Positions 1 to 52,754 of a stretch of DNA of 52,754 nucleotides are shown here, piece after piece. The stretch is from positions 1-52,754 of the forward strand of contig BNUH01000016.1 in the NCBI GenBank assembly GCA_025997215.1, read 5' to 3'. The stretch comes from Clostridia bacterium. GTDB taxonomy: Bacteria > Bacillota_A > Clostridia > Christensenellales > Aristaeellaceae. The translations under genes and the position numbers were made by a program. Every line of letters starts with the position of its first letter. The first letter of the stretch is position 1. The notes under the pieces are model-generated. The model made no database searches and had not been told where the DNA came from. It was given only the letters and a program-made list of their open reading frames with translations.

Positions 1-1
1 G

Positions 2-298
2 TATTGGGAAAGCCTTGAGAGAAAAAAAGTAAAGAATAGACATGAATTAGTAGAGAGGCAGAAAGAAGCTATTGCCATTCGTGATAAGTTTATCCGTGAG
101 AGTTTGAGTAATCCGCATGTTCATATAACTGTTATCCGAGAGGAAGGCAGGATTATTCAAGTTTTCTATATTTCTGATGTCTATGTCGATTTTAGAACAG
201 AAATCACAACACTGGCAAAGAAACTAAATAGACCTGTTAAGCTAAATTCTATGTTTACCACAGTGGATGTATTGGAGAAGTTAATTACGGCTGTTTAG
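2..298 (+). CDS. C-terminal part of a hypothetical protein, cut by window start
   Basis: The frame is open from the first bases of the window to the stop at 296-298, giving at least 98 residues. The first half is charged and probably helical (ERKKVKNRHELVERQKEA); the second half has a beta/alpha pattern (IIQVFYISDVYVDFRTEITTLAKKLNRPVKL). That second pattern faintly recalls the PSP1/YaaT core (FYFTADGRVDFREL), but this is a weak visual likeness, not an assignment. The true start lies upstream of the window. Function unknown. Confidence 0.45.
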   Translation, partial: YWESLERKKVKNRHELVERQKEAIAIRDKFIRESLSNPHVHITVIREEGRIIQVFYISDVYVDFRTEITTLAKKLNRPVKLNSMFTTVDVLEKLITAV

Positions 299-393
299 TA
301 CCTCTCCAGCCTCCAAACAATTACCAAATTCTGGAACTATTTTACTCGTTCCTTCGTCCAACCTTATAACCAAATAAAAAGGAGGATCCCCTG

Positions 394-468
394 ATGGTTA
401 AGAAAATCGTAGCCCTAGCACTCGTGGGAGTGCTATTTATAAGGATACATTCGGGCGAAAAGAACCGA
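394..468 (+). pseudogene. N-terminal stub of a secreted or membrane protein
   Basis: A strong AAGGAGG sits about 8 bases before ATG 394. The 24-residue frame starts like a signal peptide (MVKKIVALALVGVLF) and then ends where the recombinase fragment of the opposite strand begins (about 437). I read it as the first codons of a secreted protein gene cut by a rearrangement. The product is not identifiable. Confidence 0.4.
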
Positions 469-718
469 TGAACCGGTAGTAAATTTCTAGCTTGAATTTC
501 TTGTTGTGCTGGTGAGGAGTACCTATCGGTTCGTGGATGACGATCTTTTCTATCAGGTCGAGCACGATTTCCCTTGTCAGAACCGTGAGCGGCTCGGTAT
601 ATTTCCGGATGATTTCGACGAACCGATTCACGCTTTCCTTCGACGAAACCGCATCCGAAATCTCAAGCTCGATAGCGGTGACGCGTTCCAACGCTTCGCG
701 CTGTTCGGCTTGATACGG
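437..718 (-). pseudogene. Serine recombinase C-terminal fragment
   Basis: The leftward frame is open from 718, where a stop codon in frame marks a junction, to the stop near 437. It reads PYQAEQREALERVTAIELEI, then FVEIIRKYTEPLTVLTREIVLDLIEKIVIHEP, then KLEIYYRFIGSF. This is the coiled-coil plus C-terminal domain typical of large serine recombinases (DUF4368-type end, VRKYT...LT.ei...lIekIvvHep...IYY.FIG). The catalytic resolvase domain with its Ser nucleophile and the zinc-ribbon recombinase domain are missing, so it cannot be active. It abuts a phage polymerase fragment at about 714-718, so this is a recombination joint. Confidence 0.75.
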
Positions 719-1028
719 CTATGAGCAGATCACCTACGACGGTGAAGGACCGCAGCATAAATGGTGCCGGTTGGAAACATATGGTGCTCGCCTGGTGGAG
801 AATTGTATACAAGGAATTGCCCGCGACGTGCTATGCGACGCGATGCAGCGGCTTGAACGCACGGGGTTGAGCATTGTCCTCCACTGCCATGACGAAGTTG
901 TGGTAGAAGCGTCTCCAAAAGTTTCGGTTGATGCGGTAGTCAAATTAATGACACGTTCCCCTGCGTGGGCGCCTGATCTCAAGCTTAGAGCTGAGGGATT
1001 TGAAAGTTTATGGTATAAGAAAGGATAA
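714..1028 (+). pseudogene. Phage family A DNA polymerase, C-terminal fragment
   Basis: The frame is open from the stop at 711-713 and reads YEQITYDGEGPQHKWCRLETYGARLVENCIQGIARDVLCDAMQRLE, then IVLHCHDEVVVEA and a W-rich end. This is the end of the palm/fingers domain of phage-type DNA polymerase I: LVEN..QaiARD (motif B side helix) and HxHDE(V), whose acidic pair corresponds to motif C of the polymerase active site. At least 500 upstream residues are missing. The gene after it (1033) is a DUF4406-like gene, a pairing common in Firmicutes siphophages, so 711-1210 is one preserved phage piece. Confidence 0.8.
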
Positions 1029-1032
1029 TCTC

Positions 1033-1212
1033 ATGGAAATAGCTTATATTTGCAGTCCCTACCAAAGTGAACCGGTGCGGAACGCCGAACGTGCCAAAGG
1101 GTATTGCAGACACGCGCTCCGGCAGGGATTCATCCCGCTCGCTGTTCACCTGCATTACCCTCAATTCCTCAACGAAAATGATCCCGCCCAGAGGCAGATC
1201 GGTTCCCAATAG
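1033..1212 (+). pseudogene. DUF4406/DUF7768-like phage protein, 3'-truncated
   Basis: ATG 1033 follows the polymerase stop by 4 bases. The protein begins MEIAYICSPYQSEPVRNAERAKGYCRHALRQGFIPLAVHLHYPQFLNENDPAQRQIG. This matches the start of the nucleoside-deoxyribosyltransferase-like DUF4406 family (yICsPyrg...N...A..yc..a...G..PiaPHl..pqFL). The family usually runs to 100-150 residues with a conserved C-terminal half; here it stops after 59, where the opposite-strand tape-measure fragment begins at about 1210. The biochemical role of the family in phages is not settled. Confidence 0.7.
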
Positions 1213-1213
1213 A

Positions 1214-2003
1214 CTGTCTCACCGTTTCGCAAATGGCCACTGCTATCGGTAACGCTGACGCCCAGTTGCGCATACGCCTCTGACGCCGTTTTACTGCCGC
1301 CGGCCGCGCTATTCATACTCTTGACATTTTTCGCCATGCTGCCGGTCATCGTTTCCAGTGACGTGTCAATCAGTTCAGCAGCATAACTATACGCCTGCAG
1401 AGTATCGGTTCCCACGCCTGTTATTACGCTTAGGGTTTTGATATTGTCTGCATACCTGGCCGTTTCGATAGTGGTTTCTGCCAACGCCTTCGCGCCATCA
1501 ACCAAGGCTCCGCCCAGTTCCTTGATACCGTTTACAATTGCTTTGACACCAGCCATAATCGCTTCGGCTGTGAGGTTGGCTTTCAGCAATTCACCGAATT
1601 TGCTGGTTTTTTGGCCTGTGTCATCCATCTCGTTTCCGAGGCCCTGCATGGCTTTCTCGTTGTTGCCGAGCTCGCGTTCCATGCCGTTGAGCTCTACAGA
1701 AGCTAAATTCAATTTCTGCTGCCAAGCCTGGGTTCTTTTATCCGATGTACCGTATTCTTCAGAAGCCGCAGCCAGAGCAGACTTTAGGGTTTCTACCTTT
1801 GATTTCTGCGCTTCTATCTCTTTGGATAATACTTCATTAGTTTTAGTGAATTTAGCTGTAGAAGTATCGCCTTTATCAAATTCACTTGCAACTAGCTTTA
1901 ATTCGCTACCCAAGGTCTTTAATGTAGCATTAATATCGGTTAATGACTGCTTGAACTCCTTTTCTTGTTCAGCAACTAACCGTACACCGATGTCATCAGG
2001 CAT
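1214..2003 (-). pseudogene. Phage tail tape-measure protein, N-terminal fragment
   Basis: Starting at ATG 2003 the leftward frame encodes about 262 residues of phage tape-measure type. There is a long heptad-like helix (residues 10-125, e.g. LSKEIEAQKSKVETLKSALAAASEEY), then Gly/Ala-rich hydrophobic segments (AIVNGIKELGGALVDGAKALAETTIETARYADNIKTLSVITGVGTDTLQAYSYAAELID). These are characteristic of the tape-measure domain TIGR01760 region. Intact tape-measure proteins are 700-1500 residues. The coding sense is lost after GETVYWE at about 1214, exactly where the DUF4406 fragment of the other strand ends. Confidence 0.8.
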
Positions 2004-2162
2004 CTATTTATCACCATCTTTACCTTAACATACCTTTTATTACATCCAAATCTGGCTTGATTGAGGGCGTGGATTATTTTCAAATAATTGCGTACGAATT
2101 TCGTACGCAATTCTACTCGCTGTTTTGCATACTGACGACCGCCCAAACCAAACCGTTTTGAC

Positions 2163-2504
2163 TTAGTAGGCTGTCATTACCATGTGTAACCGCTTCAAGG
2201 ATAATATCCACAACGCACTTGATGTTTTGGGTAACTTCCCTATCCTGTGCATATGGGTATTTTTGAGTTTCCCAATGAGTACTTTACTAAGCTCAGGCGA
2301 ATACACCTTACTCATCACCAATATCCGCTTGCCTATGACATATCCAGGTGCTATAGGTAACAAAATCGAGTGCATAGTTGCTTCCTCAAGGCATTTCTTT
2401 TTGTTATGTATTATGTCATAAAACACTGTATGAGATAGTCCGGTAAAATTTATGAAATCATTACAATCCCATCCTCTATACAGCATAAGGAGAGTCAGGG
2501 CCAT
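2163..2504 (-). CDS. Possible degraded HTH (XRE-like) protein
   Basis: A leftward frame from ATG 2504 encodes 113 residues containing GWDCNDFINFTGLSHTVFYDIIHNKKK. This has the spacing of an XRE-type helix-turn-helix (f..lTGLs..t.y.Ii.nkk), followed by IAPGYVIGKRILVMSKVYSPELSKVL, like the later helices of such proteins. No ribosome site is evident and the ends look degenerate. It overlaps no other convincing gene. Either a small phage or host regulator in decay, or chance resemblance. Confidence 0.3.
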   Translation of the reverse strand: MALTLLMLYRGWDCNDFINFTGLSHTVFYDIIHNKKKCLEEATMHSILLPIAPGYVIGKRILVMSKVYSPELSKVLIGKLKNTHMHRIGKLPKTSSALWILSLKRLHMVMTAY

Positions 2505-2533
2505 GTTTACGTTCAACAGAACAAGCGACGCAA

Positions 2534-2977
2534 ATGCCTCGTCTAACCCGCAGTCAAAACTCCTATCGCGGATGGGAAGGATTGGGCGGCAACGCTTATA
2601 CCAACATCGACGGATGTAACGTCCGCGCTCGCGAGTGGTTTGTATGCGCCGATCCATCGAAGTATAACGACACTCAGTTCACGGCAGGAAACGGATACTC
2701 ATCTATCGGAATCGCACCGTCGGCTAACGGATACTTGAAGAACTTCATGTTTTCCAATGCCGCGCCATGGGCGTTCGCGCCGGGCGAGGGCGGCGGTGGC
2801 AGCACCACGTATATACCTGACTACTATTACCAGAATACAGGTGATTACGCGCCCCGTGTCGGCGGCTTCGCGCTTGACGGCGTGGCTTGCGGTGCGTGGT
2901 ACTGGTACGCGGCCTACGCCGCGTCGCTTGCGACCTGGGCCTTCGGCGCGCGCCTCCTTTACCGTTCCCCCGCGTAG
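2534..2977 (+). pseudogene. DGR variable protein end (C-type-lectin fold), phage tail
   Basis: The reading frame covers the last ~145 residues of a phage surface protein. Residues 20-100 (GCNVRAREWFVCADPSKYNDTQFTAGNGYSSIGIAPSANGYLKNF) and the end (RVGGFALDGVACGAWYWYAAYAASLATWAFGARLLYR) have the signature of a diversity-generating-retroelement target. This is a formylglycine-enzyme/C-type-lectin domain closing with GG...G..aGaWyw...aas...w.fGARLLY, where the aromatic/small positions are the ones varied. The variable repeat would be about 2850-2970. The N-terminal start seen here is probably not native and the upstream part of the tail gene is missing. A DGR reverse-transcriptase fragment follows, which supports the call. 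Confidence 0.65.
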
Positions 2978-3000
2978 GGGGATTGGGGGCGGAGCCCCCG
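2967..3000 (+). repeat. Tandem GC hairpins after the variable region
   Basis: Immediately at the end of the variable protein gene lie two GC hairpins, CCCCCGCGTAGGGGG followed by GGGGGCGGAGCCCCC. In studied DGRs a GC-rich initiation-of-mutagenic-homing segment and a hairpin/cruciform follow the variable repeat and are needed for target recognition. The position fits, though a transcription terminator stem without a T-run is an alternative. Confidence 0.5.
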
Positions 3001-3019
3001 ACGTATCCAACTCTCGTAA

Positions 3020-3337
3020 TATAAGGTATATACGACAATCAGACGGCGGCTGTCTCTGCGCATTGCGCGGCGCGCGCGAAAGATCGCGCGCAAAAGAAAC
3101 CCTTCAATCGGCGATTGTCAGGCTATGGTATCCTATTTCGGATTTATCCAGCATTCCGATAGCTATAACTACTATCTGAAACGAATAAAGCCGTTTGTAA
3201 AAATTAGACGAATGAAAGGAATGATCGGTTGTGCCGAAAGAGCAAAGCGCAAGCTATCCACCGTTGGTGCGTGTAGAAAACCTGACGGATGGGAACGAGG
3301 TGCGGATAGTATTGGTAGACCCAGCGACGGTCAATGA
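3020..3337 (+). pseudogene. DGR reverse transcriptase, C-terminal fragment
   Basis: A frame opening at 3020 encodes a basic helix (TIRRRLSLRIARRARKIARK) followed by AMVSYFGFIQHSDSYNYYLKRIKPFVKIRRMKGMI. The basic helix followed by SY.Gwikh.dSy..y.kyikP.v.ikr.Kg is what I recognise as the thumb/C-terminal end of DGR reverse transcriptases. The catalytic domain with the YxDD box is absent, as are any accessory avd gene and template repeat between this and the variable gene. The last ~35 codons overlap the next gene in another frame and may not be native. The retroelement is therefore dead in place. Confidence 0.55.
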
Positions 3338-3722
3338 ACTCACCTCCAATGATGGCGAGACAATGTACGACTATGAATACTATGCAGCCTATCGCCCGTG
3401 GCGCGATACGTTAGCGGATGATGTCGCCACCAATACAGGCGTTTGGCTGGATATGCTCAAAGCAGAGGATTTCGCTCAGGAAGCGCAGCGCGTTCGTGAC
3501 GTCCGCGATGAACTGCTTTCGAAGACAGACTACCTTGTTACGATTGATTATCCCATTCCAGATAACAGCCGCTCGGCAGTCGTCGTCTACCGTCAAGCCT
3601 TGCGTGATGTAAGCGATCAAGATGGGTTCCCCTACTCCATCCAATGGCCGGATAAACCCATCATACCAAAAGGCGGCGACACACTTTATGAAATCATCGA
3701 AGAAATGACAGGGGAGGGATGA
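3231..3722 (+). CDS. Phage tail-fibre assembly-type protein
   Basis: GTG 3231 gives a 163-residue protein. The C-terminal two thirds show RDVRDELLSKTDYLVTIDYPIPDNSRSAVVVYRQALRDVSDQDGFPYSIQWPDKP. This is the pattern of XkdW/tail-fibre assembly chaperones (R..LL..tD......p.......YRqaLRd...q.gfP..i.WP..P). Such proteins help tail-fibre or tail-tip proteins fold or attach. It lies directly upstream of two carbohydrate-binding-like tail genes at 3726 and 4169. Intact in length. Confidence 0.7.
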   Translation: MPKEQSASYPPLVRVENLTDGNEVRIVLVDPATVNELTSNDGETMYDYEYYAAYRPWRDTLADDVATNTGVWLDMLKAEDFAQEAQRVRDVRDELLSKTDYLVTIDYPIPDNSRSAVVVYRQALRDVSDQDGFPYSIQWPDKPIIPKGGDTLYEIIEEMTGEG

Positions 3723-3725
3723 TGT

Positions 3726-4172
3726 ATGGCGGATAGTATGCGTGACGCGGCACGGCGGATTCGGGCGGCAACGGCGGCGTTACCAATGCTGCGCAAACAG
3801 GCGGCGGACACGGTTGATGAAGCCTCACTGATTGATATGGCTGGGTTATTCCCGACGTGGACAACGGGCGAAACCTACAAGCAAGGCGATATACTGCGTC
3901 ATGGCGCTGGCCTTTACCGTGTCATGCAGGAACACACTGCGCAAGCGCATCAGAAGCCGGACGGCGTGGGGATGCTGGCGGTATATGCGTCGGTGCAGCA
4001 GGCCGTCGCGCCGGGGCAGATATTGGACTGGGCGAGCGGCGAGACGGGGTTAAAGGTCGGCGATAAACGCCGCGATCCGACTGACGGCAAGGTTTATGAA
4101 GCCATCCAGAGTACAGGCGTGAACGTATGGGAGCCGCACACGGTTCCGGCATTGTGGAAGGTTTCAGCATGA
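3726..4172 (+). CDS. Phage tail protein with CBM5/12-like chitin-binding motif
   Basis: ATG 3726 starts 3 bases after the previous stop and encodes 148 residues. The start has a helical segment (RDAARRIRAATAALPMLRKQAADTVDE). It is followed by FPTWTTGETYKQGDILRHGAGLYRVMQEHTAQAHQKPDG and, near the end, GDKRRDPTDGKVYEAIQSTGVNVWEPHTVPALWKV. The Y..Gd.v...g.~Y......H.....PPd..aLW pattern is the CBM5/12 (ChiC-type) carbohydrate-binding fold common at the tips of Firmicutes phage tails and glycan-binding baseplates. It probably binds cell-surface glycan. Order with the chaperone at 3231 agrees. Confidence 0.7.
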   Translation: MADSMRDAARRIRAATAALPMLRKQAADTVDEASLIDMAGLFPTWTTGETYKQGDILRHGAGLYRVMQEHTAQAHQKPDGVGMLAVYASVQQAVAPGQILDWASGETGLKVGDKRRDPTDGKVYEAIQSTGVNVWEPHTVPALWKVSA

Positions 4173-4393
4173 TCAGTACAAGCGATCGCATCAATGATGA
4201 ATCTCCCATTTGGTCGAGCATAGAGACGGGCACCACCTTATACGAAGGCGGCTTTGTCTTGTACGCAGACGCCGAATGGCAATGCCTTGAAACACATCAG
4301 AAAAATTTTGAACGTAGACCGCACGATGACTGCTTGTTCTGGATACGTGTACCGCCCAAATGGAGATCACACAACAGCCCTCCGGCTATATAA
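4169..4393 (+). CDS. Small tail-associated protein, carbohydrate-binding-like
   Basis: ATG 4169 overlaps the previous stop as ATGA, a translational coupling. The 74-residue product reads MISTSDRINDESPIWSSIETGTTLYEGGFVLYADAEWQCLETHQKNFERRPHDDCLFWIRV. The (Y)EGGFVLYADAEWQCLE.H.KNFERRP....LFW pattern is like a single small CBM5/12-type repeat, similar to the gene before it. Probably an accessory receptor-binding protein; evidence is pattern only. Confidence 0.5.
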   Translation: MISTSDRINDESPIWSSIETGTTLYEGGFVLYADAEWQCLETHQKNFERRPHDDCLFWIRVPPKWRSHNSPPAI

Positions 4394-4411
4394 TCGTTAG
4401 GTGGTGAGTTA

Positions 4412-4513
4412 ATGGCTATAACAGGAAGCGCGGTCGCACAGACGGCACTACTACGACTCCACGCAAGCGGTCAGAACTATATTAACGCACATGATCCTGG
4501 TGTCGAGCCGTAA
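4412..4513 (+). CDS. 33-residue phage ORF
   Basis: ATG 4412, preceded by GGTGGTGAG at 6-8 bases, gives MAITGSAVAQTALLRLHASGQNYINAHDPGVEP. It sits at the end of the tail cluster and just before a clear terminator. It could be a genuine mini-protein or the truncated start of a longer tail or holin gene. No family recognised. Confidence 0.35.
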   Translation: MAITGSAVAQTALLRLHASGQNYINAHDPGVEP

Positions 4514-4531
4514 GACGCGGCGTAATGGGAT

Positions 4532-4558
4532 GGGCGGTCGAAAGGCCGCCTCTTTTTT
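4532..4558 (+). terminator. Rho-independent terminator of the phage tail cluster
   Basis: GGGCGGTC, loop GAAA, GGCCGCC followed by TCTTTTTTG: a 7-bp stem with one G-T pair, a GNRA-type tetraloop and a T-run. It closes the rightward tail genes. Confidence 0.85.
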
Positions 4559-4676
4559 GTTGTCGGTAATGTTGTCGGTAGGGCTGTTTTTGCCGGTATT
4601 TCTCTGGACATGCGAGGACTTCAGCGAAACATAAATAACGCTGGAAACCCTTATCCAGCAAGGATTCTCAGCGTTT

Positions 4677-4740
4677 TGGCGGAGAAGCCGGGATTCGAAC
4701 CCGGGCCGCACTTTCGCACGCTACTCCCTTAGCAGGGGAG
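4677..4740 (-). tRNA. tRNA-Ser(GCU) 3' half only (broken)
   Basis: Read leftward, the sequence contains an intact anticodon arm CTCCC-CTGCTAA-GGGAG (anticodon GCT), a long variable arm typical of class II tRNA-Ser, the T arm with GGTTCGAATCC, and an acceptor 3' strand CTTCTCCG plus encoded CCA at 4677-4679. The 5' acceptor strand and D arm are absent: from 4741 rightward the sequence is IS1634-like transposase. A four-base CTCC microhomology (4737-4740) is shared by both partners at the joint. It cannot form a cloverleaf. Phage genes abut its 3' end, the usual integration point of tRNA-targeting phages. Confidence 0.85.
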
Positions 4741-5020
4741 CGTATCCCAGCAGTTTGTTATACGAAACGCTCTCAGACAGTCTTTCGTTTGAGTGTATTG
4801 AAACCTTGTCCGCTGTGTGCTCGCAGGCGGCTGCAAGTTTCATTTCCTCGAGTGTACGCATCCCGAACGCGACTGGGTCGCCGTTTATCTTCGCTAACGA
4901 ATCAGCGTAACCCAGCGAACGCAGGGTACGAGTTTTGACCTTCTTAGTGATGGGATCGCGGTAACCTTCGACGATGGACAGATACAACCGCCCGTTAGAC
5001 AGTCCCTTGTGAAGCCGCAT
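4737..5020 (-). pseudogene. IS1634-family transposase, N-terminal fragment
   Basis: From ATG 5020 with a GGAGGCGAG ribosome site, about 95 residues match the copy at 52280 with four substitutions in the shared part (N/H, G/S, H/Q, S/A). The protein starts MRLHKGLSNGRLYLSIVEGYRDPITKKVKTRTLRSLGYADSL, the N-terminal domain of IS1634-type DDE transposases. The catalytic domain is lost at the tRNA-Ser joint, so it is inactive. Confidence 0.85.
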
Positions 5021-5177
5021 ACACTCGCCTCCTGAGTAGATATGGGACCATTATACCACAGTCTCGCATAATCCGCAACTAAAATATTCAACAATTTGAC
5101 ATGAAAATCTGGCTGTATTTCCTTGTCGTTGTTGAGTTTTTTTGGTGCTTTGTTGTGAATACCTGCCGAATTAGGGA
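4737..5177 (-). mobile_element. IS1634-like element, left copy, truncated
   Basis: This segment matches the start of the element at 52122-52754 in inverted orientation. Both have the outer sequence TCCCTAATTCGGCAG (here 5163-5177 on the minus strand), a similar non-coding leader with a TTGCGG-17-TATAAT promoter, and nearly identical first coding codons. The element is cut at 4737 by the tRNA-Ser joint, so about three quarters of the transposase and the far terminal repeat are missing. Confidence 0.8.
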
Positions 5178-5213
5178 GGCTCCCTGATAAGTAAATGATT
5201 TCGCCCTGAACTG

Positions 5214-5242
5214 TTGACACCCGACAAAAAGTGAGGTACAAT
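5214..5242 (+). promoter_or_regulatory. SigA promoter of the first importer operon
   Basis: TTGACA (5214-5219), 17-base spacer, TACAAT (5237-5242). Transcription should begin near 5249, giving a ~125-base leader that includes the LacI-type operator at 5271-5290. Confidence 0.8.
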
Positions 5243-5270
5243 TTGCAAAGATAATTGATGTTGTTTTCTT

Positions 5271-5290
5271 TGGCGTAACCGCTTACGCCA
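5271..5290 (+). promoter_or_regulatory. LacI-family operator
   Basis: TGGCGTAACCGCTTACGCCA has perfect 8-bp inverted arms and a central CG, within the AANCGNTT core typical of LacI-family operators. It lies about 22-42 bases after the predicted start of transcription, where a bound repressor would block. The LacI-type gene at 10401, at the end of the same gene group, is the natural partner. Confidence 0.65.
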
Positions 5291-5373
5291 TGGCTGTCTG
5301 CTCACCCGAGTCCGATTGCCGGCTGGCAATAGAGGATATAGTACTGCTCGGATCAAAAAAGGAGGACTCGTAC

Positions 5374-7005
5374 ATGAAACGGTTCACTATCCTAGTGCTG
5401 GCTCTTGTCATGCTGATGACGGCAGCGCCATCGCTTGCGCAGAGCGATCCGCTCGCCCCGATGGAAACACCCATCACGCTCAAGGTCGTAGCCGATTATT
5501 CATCGCCCAGCCATGAGAGTCTACACGGAGAGACGCCGGAAACGTTCTTTGGTAACGACATGCTGAAGAACTACTTGGGCATCACGTTGGACTGGATGTG
5601 GGTGGTGCCTGCCGATCAGGTTCAGCAAAAGCTGCAGCTGTCACTCGCTTCAGGTTACCTGCCCGATGTGCTTATGCTTGGCGTGGACAACGAGCCCATG
5701 TACCTCCAGCTCTTGGAAGCGGACATGTTACGGGATCTGACGGATGCCTGGGAGGAATGGGGTCTGCAAGCAATCAAGGACGGGCATGAGCTGCTGGACA
5801 ACCGTGCCTTCGACGAAATTGCAATTGACGGGCGGATCTATGCCATTCCCTCGAACGACGACACGCTGCTGTCGACGCAGCTGATCTATTACCGCAAGGA
5901 CTGGGCAGATACACTTGGTATCACGCAGCCGACAAACCGGCAGGAGCTGCTGGACATGGCGTATGCCTTTGCCGAAGGGTATCCGGACAAATTTCCCATT
6001 GGCGCATACAACAACCCGCTGGCTGGCAACAGCCTCAATTGGGTATTTGAATGCTTTGGCGCATATCCCAAGTCCTGGCTCAAAAAAGACGGAGTGCTTG
6101 AGTATGGGGCAATCCAGCCGGAAATGCTGGATGCGCTGATCGCTTTATCAAATTTGTATAAATCAGGTGCTATTGACAAGGAATTCGCAACGAAGGTCTC
6201 CGCGCAGAACACAGAGAACGTGGTCGGTTCAAGAGTTGGCATCATGGGCCACTGGTGGTACTATGGTCTCAGCTCGCCCTACCTGAACAAAACCGCAGAT
6301 CTTGAGGCAGAGTGGGCCTGTCTGCCTATCTTGGACGAGAATGGCATGGGCTATGCCGTCAACCCCGTAAAGCTGACCAACGCCTATTGTCTTGTGCTTA
6401 AGAGCGCGCCTGTGGGTGCTGAGGAAGCGCTAGTCAAGATGATCAATATAAACTATGATTGGCATTTCGGCATGACCGAAGAGATGCAAATGGAGGCCTA
6501 TCCTGAAATTGCCGCCAATCCTGAGAATGTGAACCTGTTTACATGGTTCCCCGCCTATGTGACGCCGCCTTCCATGTACCGGGAGCAGTGGTACAATGTT
6601 AACGCGGCGCTGGAATCCGGCGATCCCAGCAAGCTGATCATTCCCGAGAACGTTACGCTTTATGAGGAAGTGTTGAAGTTGCCCACCCTTGACCGTGCGG
6701 ACGAAGAGTACCCAATGGCTTGGGGGTGGTGGTTCTCCCGCGCAGCAAAGGACTCCGGTATTGGCATGGCGATTCAAATGGCCGACGCGGGTCATATCAT
6801 ACAAAGTGAGTTCTACGGCGCCGCCACTCCGACCGAACAGGATCGCTTCGCCTCACTCGACAGCATGCTCACAGAATATGTCAGCCGCTTCATCATGGGT
6901 GAAGTCGACGAGACGTCCTGGCAAGAATTCGTGAACAACTGGCAGGCATTGGGTGGCAGCGATTGGACTAGCGAAGTCAACGAGCAATGGAAAGCGCTCC
7001 AATAA
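5374..7005 (+). CDS. Extracellular sugar-binding protein of a CUT1 ABC importer
   Basis: ATG 5374 is chosen because GGAGG precedes it and it begins a signal peptide (MKRFTILVLALVMLMTAAPSLAQS). The upstream frame has no ribosome site. The 543-residue product is of the large solute-binding type that pairs with LplB/YtcP permeases (family SBP_bac_1-like): ITLKVVADYSS, then LPDVLMLG, then LIYYRKDWADTLGI. The signal peptide has no lipobox Cys, so signal peptidase I cleavage after SLA is predicted, unusual for a Gram-positive binding protein that needs tethering. The ligand is unknown; the adjacent beta-helix enzyme suggests a pectin-like or plant oligosaccharide. Confidence 0.85.
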   Translation: MKRFTILVLALVMLMTAAPSLAQSDPLAPMETPITLKVVADYSSPSHESLHGETPETFFGNDMLKNYLGITLDWMWVVPADQVQQKLQLSLASGYLPDVLMLGVDNEPMYLQLLEADMLRDLTDAWEEWGLQAIKDGHELLDNRAFDEIAIDGRIYAIPSNDDTLLSTQLIYYRKDWADTLGITQPTNRQELLDMAYAFAEGYPDKFPIGAYNNPLAGNSLNWVFECFGAYPKSWLKKDGVLEYGAIQPEMLDALIALSNLYKSGAIDKEFATKVSAQNTENVVGSRVGIMGHWWYYGLSSPYLNKTADLEAEWACLPILDENGMGYAVNPVKLTNAYCLVLKSAPVGAEEALVKMININYDWHFGMTEEMQMEAYPEIAANPENVNLFTWFPAYVTPPSMYREQWYNVNAALESGDPSKLIIPENVTLYEEVLKLPTLDRADEEYPMAWGWWFSRAAKDSGIGMAIQMADAGHIIQSEFYGAATPTEQDRFASLDSMLTEYVSRFIMGEVDETSWQEFVNNWQALGGSDWTSEVNEQWKALQ

Positions 7006-7018
7006 ATCAATAGACTGC

Positions 7019-7051
7019 GGGCGGATGTTACATCCGCCCTTCTTGGCTTTT
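7019..7051 (+). terminator. Intercistronic hairpin after the binding-protein gene
   Basis: GGGCGGATG-TTA-CATCCGCCC followed by TTCTTGGCTTTTTCC. The 9-bp perfect stem 13 bases after the stop probably stabilises the 3' end of the binding-protein message and ends part of transcription before the permeases. Confidence 0.7.
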
Positions 7052-7111
7052 TCCTTCTCGCCGGCGCAGTGCGAAACCTTGCTTTTGACGGGAAAATATG
7101 GAGGAAAATCA

Positions 7112-8044
7112 ATGCCTCTTTCCAGTATCACACGGCGTCAGCCTCTGCGTCGTCGGGCGCGTTTCGTCAGGGAACTACCATTCCATATGATGATGCTGCC
7201 GGCAGTGGTGTTGGTATTCATTTTCTCTTATATTCCGATGTTCGGGATTGTGATGGCGTTTCAAAAGTTTAATGTTCTGTTATCCTTCTGGAAAAGCAAG
7301 TTCATTGGGTGGGGCAATTTCGAATATTTATTCAGCATGCCAGAATTCAGCAGAGCGATGTGGAACACAGTGATCATCGCAGTTCTTAAGATTATTACAA
7401 ACCTGACAGTTACGCTGTCGCTATCCCTTTTGATCAACGAATGTACGCGATCATGGTTCAAGCGGGGGGTGCAAGTCGGCATTTTCCTGCCATTCTTCCT
7501 GTCCTGGTCAATATTGGGCGGCATCGTGCTGGAGATTTTTTCTCTGAGCGGTCCTATCAACAAGATCATCGGCGCACTCTCGGGGAACAACGTTTTTTTC
7601 CTGGCTTCCAACAAATGGTTTCGATTCGTGCTGGTTTCAACGGATGTTTGGAAAGGTATGGGTTACAACATTATTATTTTCCTGGCCGCTATCACCAACG
7701 TTGATCCCGGACTGTATGAGTCAGCTTCCATCGACGGCTGCGGCAGACCGCGCCAAACCTGGCATATCACGCTGCCCGGCATGCAGCCGATAATAGTGCT
7801 GATTTCGACTCTGTCCATCGGAAGTCTGCTCACGGCGGGCTTTGAGCAAATACTTATACTCTATAACCCTTTGGTATATGAGACCGTGGACATCATTGAT
7901 ACGCTGGTGTACAGGCTGGGCTTGGTAAACGGTCAGCTTGCGCCTGCGGCCGCCGCCGGACTTTATAAATCAATCATCTCTTTGGCAATGGTGGGCATTG
8001 CATATTATACGGCATATCGTGTCAGCGACTACAGAATATTTTAG
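7112..8044 (+). CDS. ABC sugar permease, LplB type
   Basis: ATG 7112 has GGAGG 7 bases upstream. The 310-residue protein starts with basic residues, then membrane segments (MMMLPAVVLVFIFSYIPMFGIVMAF). It carries the EAA-type loop that contacts the ATPase (YESASIDGCGRPRQTWHITLPG). This is the first membrane subunit of a CUT1 importer with the protein at 5374 and permease at 8059. No ATPase gene is nearby, so a shared MsmX-like ATPase encoded elsewhere is expected. Confidence 0.88.
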   Translation: MPLSSITRRQPLRRRARFVRELPFHMMMLPAVVLVFIFSYIPMFGIVMAFQKFNVLLSFWKSKFIGWGNFEYLFSMPEFSRAMWNTVIIAVLKIITNLTVTLSLSLLINECTRSWFKRGVQVGIFLPFFLSWSILGGIVLEIFSLSGPINKIIGALSGNNVFFLASNKWFRFVLVSTDVWKGMGYNIIIFLAAITNVDPGLYESASIDGCGRPRQTWHITLPGMQPIIVLISTLSIGSLLTAGFEQILILYNPLVYETVDIIDTLVYRLGLVNGQLAPAAAAGLYKSIISLAMVGIAYYTAYRVSDYRIF

Positions 8045-8058
8045 ACGGGAGGTACAGT

Positions 8059-8946
8059 ATGAACGCCAGCTTTTCGCGCAAAGTATTTGTATGCTGCAAC
8101 ACAGTTTTCCTCGCTGCGGTCACGATGATCTGCATATTGCCAATGATCCATCTCTTGGCGATATCGCTGTCCTCCTCAAGTTTCGCCGAAGCTGGTGCCG
8201 TCACCTTCTGGCCCAGGGGGTTTACACTTCAAGCCTATTCGTTCCTGGCCGGAAAATCGGAATTTTTCACCGCGCTTATCATAACTCTCAAACGCGTGGC
8301 TTTAGGTGTAACACTCAATGTGATGCTCTGCGTAATCACCGCGTTTCCGCTATCCCGGGAAAAAGAGCAGTTCCATTTTCGGACGGTATATGTCTGGTTT
8401 TTGGCCGTTACCATGTTCTTCGGCGGCGGTCTTGTTCCTACCTATCTGGTGGTCAGCAAACTTGGCCTCATCAATTCGCTGTGGGCATTGGTACTGCCCG
8501 GCGCGGTGCCGGTCTGGTATGTTGTGATGATGGTGAATTTCTTTCGCGGTATACCAAAAGCCTTGGAAGAAGCGGCACGTCTGGATGGCGCTAGCAGCAT
8601 GACAACACTTGTGCGCGTATTCCTGCCGTTGTCCCTGCCTTCTCTGGCCACGATATTGCTATTTACAGCCGTCAACCATTGGAATTCTTGGTTTGACGGT
8701 TTCATCTATATGAATTCGCTCACGAGCTATCCGCTGTCGAGCTACCTATACTCCCTGGTTGCTCAGGCTAATTTTATGAGCACAGCATCCTTATCCCCGG
8801 CGGATATGCAGCGCCTCTCCAGCGTGGGACAAAAGACACTGCGTATGGCGCAGATTCTACTTGGCGCGCTGCCGATAATGTGCGTATACCCGTTTGTGCA
8901 GCGTTATTTCATAAAGGGCATTGTGGTGGGCTCTGTGAAAGAGTAA
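8059..8946 (+). CDS. ABC sugar permease, YtcP/AraQ type
   Basis: Starts 14 bases after the LplB-type gene with GGGAGG upstream. The 295 residues show about six hydrophobic segments, the EAA loop EEAARLDGASSMTTLVRVFLPLSLP and the family end VQRYFIKGIVVGSVKE. Second membrane subunit of the same importer. Confidence 0.88.
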   Translation: MNASFSRKVFVCCNTVFLAAVTMICILPMIHLLAISLSSSSFAEAGAVTFWPRGFTLQAYSFLAGKSEFFTALIITLKRVALGVTLNVMLCVITAFPLSREKEQFHFRTVYVWFLAVTMFFGGGLVPTYLVVSKLGLINSLWALVLPGAVPVWYVVMMVNFFRGIPKALEEAARLDGASSMTTLVRVFLPLSLPSLATILLFTAVNHWNSWFDGFIYMNSLTSYPLSSYLYSLVAQANFMSTASLSPADMQRLSSVGQKTLRMAQILLGALPIMCVYPFVQRYFIKGIVVGSVKE

Positions 8947-8987
8947 TACCGTATGAACCAAGTTGACGACATGATAGGAGGATGATT

Positions 8988-10154
8988 ATGAATACAATCT
9001 ATGGTGACGGAAGTCACGACGACGCGCCAGGAATTCAAGATCTGCTGGATACCCGGCAATCCATTGTATATTTGCCAGCGCCAGCGCAATTTTACTCAAT
9101 TAGCAAGCCACTACGCATTCATTCATACCAGCAGCTGCGGCTGGACCGCTTTACGCGTATCCGCCTGATGGACGGCAGTGATTGCGTGATGCTTGAAAAC
9201 GTGGATCAAACTGACGGCAGCCGTGATATCGCCGTATGCGGCGGGATATGGGACATGAACAACATGGGTCAATCTAAAAACCCCCTTCATTTTCCAGCTG
9301 CCAGCGGCAAAAAGTATCCCGACGACAACGATATCTATAGCGGTTTTTGTATGCGGTTTAGGCGCGTGAAAGGGTTGACTGTTCGGGAGATGACGTTTCA
9401 GGATCCGGTCACATTCTGCCTGTGGATCGGCGAGACAGAGAGCTTTACCGTGGAGGATCTTGTATTTGATTTCAATTATGGCAATCCGTGGGCGGTCAAT
9501 ATGGACGGTGTGCATCTGTGCAGCGGGTGTCGCATGGGTGTAATCCGTAACCTGAAGGGAAGCTGCTACGATGATATGGTGGCACTCAACGCGGACGAAG
9601 GATATCCCGGCGCGATCGAAAATATCCAGATAGACGGTCTCTTTGCGGACGATTGCCACAGCGCCGTGCGACTGCTATCCACAGGCTCGCCTGTGCGTAA
9701 TATCAGTATCGCCAATGTGTATGGCACGTTTTATCAATACTGCATAGGCATCACCAAATATTTTCATCTGGGGGATGCCTTTCGCAAAGGAAACTATGAT
9801 AACCTTAGTTTTCGCAATATCTACGCTGCCAAAGCGCCGCGCCTAAGCGTATACCGTAAGGACGGAACCTTTGTGTATCCCCTCATATGGGCTGAAGCGG
9901 ATGTGAACATAGGCAGCCTAAGTATAGAAAATCTGCATCGCTGTGAAACTGCCACAGCGATCTCTACCCTGACGATCGAACGCGGCACGAATGTTGACAG
10001 ATTGAGCGTACAGATCGCCACCCATCGGAATATGCTGCCAAATGCGATTTCTTTCCTGCACAATAAGGGGAACATCGCCTACCTATCTCTGACGGATATC
10101 GAAACGTACGGGGATCAGCTGATTGAAAATGAAGGGACGATCGCAAATCTCTAA
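8988..10154 (+). CDS. Right-handed beta-helix protein, GH28/polygalacturonase-like
   Basis: Two ATGs (8982, 8988) follow AGGAGG; 8988 has the proper 6-base spacing, while 8982 abuts the Shine-Dalgarno. The 388-residue protein has no signal peptide, so it is cytoplasmic. It begins with an IYGDGSHDDAPGIQDLLD segment (pectate-lyase-superfamily start) and has repeating beta-helix strands. It carries NMDGVHL and YDDMVALNADE, like the NxD and DD catalytic motifs of GH28. The later His-containing GHG and RIK motifs of classical polygalacturonases are not evident (DDCHSAVRL at that place), so the reaction may differ. It likely acts on imported oligosaccharides delivered by the preceding transporter. 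Confidence 0.7.
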   Translation: MNTIYGDGSHDDAPGIQDLLDTRQSIVYLPAPAQFYSISKPLRIHSYQQLRLDRFTRIRLMDGSDCVMLENVDQTDGSRDIAVCGGIWDMNNMGQSKNPLHFPAASGKKYPDDNDIYSGFCMRFRRVKGLTVREMTFQDPVTFCLWIGETESFTVEDLVFDFNYGNPWAVNMDGVHLCSGCRMGVIRNLKGSCYDDMVALNADEGYPGAIENIQIDGLFADDCHSAVRLLSTGSPVRNISIANVYGTFYQYCIGITKYFHLGDAFRKGNYDNLSFRNIYAAKAPRLSVYRKDGTFVYPLIWAEADVNIGSLSIENLHRCETATAISTLTIERGTNVDRLSVQIATHRNMLPNAISFLHNKGNIAYLSLTDIETYGDQLIENEGTIANL

Positions 10155-10176
10155 AAGCCAGAGGAGATGAGGGCGT

Positions 10177-10263
10177 ATGGACGCGAAGCTTTTCATGGAG
10201 GTTCCGCATTTTTCCTTTCAGTATGACAGGAAAACATACGCCGGTGTCGAAAAGGAAATATAG
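10177..10263 (+). pseudogene. 28-residue remnant of a glycosidase-like gene
   Basis: ATG 10177 with GAGGAG upstream encodes MDAKLFMEVPHFSFQYDRKTYAGVEKEI and a TAG; reading continues REIAKGFAS before a second stop. The FSFxYD(G)K start resembles the first residues of alpha-galactosidase/GH36-like enzymes. It follows the beta-helix gene by 22 bases, as an operon member would. I read it as a gene nearly deleted, leaving its translation start; a later orphan TAGGAGGT near 10293 has no start codon after it. Confidence 0.35.
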
Positions 10264-10334
10264 CGCGAGATCGCGAAAGGCTTCGCTTCATAGGAGGTAA
10301 TATCCATACTCGCGCTCAAGCGCTCACCTGCTGC

Positions 10335-10363
10335 TTGCATAGCGCCTTATTAGGTGATAACAC
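10335..10363 (+). promoter_or_regulatory. Possible promoter of the LacI-type gene
   Basis: TTGCAT (10335-10340), 17-base spacer, TAACAC (10358-10363), 38 bases before ATG 10401. The -10 is weak, so confidence is moderate. Confidence 0.4.
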
Positions 10364-10400
10364 TGTTTGTCAAAGTAATCCACTACAAAAAAACGGGGTA

Positions 10401-11444
10401 ATGCATTCAGTGGAGAAAAGAGTAACGATCTATGATATAGCAAAGGCGCTGGGCATATCCACCGCCACGGTGAATCGTGCACTGACCGGCAAGCCAAAGG
10501 TCAGCGATGAAACACGCGGGTTGGTGATGGAGAAGTCGAAGGAAATGGGGTATAAGGCAAATTCCCTTGCCAGAAGCTTAGCCCGCGAGCCGGTGACCAT
10601 TGCCGTCATAGGTTTCACCAACTTCCCAGAGTTTCACAATCAATTCATGGACGGCGCCAGAAATGGCGCTGAAGAGTTGCGTGATTATAACATTACTGTT
10701 GATTATTTCAACTATGACGAGGGTCTTTATGACCGTCCGGAGGGTGATGCATACCTTGAGAGTACTCTGCGCTCCGTAGGGGATAAGCGATATGACGGCG
10801 CACTTATATGCGCCAAGGAAGCGGACAGCTTTCGGTATCTGAAGAGAAAAAACGTCTATGTGGCTACGGCCGTCAACGATGTAGCCCCTGCTCTTCGGCA
10901 ATTCTGCCTGCGCCACAACGGCAGAGTGGCGGGCCGCATGGTCGCTGAGCTCTTGTATCGTTGGGTAGACCGAGAAAAAAGCGTGGCTATTGCCTCCGGC
11001 GGGCTTCTGCCCGACAGCATACATAGCGAGATCGTGGCGGGCTTTTACGAACAACTTTCGGACACGCCCTTGCGGGTTGCAACAATCTATCATCATTTTG
11101 ATTCGAAGGAGCGGGCATACCGGGAGACCGTCCGCGCTTTATCCGCATACCCTGATTTGGGTGCGATTTATGTAAATAGCTTTAACTCCGAAGAGGTAAT
11201 CCATGCTGTTATTGACCAGGGGATGGCCGGTAAGATCCTGCTGATCACTTCTGATATCTACCCGAAGTTGCGGGCATATATAGCGCAGGGGATTGTGACT
11301 GCGTCCATATTTCAGGATCAGTACGAGCAGGGACGGCGGGGTCTGAAAATGCTTTATCACGCACTTGCGGACGGACTGCAGGTCGAAGATACAGTGCTGC
11401 TCAATCCACGCATCATTCTGCGCAGCAATTTGGAGCTATTCTAG
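10401..11444 (+). CDS. LacI-family transcription regulator
   Basis: The start at ATG 10401 places the helix-turn-helix at the N-terminus (VTIYDIAKALGISTATVNRALTGKPKVSDETR, residues 9-40), as in all LacI proteins. The hinge helix region SLARSLAR follows, then a periplasmic-binding-like effector domain of ~280 residues. Total length 347 fits the family. The Pro of the usual VSRVLN is replaced in TVNRALTGK, common in relatives. It likely binds the operator at 5271 and responds to a sugar imported by the upstream system. A terminator follows at 11538. Confidence 0.9.
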   Translation: MHSVEKRVTIYDIAKALGISTATVNRALTGKPKVSDETRGLVMEKSKEMGYKANSLARSLAREPVTIAVIGFTNFPEFHNQFMDGARNGAEELRDYNITVDYFNYDEGLYDRPEGDAYLESTLRSVGDKRYDGALICAKEADSFRYLKRKNVYVATAVNDVAPALRQFCLRHNGRVAGRMVAELLYRWVDREKSVAIASGGLLPDSIHSEIVAGFYEQLSDTPLRVATIYHHFDSKERAYRETVRALSAYPDLGAIYVNSFNSEEVIHAVIDQGMAGKILLITSDIYPKLRAYIAQGIVTASIFQDQYEQGRRGLKMLYHALADGLQVEDTVLLNPRIILRSNLELF

Positions 11445-11537
11445 TTCGTTTCTCAACAGCATAAGCGCAGCGGGCTTATAACTTATCAAGTTGGCTTTCT
11501 ATAAAAGCCCCCAATTGCTTCATGCAGACGGGAGCAA

Positions 11538-11613
11538 GCGACGCCAAGCCGCGAATGCGCCTCGATATCGGCGGCGCTTGGCGGCGGCGAACAAGGCGTC
11601 GCTGTCTTTTTTT
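11538..11613 (+). terminator. Terminator of the LacI gene group
   Basis: Outer stem GCGACGCC (11538-11545) with GGCGTCGC (11595-11602), an inner complementary AAGCCGC/GCGGCGCTT region, then TGTCTTTTTTT. A branched but convincing Rho-independent terminator. Confidence 0.7.
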
Positions 11614-11697
11614 GACAATCTGTATTGGGTCGCACACTTACAAACGATCCACGGTTTGATTTCTGACTGAACGACTATACCGCGTTCGAGATAGAAA

Positions 11698-11728
11698 CGG
11701 AGCGCCGAGCATCGTACTCAGCGCTCCG
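11698..11728 (-). terminator. Terminator of the leftward importer operon
   Basis: On the minus strand CGGAGCGC...GCGCTCCG forms an 8-bp stem 29 bases after the stop of the binding-protein gene, followed by TTTCTATC. The T-run is modest. Confidence 0.6.
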
Positions 11729-11756
11729 AAAACTAACGCATTAGCTGTGATTAGGT

Positions 11757-13379
11757 TTACTTCACGCCCGCGATAAATGTATCAAGCACGAGGGCGTATG
11801 CGTCATACGTTTTCTGTACAATCGACAAGTACTCGCTTAAGCCAGCCGTCTCGAGCGAAGCGATGTAGGCGTCCCAAGTCGCGTCAACATTGCCGTCCGT
11901 GATCGCGGTGGCGTTGTAGTTATCGATCAGGTTGTAGATCTGCCCGCTGATTAACGATATCCGCTCCTGGTCTTCTGGGTCATACCACATATGCGGAGGA
12001 ATAATCGGGTCAGACAGATGCTTCTCGATGAAGCCGACTTTTGTCATGTCGCTGTACAGGTCGGCTGCGTCTAGCGGGTACGCTACGACGGTGTCATAGT
12101 ATTCGTTCAGCACGATGTTGGTGCTGACCGGCGTCGAATATTGACGCAGCTGGCTGAAAGTATCAATGCCTGCTGGCAGGATATCATACGTCATCCACTG
12201 CATCACACCGTTGGGATCCAGTTCATAGTATTCGTCAATGGGACCCCAGTTGATCTCAACGGAGCGCTGCGGATCATAACTCAGGTCCACCACCGACGCC
12301 GCGATTTCCGGGTACTTGCAAGCAGTGGTAATGCCGGCCATCACGACGCTGTGCATCTCGGAGATGTTGTCCTTGACACCGTACTCGCCGTTTGGACCTG
12401 TAAGATAGGGGATCGCCACATATTCTGCGCGGCGGTCTGCTGGAACCACATCGATGATCGAGAAGAACTCAACAGCACCGACGATCGCAGGATTCGCGTT
12501 AAGTTTGGCCTGGTAGGCCGCGCCGTCATTAAGCGGCATGTCGGGGTCAATGAGGCCCTCTTTCCACAGATCCGCGAAGTATTTCAGGCCTTCCTTATAC
12601 GCGTCGGTAACAGCAGTGCTGATCACCTTGCCATCATTCAGCGCCAGACGGTCACCAGTATCCGCCTGACCCCAGCAGCCAAAGAACTGGCCGATGGATT
12701 GATTGTTGCGCCAGGAACCGATTTTCGATTCCCCAATCCGGAACATGAACGGAATTTCGTCCGCCACGCCATTTCCGTTCGGATCCCCATCGCGGAAGGC
12801 AATGAGCATGTCCTTGAATTCATCCACCGTTTTGGGGATCGACAGCCCAAGTTGAGTCAGCCATGTCTGATTCACGGAGAGGATGCCCTGGTTGCAAACC
12901 AAGCCATACATTTCCTCGATACGCGGGAAACCCCAGATCTCGCCGTCCGGCGCGACCATCGCGGCTTTGTATTCGGGGTGCGTATCCAAGATCCCCTTCA
13001 GGTTAGGCATAGAAGTTTCGATCAGCTCGGTTACAGGGATGAAGATATCCTGGTCCTTGTAGTTTATAATATCGTTCGTATTCAAGCCCTGGAAGAAGAC
13101 ATCTGGCAGATCGCCGCTGACGATCATGAGGTTCTTCTTCTCGTCGAAACCGTCACTGGGGATTTCGACGATGTCAAACGTCACGCCGGAAATTTCCTGA
13201 AGGTCTTTGATGATCTTCATCTCCGCGAGAGGTTTTGCTATCGCGTTCTTGCTGAAAACAACACGCAGCGTAATCGATTCCCCGGGCTGCACCAGAGGAT
13301 ACACCACCTCGCCCATTGCGGGCATGCATACAGCAGCCGCCAATGCCACAGCGAGAAGCAGGGTAACAAGTTTCTTCAT
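11757..13379 (-). CDS. Extracellular sugar-binding protein (second importer)
   Basis: ATG 13379 is preceded by AAAGGAGGAG. The 540-residue protein has a signal peptide MKKLVTLLLAVALAAAVCMPAMG; its Cys is not in a lipobox ([LVI][AST][GA]C), so cleavage by signal peptidase I is likelier. It shows the large SBP pattern of LplA-like proteins (GESITLRVVFSKN, PDVFFQGLN, LTQLGLSIPKTVDEFKDMLIAFRDGDPNGNG). The DGDPNGNGVADE stretch is the calcium-like loop frequent in this family. It is last in its operon, after the permeases at 14409 and 13454. Ligand unknown; the divergent GH32 genes suggest a sucrose/fructan-type sugar. Confidence 0.87.
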   Translation of the reverse strand: MKKLVTLLLAVALAAAVCMPAMGEVVYPLVQPGESITLRVVFSKNAIAKPLAEMKIIKDLQEISGVTFDIVEIPSDGFDEKKNLMIVSGDLPDVFFQGLNTNDIINYKDQDIFIPVTELIETSMPNLKGILDTHPEYKAAMVAPDGEIWGFPRIEEMYGLVCNQGILSVNQTWLTQLGLSIPKTVDEFKDMLIAFRDGDPNGNGVADEIPFMFRIGESKIGSWRNNQSIGQFFGCWGQADTGDRLALNDGKVISTAVTDAYKEGLKYFADLWKEGLIDPDMPLNDGAAYQAKLNANPAIVGAVEFFSIIDVVPADRRAEYVAIPYLTGPNGEYGVKDNISEMHSVVMAGITTACKYPEIAASVVDLSYDPQRSVEINWGPIDEYYELDPNGVMQWMTYDILPAGIDTFSQLRQYSTPVSTNIVLNEYYDTVVAYPLDAADLYSDMTKVGFIEKHLSDPIIPPHMWYDPEDQERISLISGQIYNLIDNYNATAITDGNVDATWDAYIASLETAGLSEYLSIVQKTYDAYALVLDTFIAGVK

Positions 13380-13401
13380 TAAGAACTCCTCCTTTTTACT
13401 C

Positions 13402-13433
13402 GATACGCACCGTTTTTGGTTTTGGCGCGTATC
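13402..13433 (-). repeat. Hairpin between permease and binding-protein genes
   Basis: GATACGCACC and GGCGCGTATC pair over 9 of 10 positions, around an A/T-rich loop, between the permease stop (13454) and the binding-protein ribosome site. It may protect or separately regulate the binding-protein message. Confidence 0.5.
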
Positions 13434-13453
13434 TCAATCAAGGCGACAGACCG

Positions 13454-14389
13454 TCAGCCTTTAATTGACCCAATCATCACACCTTGGACAAAATAGCGCT
13501 GCAGGAAAGGATACAAGATCAGCAGCGGCAGCGATGCGACGACGATCACGCCGTATTTCAGCTGCTCGGCGATGCGGATCTTATCCGTCAGATTCATCAT
13601 GTCCTCGGCCATGGAGCTGGACGTGATTTGGTTGATAATCAACAGATTTCTGAGCACAAGCTGCAGCGGAAACTGTGTTTCCTTGTTAAGATAGATGAGC
13701 GCGTGAAAATACCCGTTCCAATGTCCTACGGCGTAAAACAGCACAATGACCGCGAGCATTGCTTTGGAAAGCGGCAGTGCCATCGTCGTAAAATATCGAA
13801 TATCGCTGCATCCATCGATATGCGCTGCTTCCAGCATATCTTGCGGTAGACTGGATTCGAAGAAGGTTCGCGCGATGATCATGTTCCACACACTCAACGC
13901 CGTGGGGAAGATCATTGCCCAAAGGTTGTTTCTCAGTCCAAGCGCGCTGTTTACCAGATAAGAGGGGATCAAGCCGCCGGAAAAGAACATCGTGAACGCG
14001 AATATCTTCATGATCCACCCGCCACCCGGCATATCCTTGCGCGAAAGGGCGTACGCGCCCGGAATCGTTACGATCATGTTGACCAATGTGCCAAGCAGCA
14101 TATATACAAGGGAGTTCCTATATCCAGACCAAAGCGGCTTATAATGATAGATGCGTGCATAACCCTTTGCATAGAATACTTTTGGGTAGAGCAGTAATCC
14201 GCCGCGGTTGACGACCATGGGGTCAGTCAGGGAAGCGACCAAGATAAAGTAGATCGGATAAATCATGATCAAAGCCAATGCAGCCAAGATCAACACGACA
14301 ACAAACGTAAATATCCGATCGGATATCGGCTCACGAATCCTTCTGCTTCGCGAAGACAGAGAAACCACTGTCATAGGAGTATGAATCAT
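13454..14389 (-). CDS. ABC sugar permease, YtcP type (second importer)
   Basis: ATG 14389 lies 6 bases after GGAGG; a GTG one codon earlier is less well spaced. The 311-residue protein has about six membrane segments, the EAA loop EAAHIDGCSDIRYFTTMALPLSKA and the end LQRYFVQGVMIGSIKG. Paired with the LplB-type permease 19 bases upstream (14409). Confidence 0.88.
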   Translation of the reverse strand: MIHTPMTVVSLSSRSRRIREPISDRIFTFVVVLILAALALIMIYPIYFILVASLTDPMVVNRGGLLLYPKVFYAKGYARIYHYKPLWSGYRNSLVYMLLGTLVNMIVTIPGAYALSRKDMPGGGWIMKIFAFTMFFSGGLIPSYLVNSALGLRNNLWAMIFPTALSVWNMIIARTFFESSLPQDMLEAAHIDGCSDIRYFTTMALPLSKAMLAVIVLFYAVGHWNGYFHALIYLNKETQFPLQLVLRNLLIINQITSSSMAEDMMNLTDKIRIAEQLKYGVIVVASLPLLILYPFLQRYFVQGVMIGSIKG

Positions 14390-14408
14390 CACTAACCTCC
14401 GCGCCCAT

Positions 14409-15338
14409 CTACCAAAGCGACGTTTGCGTTAATCGCTGACTGATCATATTGGTCGACACCACAAGGATAAAGTTGATCAAGGAGTTAAACAACCCGACTG
14501 CGGTCGAAAAGCTGAATTTAGCGTTGAGTAAACCAATTTTGTACACATAGGTCGATATAATTTCGGAGACTTGATTGTTCAGTGCATTCTGCATCAGATA
14601 CGCTTTCTCATAACCGACATTCATCAGCGAACCCATTTGCAGAATGAACATAATAACAACCGTAGGCAAAATTCCCGGTATATCAATGTGCCATACACGC
14701 TGAAAACGCGTCGCCCCGTCGACCATCGCGGCTTCATACAGTTCGGGGTTTACGCCGCTGAGCGAGGCGAGGTACACGATGGCACCCCAGCCTATGCCCT
14801 GCCACACGCCCGATGCGACATAGACAGTGCGGAACCATTCTGCTCGGCCGGTAAACGTGACGGCCTTTCCGCCGAAGCTCACAATAATGTTATTGACAAA
14901 TCCAGTGGAAGGCGCCAGAAAGATATTCAGCATGGAAACCAAAACCACTGTGGAGATAAAGTAGGGCGCGTACGAAATCGTTTGTACAAATTTCTGGAAG
15001 CGTGCGAAGCGCAATTGATTGAGCATCAGTGCAAGTAGAATAGGCGCCGGAAACCCAAACAGGATGGAATACACGCTGATCAGCAGAGTGTTCTGAATCA
15101 ATTGCCAAAAATTGGATAATGCTACAAATTGCTGGAAATATTTTAAGCCGACCCACGGACTTTTTAGGAAGCCGAGATTCGCCTTAAAGTCACGGAAAGC
15201 AATCTGTATGCCATACATCGGGGCATACGCGAACAAGATGATACAGGCTACTGCCGGAATCAGAAGCAGATAGAGTTGCCACGCACGCTTGATCCGTAGC
15301 ATTGTCGATCCCATGGAAGCTCTGCTATAACCTACCAA
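14409..15338 (-). CDS. ABC sugar permease, LplB type (second importer)
   Basis: The longest frame begins at 15401, but the promoter -10 at 15392-15397 puts the transcript start near 15385, so that start is impossible. TTG 15338 has GAGGAG 10 bases upstream; ATG 15314 is the alternative without a clear ribosome site. The protein (~309 residues) starts with basic residues and WQLYLLLIPAVACIILFAYAPMYGIQIAF. It carries the EAA loop YEAAMVDGATRFQRVWHIDIPG. First gene of the leftward operon. Confidence 0.85.
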   Translation of the reverse strand: MVGYSRASMGSTMLRIKRAWQLYLLLIPAVACIILFAYAPMYGIQIAFRDFKANLGFLKSPWVGLKYFQQFVALSNFWQLIQNTLLISVYSILFGFPAPILLALMLNQLRFARFQKFVQTISYAPYFISTVVLVSMLNIFLAPSTGFVNNIIVSFGGKAVTFTGRAEWFRTVYVASGVWQGIGWGAIVYLASLSGVNPELYEAAMVDGATRFQRVWHIDIPGILPTVVIMFILQMGSLMNVGYEKAYLMQNALNNQVSEIISTYVYKIGLLNAKFSFSTAVGLFNSLINFILVVSTNMISQRLTQTSLW

Positions 15339-15391
15339 CTGACTCCAGCTCCTCTCTCGAGCCGCTGCGTAAATATTTTGCGCCGTGAAGA

Positions 15392-15420
15392 ATTGTAACA
15401 CGATCCTATGAGGTTGTCAA
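15392..15420 (-). promoter_or_regulatory. Promoter of the leftward importer operon
   Basis: On the minus strand TTGACA (15420-15415), 17-base spacer, TACAAT (15397-15392). The spacer starts with ACCTCATA, a motif shared with the divergent promoter at 15541. Confidence 0.8.
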
Positions 15421-15540
15421 GAAGCAAACCTAAAAAATATCCAACAATTTCTCGCTTGTATTGGTTCTAAATTATAAAACCATGATCCGCACGTTATGCT
15501 CTGCGGCGCGGCGAGGATCGAATTATGGTGAATCGATGTC

Positions 15541-15569
15541 TTGACAACCCTCATAATTCCTGATATACT
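15541..15569 (+). promoter_or_regulatory. Promoter of the ROK/GH32/GRE operon
   Basis: TTGACA (15541-15546), 17-base spacer, TATACT (15564-15569). Predicted start near 15576, 70 bases before the ROK start. The TCTTGACAACC(C)TCATA block is almost the same as in the divergent promoter, suggesting a common operator. Confidence 0.8.
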
Positions 15570-15645
15570 ACACGCTGTAACGTAATTCATGCCGATTGTT
15601 TGATAGGGACATCATGACAATCGTCGTCGGAAGGAAAGCCGCCGC

Positions 15646-16911
15646 ATGCATTGGAAACAACGGATTAACCAAGACGCGCAGAAGGAAAACAACTTGGCGC
15701 TTGTCATTCGGGCGATTCACAATGATCCCGATTGCAGCCGCGTGCGCTTGGTGGAGACGGTCAGCCTGAAACAGGCGACGATCACGAAGATCGTAAAGCA
15801 ATTGATGATGTGGGGTCTTGTTTCGGAGACAGAGAAGATTGACAATCCGCAGACCGTGTCGGCGGGGCGCAAGCCCGTGCGGTTGAAGCTCAACAGCGAT
15901 AAGTATTTGATCCTCTCGGTGCGGCTGAACCGCGACTATCTGCGTGTCGCTCTGTTTGATATCATGGGCGGCCTGATTCAGATGAAAGAGGTGCCTATCG
16001 ACGCATTTTACGGCGCGCGCGCATCTATGGACCGCATGAAAGAGATGATTCATGAACTTGTCAACTCAGTGGATATCCCCATACTGGGTGTTGGCGTGGC
16101 GCTCCCAGGGCCGTTTGACGCCCGCAATAACCGTATTACACTGATGAGTGGTTTTCCGGGATGGGATCAAATCGACATCAGCGGTGAGCTCCGCGAGCTG
16201 CTTGGCTTGCCTATATTTTTAGACCACGACGCCAACTGCGGCGCTTTGGCTGAACAATGGTACGGCCATCACACCCATGACGGCAACTTGCTTTTCGTGG
16301 CTTGTGACCGAGGCATAGGAGCCGGTCTCATCATTGACGGGCGAATCTATCGCGGAGCGCTGGGCTTTGCCGGAGAAATCGGCCATACTTCCATTGATAT
16401 CAACGGCCCAAGATGCGAGTGCGGGAATCATGGATGCCTTGAGCTGTATGGCTCTACACGCGCGATGGAACAGGAATACAGGCGCGTTAGATGTGATCCG
16501 CTGCTCCCGTCGATCACCACCACACCCATCACCGCGAGACGGATTCTGTCGATGGTGCGGGGAGGGGATGCTGCGGCATGTCAGGTGTACAGACGAACCG
16601 TCAGCTATCTGGCCTTTGGTCTGGTCAGCGTTATCAACACGCTCAACCCCAACGTTGTTGTTTTTGGTGACCCGCTCGTGAATGGCGGCGCTTTATTCCT
16701 CGAAACTGTTCAGCAGGTATTGCATAGCTACCTGATGAAGGATGTATATGACAACCTGACCATCATGGTCAGCGGATTGCGCGGCGACACGATGCTGCTA
16801 GGCGCGAGCGCGCTGGTGCTTGAGCGTATGCTCGACCAGCCCAGCGCCGCTTTCGGGGATGTCGCGGAATCCGCAGCGGATGTGTGGCAAGAAGAGCCGT
16901 CCGCCAGCTAG
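15646..16911 (+). CDS. ROK-family transcription regulator (XylR/NagC type)
   Basis: ATG 15646 follows GGAAGG. The 421-residue protein has an N-terminal winged helix (residues 15-60: LALVIRAIHNDPDCSRVRLVETVSLKQATITKIVKQLMMWGLV). Next is the ROK sugar-binding domain with FLDHDANCGALAEQWYG and GIGAGLIIDGRIYRGALGFAGEIGH. The zinc motif C257-E-C259-GNHG-C264-LE follows. The DNA-binding domain separates it from ROK kinases. It is first in its operon and divergent from the importer, so it probably controls both through the shared motif at the two promoters. Confidence 0.9.
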   Translation: MHWKQRINQDAQKENNLALVIRAIHNDPDCSRVRLVETVSLKQATITKIVKQLMMWGLVSETEKIDNPQTVSAGRKPVRLKLNSDKYLILSVRLNRDYLRVALFDIMGGLIQMKEVPIDAFYGARASMDRMKEMIHELVNSVDIPILGVGVALPGPFDARNNRITLMSGFPGWDQIDISGELRELLGLPIFLDHDANCGALAEQWYGHHTHDGNLLFVACDRGIGAGLIIDGRIYRGALGFAGEIGHTSIDINGPRCECGNHGCLELYGSTRAMEQEYRRVRCDPLLPSITTTPITARRILSMVRGGDAAACQVYRRTVSYLAFGLVSVINTLNPNVVVFGDPLVNGGALFLETVQQVLHSYLMKDVYDNLTIMVSGLRGDTMLLGASALVLERMLDQPSAAFGDVAESAADVWQEEPSAS

Positions 16912-16932
16912 CGTCCACAGTGAGGAGGTTCT

Positions 16933-18756
16933 ATGATCGGTACAATCAAGCCCTTGCAAGGCGCGTGGGCGTTTACTCTCCAGATCCATCCCGAATCCGA
17001 TGCCACGACGCTAACCCTACGGACGGGCGAGACAGATTTTCTGACCGTCAAACGCGAGGGTGACGGTTTGACAGTCGATTTCTCAACCACGCCGGACACG
17101 GCAGCTATGAGCGAATCGTCCTACGAACCACCCGCGTGGCAGTATAAAGTGCTTCGATCCAATAATACATTTACCTTGCGTGCGCCGTCGCAAACCGAGA
17201 TTCGTTTTGAATGGCATCACTTCAGCGCTCGCCTTTTTCAAGACGGTCTGCTGACGGATGAAGAGTGGCCGCTAGGGATTCTGCCCAAAGGCGACTGGAC
17301 GTTTGACACGGGCGAAGGGTGCGATTTTGCTCTCGTGCCACCTGATCCCTCCGCTGTTTCTGAAGACAACCGGCGTACGTTCGCCATGCAGTACTATCGC
17401 GCGCCTGGGTTGAACACAGGTGTAGGCGACTGTATGCCTTATGCCAGGGACGGGCGCTGGTGCTTGTATTATCTGTTCGACCGCCGTGGGCATCGCAGCA
17501 AATGCGGGCTTGGGGCGCATCAGTTCGCGCAGATCTCTACGGCTGATCTGAAAACGTGGACGGAGCATCCCTTAGCGATCGGCATCACCGAGCAGTGGGA
17601 AGGCTCCATCTGCACTGGCTCATTGATTGAGAAGGATGGGACGCACTACGCGTTCTATGCTGTACGTATGTCCGACGGTTCGCCGGCGAAACTGACCTGC
17701 GCACGGAGCCAAGACGGGGTTCATTTCACGAAATCCGGCCAGTACTTCTCCTTACGCGACCCCTACGAACCCGTGTCGGCAAGAGATCCCAAGGTATTCC
17801 TTGGCGTGGACCAACAATACCATATGCTGGTCACCACGTCTTTAACGAAACCCGGCCGTTATCAGGGCTGCTTGGCGCACCTTGTCAGCCGAGATTTGCT
17901 GTACTGGGATCAGCTGGAACCCTTCATCGTGCCAGGATACGCGGACCAGCCAGAGTGCAGTGACTATTTCGAGTGGAATGGCTGGTACTACTTGGTCTTC
18001 TCCAATTTCGGGACCGCGCGTTATCGGATGTCACGCCAGCCGTTTGGGGCATGGCAAAAACCAACATATGATATCTTGGATTCTGTCGAAAATCAAGTAC
18101 CGAAGACGGCATTATTTCAAAACCGCAGGCTGATCACCGGGTTTCTAGCGCGCATGCGCCCAAAGAAGGGCAGCGAGCTGAAGTATGGCGAGTGCGAGCG
18201 TTCCTATGCCGGAAACGCTATCACGCATGAATTGTTCCAACGTGATGATGGTACGCTCGGCGTGAAGGTTGTGGACGAGATCATGCACCATGGTGTTTCG
18301 TTGGAGACGAGACAATCGCTGTCTCTCACCAGTGACACGGGCCGCTTAGAACAGAGCATAGCGGATGGGTTGAGGAGCTTTCATCTCAAGGGAACGCTGT
18401 CTGGCTCCGGCTGCTTCGGGCTGACGCTCGCGTATCCAGGTGGGCAAGAACACATCATCGAGTTTTCGCCAAGCAGTGGCAGCGTAAACATCTCGCGTCC
18501 CGGTCAGGATTTCGTACGTGCCGACGGCAGGAATCGTCTTGAGAACGCTTGCGGCTTAAGCGGGAAAATAGGCATAGACTTAACCGTAGTTGAGGATATA
18601 TTCGACTTGGTGTTCTCAAACGGACAAGCGATGGTGATGCGCCTCATCAGACACGATGCGGACAGCATCCACCTATCCGCGTTCGCGCGAGACGGCGGCC
18701 TGTTGCTGTCAGATATCGAGCTAACTTCCCTGGAAGCGAATGTGAGTGGAGTGTGA
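16933..18756 (+). CDS. GH32-like glycoside hydrolase, divergent subgroup
   Basis: ATG 16933 has GAGGAGG upstream. The 607-residue protein has an N-terminal beta domain (~150 residues), a five-bladed propeller and a C-terminal beta-sandwich. Two GH32 motifs are clear: R284-D285-P286 (SARDPKVF) and the acid/base E341-C342 (PECSDYF). The canonical WMNDPNG is replaced by VGD166CMPYARDG, so D166 is the likely nucleophile. No signal peptide is present, so it is cytoplasmic and acts on imported oligosaccharides such as fructosides. It sits directly before the kinase at 18763. Substrate cannot be told from motifs. Confidence 0.8.
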   Translation: MIGTIKPLQGAWAFTLQIHPESDATTLTLRTGETDFLTVKREGDGLTVDFSTTPDTAAMSESSYEPPAWQYKVLRSNNTFTLRAPSQTEIRFEWHHFSARLFQDGLLTDEEWPLGILPKGDWTFDTGEGCDFALVPPDPSAVSEDNRRTFAMQYYRAPGLNTGVGDCMPYARDGRWCLYYLFDRRGHRSKCGLGAHQFAQISTADLKTWTEHPLAIGITEQWEGSICTGSLIEKDGTHYAFYAVRMSDGSPAKLTCARSQDGVHFTKSGQYFSLRDPYEPVSARDPKVFLGVDQQYHMLVTTSLTKPGRYQGCLAHLVSRDLLYWDQLEPFIVPGYADQPECSDYFEWNGWYYLVFSNFGTARYRMSRQPFGAWQKPTYDILDSVENQVPKTALFQNRRLITGFLARMRPKKGSELKYGECERSYAGNAITHELFQRDDGTLGVKVVDEIMHHGVSLETRQSLSLTSDTGRLEQSIADGLRSFHLKGTLSGSGCFGLTLAYPGGQEHIIEFSPSSGSVNISRPGQDFVRADGRNRLENACGLSGKIGIDLTVVEDIFDLVFSNGQAMVMRLIRHDADSIHLSAFARDGGLLLSDIELTSLEANVSGV

Positions 18757-18762
18757 GGCGTG

Positions 18763-20262
18763 ATGCCCTGTTATCTTGGTATCGATCTTGGGACATCCGG
18801 CTTGAAGGCAGCCTTGGTGCGCGCTGACGGCACAATCTTGAGTATCGGATACCATGGGCTCGGCATTGACGTGCCCTATCCTGGCTTTGCGCAGCAAAAC
18901 CCGGATATTTGGTGCGAGGCGGCACGAGACGCTATAGCACAAGCCGTACAGCAGGCGGGGATACCGGCTACCAATATTCGCGGTATCGGATTTTCAGGCC
19001 AGATGCATGGGCTTGTCGCCTTAGGGGAAGACCGAAAACCACTCTACCCAAGCATCATCTGGTGCGATCAGCGGTCCGCGAAACAAAGCCAGCGTGTTCG
19101 CAAGGATATTGGCATAGACCAGCTTGGCAAATGGACACAAAACGCCGTCTGTCCCGGCTTCCAACTAAGCACCATTCTATGGCTGCGTGATGAAATGCCG
19201 GAGCTGTATGATCAACTTCGATCCGTCATGCTTCCCAAAGACTACCTGAGAATGTGCATGACCGACGAGATCGCAACCGAACCAACGGACGCTTGCTCCA
19301 CGCTGATGTACGACTGTGCGCGCCAAGACTGGAGTGAGCCGCTGCTCAATCGCTTCGATATCCCAGATTCGATCTTGCCCGACGCGAAACACAGACCTTA
19401 CCAAACAGCCGGTCGGCTCACTGCCCATGCAGCGGAGTATTTTGGCTTAGCGGAGGGTACGCTCGTTGCATTTGGCGGCGGCGACCAACCCATGCAAGCG
19501 ATCGGAAATGGGATTCTGCTACCCGGCGACGCCTCTCTCACGCTGGGGACCGGCGGTCAGATTTTCGTGCCCACATCCGCGCCGGTATATGATCCGATAC
19601 TTCGCACCCATACGTTTTGTCACGCGCCAGAAAACCGATGGTATGTCATGGGCGCGACGCTGGGTGCTTGCTTGTCGCAAAACTGGTTTCTGGAAAAAGT
19701 CTTATGCACTAAGGATTACAAAACGCTGGACGCCGAGGCTTCCCAAGTCGCTCCCGGCTGTGAGGGGCTAATTTTCCTGCCCTATCTGACAGGCGAACGG
19801 ACGCCGCATATGGACCCGCAAGCAAAAGGCGTATTTTTTGGGCTTACGCTTCGGCATGAACGCGCCGCAATGGTACGCGCGGTCTTAGAGGGCGTCGCGT
19901 TTTCTTTGCTAGACGCGATGGGCGTCATTACCCAATTGAACCTGCCAATCGATCGGTTGATTTTAGCCGGAGGCGGCGCGACGAGTAGCCTTTGGCGTCA
20001 GGTCATCGCCGATGTGTTTCATCGTCCTTTGTATTCGTCAGCTATGCGTGAGGAAGCGGCGCTCGGTGCTGCGATCTGCGCAATGGTCGCGTGCGGCGAG
20101 TATGCGTCCCTGGAGGAGGCGTGTGGTGCGATTGTGCGTTATGAAGAGGAATACGTCCAGCCCAACGAATCGCGGGCTGAGGTATACCGCGAGCAGTACG
20201 CGCTTTTCAAAGACCTATATCGTGTAAACGCGCCGCTGATGCACCAAACCGGAGGTATATAA
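18763..20262 (+). CDS. xylB: FGGY-family sugar kinase, xylulokinase-like
   Basis: ATG 18763 (or the GTG just before it) begins 6 bases after the GH32 stop. The 499-residue protein starts CYLGIDLGTSGLKAALV (first phosphate loop), and has the XylB-type GIGFSGQMHGLVAL, WCDQRS and VAFGGGDQPMQAIG with the expected catalytic Asp in GGGD. LTLGTGGQIF (second phosphate loop) and LILAGGGATSSLWRQVIADV (adenosine site) complete it. Typical XylB reads GGGDNA, so QP is a small departure. Activity: ATP-dependent phosphorylation of D-xylulose or a similar ketose. In a GH32 operon another ketose is conceivable. Confidence 0.85.
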   Translation: MPCYLGIDLGTSGLKAALVRADGTILSIGYHGLGIDVPYPGFAQQNPDIWCEAARDAIAQAVQQAGIPATNIRGIGFSGQMHGLVALGEDRKPLYPSIIWCDQRSAKQSQRVRKDIGIDQLGKWTQNAVCPGFQLSTILWLRDEMPELYDQLRSVMLPKDYLRMCMTDEIATEPTDACSTLMYDCARQDWSEPLLNRFDIPDSILPDAKHRPYQTAGRLTAHAAEYFGLAEGTLVAFGGGDQPMQAIGNGILLPGDASLTLGTGGQIFVPTSAPVYDPILRTHTFCHAPENRWYVMGATLGACLSQNWFLEKVLCTKDYKTLDAEASQVAPGCEGLIFLPYLTGERTPHMDPQAKGVFFGLTLRHERAAMVRAVLEGVAFSLLDAMGVITQLNLPIDRLILAGGGATSSLWRQVIADVFHRPLYSSAMREEAALGAAICAMVACGEYASLEEACGAIVRYEEEYVQPNESRAEVYREQYALFKDLYRVNAPLMHQTGGI

Positions 20263-20264
20263 CA

Positions 20265-21899
20265 ATGGCAAGCAAAGAATTCATAATATCAGAAGGTTAT
20301 CTGCATTTGCCGGTAGATCCGCTAGCGAAAAAGCGGTATATTCGTGTCTCTGCGCAAGGGCGGCAAATCGCAGAGTTTCATGTTAGCGTCACCCAGTCCA
20401 AACCCGCTTTTTATTGCGCGTTGGCCTTGACGGCGTATCTGGGGCAAACTGTGGTTTTGGAGTCTGACGAGGAGATAAAGGACGTGCTGAACGGCGTCGT
20501 CCCGGGCGGGCCCATCGCACAAGGGAATCCGCTCTACCCTGATCTTTACCAGGAACGGCTTCGTCCGCAGTACCATTTTTCATCTCGACGCGGATGGCTG
20601 AATGATCCCAACGGACTGGTTTTTTGCCAGGGCCTCTATCACTTATACTATCAGCACAATCCATTTGGAACCGATCACGGTGCTGTCAACATTCATTGGG
20701 GGCACGCCGTGAGCACTGACGCCATTCATTGGGTCGAGAAAGACGACGCCATAGCGCCGCCGAACCGTGAGACGCATATCGCCTCCGGCAGTGCGCTTGT
20801 GGACGAAGAAGGCGTGGCGGGTTATGGGCCAGACACTATCATCTCCGCTTTTACCGCGCTAGGATCCATGGATTATCAAGCCGATCCACCCCGCGTGCTG
20901 CCGAGCAAGGGTCAGATGCTGGCATACTCCGTCGATGGAGGCGATACCTATTCCACGTTTCCTTTAGCGCCCGCGATCCCCACGCAGGATGGCAAGAGTT
21001 GGCGCGACCCGCGGTTGTTTCCTCTCGCGGAAGGCGGGTTTGGAATCGCCGTGTATGAGACGGACGAGACGGGCAATTGCGTGAGTTTTTATCAGTCCAA
21101 AGACTTCCACCATTGGTTCCGCACGTCGCGCGCGCGGGATCTCTATGAATGCCCGGATATCTTTAAGCTCAAGACCCAAGGCGGCGAGACCGTCTGGGTG
21201 CTGTATGGCGCGGACGGCACCGCGCGGCTCGGCTGCTTCGAGAACGGGATCTTTACGCAGTCTGGGCCTCGCATGCCGCTGGATTATGGCGACAGCACAT
21301 ACGCTGGTCAAACTTGGATGGGTCTTGGTGATGAAACGTCACGCACCCACATCAGCTGGGTGCGCGGGATGGGCGGCAATGAAGGCTGGGGCAGCAGCAT
21401 GGGCTATCATGGGATGCCATTCAGCCAATGCATGAGCCTCCCCTGCTTGCTCACGTTGGAAAACAGGCCCACTGGTATGGTAGTCTGCCGCAATCCTTTG
21501 CCATCGATCGCTTCCCTGCGCAGCACCGCACAAACAATCAGTCTGCATGGTGGTGATCCACTCAGCATACCGATCCAAAGGGAAGGCGACGCGGATCTTC
21601 GGATCGAGTCGAGCGCAGAAGTGACGATCCGCTTTGGGCGCGTTGCTATTGTATACGATCCAAAACACCAGCGGATTGATTTTTCGAATACCCAATCGGT
21701 CTTTCTTCAGGATCCCGCCGCGCTGTGTCTGCGCTTACTTACGGATCGGACGACAGCGGAATTTTTCATAGACCACGCATATTCGGCTACATACACCATG
21801 GATACTGAAGATGTCACCCTACAAATTACAGGCCAGGACGTACAAATATCCGGCGCAATCTATGCGATGAGCAGCGTTTGGCGACAACATGATGCGTGA
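20265..21899 (+). CDS. GH32 fructosidase (levanase/inulinase/sucrase type)
   Basis: Starts 2 bases after the kinase stop, with GGAGGTATATAACA before ATG 20265. All three GH32 signatures are present: WLND114PNG (nucleophile), SWRD248P (transition-state stabiliser) and YE295CPD (acid/base). The five-blade propeller covers about residues 100-410, with a C-terminal sandwich and an extra N-terminal beta domain of ~95 residues as in levanase-like members. No signal peptide: it hydrolyses beta-fructosides inside the cell. Its stop overlaps the start of the activase gene, tying the two in translation. Confidence 0.9.
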   Translation: MASKEFIISEGYLHLPVDPLAKKRYIRVSAQGRQIAEFHVSVTQSKPAFYCALALTAYLGQTVVLESDEEIKDVLNGVVPGGPIAQGNPLYPDLYQERLRPQYHFSSRRGWLNDPNGLVFCQGLYHLYYQHNPFGTDHGAVNIHWGHAVSTDAIHWVEKDDAIAPPNRETHIASGSALVDEEGVAGYGPDTIISAFTALGSMDYQADPPRVLPSKGQMLAYSVDGGDTYSTFPLAPAIPTQDGKSWRDPRLFPLAEGGFGIAVYETDETGNCVSFYQSKDFHHWFRTSRARDLYECPDIFKLKTQGGETVWVLYGADGTARLGCFENGIFTQSGPRMPLDYGDSTYAGQTWMGLGDETSRTHISWVRGMGGNEGWGSSMGYHGMPFSQCMSLPCLLTLENRPTGMVVCRNPLPSIASLRSTAQTISLHGGDPLSIPIQREGDADLRIESSAEVTIRFGRVAIVYDPKHQRIDFSNTQSVFLQDPAALCLRLLTDRTTAEFFIDHAYSATYTMDTEDVTLQITGQDVQISGAIYAMSSVWRQHDA

Positions 21900-22620
21900 G
21901 CAGTTGCGTATTTTTCAAAAGGGATTCAATTTCTCACAAGACGGTCCAGGGAATCGTTTGGTTTACCATCTGCAAGGATGCAACCTCAGATGCTCTTGGT
22001 GTGCGAACCCAGAAAGCATGGACATTCAAAACCCCGCCAGTACGGTGGTAGATGTATCCGCATTGGTGGACGAGGCGGAGCAGGCGCGCATGATCTTCCT
22101 GGATGGCGGCGGGGTAACCTTCTCGGGCGGTGAACCCACCGTGCAATGGGAAGCGGTTTCGCTTGTGACACGTACGCTTAAGGAAAGAGGGATCAATACT
22201 GCGCTGGAGACGAACGGTACACATCCGCGTTTGCGTGAGATCATCGATTGGGTTGATCATCTCTATATTGATCTCAAGCATTATGATGATCGTCGGCACC
22301 GCGCGCTGACTGGCTGTGGCCTCTCGGAGATAGTCGCGAATATTCGGCTTGTCGTGACGACGCGTGATGATCTGACCATACGGATCCCTTTTATCAACCA
22401 AGTGAACGCGTCGGACGCGGATGTGTCGTCTTTTGCTGCACTGCTAAAAGGACTTGGCGTGAAACGGATCGAACCGTTGCGATATCATGAGTATGGAAAA
22501 GAAAAATGGATCAAAGCAGGCAAACCGTACACTGTCGAAAACGGACATTTGTCCGATGGCAGCTTTAATCATATTTTAGACCAGTTTCGTGACACAGGTT
22601 TCGTCGTGTCACAATCGTAA
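21892..22620 (+). CDS. Radical-SAM glycyl-radical-enzyme activase
   Basis: Two tandem ATGs (21889, 21892) overlap the GH32 stop. The protein of 242-243 residues has C31-NLR-C35-SW-C38, the CX3CX2C motif that binds the [4Fe-4S] cluster and S-adenosylmethionine. It continues with VTFSGGEPT (GGEP motif), ALETNGT, DHLYIDLKHYDDRRHRALTG and RIPFINQVN, all typical of PflA/GRE-activases. It lacks the extra two-cluster ferredoxin insert of larger activases such as those for glycerol and choline lyase. It must activate the enzyme at 22659 by removing H from its Gly. Confidence 0.93.
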   Translation: MREQLRIFQKGFNFSQDGPGNRLVYHLQGCNLRCSWCANPESMDIQNPASTVVDVSALVDEAEQARMIFLDGGGVTFSGGEPTVQWEAVSLVTRTLKERGINTALETNGTHPRLREIIDWVDHLYIDLKHYDDRRHRALTGCGLSEIVANIRLVVTTRDDLTIRIPFINQVNASDADVSSFAALLKGLGVKRIEPLRYHEYGKEKWIKAGKPYTVENGHLSDGSFNHILDQFRDTGFVVSQS

Positions 22621-22658
22621 CTCCCGCGTAGTACCGCATCGTTTGAAGGGAGAAACAC

Positions 22659-25043
22659 ATGATGCAGGCAGTCAATCAGTCCACCCTCATATCCGATTTA
22701 GCGAAAAAGCTATACCAGGAGGAACGGTCTCTTCCGGAACTTAACGGATGGTTCTTGGCAAAAGAAGCTATGCTTCAAGTGGAAAAAAGCCATCCCGATC
22801 TCTCCGAAGAGAGGCGCGCGGTGCTGGGCCTTGAATCGATCATCGACACGTTACCTTTGTCCCTCAGCGAATATGCCGTGTTCGCGGGAACCCAAAGGGA
22901 CGCGTTCGCGCCTACATATGCATTGATAAACCCCGCGTTCAAAGTAGAGACATTCTCTGGATACTGTGATCCTAACGCTGTTTTTGATGATATTCAGCCC
23001 AACGATCGGATTGACCAAGCGCGCATCCAGCGGGCGCGCGCGCAGGCGGCGGATACGGACTACGTACGTGAACTATCCGGCGTGTACAGTCAATTCAGCC
23101 CGTATACAGACGAGGTGGTGTTCTTTGTCGAGCAAGTGACTGGCCACCTCATTCCAGATTTTCGCCCGGCTCTCCGCGACGGCGTATACGCGTTACATGA
23201 GCGGATTGAGGCGAAAGCCAACCTTGCCGAATCCAGTGGCCAAAACGACCAAGCTGAGAATCTTCGATTGTTTGGCCAAGCCTTGATGTGTGCTGTTCGG
23301 TTAGCGGAGCGGTACGCGAGAATCGCACGTGACCAGCGTGTCAACGCGTCGGGAGAACGCGCGTCGCAGCTAGATCATCTCATCGACATGCTCGAACATG
23401 TACCCGCATATGGCGCACGCAATCTGCGGGAAGCGATTCAATCCTATATGCTTCTATGGCAAGTCATGTGCGTCGAGCAAGCGCCAAACCCATTCGCGTT
23501 CTCCGTCGGCAACGCGGATTCTATCTTTGAGCCGTATCGAGCGATGGAAAACACAACGCGCGAAGAGACTGCCGCGTGGTTCAAGCATTTTCTTGTGTTC
23601 TTCAATGTGGGCAGCCGCAGCTGGGCAATCTCTCAAAACATTTTGCTCGGCGGCCGTGACATGAAGGGCGATGATCGAACAAATGAAACGACATACGCGC
23701 TGCTGGACGCGTATTATGATATGAATTTACCACAGCCGATTCTATCTGTTCGCTTACATCAAAACACACCGGACGCGCTCTACCGCGCGATGGGGTGGTT
23801 CTTCTGCACTCCGGGCATGCCAACACCCTCTCTGTTTAATGACGATACGATTCTGCCGATGCTGACGCGATATGGAATCGATCCCAATGATGCCGTCGAG
23901 TACGCCATTGCCGGCTGCCAAGAACCTCTGATCATGGGGAAAGAGAATGGGAATACCACAAACAGCTGGCTCAATCTCGCCAAGGTTCTGGAGCTGGTAT
24001 TATGCCATGGCGAGTCAGCCGTCACCGGCCGAACGTTGATTCCGCTCGAAAAGCCTGATGCGACGGAGCTGTTGAGTTCGGTCCGAGAGCGGTTTTATCG
24101 TCTGCTGGAATCCGTGTTGAGCGAGATGGCGGAGGCAGCGAACCGCGCGACACATGCGATCTCCCACCTGCGCGTGCCCTTCCTAAGCACATTCATGGGC
24201 GGAGCGGATACGGGCTGGGATACGCGCGACACCGCCCATCAAGGAACTCGGTATAATGCCAGCGGCTGCTTGATTCATGGCCTCTCAGTCGTCGCCGACT
24301 CATTTGTCGCGGTAGATCACCTGTTGCGAGAACAGCCAGAGGACGCGGAGCGGTTGCTGTCAGCGTTGCGAGACAATTACGCACATGATCAGTCCATTCA
24401 TGAGTTTGTGAAGTCCTGCCCCAAGTTTGGCAACAATTTAGATGAGCCGGACCGGGAAGCCATTGAGATCGCGAAACGCGTATCCAATTGCGTGCGTCAA
24501 TTGCGTAACAACTGGGGGCAACCCTTCCGCGCGGACTGGTCGACACCTACGACGCATTTGCTGTACGGGTACTGGGTCGGCGCACTACCTGACGGACGCT
24601 CGGCGAGGGATATGCTCAGTTATGGCGTCGATCCACTATATGGCGACGCATATCAGGGCCTAGGTTTCCGGATGCTATCTGCTCTGAAACTGCCATACAT
24701 GGAGTTTAACGGCGGGTATGCCTCTCACTTGGGTGTTGATCCGAAATATTTTCGCTCGGACACAATGGATGAGAAGGGCATCGAAATGAAACGGCGCGTC
24801 ATCGCCCCATTGTTTTTCAACCCGCAGAATGAGAACGATTCACCCTTCTATCTCTATATGAATGTGACCACGCCTGAGATCTTGCGACGTGTGCTTGCGA
24901 ACCCGAAGAAATACGCGCCAAGCGGTGTGTATATCATGCGTATCCATGGTACGTTTGTGAATTTCCTGGATCTGTCACCTGCGATTCAGGAAGATATCAT
25001 TACACGCCTAGATACACACGCGTCGCGGATGGAGGACGCGTAA
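22659..25043 (+). CDS. Glycyl radical enzyme of unassigned type
   Basis: ATG 22659 has a GAAGGGAG site upstream. The 794-residue protein has the PFL-like barrel: LPQPILSVRLHQNTP, then MPTPSLFNDDTILPMLTRYGI, then the thiyl-radical Cys in YAIAGC420QEP. The glycyl loop is RIHG764TFVNFLDLSPAIQEDIITR, 30 residues from the end. In most GREs this loop reads RVxGY/F; RIHGT is unusual. The Glu two residues after Cys (CQE) resembles the CxE of dehydratase/lyase GREs such as glycerol dehydratase and choline lyase, rather than the CC of pyruvate formate-lyase. So C-O or C-N cleavage of a polyol-like substrate is a fair inference. The partner activase lies 38 bases upstream. Confidence 0.88.
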   Translation: MMQAVNQSTLISDLAKKLYQEERSLPELNGWFLAKEAMLQVEKSHPDLSEERRAVLGLESIIDTLPLSLSEYAVFAGTQRDAFAPTYALINPAFKVETFSGYCDPNAVFDDIQPNDRIDQARIQRARAQAADTDYVRELSGVYSQFSPYTDEVVFFVEQVTGHLIPDFRPALRDGVYALHERIEAKANLAESSGQNDQAENLRLFGQALMCAVRLAERYARIARDQRVNASGERASQLDHLIDMLEHVPAYGARNLREAIQSYMLLWQVMCVEQAPNPFAFSVGNADSIFEPYRAMENTTREETAAWFKHFLVFFNVGSRSWAISQNILLGGRDMKGDDRTNETTYALLDAYYDMNLPQPILSVRLHQNTPDALYRAMGWFFCTPGMPTPSLFNDDTILPMLTRYGIDPNDAVEYAIAGCQEPLIMGKENGNTTNSWLNLAKVLELVLCHGESAVTGRTLIPLEKPDATELLSSVRERFYRLLESVLSEMAEAANRATHAISHLRVPFLSTFMGGADTGWDTRDTAHQGTRYNASGCLIHGLSVVADSFVAVDHLLREQPEDAERLLSALRDNYAHDQSIHEFVKSCPKFGNNLDEPDREAIEIAKRVSNCVRQLRNNWGQPFRADWSTPTTHLLYGYWVGALPDGRSARDMLSYGVDPLYGDAYQGLGFRMLSALKLPYMEFNGGYASHLGVDPKYFRSDTMDEKGIEMKRRVIAPLFFNPQNENDSPFYLYMNVTTPEILRRVLANPKKYAPSGVYIMRIHGTFVNFLDLSPAIQEDIITRLDTHASRMEDA

Positions 25044-25495
25044 TGGATAGGATCATATGCCGTGCAGCCGTTCTAACGGATCTGACGCTTATTCACAAAT
25101 GCGATCGCCATATTTCTGCGAGCGCACTGGAAGAAAAAATCATCCGACAGGAAGTCTTTGTTGCGTATCAAGAGGATCGCCTCGTCGGCTTTTTACGGTA
25201 TGGTTTGTTTTGGGATAATCTGCCTTTCATGTATCAGCTGTTCATCGATCAACCTTTTCGGGGGCAAGGTTTTGGTCGTGCGCTCACTCTCTATTGGGAA
25301 CACCGTATGCGCGATCTAGGGTATGCATTCGTCATGACTTCTTCCCAGCAAAACGAGTATGCGCAGCATTTTTATGAACGCTTAGGGTACCTCGCGGTCG
25401 GCGGCTTTTGCCAGCCTCATGATCCGTATGAAATCTTGTTTACAAAAATGATGTGTGAGGATGGCGATACAAATGGCGTGCAAAGAATTGTATGA
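25043..25495 (+). CDS. GNAT-family N-acetyltransferase
   Basis: ATG 25043 overlaps the GRE stop as TAATG. The 150-residue protein has the acetyl-CoA binding motif RGQGFGRALT and the later helix NEYAQHFYERLGY, both GNAT signatures. The acceptor is unknown. It may acetylate a pathway by-product or be a passenger, but the one-base overlap shows co-translation with the glycyl radical enzyme. Confidence 0.85.
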   Translation: MDRIICRAAVLTDLTLIHKCDRHISASALEEKIIRQEVFVAYQEDRLVGFLRYGLFWDNLPFMYQLFIDQPFRGQGFGRALTLYWEHRMRDLGYAFVMTSSQQNEYAQHFYERLGYLAVGGFCQPHDPYEILFTKMMCEDGDTNGVQRIV

Positions 25496-26054
25496 GATGA
25501 CTTTGGAGGAATTATGGGAACTGTTCCCGATTGTCCTGCGTGATCATAATCCCGCCTATGCGGACTGGTATGAGGAGCAGCGTGCGGAAATTGTCGGCTA
25601 TCTCAGTGCGCACCTCTTTAGAATAAGTCATATCGGCAGTTCAGCGGTTCCCGGACTTCTCGCCAAACCGACCGTCGATATGCTGCTTGAGCTGAACCCG
25701 GAAGCGGATGTCGATGATGTAAGGCAGACACTCACAGATCACGGCTGGGGATTGATGCGCGAAGTGCATGAACCCCATTTCCAAATGTCCTTCAATCGGG
25801 GTTATACGCCCGACGGCTTTGCAGAGAAAGTCTATCACCTGCATGTCCGCTACGCAGGCGACTGGGGTGAGCCTTATTTCAGAGACTATTTACGGCTGCA
25901 TCCGGAGACCGCAAACGCGTACGCCATGCTGAAACAGCAATTGCTGAAACAATATGAACATGATCGAGACCGGTACACCGATGAAAAGCACGATTTCGTC
26001 AGCAGCGTGACGAAAGCCGCCCGGCTTGAATTCCTTGGCCGGTATATGCCATAG
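25473..26054 (+). CDS. GrpB/UPF0157-family protein
   Basis: ATG 25473 gives MACKELYEMTLEELWELFPIVLRDHNPAYADWYEEQ, which aligns from its first residue with the usual start of this family (KELsEMTLEELWqLFPI), so the longer frame from 25455 is less likely. The 193-residue protein has HIGSSAVPGLLAKPTVDMLLEL (nucleotidyltransferase-like GSxAVPGLxAKPxIDxxv), HLHVR and FRDYLRLHP. GrpB proteins have a nucleotidyltransferase fold, but their substrates are poorly known. Overlaps the GNAT gene by 23 bases and ends the operon. Confidence 0.9.
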   Translation: MACKELYEMTLEELWELFPIVLRDHNPAYADWYEEQRAEIVGYLSAHLFRISHIGSSAVPGLLAKPTVDMLLELNPEADVDDVRQTLTDHGWGLMREVHEPHFQMSFNRGYTPDGFAEKVYHLHVRYAGDWGEPYFRDYLRLHPETANAYAMLKQQLLKQYEHDRDRYTDEKHDFVSSVTKAARLEFLGRYMP

Positions 26055-26076
26055 CCGCCCCGTGAAACGCACTGTA

Positions 26077-26484
26077 CTAATGGAGATTAGGTTCCGCGCA
26101 GCGCCATACGTTTTTTGCTTTTTGGAGCAGTAATTCCTCGATCTGACGCATGTCACTCGACACTTCGGCAGCCATTCTCGTAAACGTGTGAATTATGATT
26201 CGATCGGGAGGGGTGAACAGTTTGGATCTTTGTTTTCTCCGTTTCCTGTACTGCGCATAATACGCCACCCACCCAGCGTCCCGTGCCTTCCGCATGCTCG
26301 CGTAAGCATAGCTCCCGCTCAACCCTTTAAGAATCACATGCCTGTTGTGCCAGCCCATGCCTAGTGATATAAGGAACGTAGTGCCTTGATATTTCTCGTT
26401 GTATAACGAACACTCCAGCCGACTAATCGTTCGAGTGGTCAGCGCGTGGCGGCATAGGCGGTTGATTAAGTCTTGGTAGCTCAA
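26077..26484 (-). CDS. Hypothetical protein coupled to the AraC-type gene
   Basis: TTG 26484 directly follows the stop of the regulator at 26485 and reads MSYQDLINRLCRHALTTRTISRLECSLYNEKYQGTTFLISLGMGWHNRHVILKGLSGSYAYASMRKARDAGW, then the basic run YYAQYRKRRKQRSK. The 135-residue composition is that of a real small basic soluble protein. I do not recognise the family. It converges with GrpB, 22 bases between stops. Confidence 0.5.
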   Translation of the reverse strand: MSYQDLINRLCRHALTTRTISRLECSLYNEKYQGTTFLISLGMGWHNRHVILKGLSGSYAYASMRKARDAGWVAYYAQYRKRRKQRSKLFTPPDRIIIHTFTRMAAEVSSDMRQIEELLLQKAKNVWRCAEPNLH

Positions 26485-28740
26485 TTATCCCTTCTCCCCG
26501 CCGTGCATAGCCCGGTACTGCCCCGCGGTGACCCCTTCGACCGCCTTGAATTTCCGCAGGAAGTTGGATACGTCGCCGTAGCCGATATCCGTTACCAGCT
26601 CGGCAATGGTCCGCTCAGTCTCGACCAGCAGCCGCTTGAATTCGTTCATACGCAGGTAGGACACATATTGCGCAAAATTCTGGCCGGTATTCTCTTTTAC
26701 AATGGCCGCGATCTGCACCTTGCGGATATCCAAACCGTCGGATACGGTCTGAATGTTCAAATCAAACCGCTTATAATTGTCCAGAATATAACCCATGACG
26801 CGATCGTTCATGGCCGACTCATTTTTCCGCTGCATGGCCTTTGCCTGCTCGCACAGCTCATGCGTGAGCGCAGCTGCCTTGTTGCGGAATTCGGCCTGCG
26901 AGTTAAACGCGAGAGTCTGCTTGAGCTGCTTGGCGTCAATAGGCATGCGCATTTCCTGCGCCTGCTGGATCAGGATGTTGAGCAATTCGGCTGTGTAGAA
27001 TCGGAACATGAGGAGCGATTCCGCTATGCCACACATCCCATCGATGATTCCATGCAGCGCGCGCAACGCGACCCCGCTGTCTCCGCGATGGATGCCTTCA
27101 ATTAATAATAATCGCGAGATCGCGGAGATTCCCGTGAACATGGTATCCTCCGACGCGGACGCTGGTTCGCAAGACTGGAATACTGAAATGGTATCGCAGC
27201 CCTGTTCCGCTAACTGCACCGCCGCGCACGCCTCCGCAAATGAATCGGACAGCCGCATCGGATCCTCATACGCACCGCCCACGCCGATGGGTATGCCGCT
27301 GAACTCGCTGGCGATCAGCGCAGCCCGCAACGCGAGGCTCATCTGATGGCATGTATCGGCCATCATATCCGGTGAGGCATTGAAGTTGACCGCCATGCAC
27401 AGCGCGTTCTCCGTGGGGATATCCACCGTCGCCGCCGAAGCCTGCGCCAGGGACAGCCTGTTGAGATGCAGCTGCAACCGCTCATGCTGGCCGGCGTCGT
27501 CCATGGCCCCGGAGGGCATGGGCAGGTAAAACGCGATGTTATATGTTCTGGCAAAGTGGATGTCAGAAAGCCGGCACAGCGTGTCAAACTCCTCGCGCGT
27601 AGCGATGCCCCCGAGCACGAGCCGACGCAGAAACTGTTGGGCCATTAAAGGCAGTATACTATTATAACGACTCTCTAGCTCCTCGTTTTTCTCACGCGTG
27701 GCCTCGTACGATTCCTTGATCAGTGTCAACTCGTTGCCGGGGCGTTGTCCTCCTGCCCGGTTACCCATCATTTCCAATGCCAGCTTCTGTATGGGGATGG
27801 AATTGAAGAATGATAGCCAGACGGACAGCAGAACGAGCATCCCATTTATCGCAATGATGATCGCGAGCATACGGCTGCGCGCGGTATCCAGCGGCGCGTA
27901 AAACGCCTTACGCTCCGCCACCACCGCATAGGTAATGCCGCGCTCCGCGTCGATCACACGCAGCAGCACATAGGGGTGTCCCTCGAATTGGATATCAACC
28001 TTGCCGAAACCTTTCACCTTCAATAGATAACTCAAAGGCACCATCTGATCTTCGCCTTGGTAACTCGCGTGCACAAGAGCGTTCTTGCTGTCGTATATCA
28101 TGAGATCCCCTGTAAAATTACCCAGATAGTTTTCCAGCTCCGCCTGCAGGGTATCCCTATCCACAACATAGGCGATTGTCGCCAGATTTGCACCGCGTTC
28201 ATCCTGCATCATGGGTACCATATACGCGGTGGCGACGGGGTTCTGCTGACCATCCTGCAGCAGTGTCAGCCTGAACTTATTATCCGAGAGCAGCTTGTTG
28301 AAGAACGAGGACATCGACAGGTTAAGCCGATCCGATATCAGCCGCTCATAATCCGAATAGAGGAATTTCCCCGTGTTGGTGAAGAGGTATCGATCCCCTT
28401 CCAGGTAAAACAGTACGGACGCGGAAGGATTCGTTCGCTCGGCGATGGCGGCTAAGGCATTGAGCATCTGCGTCTCGTTGGTAACGGTGATCGTATTCTC
28501 ACGTGCCGCCACCGCGCGGCTCAGGTCATACTCATTCTGGGCAAGGCTGTCGAAACGGCCGAGCGTATAACGCATACCTATCATGGCGTATGTCAGCTTA
28601 TCGATGGTGGATTGATCCACATTGCGCACCGAGGCATCCATCTGGGTCGTATATGTGAACGCGGTAATCAATGCGATGGGTATTATAATAGCGATGCAGG
28701 ATACCAGCATCCGCATCCTGAAACTAATTCGATTCAGCAT
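26485..28740 (-). CDS. Membrane-bound AraC-family sensor/regulator
   Basis: 751 residues from ATG 28740. Order: transmembrane helix 11-31, extracellular sensor of ~255 residues (Cache-like), second transmembrane helix about 291-312, a cytoplasmic linker (~330-640) with helical GGDEF-less ligand-like features, then a C-terminal AraC-type double helix-turn-helix (MGYILDNYKRFDLNIQTVSDGLDIRKVQIAAIVKENTGQNFAQYVSYLRMNEFKRLLVETERTIAELVTDIGYGDVSNFLRKFKAVEGVTAGQYR). This is the YesS-like one-component plan found next to LplB/YtcP importers in Firmicutes. It probably senses an extracellular sugar or loaded binding protein and activates the divergent operon at 29040. Confidence 0.88.
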   Translation of the reverse strand: MLNRISFRMRMLVSCIAIIIPIALITAFTYTTQMDASVRNVDQSTIDKLTYAMIGMRYTLGRFDSLAQNEYDLSRAVAARENTITVTNETQMLNALAAIAERTNPSASVLFYLEGDRYLFTNTGKFLYSDYERLISDRLNLSMSSFFNKLLSDNKFRLTLLQDGQQNPVATAYMVPMMQDERGANLATIAYVVDRDTLQAELENYLGNFTGDLMIYDSKNALVHASYQGEDQMVPLSYLLKVKGFGKVDIQFEGHPYVLLRVIDAERGITYAVVAERKAFYAPLDTARSRMLAIIIAINGMLVLLSVWLSFFNSIPIQKLALEMMGNRAGGQRPGNELTLIKESYEATREKNEELESRYNSILPLMAQQFLRRLVLGGIATREEFDTLCRLSDIHFARTYNIAFYLPMPSGAMDDAGQHERLQLHLNRLSLAQASAATVDIPTENALCMAVNFNASPDMMADTCHQMSLALRAALIASEFSGIPIGVGGAYEDPMRLSDSFAEACAAVQLAEQGCDTISVFQSCEPASASEDTMFTGISAISRLLLIEGIHRGDSGVALRALHGIIDGMCGIAESLLMFRFYTAELLNILIQQAQEMRMPIDAKQLKQTLAFNSQAEFRNKAAALTHELCEQAKAMQRKNESAMNDRVMGYILDNYKRFDLNIQTVSDGLDIRKVQIAAIVKENTGQNFAQYVSYLRMNEFKRLLVETERTIAELVTDIGYGDVSNFLRKFKAVEGVTAGQYRAMHGGEKG

Positions 28741-28810
28741 GATCCGTCGTGCCTCCCTGTTTAATATACACTATCAACCAATCCGGATTCTAACGAAGAT
28801 GAACAAAGAA

Positions 28811-28840
28811 ATTATACCGCATGCATAACACATCTGTCCA
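28811..28840 (-). promoter_or_regulatory. Promoter of the AraC-type regulator
   Basis: On the minus strand TGGACA (28840-28835), 18-base spacer, TATAAT (28816-28811), about 70 bases before ATG 28740. Confidence 0.65.
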
Positions 28841-28862
28841 TTAGTATGGTATGACCAATACA

Positions 28863-28890
28863 GATTTACACACCCATCGATCGATTTACA
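28863..28890 (+). promoter_or_regulatory. Direct repeats, candidate AraC-type binding site
   Basis: GATTTACA occurs at 28863-28870 and 28883-28890, exactly 20 bases apart on one face of the helix, with a related GATTACA at 28918. Paired direct repeats about two turns apart are the usual target of AraC-type dimers, and these sit 57 bases upstream of the rightward -35 box. Confidence 0.45.
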
Positions 28891-28946
28891 TATCATACCG
28901 TGGCCTTCTGGAACACGGATTACACACCTGGAGAAATACTTACCAA

Positions 28947-28975
28947 TTGACGTGGTCTCATAACTATTTTATACT
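28947..28975 (+). promoter_or_regulatory. Promoter of the third importer operon
   Basis: TTGACG (28947-28952), 17-base spacer, TATACT (28970-28975); start of transcription near 28982, 58 bases before ATG 29040. Confidence 0.75.
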
Positions 28976-29039
28976 GTTCATGTAATGATTCTTTGTCTGC
29001 TTGGAACATGATAGAACACGTGAACGGAGGTTGATATCC

Positions 29040-30020
29040 ATGGATCATACAGGTATTCATCCCTCGCTCACCCAACCCCCAACGGCTGCGGGTAAGCGCG
29101 TACGCGCATTTTTCGCAGAGCTGCGGCGGGATCTGGCGCGCAATAAGTATAAATACGCCATGCTGCTGCCGGTTATAGCGTTTTATGTCCTTTTCCGCTA
29201 TGGGCCAATCACCAAGATGATCATTGCGTTTCAGGACTATAACCTGTTCCGGGGCATCTCGGGCAGCAAGTTCGTAGGGATGGCCAACTTTATCAAGTTC
29301 TTTCAATTGAAGGATTGCTGGCGGTTGATTCGCAACACGCTCATGTTGAGCATGTACTCGGTGCTGTTCGCGTTCCCGGCGCCCATATTGCTGGCGCTGA
29401 TGATCAACGAGGTGCGCAGCAGCAACATGAAGAGAACGATACAGACGATAAGCTACATGCCGCACTTTATCTCGCTGGTGGTGGTATGCGGAATGCTGCG
29501 AAACTTCGCCAGCTCCGGCGGCATCTTCAACCAGATCATCCGCATGTTCAATCCGAATTGGTCCTCTCCCAATCTGCTGGGCGTATCCGCGTATTACCGC
29601 GCTATCCATATTGCTTCAAGCGTCTGGCAGGAGGTAGGCTGGGGTTCCATCATCTATCTGGCCACACTCTCCACCATCGACCCGCAGCTCTACGAGGCCG
29701 CGTACATCGATGGCGCGAGCAAGCCGCGCCGGATTCTGCACGTGACGCTGCCTGCGCTGGTACCCATCATCGTGGCGCAGTTCATCATGCGCCTTGGCAG
29801 CGTGATGGGCGTCAACTCCGAGAAGATACTCCTGCTGTATTCCCCGCTGACCTACGAGACCAGCGATGTTATGGCCACATACCTGTACCGCGACGGATTG
29901 CTGAATGGTAAATATTCCTCCGGAGCGGCGATCGGCATATTCAATTCATTGATCAGCATTGTGATATTGGTCAGCGTCAACAAAATCTTCCGCCGTCTGA
30001 CGGAAGAGAGCCTGTGGTAA
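29040..30020 (+). CDS. ABC sugar permease, LplB type (third importer)
   Basis: ATG 29040 follows GGAGG by 9 bases; the frame extends to 29001 but without a better start. The 326-residue protein has a basic N-terminal tail, YAMLLPVIAFYVLFRYGPITKMIIAF as first membrane region, and the EAA loop YEAAYIDGASKPRRILHVTLPA. First gene of the operon opposite the AraC-type regulator. Confidence 0.88.
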   Translation: MDHTGIHPSLTQPPTAAGKRVRAFFAELRRDLARNKYKYAMLLPVIAFYVLFRYGPITKMIIAFQDYNLFRGISGSKFVGMANFIKFFQLKDCWRLIRNTLMLSMYSVLFAFPAPILLALMINEVRSSNMKRTIQTISYMPHFISLVVVCGMLRNFASSGGIFNQIIRMFNPNWSSPNLLGVSAYYRAIHIASSVWQEVGWGSIIYLATLSTIDPQLYEAAYIDGASKPRRILHVTLPALVPIIVAQFIMRLGSVMGVNSEKILLLYSPLTYETSDVMATYLYRDGLLNGKYSSGAAIGIFNSLISIVILVSVNKIFRRLTEESLW

Positions 30021-30033
30021 GGAGGTGTAATGA

Positions 30034-30924
30034 ATGGCAGTCGTAGAACGTAAGACACTCGGCGAGCGAACTTCGGACATACTCAACATCGCGCTGCTCC
30101 TGCTGTTGAGTCTGCTGTTCGTATACCCGCTGTGGCAATGCGTGGTGGCATCCTTCAGCGATCCGGTACAGTTGATCGGGTATCGCGGCCTGATCTTCAA
30201 ACCCATGGGCTTCAGCCTGGCCGGATACAAGGCCGTGCTGCGCAACAAGAACATCCTCACCGGATATGGCAACACGCTTTTCTACTTGGTGGTTGGCACA
30301 GTGCTCAATATGCTCTTCACCATCGTTGGCGCTTACGCGCTGACGGCGAAGAAAATGCTGCTGAAAAAGCCGCTGCTGATGATCATGGTCGTAACTATGT
30401 ATGTCGATTTCGGTCTAATCCCCGCGTTTCTGAATATCCGCTCGCTGGGGCTTTATAACAACCGCTGGGCGTTGATACTGCCCGGTTTGGTTGCGACCTA
30501 TAACCTGATCGTCATGCGTACGGCGTTCCTGGCCGTGCCGCCTTCGCTGCCGGAATCCGCGATGATTGATGGCGCGAACGATTTCACCATCCTCTGGCGC
30601 ATCATCATACCAGTCAGCAAGGCTACAATCGCGGTGATCGCACTATTCTACGCGGTGGGTCATTGGAACAGCTGGTTCAGCGCGGCGGTATACCTGCGGG
30701 ATCGCAGCAAATATCCGCTGCAGCTATTCATGCGCGAAATTTTAATCGCCAACTCCACACTCAGCGCGGTAGGCGAAGGTAACTCGGTGGATGGGATCAT
30801 GTTCCTGGATGAGCTGATCAAATATTGCACAATCATTATCTCCACCGTACCGATATTGCTCGTGTATCCATTCGTGCAGAAATACTTCGTTACGGGCGTG
30901 ATGCTCGGTTCCATCAAGGAATAG
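30034..30924 (+). CDS. ABC sugar permease, YtcP type (third importer)
   Basis: Starts 13 bases after the LplB-type stop, with AAGGAGGTG upstream. 296 residues; EAA loop PESAMIDGANDFTILWRIIIPVSKA; end VQKYFVTGVMLGSIKE. Second membrane subunit. Confidence 0.88.
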   Translation: MAVVERKTLGERTSDILNIALLLLLSLLFVYPLWQCVVASFSDPVQLIGYRGLIFKPMGFSLAGYKAVLRNKNILTGYGNTLFYLVVGTVLNMLFTIVGAYALTAKKMLLKKPLLMIMVVTMYVDFGLIPAFLNIRSLGLYNNRWALILPGLVATYNLIVMRTAFLAVPPSLPESAMIDGANDFTILWRIIIPVSKATIAVIALFYAVGHWNSWFSAAVYLRDRSKYPLQLFMREILIANSTLSAVGEGNSVDGIMFLDELIKYCTIIISTVPILLVYPFVQKYFVTGVMLGSIKE

Positions 30925-30997
30925 GGAGGCCATGCGGCGCTCTATCCATATAAACCACGCGATCCCTCGAACTATATAATGCGAAGGAGTGACAACC

Positions 30998-32599
30998 ATG
31001 ATGAAACGTACCCTGACACTGTGTCTGGCTCTCGCGCTGCTCCTATCATGCAGCGCACTGGCGAGCGCGCCGGCGGAGTATCTGCCTGGCTACTACAAGC
31101 CCCCTGTGGAAAACGAGGGGCAATATCCCATCGCCCAACAAGGCGTCAAGCTGACCTACTGGATGCCCATGAACGAAGGCGCGGCGAACTTCATATCCAG
31201 CTACGCTGAAAACCCCGCCTATCAGACGATTCAGAAAAACACCGGCGTAGAGCTGGAATTCATCCACCCGGCGGCCGGGCAGGCGAAGGAATCGTTCCAG
31301 CTCATCATGGCCTCCGGCGACCTGCCGGATATGATCCAGGTGCAGCAGGATTCATGGTACTCGGGCGGGCTGCCCGCGCTGTATAACGACGGCGCGATCA
31401 TCGACATCATGCCGTATCTGCCGGAATACGCGCCGCAATACCTGGAAGTCATCAACTATTCAGACGTCGCCCAGCGGCAGATCATCAATGGCGACAAGGT
31501 ATTCGGCTTTTACAAGATCACCTATGCGGACGCGATGCCCTATGTCCGGTTCAACTTCAATAAGGATTGGCTGAATGAGTTTGGTCTGGCTGAGCCGCGC
31601 ACGATCGACCAATATGAGGCCGTGTTTGACGCCGTCCTCGCGAATAAACCGGGCGTCACACCGCTGTTCCTGTCGCTGACAAGCGGCGAGCAGCTGAACC
31701 TGCTGGCGGGAGCGTTTGACTTGATCTCCGGATTATTCCTGGGCGAAGATGGGGTCAGCGTCCATCACAGTATGAACGAGCCAGCATATAAGGACGAGCT
31801 GACGCTCCTGCATTCCTGGTATGAAAGAGGCTATCTGTCCAAGGATTTCGCATCCCTGACAGGCCCGGAAGTAGAAGCCATGTTTGATGCGGGACAGCTG
31901 GCATGCATCGCGGCTTCTGTCGACGCCACATTCAACCGGACGCAAGGCCAGTTTACGGTCACCAATTTCCCCTACATGCGCCAGGCTGATGACAGCGTGC
32001 TGGGCAACAACCTGGCCAGCTGGCCGGTGGACGAGAACAACCAGTGGACGACGATGATCACATCCACCTGCAAGAACGCTGAAGCCGCCGTGCAGTATTT
32101 GAACTATGGCTACACATATAAAGGCTCGTTGTACTTCAGCTTCGGCATCGAAGGCGAAGCCTGGAATTGGGGAGAAAACGGCCTGCCGCAGTTTACAGAC
32201 CTGATTCTGCATAACGAGCAGGGCATGACGATCTCGAACGTATCGTATGCGATCAAGATCCACTTCGGTTCGCGTTACTGCTATCCGGACGCCATCGCGC
32301 ACCCGGGCGTGGCCAGCAACCAGGAGTCGCTCAAGATTCGCACGATGTGGCAGGACGACACCAACGAGCAGAGCTATCTGCGCCTGCCGCCCATCACACT
32401 TACCCCCGAGGAAGCCACACAGCGCAGCGAATTGATGACGCAGGTGAATACATACACCAATGAGATGCTGCTCAAGTTTGTGACCGGCGCCGAGTCGCTG
32501 GATAACTTCGACAGCTATATCACCACTGTTAACTCGCTGGGCTTGACAGATGCTATCGCCATCACCCAGACCGCGCTGGATCGTTATCTGGCCAAGTAA
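30998..32599 (+). CDS. Extracellular sugar-binding protein (third importer)
   Basis: ATG 30998 lies 8 bases after AAGGAG; a GTG at 30989 overlaps the ribosome site. 533 residues. Signal peptide MMKRTLTLCLALALLLSCSALAS contains LLLSC, which could act as a lipobox, or it may be cleaved after ALAS. The mature part has the large SBP pattern (GVKLTYWMPMNEGAANF, SGDLPDMIQVQQDSWYSGG, RFNFNKDWLNEFGLAEPRTIDQYEAVFDAVLAN). Follows both permeases and precedes the GH43 gene, so the ligand is probably an arabinose- or xylose-containing oligosaccharide. Confidence 0.87.
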   Translation: MMKRTLTLCLALALLLSCSALASAPAEYLPGYYKPPVENEGQYPIAQQGVKLTYWMPMNEGAANFISSYAENPAYQTIQKNTGVELEFIHPAAGQAKESFQLIMASGDLPDMIQVQQDSWYSGGLPALYNDGAIIDIMPYLPEYAPQYLEVINYSDVAQRQIINGDKVFGFYKITYADAMPYVRFNFNKDWLNEFGLAEPRTIDQYEAVFDAVLANKPGVTPLFLSLTSGEQLNLLAGAFDLISGLFLGEDGVSVHHSMNEPAYKDELTLLHSWYERGYLSKDFASLTGPEVEAMFDAGQLACIAASVDATFNRTQGQFTVTNFPYMRQADDSVLGNNLASWPVDENNQWTTMITSTCKNAEAAVQYLNYGYTYKGSLYFSFGIEGEAWNWGENGLPQFTDLILHNEQGMTISNVSYAIKIHFGSRYCYPDAIAHPGVASNQESLKIRTMWQDDTNEQSYLRLPPITLTPEEATQRSELMTQVNTYTNEMLLKFVTGAESLDNFDSYITTVNSLGLTDAIAITQTALDRYLAK

Positions 32600-32646
32600 C
32601 TAAAAGTACACCCATTCGGTTGGCAGCTGTCAGTTGCCGTATAGAA

Positions 32647-32683
32647 AGACCGCCGATCCGACTCGCGCGTTGGTCGGCGGTCT
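32647..32683 (+). repeat. Intercistronic hairpin after the third binding-protein gene
   Basis: AGACCGCCGA and TCGGCGGTCT form a perfect 10-bp stem between the binding-protein stop and the GH43 ribosome site. No T-run follows, so it looks like an mRNA-stabilising or partial-stop structure, like the one at 7019. Confidence 0.65.
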
Positions 32684-32708
32684 ATCATCGACAAGGGAGG
32701 CGCAGCAC

Positions 32709-34196
32709 ATGGGAATCCAATACCTGCAGCCGCGTGCCGACAGCGGCGAAAAGATACATCCGAAACCGCTTGAGACACTCGCGCCTGATGCTGGGTTTGA
32801 TGTCTCCTGTGAGATGCGCCTGCTGCAAGACGGTTATGCTGGAATATGCTTTGGCTTGGATGCGGAAGGTTCAGGCTATGCGCTGCTCGTCAACCACGCA
32901 ACCCAGGCCGTGCACTTCATGCGGTCGGATCGCGGTGCACTGCTGCGGGATTGCGGCATGAGGCGTAGTGAATTTGCTCTGGATACATGGATACCTATGC
33001 GCGTGACGTATGACGGGCGCATCATCCGCGCATGGTTCAACGCAAATCCGCTCGACAAAAACCCTTGGCCCAAGTATGAGTTCGCACTGGAACTGCAATG
33101 TCAGCGCATAGCGTTGGACACCGGGCATGGCACGGCAGAGTTCAGGAGTATTGAGACGCGGCCGCTGAAGGTGTCGAATGGATACGCGGGCGAAACGTTC
33201 GTTAACCCCGTTCTGCCCGGCGCGGACCCGGACATCCTTCTCTATAACGGAACATACTACATATATAACCGTGTACCCAATGATCCGGCCTCCAGCGAGG
33301 ATGCGTATCTCATTGCCGGGGATGCGCGCGCAAAGCACGATCAGGCAGGGGATGCAGACACCATATTCCGCGCCGCATCCAGCGAGGATTTGGTACATTG
33401 GTCGGCGTATACGCCTGTGTTCCAACGTGACGAGGCTTTGGCGGGCATGTTCTGCATGAGCCCGAATGTCATTCACAAAGATGGGCTGTTCTACCTGTTC
33501 TTCGCTGCCGGACGTCCCGGCGGAGGTGAGAGTTTCCATATCTATACCGCAGTGGCAGATTCACCGCGCGGGCCGTTCCGTATGCGCTCCAAAACGCCGC
33601 TGCACACGGATACGCAGGAGATAGGCGGCATGCCTTTCATGGATGAGGATGGCGAATGCTATATCAGTTATGTACGGTTCAACTGCGGCAACTTCATCTG
33701 GCTGCAGCATATCCGCCTGGATAATGGCCAGGTCATACCGGATGATGCCACCCTTGTGCACCTGATCAGCCCCGAGGAAGACTATGAGGCGGATGAATAT
33801 GGCCGGATCGCTGAAGGCGCGGTGCTCACCAAGCATAACGGCTGGTACTATATGATATACGCGACAGGGCATTACAAGGGGCATTATGGGGAGGCGTACG
33901 CGGTCTCCCGCAACATCTACGGGCCTTACGCGAAGGCAAAGGAAAACCCATTCCTGCATCATCATTTTCAGGTGGATGGATGCGGCGACGGGGTATTCGT
34001 TTACAGCAAGGATCGATCCCGGGTCGCACTGGCATACCACCGCCATATCTCCGCGCAAGAGATCGAGCCGCGCATGACATGCATCGATCGGCTTAAGTTT
34101 GTACCAAACCCTAATGGCGGACCCGATCTGTTGACGGTGTACGGCCCAACCAGCACGCCGCAGCCGATCCCCTTTTCGGACGAATGGAATTCATAA
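32709..34196 (+). CDS. GH43-type glycosidase with N-terminal beta-sandwich
   Basis: ATG 32709 follows AAGGGAGGCGCAGC. The 495-residue protein has no signal peptide. Residues 1-155 look like a LamG/DUF1080-type sandwich (AGICFGLDAEGSGYALLVNHATQAVHF...IPMRVTYDGRIIRAWFN). The GH43 propeller starts at FVNPVLPGAD173PDILLYNGTYYIY (general base Asp). The helper Asp is in MPFMDEDGECYISY and the acid Glu in RIAEGAVLTKHNGWYYMIYATG. Known GH43 activities are beta-xylosidase and arabinosidase; it probably trims imported oligosaccharides. Confidence 0.8.
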   Translation: MGIQYLQPRADSGEKIHPKPLETLAPDAGFDVSCEMRLLQDGYAGICFGLDAEGSGYALLVNHATQAVHFMRSDRGALLRDCGMRRSEFALDTWIPMRVTYDGRIIRAWFNANPLDKNPWPKYEFALELQCQRIALDTGHGTAEFRSIETRPLKVSNGYAGETFVNPVLPGADPDILLYNGTYYIYNRVPNDPASSEDAYLIAGDARAKHDQAGDADTIFRAASSEDLVHWSAYTPVFQRDEALAGMFCMSPNVIHKDGLFYLFFAAGRPGGGESFHIYTAVADSPRGPFRMRSKTPLHTDTQEIGGMPFMDEDGECYISYVRFNCGNFIWLQHIRLDNGQVIPDDATLVHLISPEEDYEADEYGRIAEGAVLTKHNGWYYMIYATGHYKGHYGEAYAVSRNIYGPYAKAKENPFLHHHFQVDGCGDGVFVYSKDRSRVALAYHRHISAQEIEPRMTCIDRLKFVPNPNGGPDLLTVYGPTSTPQPIPFSDEWNS

Positions 34197-34229
34197 AGCA
34201 GAACACATAGAATAATGAGGTGACGGAAT

Positions 34230-36083
34230 ATGTCTTATTCTTGGGTGCGCAAGGCAGACCAATGGCAGCTCCATGCTGATGGGGCATCCATCTTATCAAT
34301 CCCATTTGAGCAGGGCTGTGAGGATACCTTCGAACCTATTGCCAATGAACCGGGCGCTTGGCGCTGGACGCGCGTCAGCGCTCAACCCGTGGACGCCATG
34401 AACATGACCATCCACACGCCGAAGGCACGCTACTGGCTGGTACCGGCGGTCAACTACAACGGCAACGGCTGGGGTACTGGCGCGCAATACGGCGGCGATA
34501 TGTGCGACGGCGTGCCGTGGCGGTATGTGTGGCACCGCGTGGCCGTGCCCGCCATGACGTATACTGAAAACGACGCGTGGTCGGTATCCCTGTTCGGCGA
34601 GGAATCAGGCGGCATGAGCTGCTCGCTATTTTCCAGCGAAAGCCAGACGACGCAGCAGCTGCTTTGGCCCGAGGCCGAGGCACCGAAGACGTTATACAAA
34701 CGGTTCTGGGGCGAGGCTTTGTCCAACCCTATGGAACCCGCGACGCAATTCACCGGGATTCTTTATGTAGCTCCATCAGAGGAATTGCGCATGGGCATAC
34801 GCGGCGTGCTAGACTTCGCATGGCGGTTGAGTACGCGGCCAGTTTCGATGCAGTTTTCCCCCGAAGAACTGATTCGTCTGGATACGCTTTACTTTCGGCA
34901 GCTATGGCGTAAGAAGTATGATGGGTTGACAGGATTCTCCGGTTATATGCATTGGGATGAAAGCCAGTCGGCGTTCATCAAATCGAATACCTTTGAGATT
35001 GGTTGGACTGGCCAAAACGCTTCCATCTCGTGCATGCTGTTGAAGGAATACTTGAAAACGGGTGAGGAGAGTCTGCGTGACAAAGCCTTGTCCGTACTGG
35101 ATTCATGGATGAAATATGCGCCCTTGGGCAACGGGCTGATCTTGTGCAACCTCACGCACGATCCGAATCATACGGATTCCGCGCCTAACGGCGATATCCC
35201 TGTTGATCTGGACGCGTGCAACCTTGGCGTAGGTGCGACGTACCTGTTCAAGGCTGCGAAACTCGCCGAGCAGTGCGGCACGCCTCGGCCGCGTTGCCAG
35301 GAGGTCGCGTTAGGTATATGTGATTTTGCGCTGTGCGCCCAGCATGAGAATGGCGAGTTCGCGAAGAGCTGGTTCCTCGACGGTACGGTAAACGCCGCAC
35401 ACGGTACGGTAGGCTCATTCCTGATCCTGCCGCTGTTCGATGCCTATGCGCTGACCCAGGAGAAGAAGTATCTGGACTGCGCACTGAAGGCGTTCGCGTT
35501 CTATTACGGTGAATTCGCGCGCACGGGCGCGACCACTGCGGGTGCGCTGGACAGCAACTGTATCGACAAAGAATCCGCCGCGCCTATGATACGCGCCGCA
35601 TTGTACTGCTATCATACCACAATGGATCGCGCGTACGTTGACGCCGCAGAAGATATCGCTTACTATCTGGCGACATGGATGTGGACTTATTCGGTTAAAT
35701 TCCCGGAAGGCACGCTCGCGCAGCAGATGGGTTATGATACGTTCGGCGGCACGTCGGTATCGGCGGCGCATTGTGCGCAGGATATGTTCGGGCTGTATTG
35801 GGTACCTGAATATCTGGAACTGGCTGAATTGACGGGCAAGCCCATCTGGAAGGAGCGCGCCCGCGCACTGTGGTACAACGGCCTGCAAATGCTGTCGGAT
35901 GGCACGCTCGTCATCAATGGCCGTGTGAGGCCCGCAGGCGGTCAGGATGAATCCATGCGCCATACTTGGTGGGGGAAGGCCGATAAGCGTTGTTTCGTGC
36001 CCTCGGAGCTACTGACCGTATGGCAAGGAATTTACAGGCAAGTGGCGCTTGAAAAGATCACGGACTGGGAGATATTGAGGTAA
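34230..36083 (+). CDS. Probable (alpha/alpha)6-barrel glycan-processing protein
   Basis: ATG 34230 follows GAGGTGACGG. 617 residues, no signal peptide. The N-terminal ~230 residues are beta-rich and aromatic (RYWLVPAVNYNGNGWGTGAQYGGDM). The rest is a helical-repeat region with small, Gly/Ala-rich helices (FLILPLFDAYALTQEKKYLDCALKAFAFYYGEF, AALYCYHTTMDRAYVDAAEDIAYYLATW). This is the six-hairpin glycosidase plan seen in GH127/GH105-like enzymes. I cannot name the family. It is the last gene of the operon and its end overlaps the end of the convergent DUF2877 gene by 26 bases. Confidence 0.6.
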   Translation: MSYSWVRKADQWQLHADGASILSIPFEQGCEDTFEPIANEPGAWRWTRVSAQPVDAMNMTIHTPKARYWLVPAVNYNGNGWGTGAQYGGDMCDGVPWRYVWHRVAVPAMTYTENDAWSVSLFGEESGGMSCSLFSSESQTTQQLLWPEAEAPKTLYKRFWGEALSNPMEPATQFTGILYVAPSEELRMGIRGVLDFAWRLSTRPVSMQFSPEELIRLDTLYFRQLWRKKYDGLTGFSGYMHWDESQSAFIKSNTFEIGWTGQNASISCMLLKEYLKTGEESLRDKALSVLDSWMKYAPLGNGLILCNLTHDPNHTDSAPNGDIPVDLDACNLGVGATYLFKAAKLAEQCGTPRPRCQEVALGICDFALCAQHENGEFAKSWFLDGTVNAAHGTVGSFLILPLFDAYALTQEKKYLDCALKAFAFYYGEFARTGATTAGALDSNCIDKESAAPMIRAALYCYHTTMDRAYVDAAEDIAYYLATWMWTYSVKFPEGTLAQQMGYDTFGGTSVSAAHCAQDMFGLYWVPEYLELAELTGKPIWKERARALWYNGLQMLSDGTLVINGRVRPAGGQDESMRHTWWGKADKRCFVPSELLTVWQGIYRQVALEKITDWEILR

Positions 36084-36831
36084 TCCATTCCCGCGAAGGA
36101 ATGTGAAGATCTTGCGCACAAGCGATGGCGATACCGAACAGCATATCCGCGCCCGATGTAGCGCCGATGCTGGCGGTATCCGCCATCGCCCGTGCAAGGT
36201 CGCCCGAACCAAACACCGCGTCCATCAGCAGAGTTAACGCTTCACTGAAAAACCCTTCGCTCGCCAGACGCAAGTATTTCGCGCTGACATCCGTCGTACG
36301 GTTTAACTCTGTCTCGTCAATTGTCCATGCCTTGCCTTTGGCCGCTTGGAACGCCGCCCATCCAACGGCAGCGTCGTCCACTGACGGCGTAAGCCCCGCA
36401 CCCAAGCCAATGACGTCCGCTATATCGCCGGAGGCAATCGCACGCACTGCGCGCAGTCCGATTGCGTCCGGAAGTCTACAAAATCCGCTAACCAGCCTCA
36501 TTTGCCTGAACATCTCCCAAAACTCCCGTGCGCGCGCTTTCGTACCGTATACGGGAATTCTGCCCGTCCATGTTGAAAACGCCAAAGAATACCGCTCGCC
36601 GCCCATCATCAGCTGATCGCCTTTCAGAATTAGTTCCCCATCCGAAACACATTCCGGCTGCATGAAAAGCGCATCTGGAATACGAAAAGGCGACCCTTCG
36701 GCCACGGTCAGCAACCGTTTGGTGTTATGACTATTATGCAACATAAAATTAACCGCATGCGCAAACCGACTGTGCATGCGGCCAATCCATATGCCATTAT
36801 TTTTCAGTGCTGTGGAAATGTGTGCATCCAT
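36058..36831 (-). CDS. allH: DUF2877 protein, AllH/YlbF-like
   Basis: ATG 36831 overlaps the kinase stop by one base (TGATG). 257 residues with VIGLGAGLTPSVDDAAVGWAAF, the DUF2877 core (GlGpGLTPsgDD), and TTDVSAKYLRLASEGFFSEALTLLMDAVFG then GATSGADMLFG, all as in E. coli YlbF. Work on E. coli assigns FdrA, YlbE and YlbF together to oxamate carbamoyltransferase (oxalurate + phosphate to oxamate + carbamoyl phosphate; AllFGH). It is the last gene of the leftward second unit. The symbol is by family; the substrate here may differ. Confidence 0.85.
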   Translation of the reverse strand: MDAHISTALKNNGIWIGRMHSRFAHAVNFMLHNSHNTKRLLTVAEGSPFRIPDALFMQPECVSDGELILKGDQLMMGGERYSLAFSTWTGRIPVYGTKARAREFWEMFRQMRLVSGFCRLPDAIGLRAVRAIASGDIADVIGLGAGLTPSVDDAAVGWAAFQAAKGKAWTIDETELNRTTDVSAKYLRLASEGFFSEALTLLMDAVFGSGDLARAMADTASIGATSGADMLFGIAIACAQDLHIPSREWITSISPSP

Positions 36832-38006
36832 CAGGAGCCAGCACGCAGCAGCGCTGCACAGCCGCGTGCGACCATCAGCTCCTCATTGGTCGTCAGGGCG
36901 AAAATCGCAATACCGCTGTTACGATTGTGTATAGGCCCGCCTTCGCATAACTCGTTTATACTTTCATCCACCTGTGCGCCGATGAACCCCAGCCGCGCGC
37001 ATACCTCCGCCCGCACGCGCGCACTGTTCGCGCCGATGCCGCCGGTGAATACGAGCGCATCCAGCCCGCCTAAGAAAGCCGTATACATCCCAACATACCC
37101 AACAACCGCGTCACAAAACGCGTCAAACGCGAGGCGCGCCCGTCCGTTCCCCGCATCCATTTCATGGATAACTTCGCGCATGTCCCCGCTGACCCCGCTC
37201 AATCCCAACAGCCCGCCGCGACAGGATATCTCGCGCAGTGCGGCGTTTATGCCGCCCTTCTCCGCGCCGAATAACGGCAAACAGAACGCGTCGAAATCCC
37301 CCACGCGGTTGTTTTGAAAAACGCCGCTCTGCGGTGTGGCGCCCATGGATGTTGCAACGCTCTTCCCATCCGCTATCGCACACAGAGACGACGAGCCGCC
37401 CAGATGCGCCGAGACGATCCGCTTCATCTGCGGATAATCCCGCTGCATGTGCCATGCGATATAGCTGTGGCTGGAGCCGTGAAACCCATACCGCCTGATG
37501 CCAAACCGCTCCACCCACTCATACGGCGCGCCATAAACCGCCCGGTACATCGGTATCTCAGCATGAAATGCCGTCTCGAAACACGCGACCTGTTCCAGCG
37601 TCGGATAAAACTCACCGACCGCGCGCATCATGCGCAGGTAGATGGGATTGTGCGCTGGCGCCAGCTCCGATACACGCTCCATCTCGGCGAATAGGGATTC
37701 ATCCACGCGCTGTGCGCCGCTCAGTCGGCCGCCGTGTACCGCCTTGTAAGCGACCGCGTCCAATCCCGCAATGTCACACTCCGCGCCTATTTGCCGCATG
37801 GCATCCAGGCACGCTTCCAGAGCGGCGACGTGGTCAAGGCAAGTCACACGCGACGTATGAGCGGCTGCATCCACCCGCGCGGCCAAGGTACCCTCGCGTC
37901 CGATATTCTCAACGCTGGCGGAGGCCAGCTCAGTCTCGGAGTCGCCAATGTTGAAGAGTTTACATTTGAAACTGGTCGAACCCAGATTCTGCACAAGAAT
38001 TTTCAT
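36831..38006 (-). CDS. Acetate-kinase-family acyl kinase with altered active site
   Basis: 391 residues, matching acetate/propionate kinase (ASKHA fold) throughout. N7, S10, S12 and K14 of NLGSTSFK form the first phosphate loop; also KAVHGG, LAPAHNP, CFE144TAFH, RRYGFH176GSSH, FTGGIGANS and TTNE376E. Two residues central to AckA chemistry differ: Arg91 of HRVVHGG is Lys88 here, and catalytic Asp148 of FDTAFH is Glu144. Arg241 is kept as R234 (NNRVGDFD, not GTRSGDID). It probably makes ATP from an acyl- or carbamoyl-like phosphate produced by the FdrA/DUF1116/DUF2877 complex, in place of the carbamate kinase usual in such clusters. Confidence 0.85.
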   Translation of the reverse strand: MKILVQNLGSTSFKCKLFNIGDSETELASASVENIGREGTLAARVDAAAHTSRVTCLDHVAALEACLDAMRQIGAECDIAGLDAVAYKAVHGGRLSGAQRVDESLFAEMERVSELAPAHNPIYLRMMRAVGEFYPTLEQVACFETAFHAEIPMYRAVYGAPYEWVERFGIRRYGFHGSSHSYIAWHMQRDYPQMKRIVSAHLGGSSSLCAIADGKSVATSMGATPQSGVFQNNRVGDFDAFCLPLFGAEKGGINAALREISCRGGLLGLSGVSGDMREVIHEMDAGNGRARLAFDAFCDAVVGYVGMYTAFLGGLDALVFTGGIGANSARVRAEVCARLGFIGAQVDESINELCEGGPIHNRNSGIAIFALTTNEELMVARGCAALLRAGS

Positions 38007-38048
38007 ACCCAGCCCTCATACCTTCGCGCAATCCTCACACGCCGTTGC

Positions 38049-39305
38049 TTATCCGCGATACCGCGCCGCGAAAGCCTTCATAGCCTTCTCGAAGCACAGC
38101 ATTGGCACGCGCGCCATGCCCGCGCCGATCAGCCCGCCTTCATAGTTGAACATACCGCCGTGGATAGCAGGAAGGATGCCTGTCTTCAACACCAGACGGA
38201 TGTCCATTCCGACGGGCAGAAAGTCAAAATCCAGGTTGGGTATCGCGAAGTTTGGGTTTTTGCCGATTGCGATGCGCTCCATTTCGCGCGTTTGAGCAAT
38301 GCCATCCGCGAGTGTCATGCTGCGCAGGCTGCAGACTATCGGGCTGGCCGCCGCCGCAAACCCGCCCATGCCGTAGCATTCCACGACGCAGGAGTCGCCG
38401 ATCCACGGCAGCTGATCCTTTTCAGAATATTGGGAGGAGGTATAGCGGCCTTTCATCATAGGCGCTGGCGCGCAAAACCATTCGCCGGGCAATCCCGCCA
38501 CCTGAATGCCGAACTCTACACCGTTGCCGCATGCCGCGGTTACCATCGTCGCATACTCCGTCCCTTCCGCAGCCAACGCAGCGGCGCGGCTCGCGCCCTG
38601 CCCGTAGCAATGGAAGAATCTCGGCGTATCGACAATATACCGGACGGCTTGCATGATCCGTTCCTTGGGTTCATCCAGCGCAAACAAATCGGGCAAGAAT
38701 TGCTTATCAAACAGCAAATCGGCGGCCGTCTGACGCGTATGGTTTTCGTCGCCCATCTGCATGCCTTCCGCCAGGATCGGCTTGATCGAAAGCCCGCCGC
38801 GTTTCATTAGCGCTTCACGGATCAGCGGGAACAGTTCCTCGCGCATCACGCGCAGGTTTTCGGCGATATCTTCCGAATACAGCCCCCAGCCGCAGAAGCC
38901 GCCCTGAAACTTGCCTTCGGCAGGGAAAGTCGCCGCGCGCTTGCCGCTGCGTCGGTCTTCGATCACGTTCATCATGACGGACTGCGTGATGATGCCCGTG
39001 CCCGCACCGACCGTATTGTGGTTCAACGCGCTATCGATCTTTATCTCACCCGCCCGAATGCGTTGAACCGCTTCCGCTTCGTCACGCGCCCAGCCTTCAA
39101 AAAGCATCGCGCTGACCATCCCTCGCCGATGCAGCATCACCATATCCGAATAATCAATCGGCGGCCCGGAATGCAGGATCATATGATCCGTCAGCCCATC
39201 CACGCATTCACCCGCCGGCTGCACATCGATCCATATGGGGTCTGACTCAACCAAACATTGCAGCGCGGCATCATTCGCCCGCGCAATCTTCTCTCGGATA
39301 TCCAT
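38049..39305 (-). CDS. allG: DUF1116 protein, AllG/YlbE-like
   Basis: ATG 39305 follows AGAGG at 7 bases. 418 residues, the same length as E. coli YlbE. Conserved blocks include GWARDEAEAVQRIRAGEIKIDSALNHNTVGAGTGIITQSMP-like (SVMM), LAEGMQMGDENHTRQTAADLLF, ACGNGVEFGIQVAGLPGEWFCAPAPMMKG, CYGMGGFAAAASPI and GKNPNFAIPNLDFDFLPVGMDIRLVLKTGILPAIHGG. It is a subunit of the AllFGH-type transferase with the FdrA gene upstream and DUF2877 downstream. First gene after the internal promoter at 39481. 42 bases separate it from the kinase. Confidence 0.88.
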   Translation of the reverse strand: MDIREKIARANDAALQCLVESDPIWIDVQPAGECVDGLTDHMILHSGPPIDYSDMVMLHRRGMVSAMLFEGWARDEAEAVQRIRAGEIKIDSALNHNTVGAGTGIITQSVMMNVIEDRRSGKRAATFPAEGKFQGGFCGWGLYSEDIAENLRVMREELFPLIREALMKRGGLSIKPILAEGMQMGDENHTRQTAADLLFDKQFLPDLFALDEPKERIMQAVRYIVDTPRFFHCYGQGASRAAALAAEGTEYATMVTAACGNGVEFGIQVAGLPGEWFCAPAPMMKGRYTSSQYSEKDQLPWIGDSCVVECYGMGGFAAAASPIVCSLRSMTLADGIAQTREMERIAIGKNPNFAIPNLDFDFLPVGMDIRLVLKTGILPAIHGGMFNYEGGLIGAGMARVPMLCFEKAMKAFAARYRG

Positions 39306-39333
39306 GAACGATCCTCTTTCTATTGAGATATTT

Positions 39334-39591
39334 TAACGTGAGTTCGATGCTGCCGAACATGCCGCATGGAGCGCTGCGACAATGGGCAGCTTCGTTTTCA
39401 CGTATCAGGATCAGCATACACCGCAGCGAGGCGGCACTGCGAAACAGCGAATCCTTCAAGCACATCTGTGTTATGAGCAAAGCATATCACAACTTTACGC
39501 TGTTGTCAAGTCAAAAAACTACAAAATTTTGTGGTAAGTCTTCCCAAAATTTCATCTGTGAAGCCCCTATCTGCCCAGCGAACTCACGTTA
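39334..39591. repeat. 13-bp inverted repeats flanking an internal promoter
   Basis: TAACGTGAGTTCG at 39334-39346 is repeated exactly inverted at 39579-39591. The 232-base interior holds the strong leftward promoter at 39481-39509 and most of the DUF1116 leader. This is the layout of an invertible promoter (phase switch), as in fimS. No invertase gene is next to it. A pair of operator sites for DNA looping is the alternative. Confidence 0.6.
39481..39509 (-). promoter_or_regulatory. Internal promoter for DUF1116-kinase-DUF2877
   Basis: On the minus strand TTGACA (39509-39504), exactly 17-base spacer, TATGCT (39486-39481). Start near 39474, so the leader is ~170 bases and contains inverted segments such as GCTGCC/GGCAGC (39349-39354 with 39385-39390) and CATGCGGCATG. 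A perfect palindrome ACAAAATTTTGT (39521-39532) lies just upstream of the -35 box and may be an operator. Confidence 0.75.
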
Positions 39592-39593
39592 TT

Positions 39594-39749
39594 TTACAAA
39601 AACTCATCGAGCAGCGCGTCAATTTCTTCGCTGTGTTCCGGCGGCACCTGCCACTCAATCTGAACGGCTTTGATGTTCTGAATAAGAAGCGCCTCGTAGA
39701 ACGCCTGTGTTCCTACATGAATTGCACGCGGTTTTTCATCCAAATTCAT
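39594..39749 (-). CDS. 51-residue FdrA C-terminal-domain-like protein
   Basis: ATG 39749 lies 5 bases after the FdrA stop, with GGGAGG inside the end of fdrA as its ribosome site. The product starts MNLDEKPRAIHVGTQAFYEA and continues with IKAVQIEWQVPPEHSEEIDALLDEFL. The pattern I.vG...F...L..q...vv.v.W.PP.....l..LL matches what I know as small 'fdrA domain' proteins in Firmicutes, so it may be the FdrA C-terminal end split off as its own gene. The FdrA here (502 residues) is about 50 shorter than E. coli FdrA, which agrees. Likely part of the complex. Confidence 0.7.
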   Translation of the reverse strand: MNLDEKPRAIHVGTQAFYEALLIQNIKAVQIEWQVPPEHSEEIDALLDEFL

Positions 39750-39754
39750 CTACT

Positions 39755-41263
39755 CTACCTCCCATCCAGCCGCAGAATCAGAGCCGCCATCCTTCGGGCC
39801 GCCTCCGTGCTGCTTTTCGCGACGACTGCACCCGCTTGTTCCAGTGAAACGCGCGCCGCTTCTATATTCTGCGGATCCCTTGCCGCGCCGCAGATATGCG
39901 TAATGAACAATATCTCCGGATGCTGAGCGATCACCGGGAGAAAGGGGCCAAACGGATCTTGCGCAACCCCAGGTCCTGTGATGAAATCCAACACAATGGC
40001 CGCTGTTTCCGCATCCTCCGCCGCAGCGCGTACATGTTTAAGCCGGATGGACGCGTCAAACACAGGATGCGGCGCGTCTACAGTGAACTCTTCCGTCCCC
40101 ATATCCACCAAGGAATGACACGATTCCCGCAGCGTCGCGCCGTCCGGTTTCACGTGCACATTTGTAAGGATTCGGGAGTTAGCGCAGCTATGGGAGATGA
40201 TTTGCATTGCCTCTTCCGCGAACGTGCCGCCGCAATACAGCCCGTGAACCCATCGCCGTTTCGGATTCATGGCCGCGACACTCGACGCCGCCCACGCATC
40301 GATTACCTTATCCGGCGCACTCCATTGCGCTGCGTCTATCCGCAGCATTTTCACACAATCGACAGCGGCTTCTTCAAGATTCCTTGCGCCGATCGAGCGA
40401 TGCCCTTCGAACAATGCCTGATCCGCGCCGAGAAACATCGCAACTACAGGCTTGCCTAAGCAGTCCGCTTCGCGCAGCACGCTCTCCATAACGCCGCTGT
40501 CGGCAGCCTTGGATATCAAACAAATCACCGCTGTTTTCGCATCATCGCGCAGCTTCTCCAGCGCCATCCGCATGGATATCCCGCCTATTTCCGGCTGCAG
40601 ATCACGCCCGCCTGTCGCGAGAATGCATCGCACCCCCACGCCCATACGCTCCAGCTGACAGGCGATCTCCTGTGCTCCGGAACCTGACGCCGCAACGATA
40701 CCGACAGGCCCTTCCTGCACGATGCTGCCCGCAGCCAAAGCGACGCCGCCGATCAATCCGACGCCGGCATCCGGCCCCATCACCAGCAAACCTTTTTCCT
40801 GCCCTAACCGTTTTAGCCGCCGCTCATCCTCCAGTGACACATGATCCGAAAACAAGAACACATCCAACCCCATGCAGAGCGCTTGCTCCGCTTCCTTTAC
40901 GGCATATTGACCGGGCAGTGAAATCTGCACAAGGTCATATCCATCCTGCTGCAAGTTGATCTCCGACAGCGCGCGGTATACATGGGCCGATGCGCTCCTG
41001 CCGCGCGATAAATAAGCCTGTGCGGAAGCACACGCGGCTTCACACTGTGCGTCCGTATCCGCATCTATCGCAATCATCAAGTCCTGCTTGGTTGTGCCTT
41101 CCGGCACGGTATAACGCAGCGAAGCCAGCAGGTCTATGTTCGCCTGTGTTCCCATACCGCTTTCCGCACCGTGCACGCCCGGCAGCGCTTGCAACGACTG
41201 CGCAGCGCCCATGAGCGTCACCGAATCGACATACCGATTTTTCACCACAAAAACTTGCTTCAC
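39755..41263 (-). CDS. fdrA: FdrA/AllF, CoA-ligase-like subunit of the AllFGH-type transferase
   Basis: GTG 41263 overlaps the upstream stop as GTGA. 502 residues. The N-terminal region is FdrA-specific (VFVVKNRYVDSVTLMGAAQSLQALPGV). A succinyl-CoA-synthetase-alpha-like Rossmann part follows (LLVMGPDAGVGLIGGVALAAG, EGPVGIVAASGSGAQEIACQLERMGVGV, ILATGGRDLQPEIGGISM). A second ligase-like half has RWVHGLYCGGTFAEEA and IVLDFITGPGVAQDPFGPF. In E. coli it is a subunit of oxamate carbamoyltransferase. Here it closes an operon of redox and dehydratase genes, which hints at a different carboxylic substrate. Confidence 0.9.
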   Translation of the reverse strand: MKQVFVVKNRYVDSVTLMGAAQSLQALPGVHGAESGMGTQANIDLLASLRYTVPEGTTKQDLMIAIDADTDAQCEAACASAQAYLSRGRSASAHVYRALSEINLQQDGYDLVQISLPGQYAVKEAEQALCMGLDVFLFSDHVSLEDERRLKRLGQEKGLLVMGPDAGVGLIGGVALAAGSIVQEGPVGIVAASGSGAQEIACQLERMGVGVRCILATGGRDLQPEIGGISMRMALEKLRDDAKTAVICLISKAADSGVMESVLREADCLGKPVVAMFLGADQALFEGHRSIGARNLEEAAVDCVKMLRIDAAQWSAPDKVIDAWAASSVAAMNPKRRWVHGLYCGGTFAEEAMQIISHSCANSRILTNVHVKPDGATLRESCHSLVDMGTEEFTVDAPHPVFDASIRLKHVRAAAEDAETAAIVLDFITGPGVAQDPFGPFLPVIAQHPEILFITHICGAARDPQNIEAARVSLEQAGAVVAKSSTEAARRMAALILRLDGR

Positions 41264-42873
41264 CCGCCGACCGCCTCCCTGGTAAGCGCAATACCATTAT
41301 CATTATGATTGCGCAGTATTACATGGCTGGGTAACGATGCCGGGCGTGGAAAATCGAGGCGCACATGACAGCCAACGCTTTCCTCGCGCGCCAACGCGCC
41401 GGTGACCAGCAGCAATCCCGCCAGCACATCATTGCACAGCCGTATCTTATAGAATGCCTCGCGTTCATTGGAACAGGATAGAGCGCGCGCTTCCGCTGCC
41501 AGCGATTCCAGCTTTTCACGTGCCGGGATCAGCTTTGCACCCTCGCGCAGTACGCCTACAGAGGCAGTGAGAATCTCCTCCAGTTCTGCCCGGATCGTAT
41601 CGGCGCGCACGGTGTCCCATACGCCGGATAAGGAACCCAGTTCATCCGCCGCCCAAGCCTCGCCGCCGCTGTCATCCGCTGGCACTGCACGCGCATATTC
41701 CGCAGCGGACTTGCCTGCCCGCCCGCCAAACACCAGTGTTTCAAGCCCGGCGTTTCCGCCGATGCGGTTCGCTCCATGTATGCCGCCCGCAGCCTCGCCA
41801 CAGACATATAGTCTCGCGACTGCTGTCGCGCAGTGGGGATCTATGCGAACGCCACCTAACGCTGTATGCGGCGCGGGTGCGACCTCAATCGGTTCTTTCG
41901 ACAGATCGATGCCTACATGCGCGTACCGCTCGACATACATCGGATATACAGCGCGCAGCCGTTCCGCACCGACGCCTGTCGCGTCGAACCAAATCCCGCC
42001 ATGCGGGGACGCTCGGTCAGCGCGAATCTCAATGGCCATCGCTCGCGCAAGCGCGTCTTTGTTTGCGCGTTCGCCTTTGCTGCTGTAGTGCAGCATGAAT
42101 CGATCGCCAAGACCGTTTCGCAGCACGGCGCCTTCATACAGCATCGTCGTGATGACGCTGGTTCCCCGGAGCGCGGGTGGGTATATCGCGGCGCTTGGCT
42201 CAAACTGGATCAATTCCACATCGATTAGCGGCGCGCCCGCACGGAACGCCATCGCGATGCCGTCCCCGCTGGAATCCTGTTTGTTGGTTGTGAATGGATA
42301 TATGCCGCAAAACCCGCCAGCGGCCAGCACGACTGTACTCGCTGCGACATAGATCATCGTGTTTTCGAGAGTATCATACACCAGCGCGCCGCGCACATGG
42401 CCGGACACTGTGCGCAGTGCGATTGCGCGGGAGTTTTCCAGTATATCGAATCGACCTTCCGCGCTCGCTTCGATGCTGCGTATGATGGCGATGCCTGTTT
42501 CGTTGCCGACGCTAGCCACCCGTGGATAGCGCGAACCCAGCGGCCGGAGCAGCAGCGGTGTGCCAGCAGCATCTCGATTGAACCGCAGCCCGGCGTGTTC
42601 CAACGTTTCCACAATATTTGTGCCATTTTCGCACAGCGCGCGAACCAGCTCCGGTTCGCCCAGCCCATAGCCGCAGCGCAGGGTATCCTCCATAAACGCC
42701 TCAACCGAATCTTCAGGTGAGAGCGGCGCGTTGAAGCCGTGCACCCATGGCGACGCGCCGCGTCCATCACGGACGACCAATGCCCGAACGCCATATGCTG
42801 CGGCTGTGTCGGCGGCGGTCAGCCCTGACAGCCCGCCGCCTATTACCAGCAAATCCGTTTGGATAGTTTTCAT
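41260..42873 (-). CDS. Fumarate-reductase/aspartate-oxidase-like FAD enzyme
   Basis: ATG 42873 overlaps the dehydratase stop as TAATG. 537 residues. FAD-binding motif LLVIGGGLSGLTAADTAAAYGVRALVV at the N-terminus; VLAAGGFCG; SSGDGIAMAFRAGAPLIDVELIQFEP; APAPHTALGGVRID; RIGGNAGLETLVFGGRAGKSAA (the flavin-closing motif of the SdhA/FrdA/NadB family). A C-terminal helical domain is present. No signal peptide or haem sites, so a soluble enzyme of the L-aspartate-oxidase or soluble fumarate-reductase kind. It probably oxidises or reduces an intermediate between the dehydratase and FdrA steps. Confidence 0.87.
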   Translation of the reverse strand: MKTIQTDLLVIGGGLSGLTAADTAAAYGVRALVVRDGRGASPWVHGFNAPLSPEDSVEAFMEDTLRCGYGLGEPELVRALCENGTNIVETLEHAGLRFNRDAAGTPLLLRPLGSRYPRVASVGNETGIAIIRSIEASAEGRFDILENSRAIALRTVSGHVRGALVYDTLENTMIYVAASTVVLAAGGFCGIYPFTTNKQDSSGDGIAMAFRAGAPLIDVELIQFEPSAAIYPPALRGTSVITTMLYEGAVLRNGLGDRFMLHYSSKGERANKDALARAMAIEIRADRASPHGGIWFDATGVGAERLRAVYPMYVERYAHVGIDLSKEPIEVAPAPHTALGGVRIDPHCATAVARLYVCGEAAGGIHGANRIGGNAGLETLVFGGRAGKSAAEYARAVPADDSGGEAWAADELGSLSGVWDTVRADTIRAELEEILTASVGVLREGAKLIPAREKLESLAAEARALSCSNEREAFYKIRLCNDVLAGLLLVTGALAREESVGCHVRLDFPRPASLPSHVILRNHNDNGIALTREAVGG

Positions 42874-44552
42874 TACGCTTCCCAGATGCCGCCCTTGGCC
42901 ATGGAGCCGATGTTTTGGGAGAACAGCCTTAAGAAGCGCGGGTAATCACTGGCAGGGAACTTCCAGTCGAACGCTGCGGTCCGTTTCACGATTTCCTCTT
43001 CGCTCACGCTCATGTCAATCCGCCGTGCTGGGACATCGATGATGATCTCATCGCCATCGCGAATGGCAGCCAACGGGCTGCGCAATGCCGCCTCGGGCGA
43101 GATGTATCCGACCGACAAACCGCTCGTGCCGCCCGAGAAGCGTCCGTCTGTCAAAATCGCACAGGAATTATATAGTTCCTTCTGCCCTTTCAGCTCCTCT
43201 TGGAATGTGAACGCCGTTGTGCCAAACCGACCCTTCAGCCCCATATACCGCAGCACAATCGCGTCGCCTGGCTGTATCTGGCCGCCGCGCAGCGCGGCTA
43301 ACCCGGCATCCAGCGAATCGTAGCATTTCGCCTTCCCTTTGAATTGCATCAGCTGCGCTGGTACGGCGGCAATCTTGAGGATCGATCCTTCCGGCGCGAT
43401 GTTGCCATACAGTACGCCGATCCCTGGTTCGCGCATGACGGGATTGTCCAGCGAGCGTATACAGTCGCTGTTGTAGATCACTGCGTTCGTGACGTTCTCG
43501 GCCAGTGTATGCCCTGTCACGGTCAGGCAGCCGCCTTCCAGTGCGGGCAGCATGGATTTGATCAGGCCGCGCATGCCTCCGGCCAGGTCGAAATCCTTCA
43601 CCGAATACTCGCCGCCCGGCATCAGATGACTCAACAGCGGTATCTCATTGGAAGCCTCGTCGAAATACTTCCACCAAGGCAAATCATATCCCGCCTCGTG
43701 CGCAATCGCCGGGATGTGCAGGATCAGGTTGGATGAACCTGCGACAGCCATATCCACCTTGATCGCATTGCGGATCGCATCAACCGTCATGATCTGCCGC
43801 GCCGTGATCCCTTCTTGCACCAGACGCATGATCTGACGTCCCGCTTCATAGGAGAGCGCGCGTATCTCGGATGAGACTGCGCTCATGGATGAATTGCCGG
43901 GCAGCGTCATACCCATCGCTTCAGCGATCATGCACATGCTGTTCGCGGTGGTCATTGATGTGCACGCACCGCATATGCCCCATGACGATGCAATCAGTCC
44001 GTTATACTCATCCATGTCGATGCGGCCTTCCTGCGCCGCGCCGACTTTATCCTGCGCGCGGATGTGCACGACTTCCTGTCCGCGGAATTGGCCGTGCGGC
44101 ATGTACCCACCTGTTACAATAATCGTTGGGATATTCAGCCGCGCCGCGCCCATTAAGTGGCCGGGTACAATCGAGTCGCAGGTGGATAGCATCACCATGC
44201 CATCGAAGAAGTTGCCCTCCACGGTTAACTCCACTTGGTCGGCGATCGAGTTACGGCTGGGTATCTCGATATATTTGGGATCTTTCAATACCATGCCGTC
44301 GCAAATCGCGGTGGTCATCACCTCTAACGGCAACCCGCCCATCTCGCGAATCCCCTGCTTGACGCGCTCCGCCAGCTGCCCCAGGTGAATGTGTCCCGGG
44401 TTGTACTCGTTCCACGAATTGACTACCGCGATCAGCGGCCGTTGCAACTCTTCCTCGGTATAGCCCATACCCAGCATCAACCCGCGCCGACATTCAGACG
44501 CCTCACCGAATTCCCAGCAGCTGCGCATTTCCTGGTACGATTTCTTAGCCAT
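42873..44552 (-). CDS. IlvD/Edd-family dehydratase
   Basis: ATG 44552 is chosen for its AGGAGGAAG site; a frame 13 codons longer has none. 559 residues. Family motifs: VVNSWNEYNPGHIHL, ICDGM, SRNSIADQVE, STC125DSIVPGHLMGAARLNIP, GIC194GAC197TSMTTANSM...LPGNSS, LTDGRFSGGTSGLSVGYISPEA. The NPGH segment, rather than NPCH, is like E. coli IlvD ([4Fe-4S] type) and unlike the [2Fe-2S] sugar-acid dehydratases. The family dehydrates 2,3-dihydroxy acids, including sugar acids. Given the SDR and glycosidases nearby and no other branched-chain amino acid genes, a sugar acid is the likelier substrate. Confidence 0.88.
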   Translation of the reverse strand: MAKKSYQEMRSCWEFGEASECRRGLMLGMGYTEEELQRPLIAVVNSWNEYNPGHIHLGQLAERVKQGIREMGGLPLEVMTTAICDGMVLKDPKYIEIPSRNSIADQVELTVEGNFFDGMVMLSTCDSIVPGHLMGAARLNIPTIIVTGGYMPHGQFRGQEVVHIRAQDKVGAAQEGRIDMDEYNGLIASSWGICGACTSMTTANSMCMIAEAMGMTLPGNSSMSAVSSEIRALSYEAGRQIMRLVQEGITARQIMTVDAIRNAIKVDMAVAGSSNLILHIPAIAHEAGYDLPWWKYFDEASNEIPLLSHLMPGGEYSVKDFDLAGGMRGLIKSMLPALEGGCLTVTGHTLAENVTNAVIYNSDCIRSLDNPVMREPGIGVLYGNIAPEGSILKIAAVPAQLMQFKGKAKCYDSLDAGLAALRGGQIQPGDAIVLRYMGLKGRFGTTAFTFQEELKGQKELYNSCAILTDGRFSGGTSGLSVGYISPEAALRSPLAAIRDGDEIIIDVPARRIDMSVSEEEIVKRTAAFDWKFPASDYPRFLRLFSQNIGSMAKGGIWEA

Positions 44553-44603
44553 AAACTTCCTCCTATCAAAATCGTTCTTAATTGATATCAACTGATATAG
44601 TCT

Positions 44604-45395
44604 TTATATTTCATCATCCTGCATACAGTCAATCGCACCGTCTATGGACTGGCCGCCGTCGATAAATATCGTTTGGCCGACGATGAAGCGGCTCTTTTCC
44701 TTGTCCGCAAGAAACAATATCATCGGCACTATATCCGACGGCTGCGCGCCATATCCCACGGGGATTTTCCTGTTGAATCCTTCAATATCCCGCGCTGAAT
44801 AGCGGCTGATGATCTTGGTATAGACCAGCCCTGGCGCAATGCAGTTGACATTGATTCCATGTTTCGCCAACTCGACGCCGATGGATTTTGTGAACATGTT
44901 AAGGCCTGCCTTGCCCGCGGAGTATGGCAGCGCCTTGCGCTTCACCCATGTCACCGCGCTGTGGACGGAGCTGATGTTGATGATTGCGCCGCGCACGCCT
45001 TTTGTTACCATATCCTTCGCAGCGGCACGCGCGCAATACGCGGCGGCGTTCAGGTTCAGCGCGATCTGTTCATCCCAGTATTCCATCGGCATGTCGATGA
45101 ATCCGCCTTTGGGCATCTGCAGCGCGCCGCCCGCGTTATTAACCAGCACATCGACTTTCCCAAACCGTTCTATAAAGGAAGCCAGCATACGCTCACAATC
45201 CGCGCGTTGACTGACATCCGCCTGACAAATTTCTACATCCGCGCCCGCTTCGCGGCATAATTCGGCGGTTTCCTGCGCTCCTTCAGGGGTTTTATGGTAA
45301 TTTATACCGACGTCATACCCTTCCTTTGCAAACGCGACGGCAGTTGCAGCGCCAATTCCATGAGACGATCCCGTAATCAGTACACTCTTTTTCAC
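44604..45395 (-). CDS. SDR dehydrogenase, glucose-1-dehydrogenase-like
   Basis: GTG 45395 overlaps the upstream stop as GTGA and has AGGAG 7 bases away; an earlier GTG at 45401 is too close to that site. 263 residues with TGSSHGIGAATA (NAD(P) loop), LVNNAGG, INISSVHS (catalytic Ser), PYSAGKAG (Tyr and Lys), INVNCIAPGLVYT and FIDGGQS. Length and motifs are those of classical SDRs. It may oxidise an aldose to its lactone or reduce a keto intermediate. 51 bases separate it from the dehydratase. Confidence 0.88.
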   Translation of the reverse strand: MKKSVLITGSSHGIGAATAVAFAKEGYDVGINYHKTPEGAQETAELCREAGADVEICQADVSQRADCERMLASFIERFGKVDVLVNNAGGALQMPKGGFIDMPMEYWDEQIALNLNAAAYCARAAAKDMVTKGVRGAIINISSVHSAVTWVKRKALPYSAGKAGLNMFTKSIGVELAKHGINVNCIAPGLVYTKIISRYSARDIEGFNRKIPVGYGAQPSDIVPMILFLADKEKSRFIVGQTIFIDGGQSIDGAIDCMQDDEI

Positions 45396-46270
45396 ACGCA
45401 CCCGCTCCTTTTTAGAAACTCACTGACTGTGTATAATGGTAAAAACAGATACGCAGGTTCCCGGCTCCCCATCCGTCGCAGTAATGCGCGCGCAATTTCC
45501 GGGGCATCGTTCACACCGTCAGCGCGTATAGCCGCAATCGCATCACTATATTGCGCAACTAGATTGTCGCACAACTGCAGATATTGCTTAGACTCTACGA
45601 TGCCGCTCGCACTATCGCCGAGCGGCAGAAACCAGTGCCCCGCGATGATATTATGAATATCCAACTCCAATAGCCGCTCAATCGACAGCATATATCCTTC
45701 GAGATCCATAATCAGCGCGACCCCTTGTGTGACGGTGCCATTCAGCTGCAGCGAATCACCCGTGATCAGCGTGCGGCTTCTCTCATCCAACCAACATACA
45801 GCATCCGCATCATGCCCCGGCGTGTGAATCAGGCGCAAGTTGTCGTCGAGCCATTCACCATCATGCAGCAATCGGTCCGGTGTCACACCATCCAGTACTG
45901 CGGGCGGAGCTGGGCTGTACTTGGGGAAAACGGATCGTATCTTTTTGGAATAATACAGCGGGTTGCGCAGCCGATCCTCCGAGCCATCAAAGGCAGCAAT
46001 CTTAACGCCTGGCGCCAATTCATGGATACGCGCGTGGCCACCGATATGGTCTCCATGGGTATGTGTACACAACAGCCAGCGGATATCGTTCAACGTCAGA
46101 TGCATCCGCGCCAAAGCTGGAACCAGGACGCCGTCAATGGACGCCGCATCCGCGCCGCTGTCGATTAAGCAATATGTACCGCTACTATTCACGAGCACGG
46201 CGCTCGTCGATTCGCTGAAGGGCAGTTTCAAACGATAGATGTCAGGCGCAACGCATTCGAATTGCTCCAC
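45392..46270 (-). CDS. Metallo-beta-lactamase-fold hydrolase
   Basis: GTG 46270 has GGGGAGGG 6 bases upstream; the longer frame from 46312 overlaps the promoter region and lacks a site. 292 residues. Metal-binding H70-T-H72-G-D74-H75, then HTPGHDADAVCWL, LITGDSL and IIAGHWF supply the two-metal site. A C-terminal helical extension of ~80 residues follows. Members include lactonases and thioesterases. As first gene of the operon before a dehydrogenase and dehydratase, a lactonase-like role is a reasonable inference. Confidence 0.85.
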   Translation of the reverse strand: MEQFECVAPDIYRLKLPFSESTSAVLVNSSGTYCLIDSGADAASIDGVLVPALARMHLTLNDIRWLLCTHTHGDHIGGHARIHELAPGVKIAAFDGSEDRLRNPLYYSKKIRSVFPKYSPAPPAVLDGVTPDRLLHDGEWLDDNLRLIHTPGHDADAVCWLDERSRTLITGDSLQLNGTVTQGVALIMDLEGYMLSIERLLELDIHNIIAGHWFLPLGDSASGIVESKQYLQLCDNLVAQYSDAIAAIRADGVNDAPEIARALLRRMGSREPAYLFLPLYTVSEFLKRSGCV

Positions 46271-46319
46271 AGTATCCCTCCCCACCGAGCGGAAGAACGC
46301 GCCGCAGCGCATTCATTCC

Positions 46320-46365
46320 ACTAACAGTCTACTAACAGAGTAGGGCGAAGCGTGAAAAATGTAAA
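46320..46365 (-). promoter_or_regulatory. Promoter and direct repeats of the oxidative/FdrA operon
   Basis: Minus strand: TTTACA (46365-46360), 17-base spacer, TACTCT (46342-46337). Overlapping the -10 and start site are two ACTAACAG repeats (plus-strand 46320-46327 and 46331-46338), 11 bases apart, one helical turn, a likely regulator site. Confidence 0.6.
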
Positions 46366-46459
46366 TAGGATATGAAAGAATACATACTTCATCCACAATA
46401 TACACACGCCTTGGAGTGCATTCGCAAGCGAAAAACACATGCCCGCGCGGTTTTACCGA

Positions 46460-46488
46460 TTGATGCCGCCCGACCAGTGCGCTATGAT
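46460..46488 (+). promoter_or_regulatory. Promoter of the epimerase gene, start of transcription at the ATG
   Basis: TTGATG (46460-46465), 17-base spacer, TATGAT (46483-46488), then ATAGTT and ATG 46495. The usual start 7 bases after the -10 is the A of the start codon, and there is no ribosome site, so a leaderless mRNA is predicted. Confidence 0.55.
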
Positions 46489-46494
46489 ATAGTT

Positions 46495-47343
46495 ATGAAA
46501 GATAGAATCATCAAGAGCGATCAATTGATCGTGCATGTAAACCCGTTTGGCGCAGAGTTGCGCGGGGTGGAGCGGGATGGCGTTGAGTATTTATGGCAAG
46601 GCGATCCGCGTTATTACGCGCGGACGGGGCCGACGCTGTTTCCGATCGTTGGCCGCTTTGTAAGCGATACCTATTATGTAGGAGATCGCGCGTACCGAAT
46701 GCCGCTTAACGGGTTCGCGATGGAGGAAATCTTCACTGTCATTGACCTATCGAATGACTCTATAGAAATGGAGCTTGTCGATACTGCCGCGACACGCGCC
46801 GTGTATCCCTTCTCATTTCGCCTACGCGTACGGTATACCGTTGTAGGCGCGGCGTTGACAGTTCGTTTTCAAGTACAAAACACCGGGGCGGTTATCCTGC
46901 CATATGGCGTTGGCAATCATACCGCGTACCGATGGCCTATGATGGACGGCGACAGCGCACAGGATGCATTCCTTCGTTTCGAATGCCAGGAGACATTGCG
47001 CTCCTTCAACCCATTTGGCTGGACTGACGATTTTCTATCCAATCAAAGCATCAAACCGCTGTCGCATACCTTATTCGAAAACTTCACTCGCAGCCTAACC
47101 GATATACAATCCCAATGGGTCGCGCTGGAAAGCCGGAATCACCCGCACGGGATCCGCATAACGCGAGAGCAGTTTCCTTTTCTGGCCATCTGGTCACTGC
47201 CGGATGAGGCAGCGCAAGTTATATGCCTGGAGCCGTGCACAAGCATCCACACAGGCGGCACAACGCTGAACGATCGCAAGGGGATCGACCTGCTTTCCCC
47301 CGGCGAAACACGCGAGCGTGTTTTCTCGATTGAATTTTTTTGA
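46495..47343 (+). CDS. Aldose 1-epimerase-like protein
   Basis: ATG 46495 is chosen because the family begins at MKDRIIKSDQLIVHVNPFGAELRGVERDGVEYLWQGDP. The longer frame from 46372 would put the start upstream of the promoter. 282 residues with GPTLFPIVGR, PYGVGNHTAYRWP (catalytic-site His) and LEPCTSIH (the Glu region) of the galactose-mutarotase superfamily, in the LacX-like subgroup. It likely interconverts anomers of an aldose or sugar derivative used by the adjacent leftward operon. Confidence 0.85.
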   Translation: MKDRIIKSDQLIVHVNPFGAELRGVERDGVEYLWQGDPRYYARTGPTLFPIVGRFVSDTYYVGDRAYRMPLNGFAMEEIFTVIDLSNDSIEMELVDTAATRAVYPFSFRLRVRYTVVGAALTVRFQVQNTGAVILPYGVGNHTAYRWPMMDGDSAQDAFLRFECQETLRSFNPFGWTDDFLSNQSIKPLSHTLFENFTRSLTDIQSQWVALESRNHPHGIRITREQFPFLAIWSLPDEAAQVICLEPCTSIHTGGTTLNDRKGIDLLSPGETRERVFSIEFF

Positions 47344-47400
47344 TGGAATGATACACATCATCGACTTGAGTACAGGAATTCTCACTTACATGGCGAATAG

Positions 47401-47567
47401 TTAGGGCGTGTTCGAAAAATCCCGCGGCGGTCTTGGGCCGTCTTTTCCGCCCCCACTGCGTCGCTGTTCCGGTCAGCGGACCTCCAGTCCGCCTCCCTGC
47501 ACGCTCCTTGTTGGGACGAAAAATCCGACCCAATCCCCACCGCGTTATTTTCCGAACACACCCTAAT
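47401..47567. mobile_element. MITE-like non-coding element
   Basis: Terminal inverted repeats TTAGGGCGTGTTCGAAAAAT (47401-47420) and the complement of ATTTTCCGAACACACCCTAA (47548-47567) match at 18 of 20 positions. The 167-bp body is GC-rich and has no credible gene. This is the structure of a miniature inverted-repeat transposable element mobilised by an IS elsewhere. It ends 27 bases before the next start codon and separates that gene from the epimerase. Confidence 0.75.
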
Positions 47568-47594
47568 CAAAACTATTTGAAACCAGGTGCGATA

Positions 47595-48815
47595 ATGACG
47601 CGTGAATCTTTCATACAGGATACTGAAACGGTACGAGTGTTAGATCGTTTCGATATCATTGTGGCTGGCGGCGGCGTGGCTGGATGCGCCGCTGCCCTTG
47701 CTGCGCGGCGGCATGGTAAGCGCGTGCTGCTGCTTGAGAAAAGCCTCACGCTTGGCGGCTTAGCGACATTGGGGTTAATCAACTACTTTGAGCCGCTGTG
47801 CAATGGTCGAGGCAGGCAGATAATGAAAGGTATGCCTGAAGAGTTTTTGCGGATAGCGGTGCGATATGGTTATGATACTATCCCTGATGTGTGGAAGCAA
47901 GGCGAACCTTGCTCGCGCGGCGAATCAACCGATGTTCGCTACATTAGCCACTACTCGCCTCAACTATTCGCACTGGCGCTTATGGAACAGATGACCCGCG
48001 AAGGCGTCACGATACAGCTGGATTGCCTGGCCGTCAAACCCGTTATGAACGGCGCGGTCGTCAAAGGTATTATCGTTGAAACTAAATCCGGCAGAGGTTA
48101 TTATGAAACCAGAATGGTTATTGATGTTACTGGTGATGCCGATCTGCTGAAGCGTGCAGGCGTGCCAGTCGTCGATGGTCAGAACTATTTCACGTACATA
48201 TCGCATGCGATTACGCTGGATAGCTGTCGGCGCGCGGTCGAATTGGGCCGTATCGACAAGGCGGTATACTGGCGAAACGGCGGAGAGGCGACGCTGTACG
48301 GCGAGCGTCAACCAGCCGATCGCAAGCTATACTCCGGCATTTCCGCCGACGATGTTACGGAGTACATCATCGAAAACCAGCTGGAATTGCTATCCAAACT
48401 GCGCGATGAAGACAGGTTCACACGCGACATTGTAACGCTGCCCGGCATGCCGCAGTTTCGCACAACGCGCCGCATTGATGGCGATTATACATTATCGACC
48501 GACGACGCAGACAAGCATTTCGATGATTCGATCGGCGCCATCTGCGACTTTGACAATCCGGATACGCTGTATGAAGTACCTTACCGATGCCTGATCTGCT
48601 CAGGGTTTCCGAATATCATCACAGCGGGCCGCAGTGTTAGCGCTAAGGGTTACGCATGGGACGTCGCGCGCGTCATCCCTCCAGCCATTGCCACAGGTCA
48701 AGCGGCAGGCGTCGCCGCATCGCTGGCTGTTGAGTCGGCGCATGATGTGACGCGCGTTGACGTTGAACATTTGCATACGGTGTTGGAAAGCGATGGGGTG
48801 AGTGTGCATTTTTGA
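47595..48815 (+). CDS. FAD-dependent oxidoreductase (FAD_oxidored type)
   Basis: ATG 47595 with AGGTG 5 bases upstream; the longer frame runs through the MITE and is rejected. 406 residues: FDIIVAGGGVAGCAAALAARRHGKRVLLLEK (dinucleotide fold), GGLATLGLINYFEPLCNGRG, VIDVTGDADLLKRAG, GMPQFRTTRRIDGDY, NIITAGRSVSAKGYAWDVARVIPPAIATGQAAGVAASLA. This is the PF12831-type flavoprotein often near polysaccharide-use genes; substrates are mostly unknown. No ferredoxin or redox partner is visible beside it. Confidence 0.85.
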   Translation: MTRESFIQDTETVRVLDRFDIIVAGGGVAGCAAALAARRHGKRVLLLEKSLTLGGLATLGLINYFEPLCNGRGRQIMKGMPEEFLRIAVRYGYDTIPDVWKQGEPCSRGESTDVRYISHYSPQLFALALMEQMTREGVTIQLDCLAVKPVMNGAVVKGIIVETKSGRGYYETRMVIDVTGDADLLKRAGVPVVDGQNYFTYISHAITLDSCRRAVELGRIDKAVYWRNGGEATLYGERQPADRKLYSGISADDVTEYIIENQLELLSKLRDEDRFTRDIVTLPGMPQFRTTRRIDGDYTLSTDDADKHFDDSIGAICDFDNPDTLYEVPYRCLICSGFPNIITAGRSVSAKGYAWDVARVIPPAIATGQAAGVAASLAVESAHDVTRVDVEHLHTVLESDGVSVHF

Positions 48816-49146
48816 GGAAAGTCAGCGGTGCGTTTTCTATAAGTTGAATGGGAGCACCACCCACCAAACACAAGAAAGAAGGCTGTTTCAAAATGATCTG
48901 AAAGCTATGTTCTGCAAGATGGATGATTTTTGTCTATTTTTTCTCAGCTAGTGGCCTGTTAAGCTTAAAAGTATAACAAAAACATCAGAGGTGTGGTATG
49001 TTCGAAGTCCTAGAAAGGACGATGAGGGGAAACCATGCCAAAGCTAAATCATACAGTGAAGCTGAAACTGGAACAAATCGAACAGTTGAAACCAATGACC
49101 AATACGAACCAAATACTCCATATAGCTGGTGAGCTCTATATATTAG
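48816..49146. other. Intergenic region with IS-like debris
   Basis: No complete gene. GGCTGTTTCAAAATGA near 48890 looks like an IS end. A 39-codon frame at 49035-49154 (MPKLNHTVKLKLEQIEQLKP...) has GAGGGGAAACC upstream and may be the start of a lost gene. It leads straight into the broken kinase gene. Confidence 0.35.
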
Positions 49147-49710
49147 GGGAATAGGTTCTTCAGTGGGATTGAGCGAACACTCGCCGACTCAGCTTTTAAC
49201 ATGAGGGTAGATGAGCTTAAGAGTGCCGCCTATGCTCTGATGGCAAACGCTGATATACCTTATGGTAAGTCTGCAAAAGCAAGGCTTCGATATGTACCAA
49301 GAGATGTGTTTGAACTATACAAGGAAAGGCTACCAACCAACTGGCGTAAGCGAGCAACGCACTTTTATACAGAATTTGAGCGGGTTCAGCAAGGCGCTGA
49401 AGCATGGCGTAGAGGTGATCTCGCTACTTTTGGCCAGTTAGTCTTTGATTCTGGGTGGAGCAGCATTTTTAACTATGAGACGGGCAGCCCTCAGTTGATT
49501 AAGTTATATGATATAATGAGGGATACTGATGGGATTTACGGTGGTAGGTTTAGTGGCGCAGGATTCAAGGGTTGTTGCATGGCATTGGTGAATCCGGAGT
49601 GTAAGGATCGCATCGCGGAGAAGGTAGAACGCGAGTATTTGACGGCATTTCCAGAGTTACGCGTGAAGTTTTCGATACATTGGTGCCAGACGGTGGATGG
49701 GTGCGGGTGA
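49147..49710 (+). pseudogene. GHMP (galactokinase-type) kinase, C-terminal fragment
   Basis: The frame opens at 49147 after a stop and reads FFSGIERTLADSAFNMRVDELKSAAYALMANADIPYGKSAKARLRYVPRD. Then come RKRATHFYTEFERVQQGAEAWRRGDLATFGQLVFDSGWSSIFNYETGSPQL and GIYGGRFSGAGFKGCCMALVNPE. The RFSGAGFxG motif and the NYExGSPxL segment are the C-terminal half of galactokinase-like GHMP kinases. The N-terminal half with the ATP-binding GLSSSA motif is absent, replaced by the debris before it. Non-functional unless a partner exists. Confidence 0.75.
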
Positions 49711-49778
49711 AGTCTATTTTTTGTCCTGTTGTTGAGCGTCGCGTTTATTTGCATCATGGTTAGTCGAAGCTAACGCGC

Positions 49779-49807
49779 TTGATCATTCTGATTTCTTCTG
49801 CTATACT
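49779..49807 (+). promoter_or_regulatory. Promoter of the AAA-ATPase gene
   Basis: TTGATC (49779-49784), 17-base spacer, TATACT (49802-49807), 26 bases before ATG 49834, with GAGGGGAGG as ribosome site. Confidence 0.75.
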
Positions 49808-49833
49808 AAATATATGAGGGGAGGCCTAATCGT

Positions 49834-51528
49834 ATGGAAACACGTATGTTACCTGTAGGCGTGGATGATTTTAACCAGCTCATTGATCAGGGTTACTATT
49901 TCATAGATAAAACATCGTGGATCTCCACACTGTTACGCACCCGTGGGATGGTGAATCTGTTCACGCGCCCGCGTCGCTTTGGTAAGACGCTCAATATGAC
50001 AATGCTCAAAGCGTTCTTGGAGATCGGTACAAATCCCACGCTTTTTAATGGGTTAACCATATCCAAAGAGAGTGATCTCTGTAGAGATTTTCTGGGGCAG
50101 TATCCCGTTGTAACAATCACTCTTAAGTCGGTTGATGGTATCTCTTATGCAGATGCGTACGCAGAATTACGCATCCTTGTTAAAGCTGTTGTTTCAAAGT
50201 TTGCTTTTCTGCAAGAAAGCCCACTGATCAAAGATCATGAGTTACTTTCATTAAAGAGGATTTTATTTGAACAAGATACAAAGACCGATATAACAAGTAG
50301 TTTGCTCATGCTTACATCTTTATTATCAAAACATTATAAGAAAAGCGTAATTGTTCTAATTGATGAATATGATGTACCGCTGGATAAGGCTTTCCAGAAT
50401 GGTTACTATAATGAGATGCTGGATGTAATACGAGGCATGCTAGGACAGGTGCTGAAATCAAACCCGCACCTCTATTTCGCTGTACTTACTGGAGCCTTAC
50501 GCATCTCCAAGGAAAGCATCTTCACTGGCCTAAATAATCTGGATGTAAACAGTGTCATTGATCCAGGGTTTGGTGAATATTTTGGTTTCACGGATGACGA
50601 GGTTCGCAAGCTACTTGCTGATTATGGACTCGAGTCCCACTATGCCGACATGAAAGCTTGGTATAATGGTTATCGTATTGGAAATGCTGATGTTTATTGC
50701 CCTTGGGATGTGCTAAAGTATGTAAAGGATTTGCTCCAGACCGCCGATGCCGAACCAAAGCCATACTGGGGTAATACTAGCGGCAATGAACTAGTTAAGC
50801 GGTTTGTGGATAAGGCTGATGCCACAACACGTAATGAGATTGAGAGCCTGATTGTAGGCAATTCCATCGAAAAGCGTGTTAACTATTTACTTACATATAC
50901 GGAATTGGATAACAACATAAACAACCTTTGGAGCATTTTGTTTATGACCGGATATCTAACCAGCAATGGAAAGACTAACGGTCAGTATCAATTGGTTATT
51001 CCTAATAAAGAAGTACGTACAATATTCATAGACCAAATACAAACGTGGTTTGAAGAGAAGATTCAGAACAACTCGAAGGTGGCAAAAGAGCTTTGCGATG
51101 CGCTTCGCAATAATGATATAAACAATATAGAAGCTAAGCTCAACAGCTTTTTGGTTAGCTCAATCAGCTATCACGACTATCAAGGAGATGTTGATGAAAA
51201 AGAAGGTTTCTACCATGCCTTGGTGTTAGCCCTGCTTAAGGCTGGCGCAGCATGGGCAGTTTACTCGAACATCGAATCAGGGGATGGCTTGGCAGATCTA
51301 CTCATAGAGAGTGAGGATTTGAGGGCTGGGATGGTTGTTGAATTCAAGTATGCAGATTCGTTCACCGGAATGGAGAAGGCGTGTAATAAAGCTATGAAAC
51401 AGATCGAAGAGAAACGATATGCGACGCGGCTCTGGGATGATGGTCTGGAAGAGGTTATTGCTTATGGAATATCATTCTATAAGAAGCGTTGTAAAATTGT
51501 CTCCAAACAACTGGGTGAGGTGCTTTGA
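49834..51528 (+). CDS. AAA-ATPase_like/PD-(D/E)XK nuclease protein
   Basis: 564 residues. N-terminal AAA-ATPase_like domain: PVGVDDFNQLIDQGYYFIDKTSWISTLL, the family's Walker A variant TRPRRFGKTLNMTML, and Walker B VIVLIDEYDVPLD. The C-terminal PDDEXK_9 domain has GDGLADLLIE and VVEFKYADS, which supply the D-ExK-type residues. This family is expanded in gut anaerobes and its role is unsettled (a defence or mobile-element-linked function has been suggested). Base composition is more A/T-rich than the sugar genes, suggesting later arrival. Confidence 0.9.
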   Translation: METRMLPVGVDDFNQLIDQGYYFIDKTSWISTLLRTRGMVNLFTRPRRFGKTLNMTMLKAFLEIGTNPTLFNGLTISKESDLCRDFLGQYPVVTITLKSVDGISYADAYAELRILVKAVVSKFAFLQESPLIKDHELLSLKRILFEQDTKTDITSSLLMLTSLLSKHYKKSVIVLIDEYDVPLDKAFQNGYYNEMLDVIRGMLGQVLKSNPHLYFAVLTGALRISKESIFTGLNNLDVNSVIDPGFGEYFGFTDDEVRKLLADYGLESHYADMKAWYNGYRIGNADVYCPWDVLKYVKDLLQTADAEPKPYWGNTSGNELVKRFVDKADATTRNEIESLIVGNSIEKRVNYLLTYTELDNNINNLWSILFMTGYLTSNGKTNGQYQLVIPNKEVRTIFIDQIQTWFEEKIQNNSKVAKELCDALRNNDINNIEAKLNSFLVSSISYHDYQGDVDEKEGFYHALVLALLKAGAAWAVYSNIESGDGLADLLIESEDLRAGMVVEFKYADSFTGMEKACNKAMKQIEEKRYATRLWDDGLEEVIAYGISFYKKRCKIVSKQLGEVL

Positions 51529-52010
51529 TGAAAGAACGTGTGGTTATGAAAATAAGACTAATCATAACGGTTATATGACATACGAAACGACTGTACCATT
51601 TCTGGAAGAAGCATGAGTCACAACCCACCATGCCTCCCGCAGATTGTTGAGGTATTCGACAATAAATGCAAGACTTTTCCGAACATCCTAACGTTGTTGG
51701 CACACAGTTTTTTTGATCACCCTTGTCTCGCTATTTGCAGGTACGCGAGTCGAATCTTTCAACAACACCGTATCGTTGTATAGGTAACAAATGGATTCAT
51801 GCCTTGATTTTTCGGTTATTCGACATAAGTTATTCAGCACTAACAAGCCTCACATACTACTGGTTGCATCAACTATGGGCAAACTAGGTGCAGCTCTGCT
51901 ATATCTATTGCGAAATTTGGTCGTTCACTAACATCCAACCGCCTAAAATACGGCATTTTTACTAGATTTTTCCAAATATCACATTGTAAATCCTGATCAA
52001 TTTATCTCTA
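51529..52010. other. A/T-rich intergenic region without a recognisable gene
   Basis: No convincing coding frame, promoter pair or RNA gene on either strand. It separates the ATPase gene from the tRNA-Val fragment. Confidence 0.5.
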
Positions 52011-52061
52011 ACGACCTTTACGATGTCAACGTAACGCTCTAACCAACTGAGCTATAACCCC
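52011..52061 (-). tRNA. tRNA-Val(GAC) 5' part only (broken)
   Basis: Read leftward from 52061: GGGGTTA acceptor strand, D arm TAGCTCAGTTGGTTAGAGC, and anticodon arm TTACG-TTGACAT-CGTAA (anticodon GAC), then AGGTCGT. After that the T arm (GGTTCAA...) and the 3' acceptor strand are missing and the sequence turns A/T-rich. It cannot be a working tRNA. Confidence 0.8.
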
Positions 52062-52121
52062 TCACACAATGACTATTATAACGCATTTTCTGGAAATTGC
52101 AAGAGCAAATTTTCGGATTAT

Positions 52122-52754
52122 CCCTAATTCGGCAGATATTCACATTCCAAAACAGCCCAAAAACTCAACAACAGCAAGGAAAATCAGACGAATTTTCTTG
52201 TCAAATTGTTGAATATTTTAGTTGCGGATTTGGCGAGACTGTGGTATAATAGTCCAAGATCTACTCAGGAGGCGAGCATATGCGGCTTCACAAGGGACTG
52301 TCTAACGGACGGTTGTATCTGTCCATCGTCGAAGGTTACCGCGATCCCATCACTAAGAAGGTCAAAACTCGTACCCTGCGTTCGCTGGGTTACGCTGATT
52401 CGTTAGCGAAGATACACTCCGACCCAGTCGCATTCGGGATGCGTACACTCGAGGAAATGAAACTTGCAGCCGCCTGCGAGCAGACTGCGGACAAAGTTGC
52501 TATACACTCAAACGAAAGACTGTCTGAGAGCGTTTCGTATAACAAACTGCTGGGATACGCTCCGTTATCCATGCTGTATCGTGGTTTGGGGTTGGATCAG
52601 TTTTTTACCAACCAAGCGCGAAAACTGGATGTCAAATATGACCTGAACAGCATTGTGAGACTGTTGGTATATTCACGGATATTGTTTCCAGGGTCAAAGA
52701 AAAAGACTTATGAAGGGAAAGATATGTACTTTGACAAGAGTGATTTTACTCTTG
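52122..52754 (+). mobile_element. IS1634-like element, right copy, runs off the window
   Basis: The outer end CCCTAATTCGGCAG starts at 52122, followed by the leader shared with the left copy (5177-5021 inverted), a TTGCGG-17-TATAAT promoter and the transposase. The two copies are inverted relative to each other with transposases pointing outward from the 47-kb segment. Confidence 0.8.
52280..52754 (+). CDS. IS1634-family transposase, N-terminal part (window edge)
   Basis: ATG 52280 has AGGAGGCGAG upstream; the frame is open to the window end (158 residues). MRLHKGLSNGRLYLSIVEGYRDPITKKV at the start and YDLNSIVRLLVYSRILFPGSKKKTYEG later are typical of IS1634-type DDE transposases. Unlike the left copy it continues past GYAPL (into SMLYRGLGLDQFF), so it may be intact beyond the window. 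Confidence 0.88.
   Translation, partial: MRLHKGLSNGRLYLSIVEGYRDPITKKVKTRTLRSLGYADSLAKIHSDPVAFGMRTLEEMKLAAACEQTADKVAIHSNERLSESVSYNKLLGYAPLSMLYRGLGLDQFFTNQARKLDVKYDLNSIVRLLVYSRILFPGSKKKTYEGKDMYFDKSDFTL

Follow-up and report, generated by a model that had tools for sequence, protein, structure and literature searches.

Operon Layout and Gene Content

The window, by which we mean the whole 52,754-nucleotide stretch of Clostridia DNA analyzed here, carries a nine-gene operon on the minus strand, running from position 46312 to 36058 in the order MBL hydrolase, SDR, IlvD/EDD dehydratase, fumarate-reductase-like flavoprotein, AllF, AllF tail domain, AllG, acetate-kinase-family kinase, and AllH. Homologs of AllF (PF00549/FdrA), AllG (PF06545), and AllH (PF11392) are thereby encoded together. 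A sequence-only reading had earlier placed fdrA, a small fdrA-like gene, DUF1116, an acetate-kinase-family gene, and DUF2877 in one direction between 36058 and 41263, with the kinase and DUF2877 ORFs sharing one base. Profile searches and ORF coordinates bore out the five genes, their families, and the overlap, but the proposed extent cut the operon short, omitting the four upstream genes.

The AllF/FdrA subunit (39755..41263, minus strand, 502 aa) scores 332 bits against the NCBIfam FdrA model, below its cut-off of 433, and its best solved relative is E. coli FdrA (3DMY, E 1.7e-55). It also resembles succinyl-CoA ligase subunits, with PF00549 (Ligase_CoA) above cut-off and PF13607 and PF02629 below theirs. 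The adjacent 51-aa ORF (39594..39749, minus strand) gave no match in the family profile scan. It is a real gene: with a custom profile, homologous domains are seen at the C-terminal end of full-length AllF, at the start of some AllG proteins, and, in many relatives, as an ORF of their own lying between the AllF and AllG genes. Between it and AllG/DUF1116 (38049..39305, minus strand, 418 aa) lies a 258-bp insertion (39334..39591) with terminal inverted repeats of 13–16 nt that match at 94%; the gap between tail gene and profile-defined AllG start is 300 nt in the window vs. 25–47 nt in 20 relatives. The insertion contains a promoter-like TTGACA-17-TATGCT, found in a scan whose total matches were no more numerous than in shuffled sequences. 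AllH/DUF2877 (36058..36831, minus strand, 257 aa, PF11392 69 bits) closes the operon; in one relative (L004) a KDPG aldolase is fused in frame to AllH.

The four genes directly upstream of AllF, all on the minus strand, are closely packed, with neighboring ORFs overlapping by 1 to 10 bases or separated by 12. They encode an FAD_binding_2 flavoprotein of the fumarate reductase/L-aspartate oxidase fold (41260..42873, 537 aa, PF00890 196 bits); an IlvD/EDD dehydratase (42873..44591, 572 aa, PF00920/PF24877) that scores 523 bits, short of the 618 set for the IlvD equivalog, and is a candidate aldonate dehydratase yielding a 2-keto-3-deoxy acid; an SDR dehydrogenase (44604..45401, 265 aa, PF13561/PF00106); and an MBL-fold metallo-hydrolase (45392..46312, 306 aa, PF00753 76 bits), a putative aldonolactonase. 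The SDR may be an aldose 1-dehydrogenase or a 2-keto-3-deoxy acid 4-dehydrogenase: glucose 1-dehydrogenases are among its best solved relatives, and its NCBIfam matches include glucose 1-dehydrogenase and L-rhamnose 1-dehydrogenase, with 0 above cut-off among the 25 matches listed. Carbamate kinase is absent from the window operon, and allantoin and ureide genes occur neither there nor in the conserved gene set, in agreement with the earlier observation that sugar-acid enzymes, and no allantoin genes, accompany the cluster.

Conservation of the Locus in Relatives

A first scan with two short peptide patterns retained 80 of 113 relatives, and the 23 with 57–83% AllG identity form the close set. 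A later AllG search yielded 32 places, of which 20 had their surroundings examined, two were already in the set, and 10 allantoin-type places were left out, as were three more in a further search. Versions of the operon are found in Clostridia, Lentisphaerae, and Verrucomicrobia. Among the 23 close AllG loci, the kinase is found in 18, IlvD (57–84% identical) in 20, the flavoprotein in 20, the SDR in 19, and the MBL hydrolase in 18. Kinase, IlvD, and flavoprotein are each absent from all 57 more distant loci, so their pairing with AllG is not due to chance. Clostridia keep the gene order of the window, with local moves in L008, L011, L014, and L023, and loci from Lentisphaerae, Opitutales, and Verrucomicrobia contain the same genes in divergent order. 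Carbamate kinase shows the opposite distribution, with profile matches in 0/23 close vs. 52/57 distant loci. Genome-wide, six of the 23 close relatives encode a full-length carbamate kinase (three over the curated cut-off) and 17 have no full-length copy; in none of the 23 genomes does it lie on the AllG-bearing contig.

Several loci depart from the common arrangement. A second operon in the L002 genome is without SDR, MBL hydrolase, and IlvD, has gained a TAXI-TRAP transporter, and retains the flavoprotein, AllFGH, a kinase with the residues K/E/G (described below), KDPG aldolase, and PfkB kinase. Because it keeps the flavoprotein, AllFGH, and kinase while dropping the other three, these look like a core acting after the 2-keto-3-deoxy stage. 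The kinase lies outside the locus in L015, L019, and L020 (Verrucomicrobia/Opitutales), each of whose genomes has a K/E/G kinase elsewhere. In L018 (Oligosphaera ethanolica DSM 24202) the flavoprotein and IlvD are not within 10 kb, but both are present in a second locus of the same genome (L208).

Solute-binding proteins, GH43, GH32, and aldose epimerase surround the operon genes, and a Peripla_BP_3 protein near them is probably a regulator. In the window the divergent neighbor is an aldose 1-epimerase (46372..47343, plus strand, PF01263). Its relatives appear in 5/23 close AllG loci, and L016 has a different aldose epimerase beside operon genes.

AllG Phylogeny and Diagnostic Residues

The AllG tree divides into two sides (split support 99), one with carbamate kinase/allantoin-type genes and the other comprising the sugar-acid set. 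For this tree, carbamate-kinase entries were thinned, keeping one of three, and AllG pieces shorter than 300 aa were excluded; L286–L291, outside the tree, were assigned to a side by gene context. IlvD, flavoprotein, or MBL hydrolase is present in the locus for 39 of the 46 rows on the sugar-acid side vs. 0/46 on the other. Likewise, none of the 57 AllG entries whose locus contains carbamate kinase also has a flavoprotein, IlvD, or operon-type kinase there; these entries represent 55 loci (52 of them among L024–L080), since L056 holds three.

Residues first compared in 36 hand-picked AllG sequences, and then in all 92 tree rows, distinguish the two sides. The sugar-acid side has G102, G139, Q192, H232, G260, W301, and G383 in 46/46 rows (one gap at 383), and the other side has M102, R139, N192, L232, R260, D301, and T383 in 40/46. 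The six exceptions are L161, L162, L163, L167 (I at 232), the divergent archaeal record L036, and L170, where the seven positions are A, R, Q, L, G, Y, G, a partial resemblance to the sugar-acid side. The four large-to-glycine changes are consistent with an acyl group larger than carbamoyl.

The Operon Kinase and Its Association With AllF

The operon kinase (36831..38006, minus strand, 391 aa) matches PF00871 with 290 bits over profile positions 1–392 of 392, narrowly misses the TIGR00016 (NCBIfam ackA) cut-off (292.4 vs. 293.4 bits), and falls inside the acetate/propionate kinase family. With AckA and TdcD it shares the fold and N7, H123, H180, R241, and E384 (M. thermophila numbering). It differs from them at R91, D148, and N211, which are replaced by K, E, and G throughout the operon clade. 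This clade, built from rows of at least 330 aa with identical ones merged, comprises 36 rows (32 genes, as four trimmed near-duplicates remain) set apart from 27 others by a single split with support 100. All 36 rows have K91/E148/G211, whereas 42 of the 44 full-length kinases outside the clade have R, D, N and two have R, D, G. The signature extends to public databases, where 120/120 of the best homologs listed for the window kinase, its own entry included, are K/E/G, and it could serve annotation as a residue code telling operon kinases from acetate kinases. First-scan genomes with a K/E/G kinase have a separate ordinary acetate kinase in 19 of 22 cases. As judged from the tree and these substitutions, the operon kinase forms a clade of its own in which active-site residues have changed, and it is no ordinary acetate kinase. 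The earlier suggestion that an acetate-kinase relative takes the place of carbamate kinase holds across loci, AllG tree, and kinase clade as a conserved, specific, and phylogenetically clean pattern.

The kinase also follows AllF. It occurs in 28/29 genomes with AllF and in 0/15 with a sugar-acid-side AllG but no AllF, G673 being counted among those lacking AllF although its assembly may be incomplete. In the single exception, G1080, the assembly contains AllF and only an ordinary-type kinase, and the contig ends inside AllG. Along the AllG tree, at least four changes in AllF can be counted, and in 4/4 cases the kinase changed in the same direction (independent-pairs sign test with four pairs only, p 0.125).

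Proposed Pathway

From gene content, its conservation and co-inheritance, the clades, and the residue changes, our preferred interpretation, which we consider somewhat more probable than its competitors combined, is that the operon is catabolic and breaks down either a neutral aldose or the corresponding sugar acid, with AllFGH phosphorolyzing a 2,4-diketo acid and the kinase forming ATP. The earlier reading had likewise inferred release of an acyl phosphate or similar by phosphorolysis, with ATP made by the kinase, but it named no substrate. The reduced second operon in the L002 genome and the AllH-KDPG aldolase fusion of L004 speak for the preferred interpretation. The SDR would oxidize the aldose to a lactone, whose ring the MBL hydrolase would open to give an aldonate; IlvD/EDD would dehydrate this to a 2-keto-3-deoxy acid. 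The flavoprotein would then withdraw hydride from C4 together with a C3 proton, so that the enol of a 2,4-diketo acid (R-CO-CH2-CO-COO-) is formed. Phosphate attack at C4 in the AllF/AllG/AllH complex would release pyruvate and an acyl phosphate (R-CO-OPO3), from which the kinase would transfer phosphate to ADP, yielding ATP and a free hydroxy acid, presumably glycolate, lactate, or glycerate according to the sugar. AllG alone may perform a hydrolytic version of the cleavage, as an ancestor or a reduced form, and AllF, the tail domain, AllH, and the kinase may be an energy-conserving add-on gained or lost together several times. The fuller proposition, namely cofactor-free C-C phosphorolysis by an AllFGH-type 2,4-diketo-3-deoxy-aldonate phosphorylase, with a new hydroxyacyl kinase clade, hydrolysis by AllG alone, and the optional add-on, is more tentative, and we would put it just short of an even chance. 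Among the publications listed in our literature search, none dealt with an AllFGH-kinase sugar-acid route.

Oxalurate (H2N-CO-NH-CO-COO-) and a 2,4-diketo acid are isosteres, NH2 standing for R and NH for CH2, and the proposed cleavage would by analogy be the carbon counterpart of oxalurate phosphorolysis. FucG and LRA6 belong to the FAH-family hydrolases, and a profile scan of the ten operon-region proteins found no FAH-family domain. The hydrolytic counterpart is established in the non-phosphorylating L-fucose/L-rhamnose route of these two enzymes, where a 2-keto-3-deoxy acid 4-dehydrogenase is followed by a 2,4-diketo acid hydrolase (PMC11199699). The window operon would share the C4 oxidation and a cleavage that yields pyruvate and a hydroxy acid; it differs in relying on AllG, which across relatives stands alone or is joined by AllF, AllH, and the kinase, in a flavoprotein that would replace or join the SDR step, and in the proposed ATP formation. 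The E. coli system of AllFGH and carbamate kinase AllK, whose reaction is oxalurate + Pi <-> oxamate + carbamoyl phosphate, likewise combines three homologous subunits and a phosphotransferase in a single operon (PMC11326118), and a common logic is proposed in which R-CO-X-CO-COO- would be phosphorolyzed to an acyl phosphate that yields ATP through the kinase. The window operon differs in its acetate-kinase-family kinase, upstream sugar-acid enzymes instead of allantoin genes, and an AllG that groups on the opposite side of the family tree and carries seven fixed changes.

Within the fumarate reductase/L-aspartate oxidase fold, the flavoprotein keeps the pair H336 and R370, and at the positions of H244 and R290 in L-aspartate oxidase it has E225 and K272; all four residues are invariant in 32/32 rows, the window's included. 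In L-aspartate oxidase the H and R of both pairs are active-site residues that bind the two carboxylates. We know of no fumarate-reductase-type flavoprotein that oxidizes a 4-hydroxyl, which counts against this step, and the SDR might carry it out instead. Also against our preferred interpretation, KDPG aldolase (10/23 close loci) and PfkB kinase (11/23) offer an alternative fate for the 2-keto-3-deoxy acid. The M20 peptidase, DHO dehydrogenase-like, and purine/pyrimidine permease genes that lie a few kb away in L005 count against it as well, as do the loci whose kinase lies elsewhere in the genome (L015, L019, L020), those with no flavoprotein or IlvD nearby (L170, L288, L018), the ordinary-type kinase of G1080, and the small number of independent pairs.

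If correct, the phosphorolytic route would be a new ATP-forming fermentation reaction and would give a function to many proteins of gut, rumen, and sediment bacteria annotated as DUF1116, FdrA, or acetate kinase. Some gut and sediment bacteria would seem to have redirected an allantoin-breakdown complex, with its own kinase, to phosphate cleavage of sugar-derived acids. AllFGH chemistry, so far little understood, would then amount to general phosphorolysis beside an alpha-keto acid, with either nitrogen or carbon as the leaving atom, and the relatives would offer a natural experiment of one pathway with and without an energy-saving module.

Alternative Explanations

The same module and acyl-phosphate logic may apply to another acid, with the SDR making the 4-keto group and the flavoprotein performing another redox step, or with cleavage of a non-2,4-diketo acid. 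We regard this as rather unlikely, though a serious contender: the altered flavoprotein active site, with E225 and K272 invariant, means that its reaction cannot be read from its relatives, and L170 and L288 keep AllG-AllF-kinase without flavoprotein or IlvD. The known L-2-keto-3-deoxyfuconate 4-dehydrogenase is moreover an SDR enzyme (PMC11199699). Against this alternative, no SDR is among the genes seen in L118, a TRAP-type operon that retains the flavoprotein alongside AllFGH and kinase; this sets the flavoprotein rather than the SDR beside the cleavage step.

That the complex is still a carbamoyltransferase, converting an oxalurate-like ureide to carbamoyl phosphate with the kinase as a non-orthologous carbamate kinase, seems improbable. 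Its three subunits are homologous to those of E. coli oxamate carbamoyltransferase (PMC11326118), and the scarcity of carbamate kinase in the close loci (none of 23) and their genomes (none full-length in 17/23) would call for another enzyme in its place. However, the operon's partners, each in 18 to 20 of 23 loci, are SDR, MBL hydrolase, IlvD, and flavoprotein instead of allantoin or ureide genes, AllG departs from the carbamoyl type at seven fixed positions, and the kinase belongs within the acetate/propionate kinase family.

A synthetic direction, in which ATP is spent on an acyl phosphate that the complex condenses, or a CoA ligase activity as in old FdrA annotations, is very doubtful. Acetate kinases are reversible and AllF resembles succinyl-CoA ligase subunits, but the surroundings (solute-binding proteins, GH43, GH32, Peripla_BP_3 protein, aldose epimerase) are catabolic, and the 15 genomes with a sugar-acid-side AllG but neither AllF nor kinase are easier to reconcile with an energy-saving step that can be dispensed with than with an activation that is required. 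Least credible of all is an ordinary acetate kinase in the operon by chance, for although the protein is a PF00871 member that misses TIGR00016 by only 1 bit, it belongs to a distinct clade altered at R91, D148, and N211, coexists with a second, ordinary-type gene in 19/22 first-scan genomes, and is co-inherited with AllF.

A nine-gene operon on the minus strand

ORF and family calls place nine co-directional genes on the minus strand of the window (46312 to 36058), in the order metallo-hydrolase (MBL), dehydrogenase (SDR), IlvD/EDD dehydratase (IlvD), fumarate-reductase-like flavoprotein (FAD), AllF, a 51-aa ORF, AllG, an acetate-kinase-family kinase and AllH. Adjacent genes overlap or are closely spaced, except for 288 bases preceding AllG. 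The last five genes, which the sequence-only reading had listed, are present and co-directional, but that reading omitted the four upstream genes, which by their spacing and conservation belong to the same unit. The 51-aa ORF, earlier called a small fdrA-like gene, has no family matches on its own; a custom profile made from its relatives places it at the C-terminal end of long AllF proteins, at the N-terminal end of certain AllG proteins, or between the two as a free ORF. It is AllF-related and, because its profile matches long-AllF C-termini, is more exactly a split-off AllF tail. In many allantoin-type loci (L160 and L165 among them) a single open frame of ~1000 codons, counted stop to stop, spans AllF, the tail domain and AllG, and these may be natural AllF-AllG fusions.

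Between the tail gene and AllG lies a 258-bp insertion (39334–39591) with inverted repeats of 13–16 nt at its ends and an internal promoter-like site oriented towards AllG; measured to the profile-defined AllG start, the two genes are 300 nt apart here vs. 25–47 nt in 20 relatives. The insertion looks like a small MITE-like element; its 13-base repeat had no further copy in the window (≤1 mismatch allowed) and no exact copy among 291 loci. Elsewhere in the window, 22659–25043 encodes a 794-aa protein of the PFL-like glycyl radical enzyme family (PF02901), and GH32-type genes lie in that same stretch.

Conservation and the two sides of the AllG tree

Two short patterns drawn from an AllG alignment, run against 84,980 species genomes, yielded 113 AllG relatives, the best 80 of which were taken forward. 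Twenty-three of these share 57–83% identity with the window AllG, and the next ones ≤38%; hosts of the close group are Clostridia, assemblies of Lentisphaerae, Victivallales, Opitutales and Verrucomicrobia, and the isolate Oligosphaera ethanolica. The 23 close loci carry AllF (22), IlvD (20), FAD (20), SDR (19), MBL (18), the kinase (18) and AllH (18), with genes missing partly because contigs are too short (L009, L017) and partly genuinely, as for AllF, kinase and AllH in L021. Among the 57 distant loci, AllF occurs in 56 and AllH in 32, with weak matches to MBL in one and SDR in five; IlvD, FAD and the kinase occur in none, 52 have a carbamate kinase by profile, and part also have PucR, M20, Ldh_2, cupin or amidohydrolase genes. 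The earlier placement of the operon in a sugar-acid setting without allantoin genes is borne out, IlvD and FAD each being found in 20/23 close loci vs. 0/57 others. Near one sugar-acid operon (L005, 14541–20501) we observed an M20 peptidase, a DHO dehydrogenase-like protein and a purine/pyrimidine permease; the M20 peptidase has no counterpart in the rest of the 23 close loci.

An AllG tree (92 rows, IQ-TREE quick) divides into halves of 46 rows each with support of 99. On the sugar-acid side, the loci of 39/46 rows contain IlvD, FAD or MBL, and the remaining seven show AllF with the kinase, AllF by itself, or no partner gene in view. The allantoin side comprises 19 rows with carbamate kinase, 22 with AllF and neither kinase in view, three with nothing in view, and two with an acetate-kinase-family gene: L227 (7551–13643), where an ordinary-type gene lies ~2 kb downstream of allantoin-side AllF-AllG, and L170, whose kinase is of the operon type described below and whose tree position is unsure because of its very long branch. 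The sequence-only reading had proposed an acetate-kinase relative in place of carbamate kinase, and scoring the neighborhoods gave a clean separation: none of the 57 AllG entries with carbamate kinase has FAD, IlvD or the operon-type kinase beside it. Because many tree rows show no kinase in view, we claim only that carbamate kinase is never mixed with these three genes in one locus, and not that a kinase accompanies every AllG.

A distinct kinase clade that accompanies AllF

In the numbering of the M. thermophila enzyme, taken from an alignment, the kinases of the operons carry K91, E148 and G211 (K/E/G) and retain N7, H123, H180, R241 and E384, apart from a gap at N7 in one row and at E384 in one trimmed row. 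Other family members from the same searches have R91, D148 and N211, two having G211 instead. The first table held 33 K/E/G vs. 22 other rows, to which three operon kinases and five others, then 17 further full-length others, were added. A 63-row tree has one branch, with support of 100, between 36 K/E/G rows (32 genes) and 27 others, and the best 120 public homologues listed, the window's own kinase included, are all K/E/G. Of the 23 first-scan genomes, 22 have a K/E/G kinase (the exception is that of L021) and 20 an ordinary-type gene, one of these partial; in the genomes of L015, L019 and L020 the sole acetate-kinase-family gene is K/E/G and unlinked to AllG. The operon kinase is therefore not an ordinary acetate kinase: it belongs to a distinct clade, and most of these genomes have a separate ordinary-type gene.

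Across assemblies that are mostly MAGs and may be incomplete, with sugar-acid-side AllG assigned by tree or by context, a K/E/G kinase is present in 28/29 genomes that also have AllF (22 from L001–L020, L022 and L023; G064, G137, G074, G199; G900, G831, G1080), the lone miss being G1080, whose contig breaks off inside AllG. It is present in 0/15 assemblies without AllF (G437, G767, G498, G597, G414, G576, G708, G765, G548, G607, G020, G297, G744, G673, G1095). The AllG locus of 13 of these 15 has IlvD, FAD or MBL; that of G597 has SDR alone and that of G744, at a contig end, nothing. At least four changes in AllF presence can be placed on the AllG tree, each matched by the kinase (4/4; p = 0.125, four pairs putting significance out of reach).

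AllG census and locus arrangements

A census with AllG (PF06545) across four overlapping genome sets found 24 positives among 391 genomes in the class of G001, 28/387 in the phylum of G017 (the Oligosphaera genome), eight matches (seven above cut-off) among 297 in the order of G001, and 9/137 in the order of G437. Neighborhoods were retrieved for 28 places in the first set, 20/32 in the second and five genomes in the later sets, and annotated by profiles made from the first loci. Three loci (L172, L173, L287) have KDPG aldolase, IlvD, kinase, AllG, AllF, AllH and FAD, and L174 has most of these. A further group (L021, L171, L210, L211, L213–L222, L289) has AllG and at least one of MBL, SDR, IlvD and FAD, without AllF, AllH or kinase, the contig of L171 stopping just past AllG. 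Searches of whole assemblies behind such AllG-only sugar-acid loci found no AllF in those covered, which suggests that AllG possesses an activity of its own.

L170 (9308–14042) and L288 (9422–13682) have AllG, AllF and a K/E/G kinase and lack IlvD and FAD, a third use of the module; the context of L170 is polysaccharide-related, with esterase, arabinofuranosidase and GH3 genes nearby. L208 has FAD, AllF, AllG, SDR, MBL and IlvD with no kinase in view, and the other locus of its genome, L018, carries the kinase.

Residues of AllG and the flavoprotein

Sugar-acid-side AllG has G102, G139, Q192, H232, G260, W301 and G383 in 46/46 rows (one gap, at 383) vs. M, R, N, L, R, D and T in 40/46 allantoin-side rows; these columns were first noticed on 21 vs. 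15 chosen rows and rechecked on all tree rows. L170 is intermediate (A, R, Q, L, G, Y, G). From the alignment, the four large-to-glycine changes suggest more space for an acyl group. No AllG column separates AllF-linked from AllG-only rows (14 vs. 7). The predicted AllG model matched structures within its own family only, and that of AllH had no structural match.

Four flavoprotein residues, E225, K272, H336 and R370, do not vary across 32 rows (fragments excluded), and align to H244, R290, H351 and R386, the active-site residues of the two carboxylate sides in L-aspartate oxidase. One carboxylate-binding pair is retained and the other altered, as expected for a single-carboxylate substrate.

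Proposed chemistry

We infer the following scheme in all its reaction steps. SDR and MBL would convert an aldose to the aldonate, and IlvD would make the 2-keto-3-deoxy acid. The flavoprotein would dehydrogenate this acid at C3-C4, by the α,β-dehydrogenation usual in its family, and give the enol of the 2,4-diketo acid. AllFGH phosphorolysis of oxalurate yields carbamoyl phosphate and oxamate (PMC11326118). A 2,4-diketo acid differs from oxalurate in having CH2 for the amide nitrogen and a carbon chain for the amino group, and the same reaction would release pyruvate together with an acyl phosphate, which according to the sugar would be the glycoloyl, lactoyl or glyceroyl compound; the AllG-only form would be hydrolytic. 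Diketo acids of this kind (2,4-diketo-3-deoxy acids) are known intermediates, cleaved by a hydrolase to pyruvate and lactate (PMC11199699).

KDPG aldolase occurs in 10/23 and PfkB kinase in 11/23 close loci, neither adjoining the operon in the window. L004 (12420–13862) encodes an in-frame AllH-KDPG/KHG aldolase fusion of 480 aa, a single case. L118 (5579–16931, G002), a second operon of the L002 genome, combines a TAXI-TRAP transporter with AllF, AllG, FAD, K/E/G kinase, AllH, KDPG aldolase and PfkB kinase, with no SDR, MBL or IlvD in the operon. Together, the aldolase/PfkB loci, the fusion and L118 point to the 2-keto-3-deoxy acid as a branch point.
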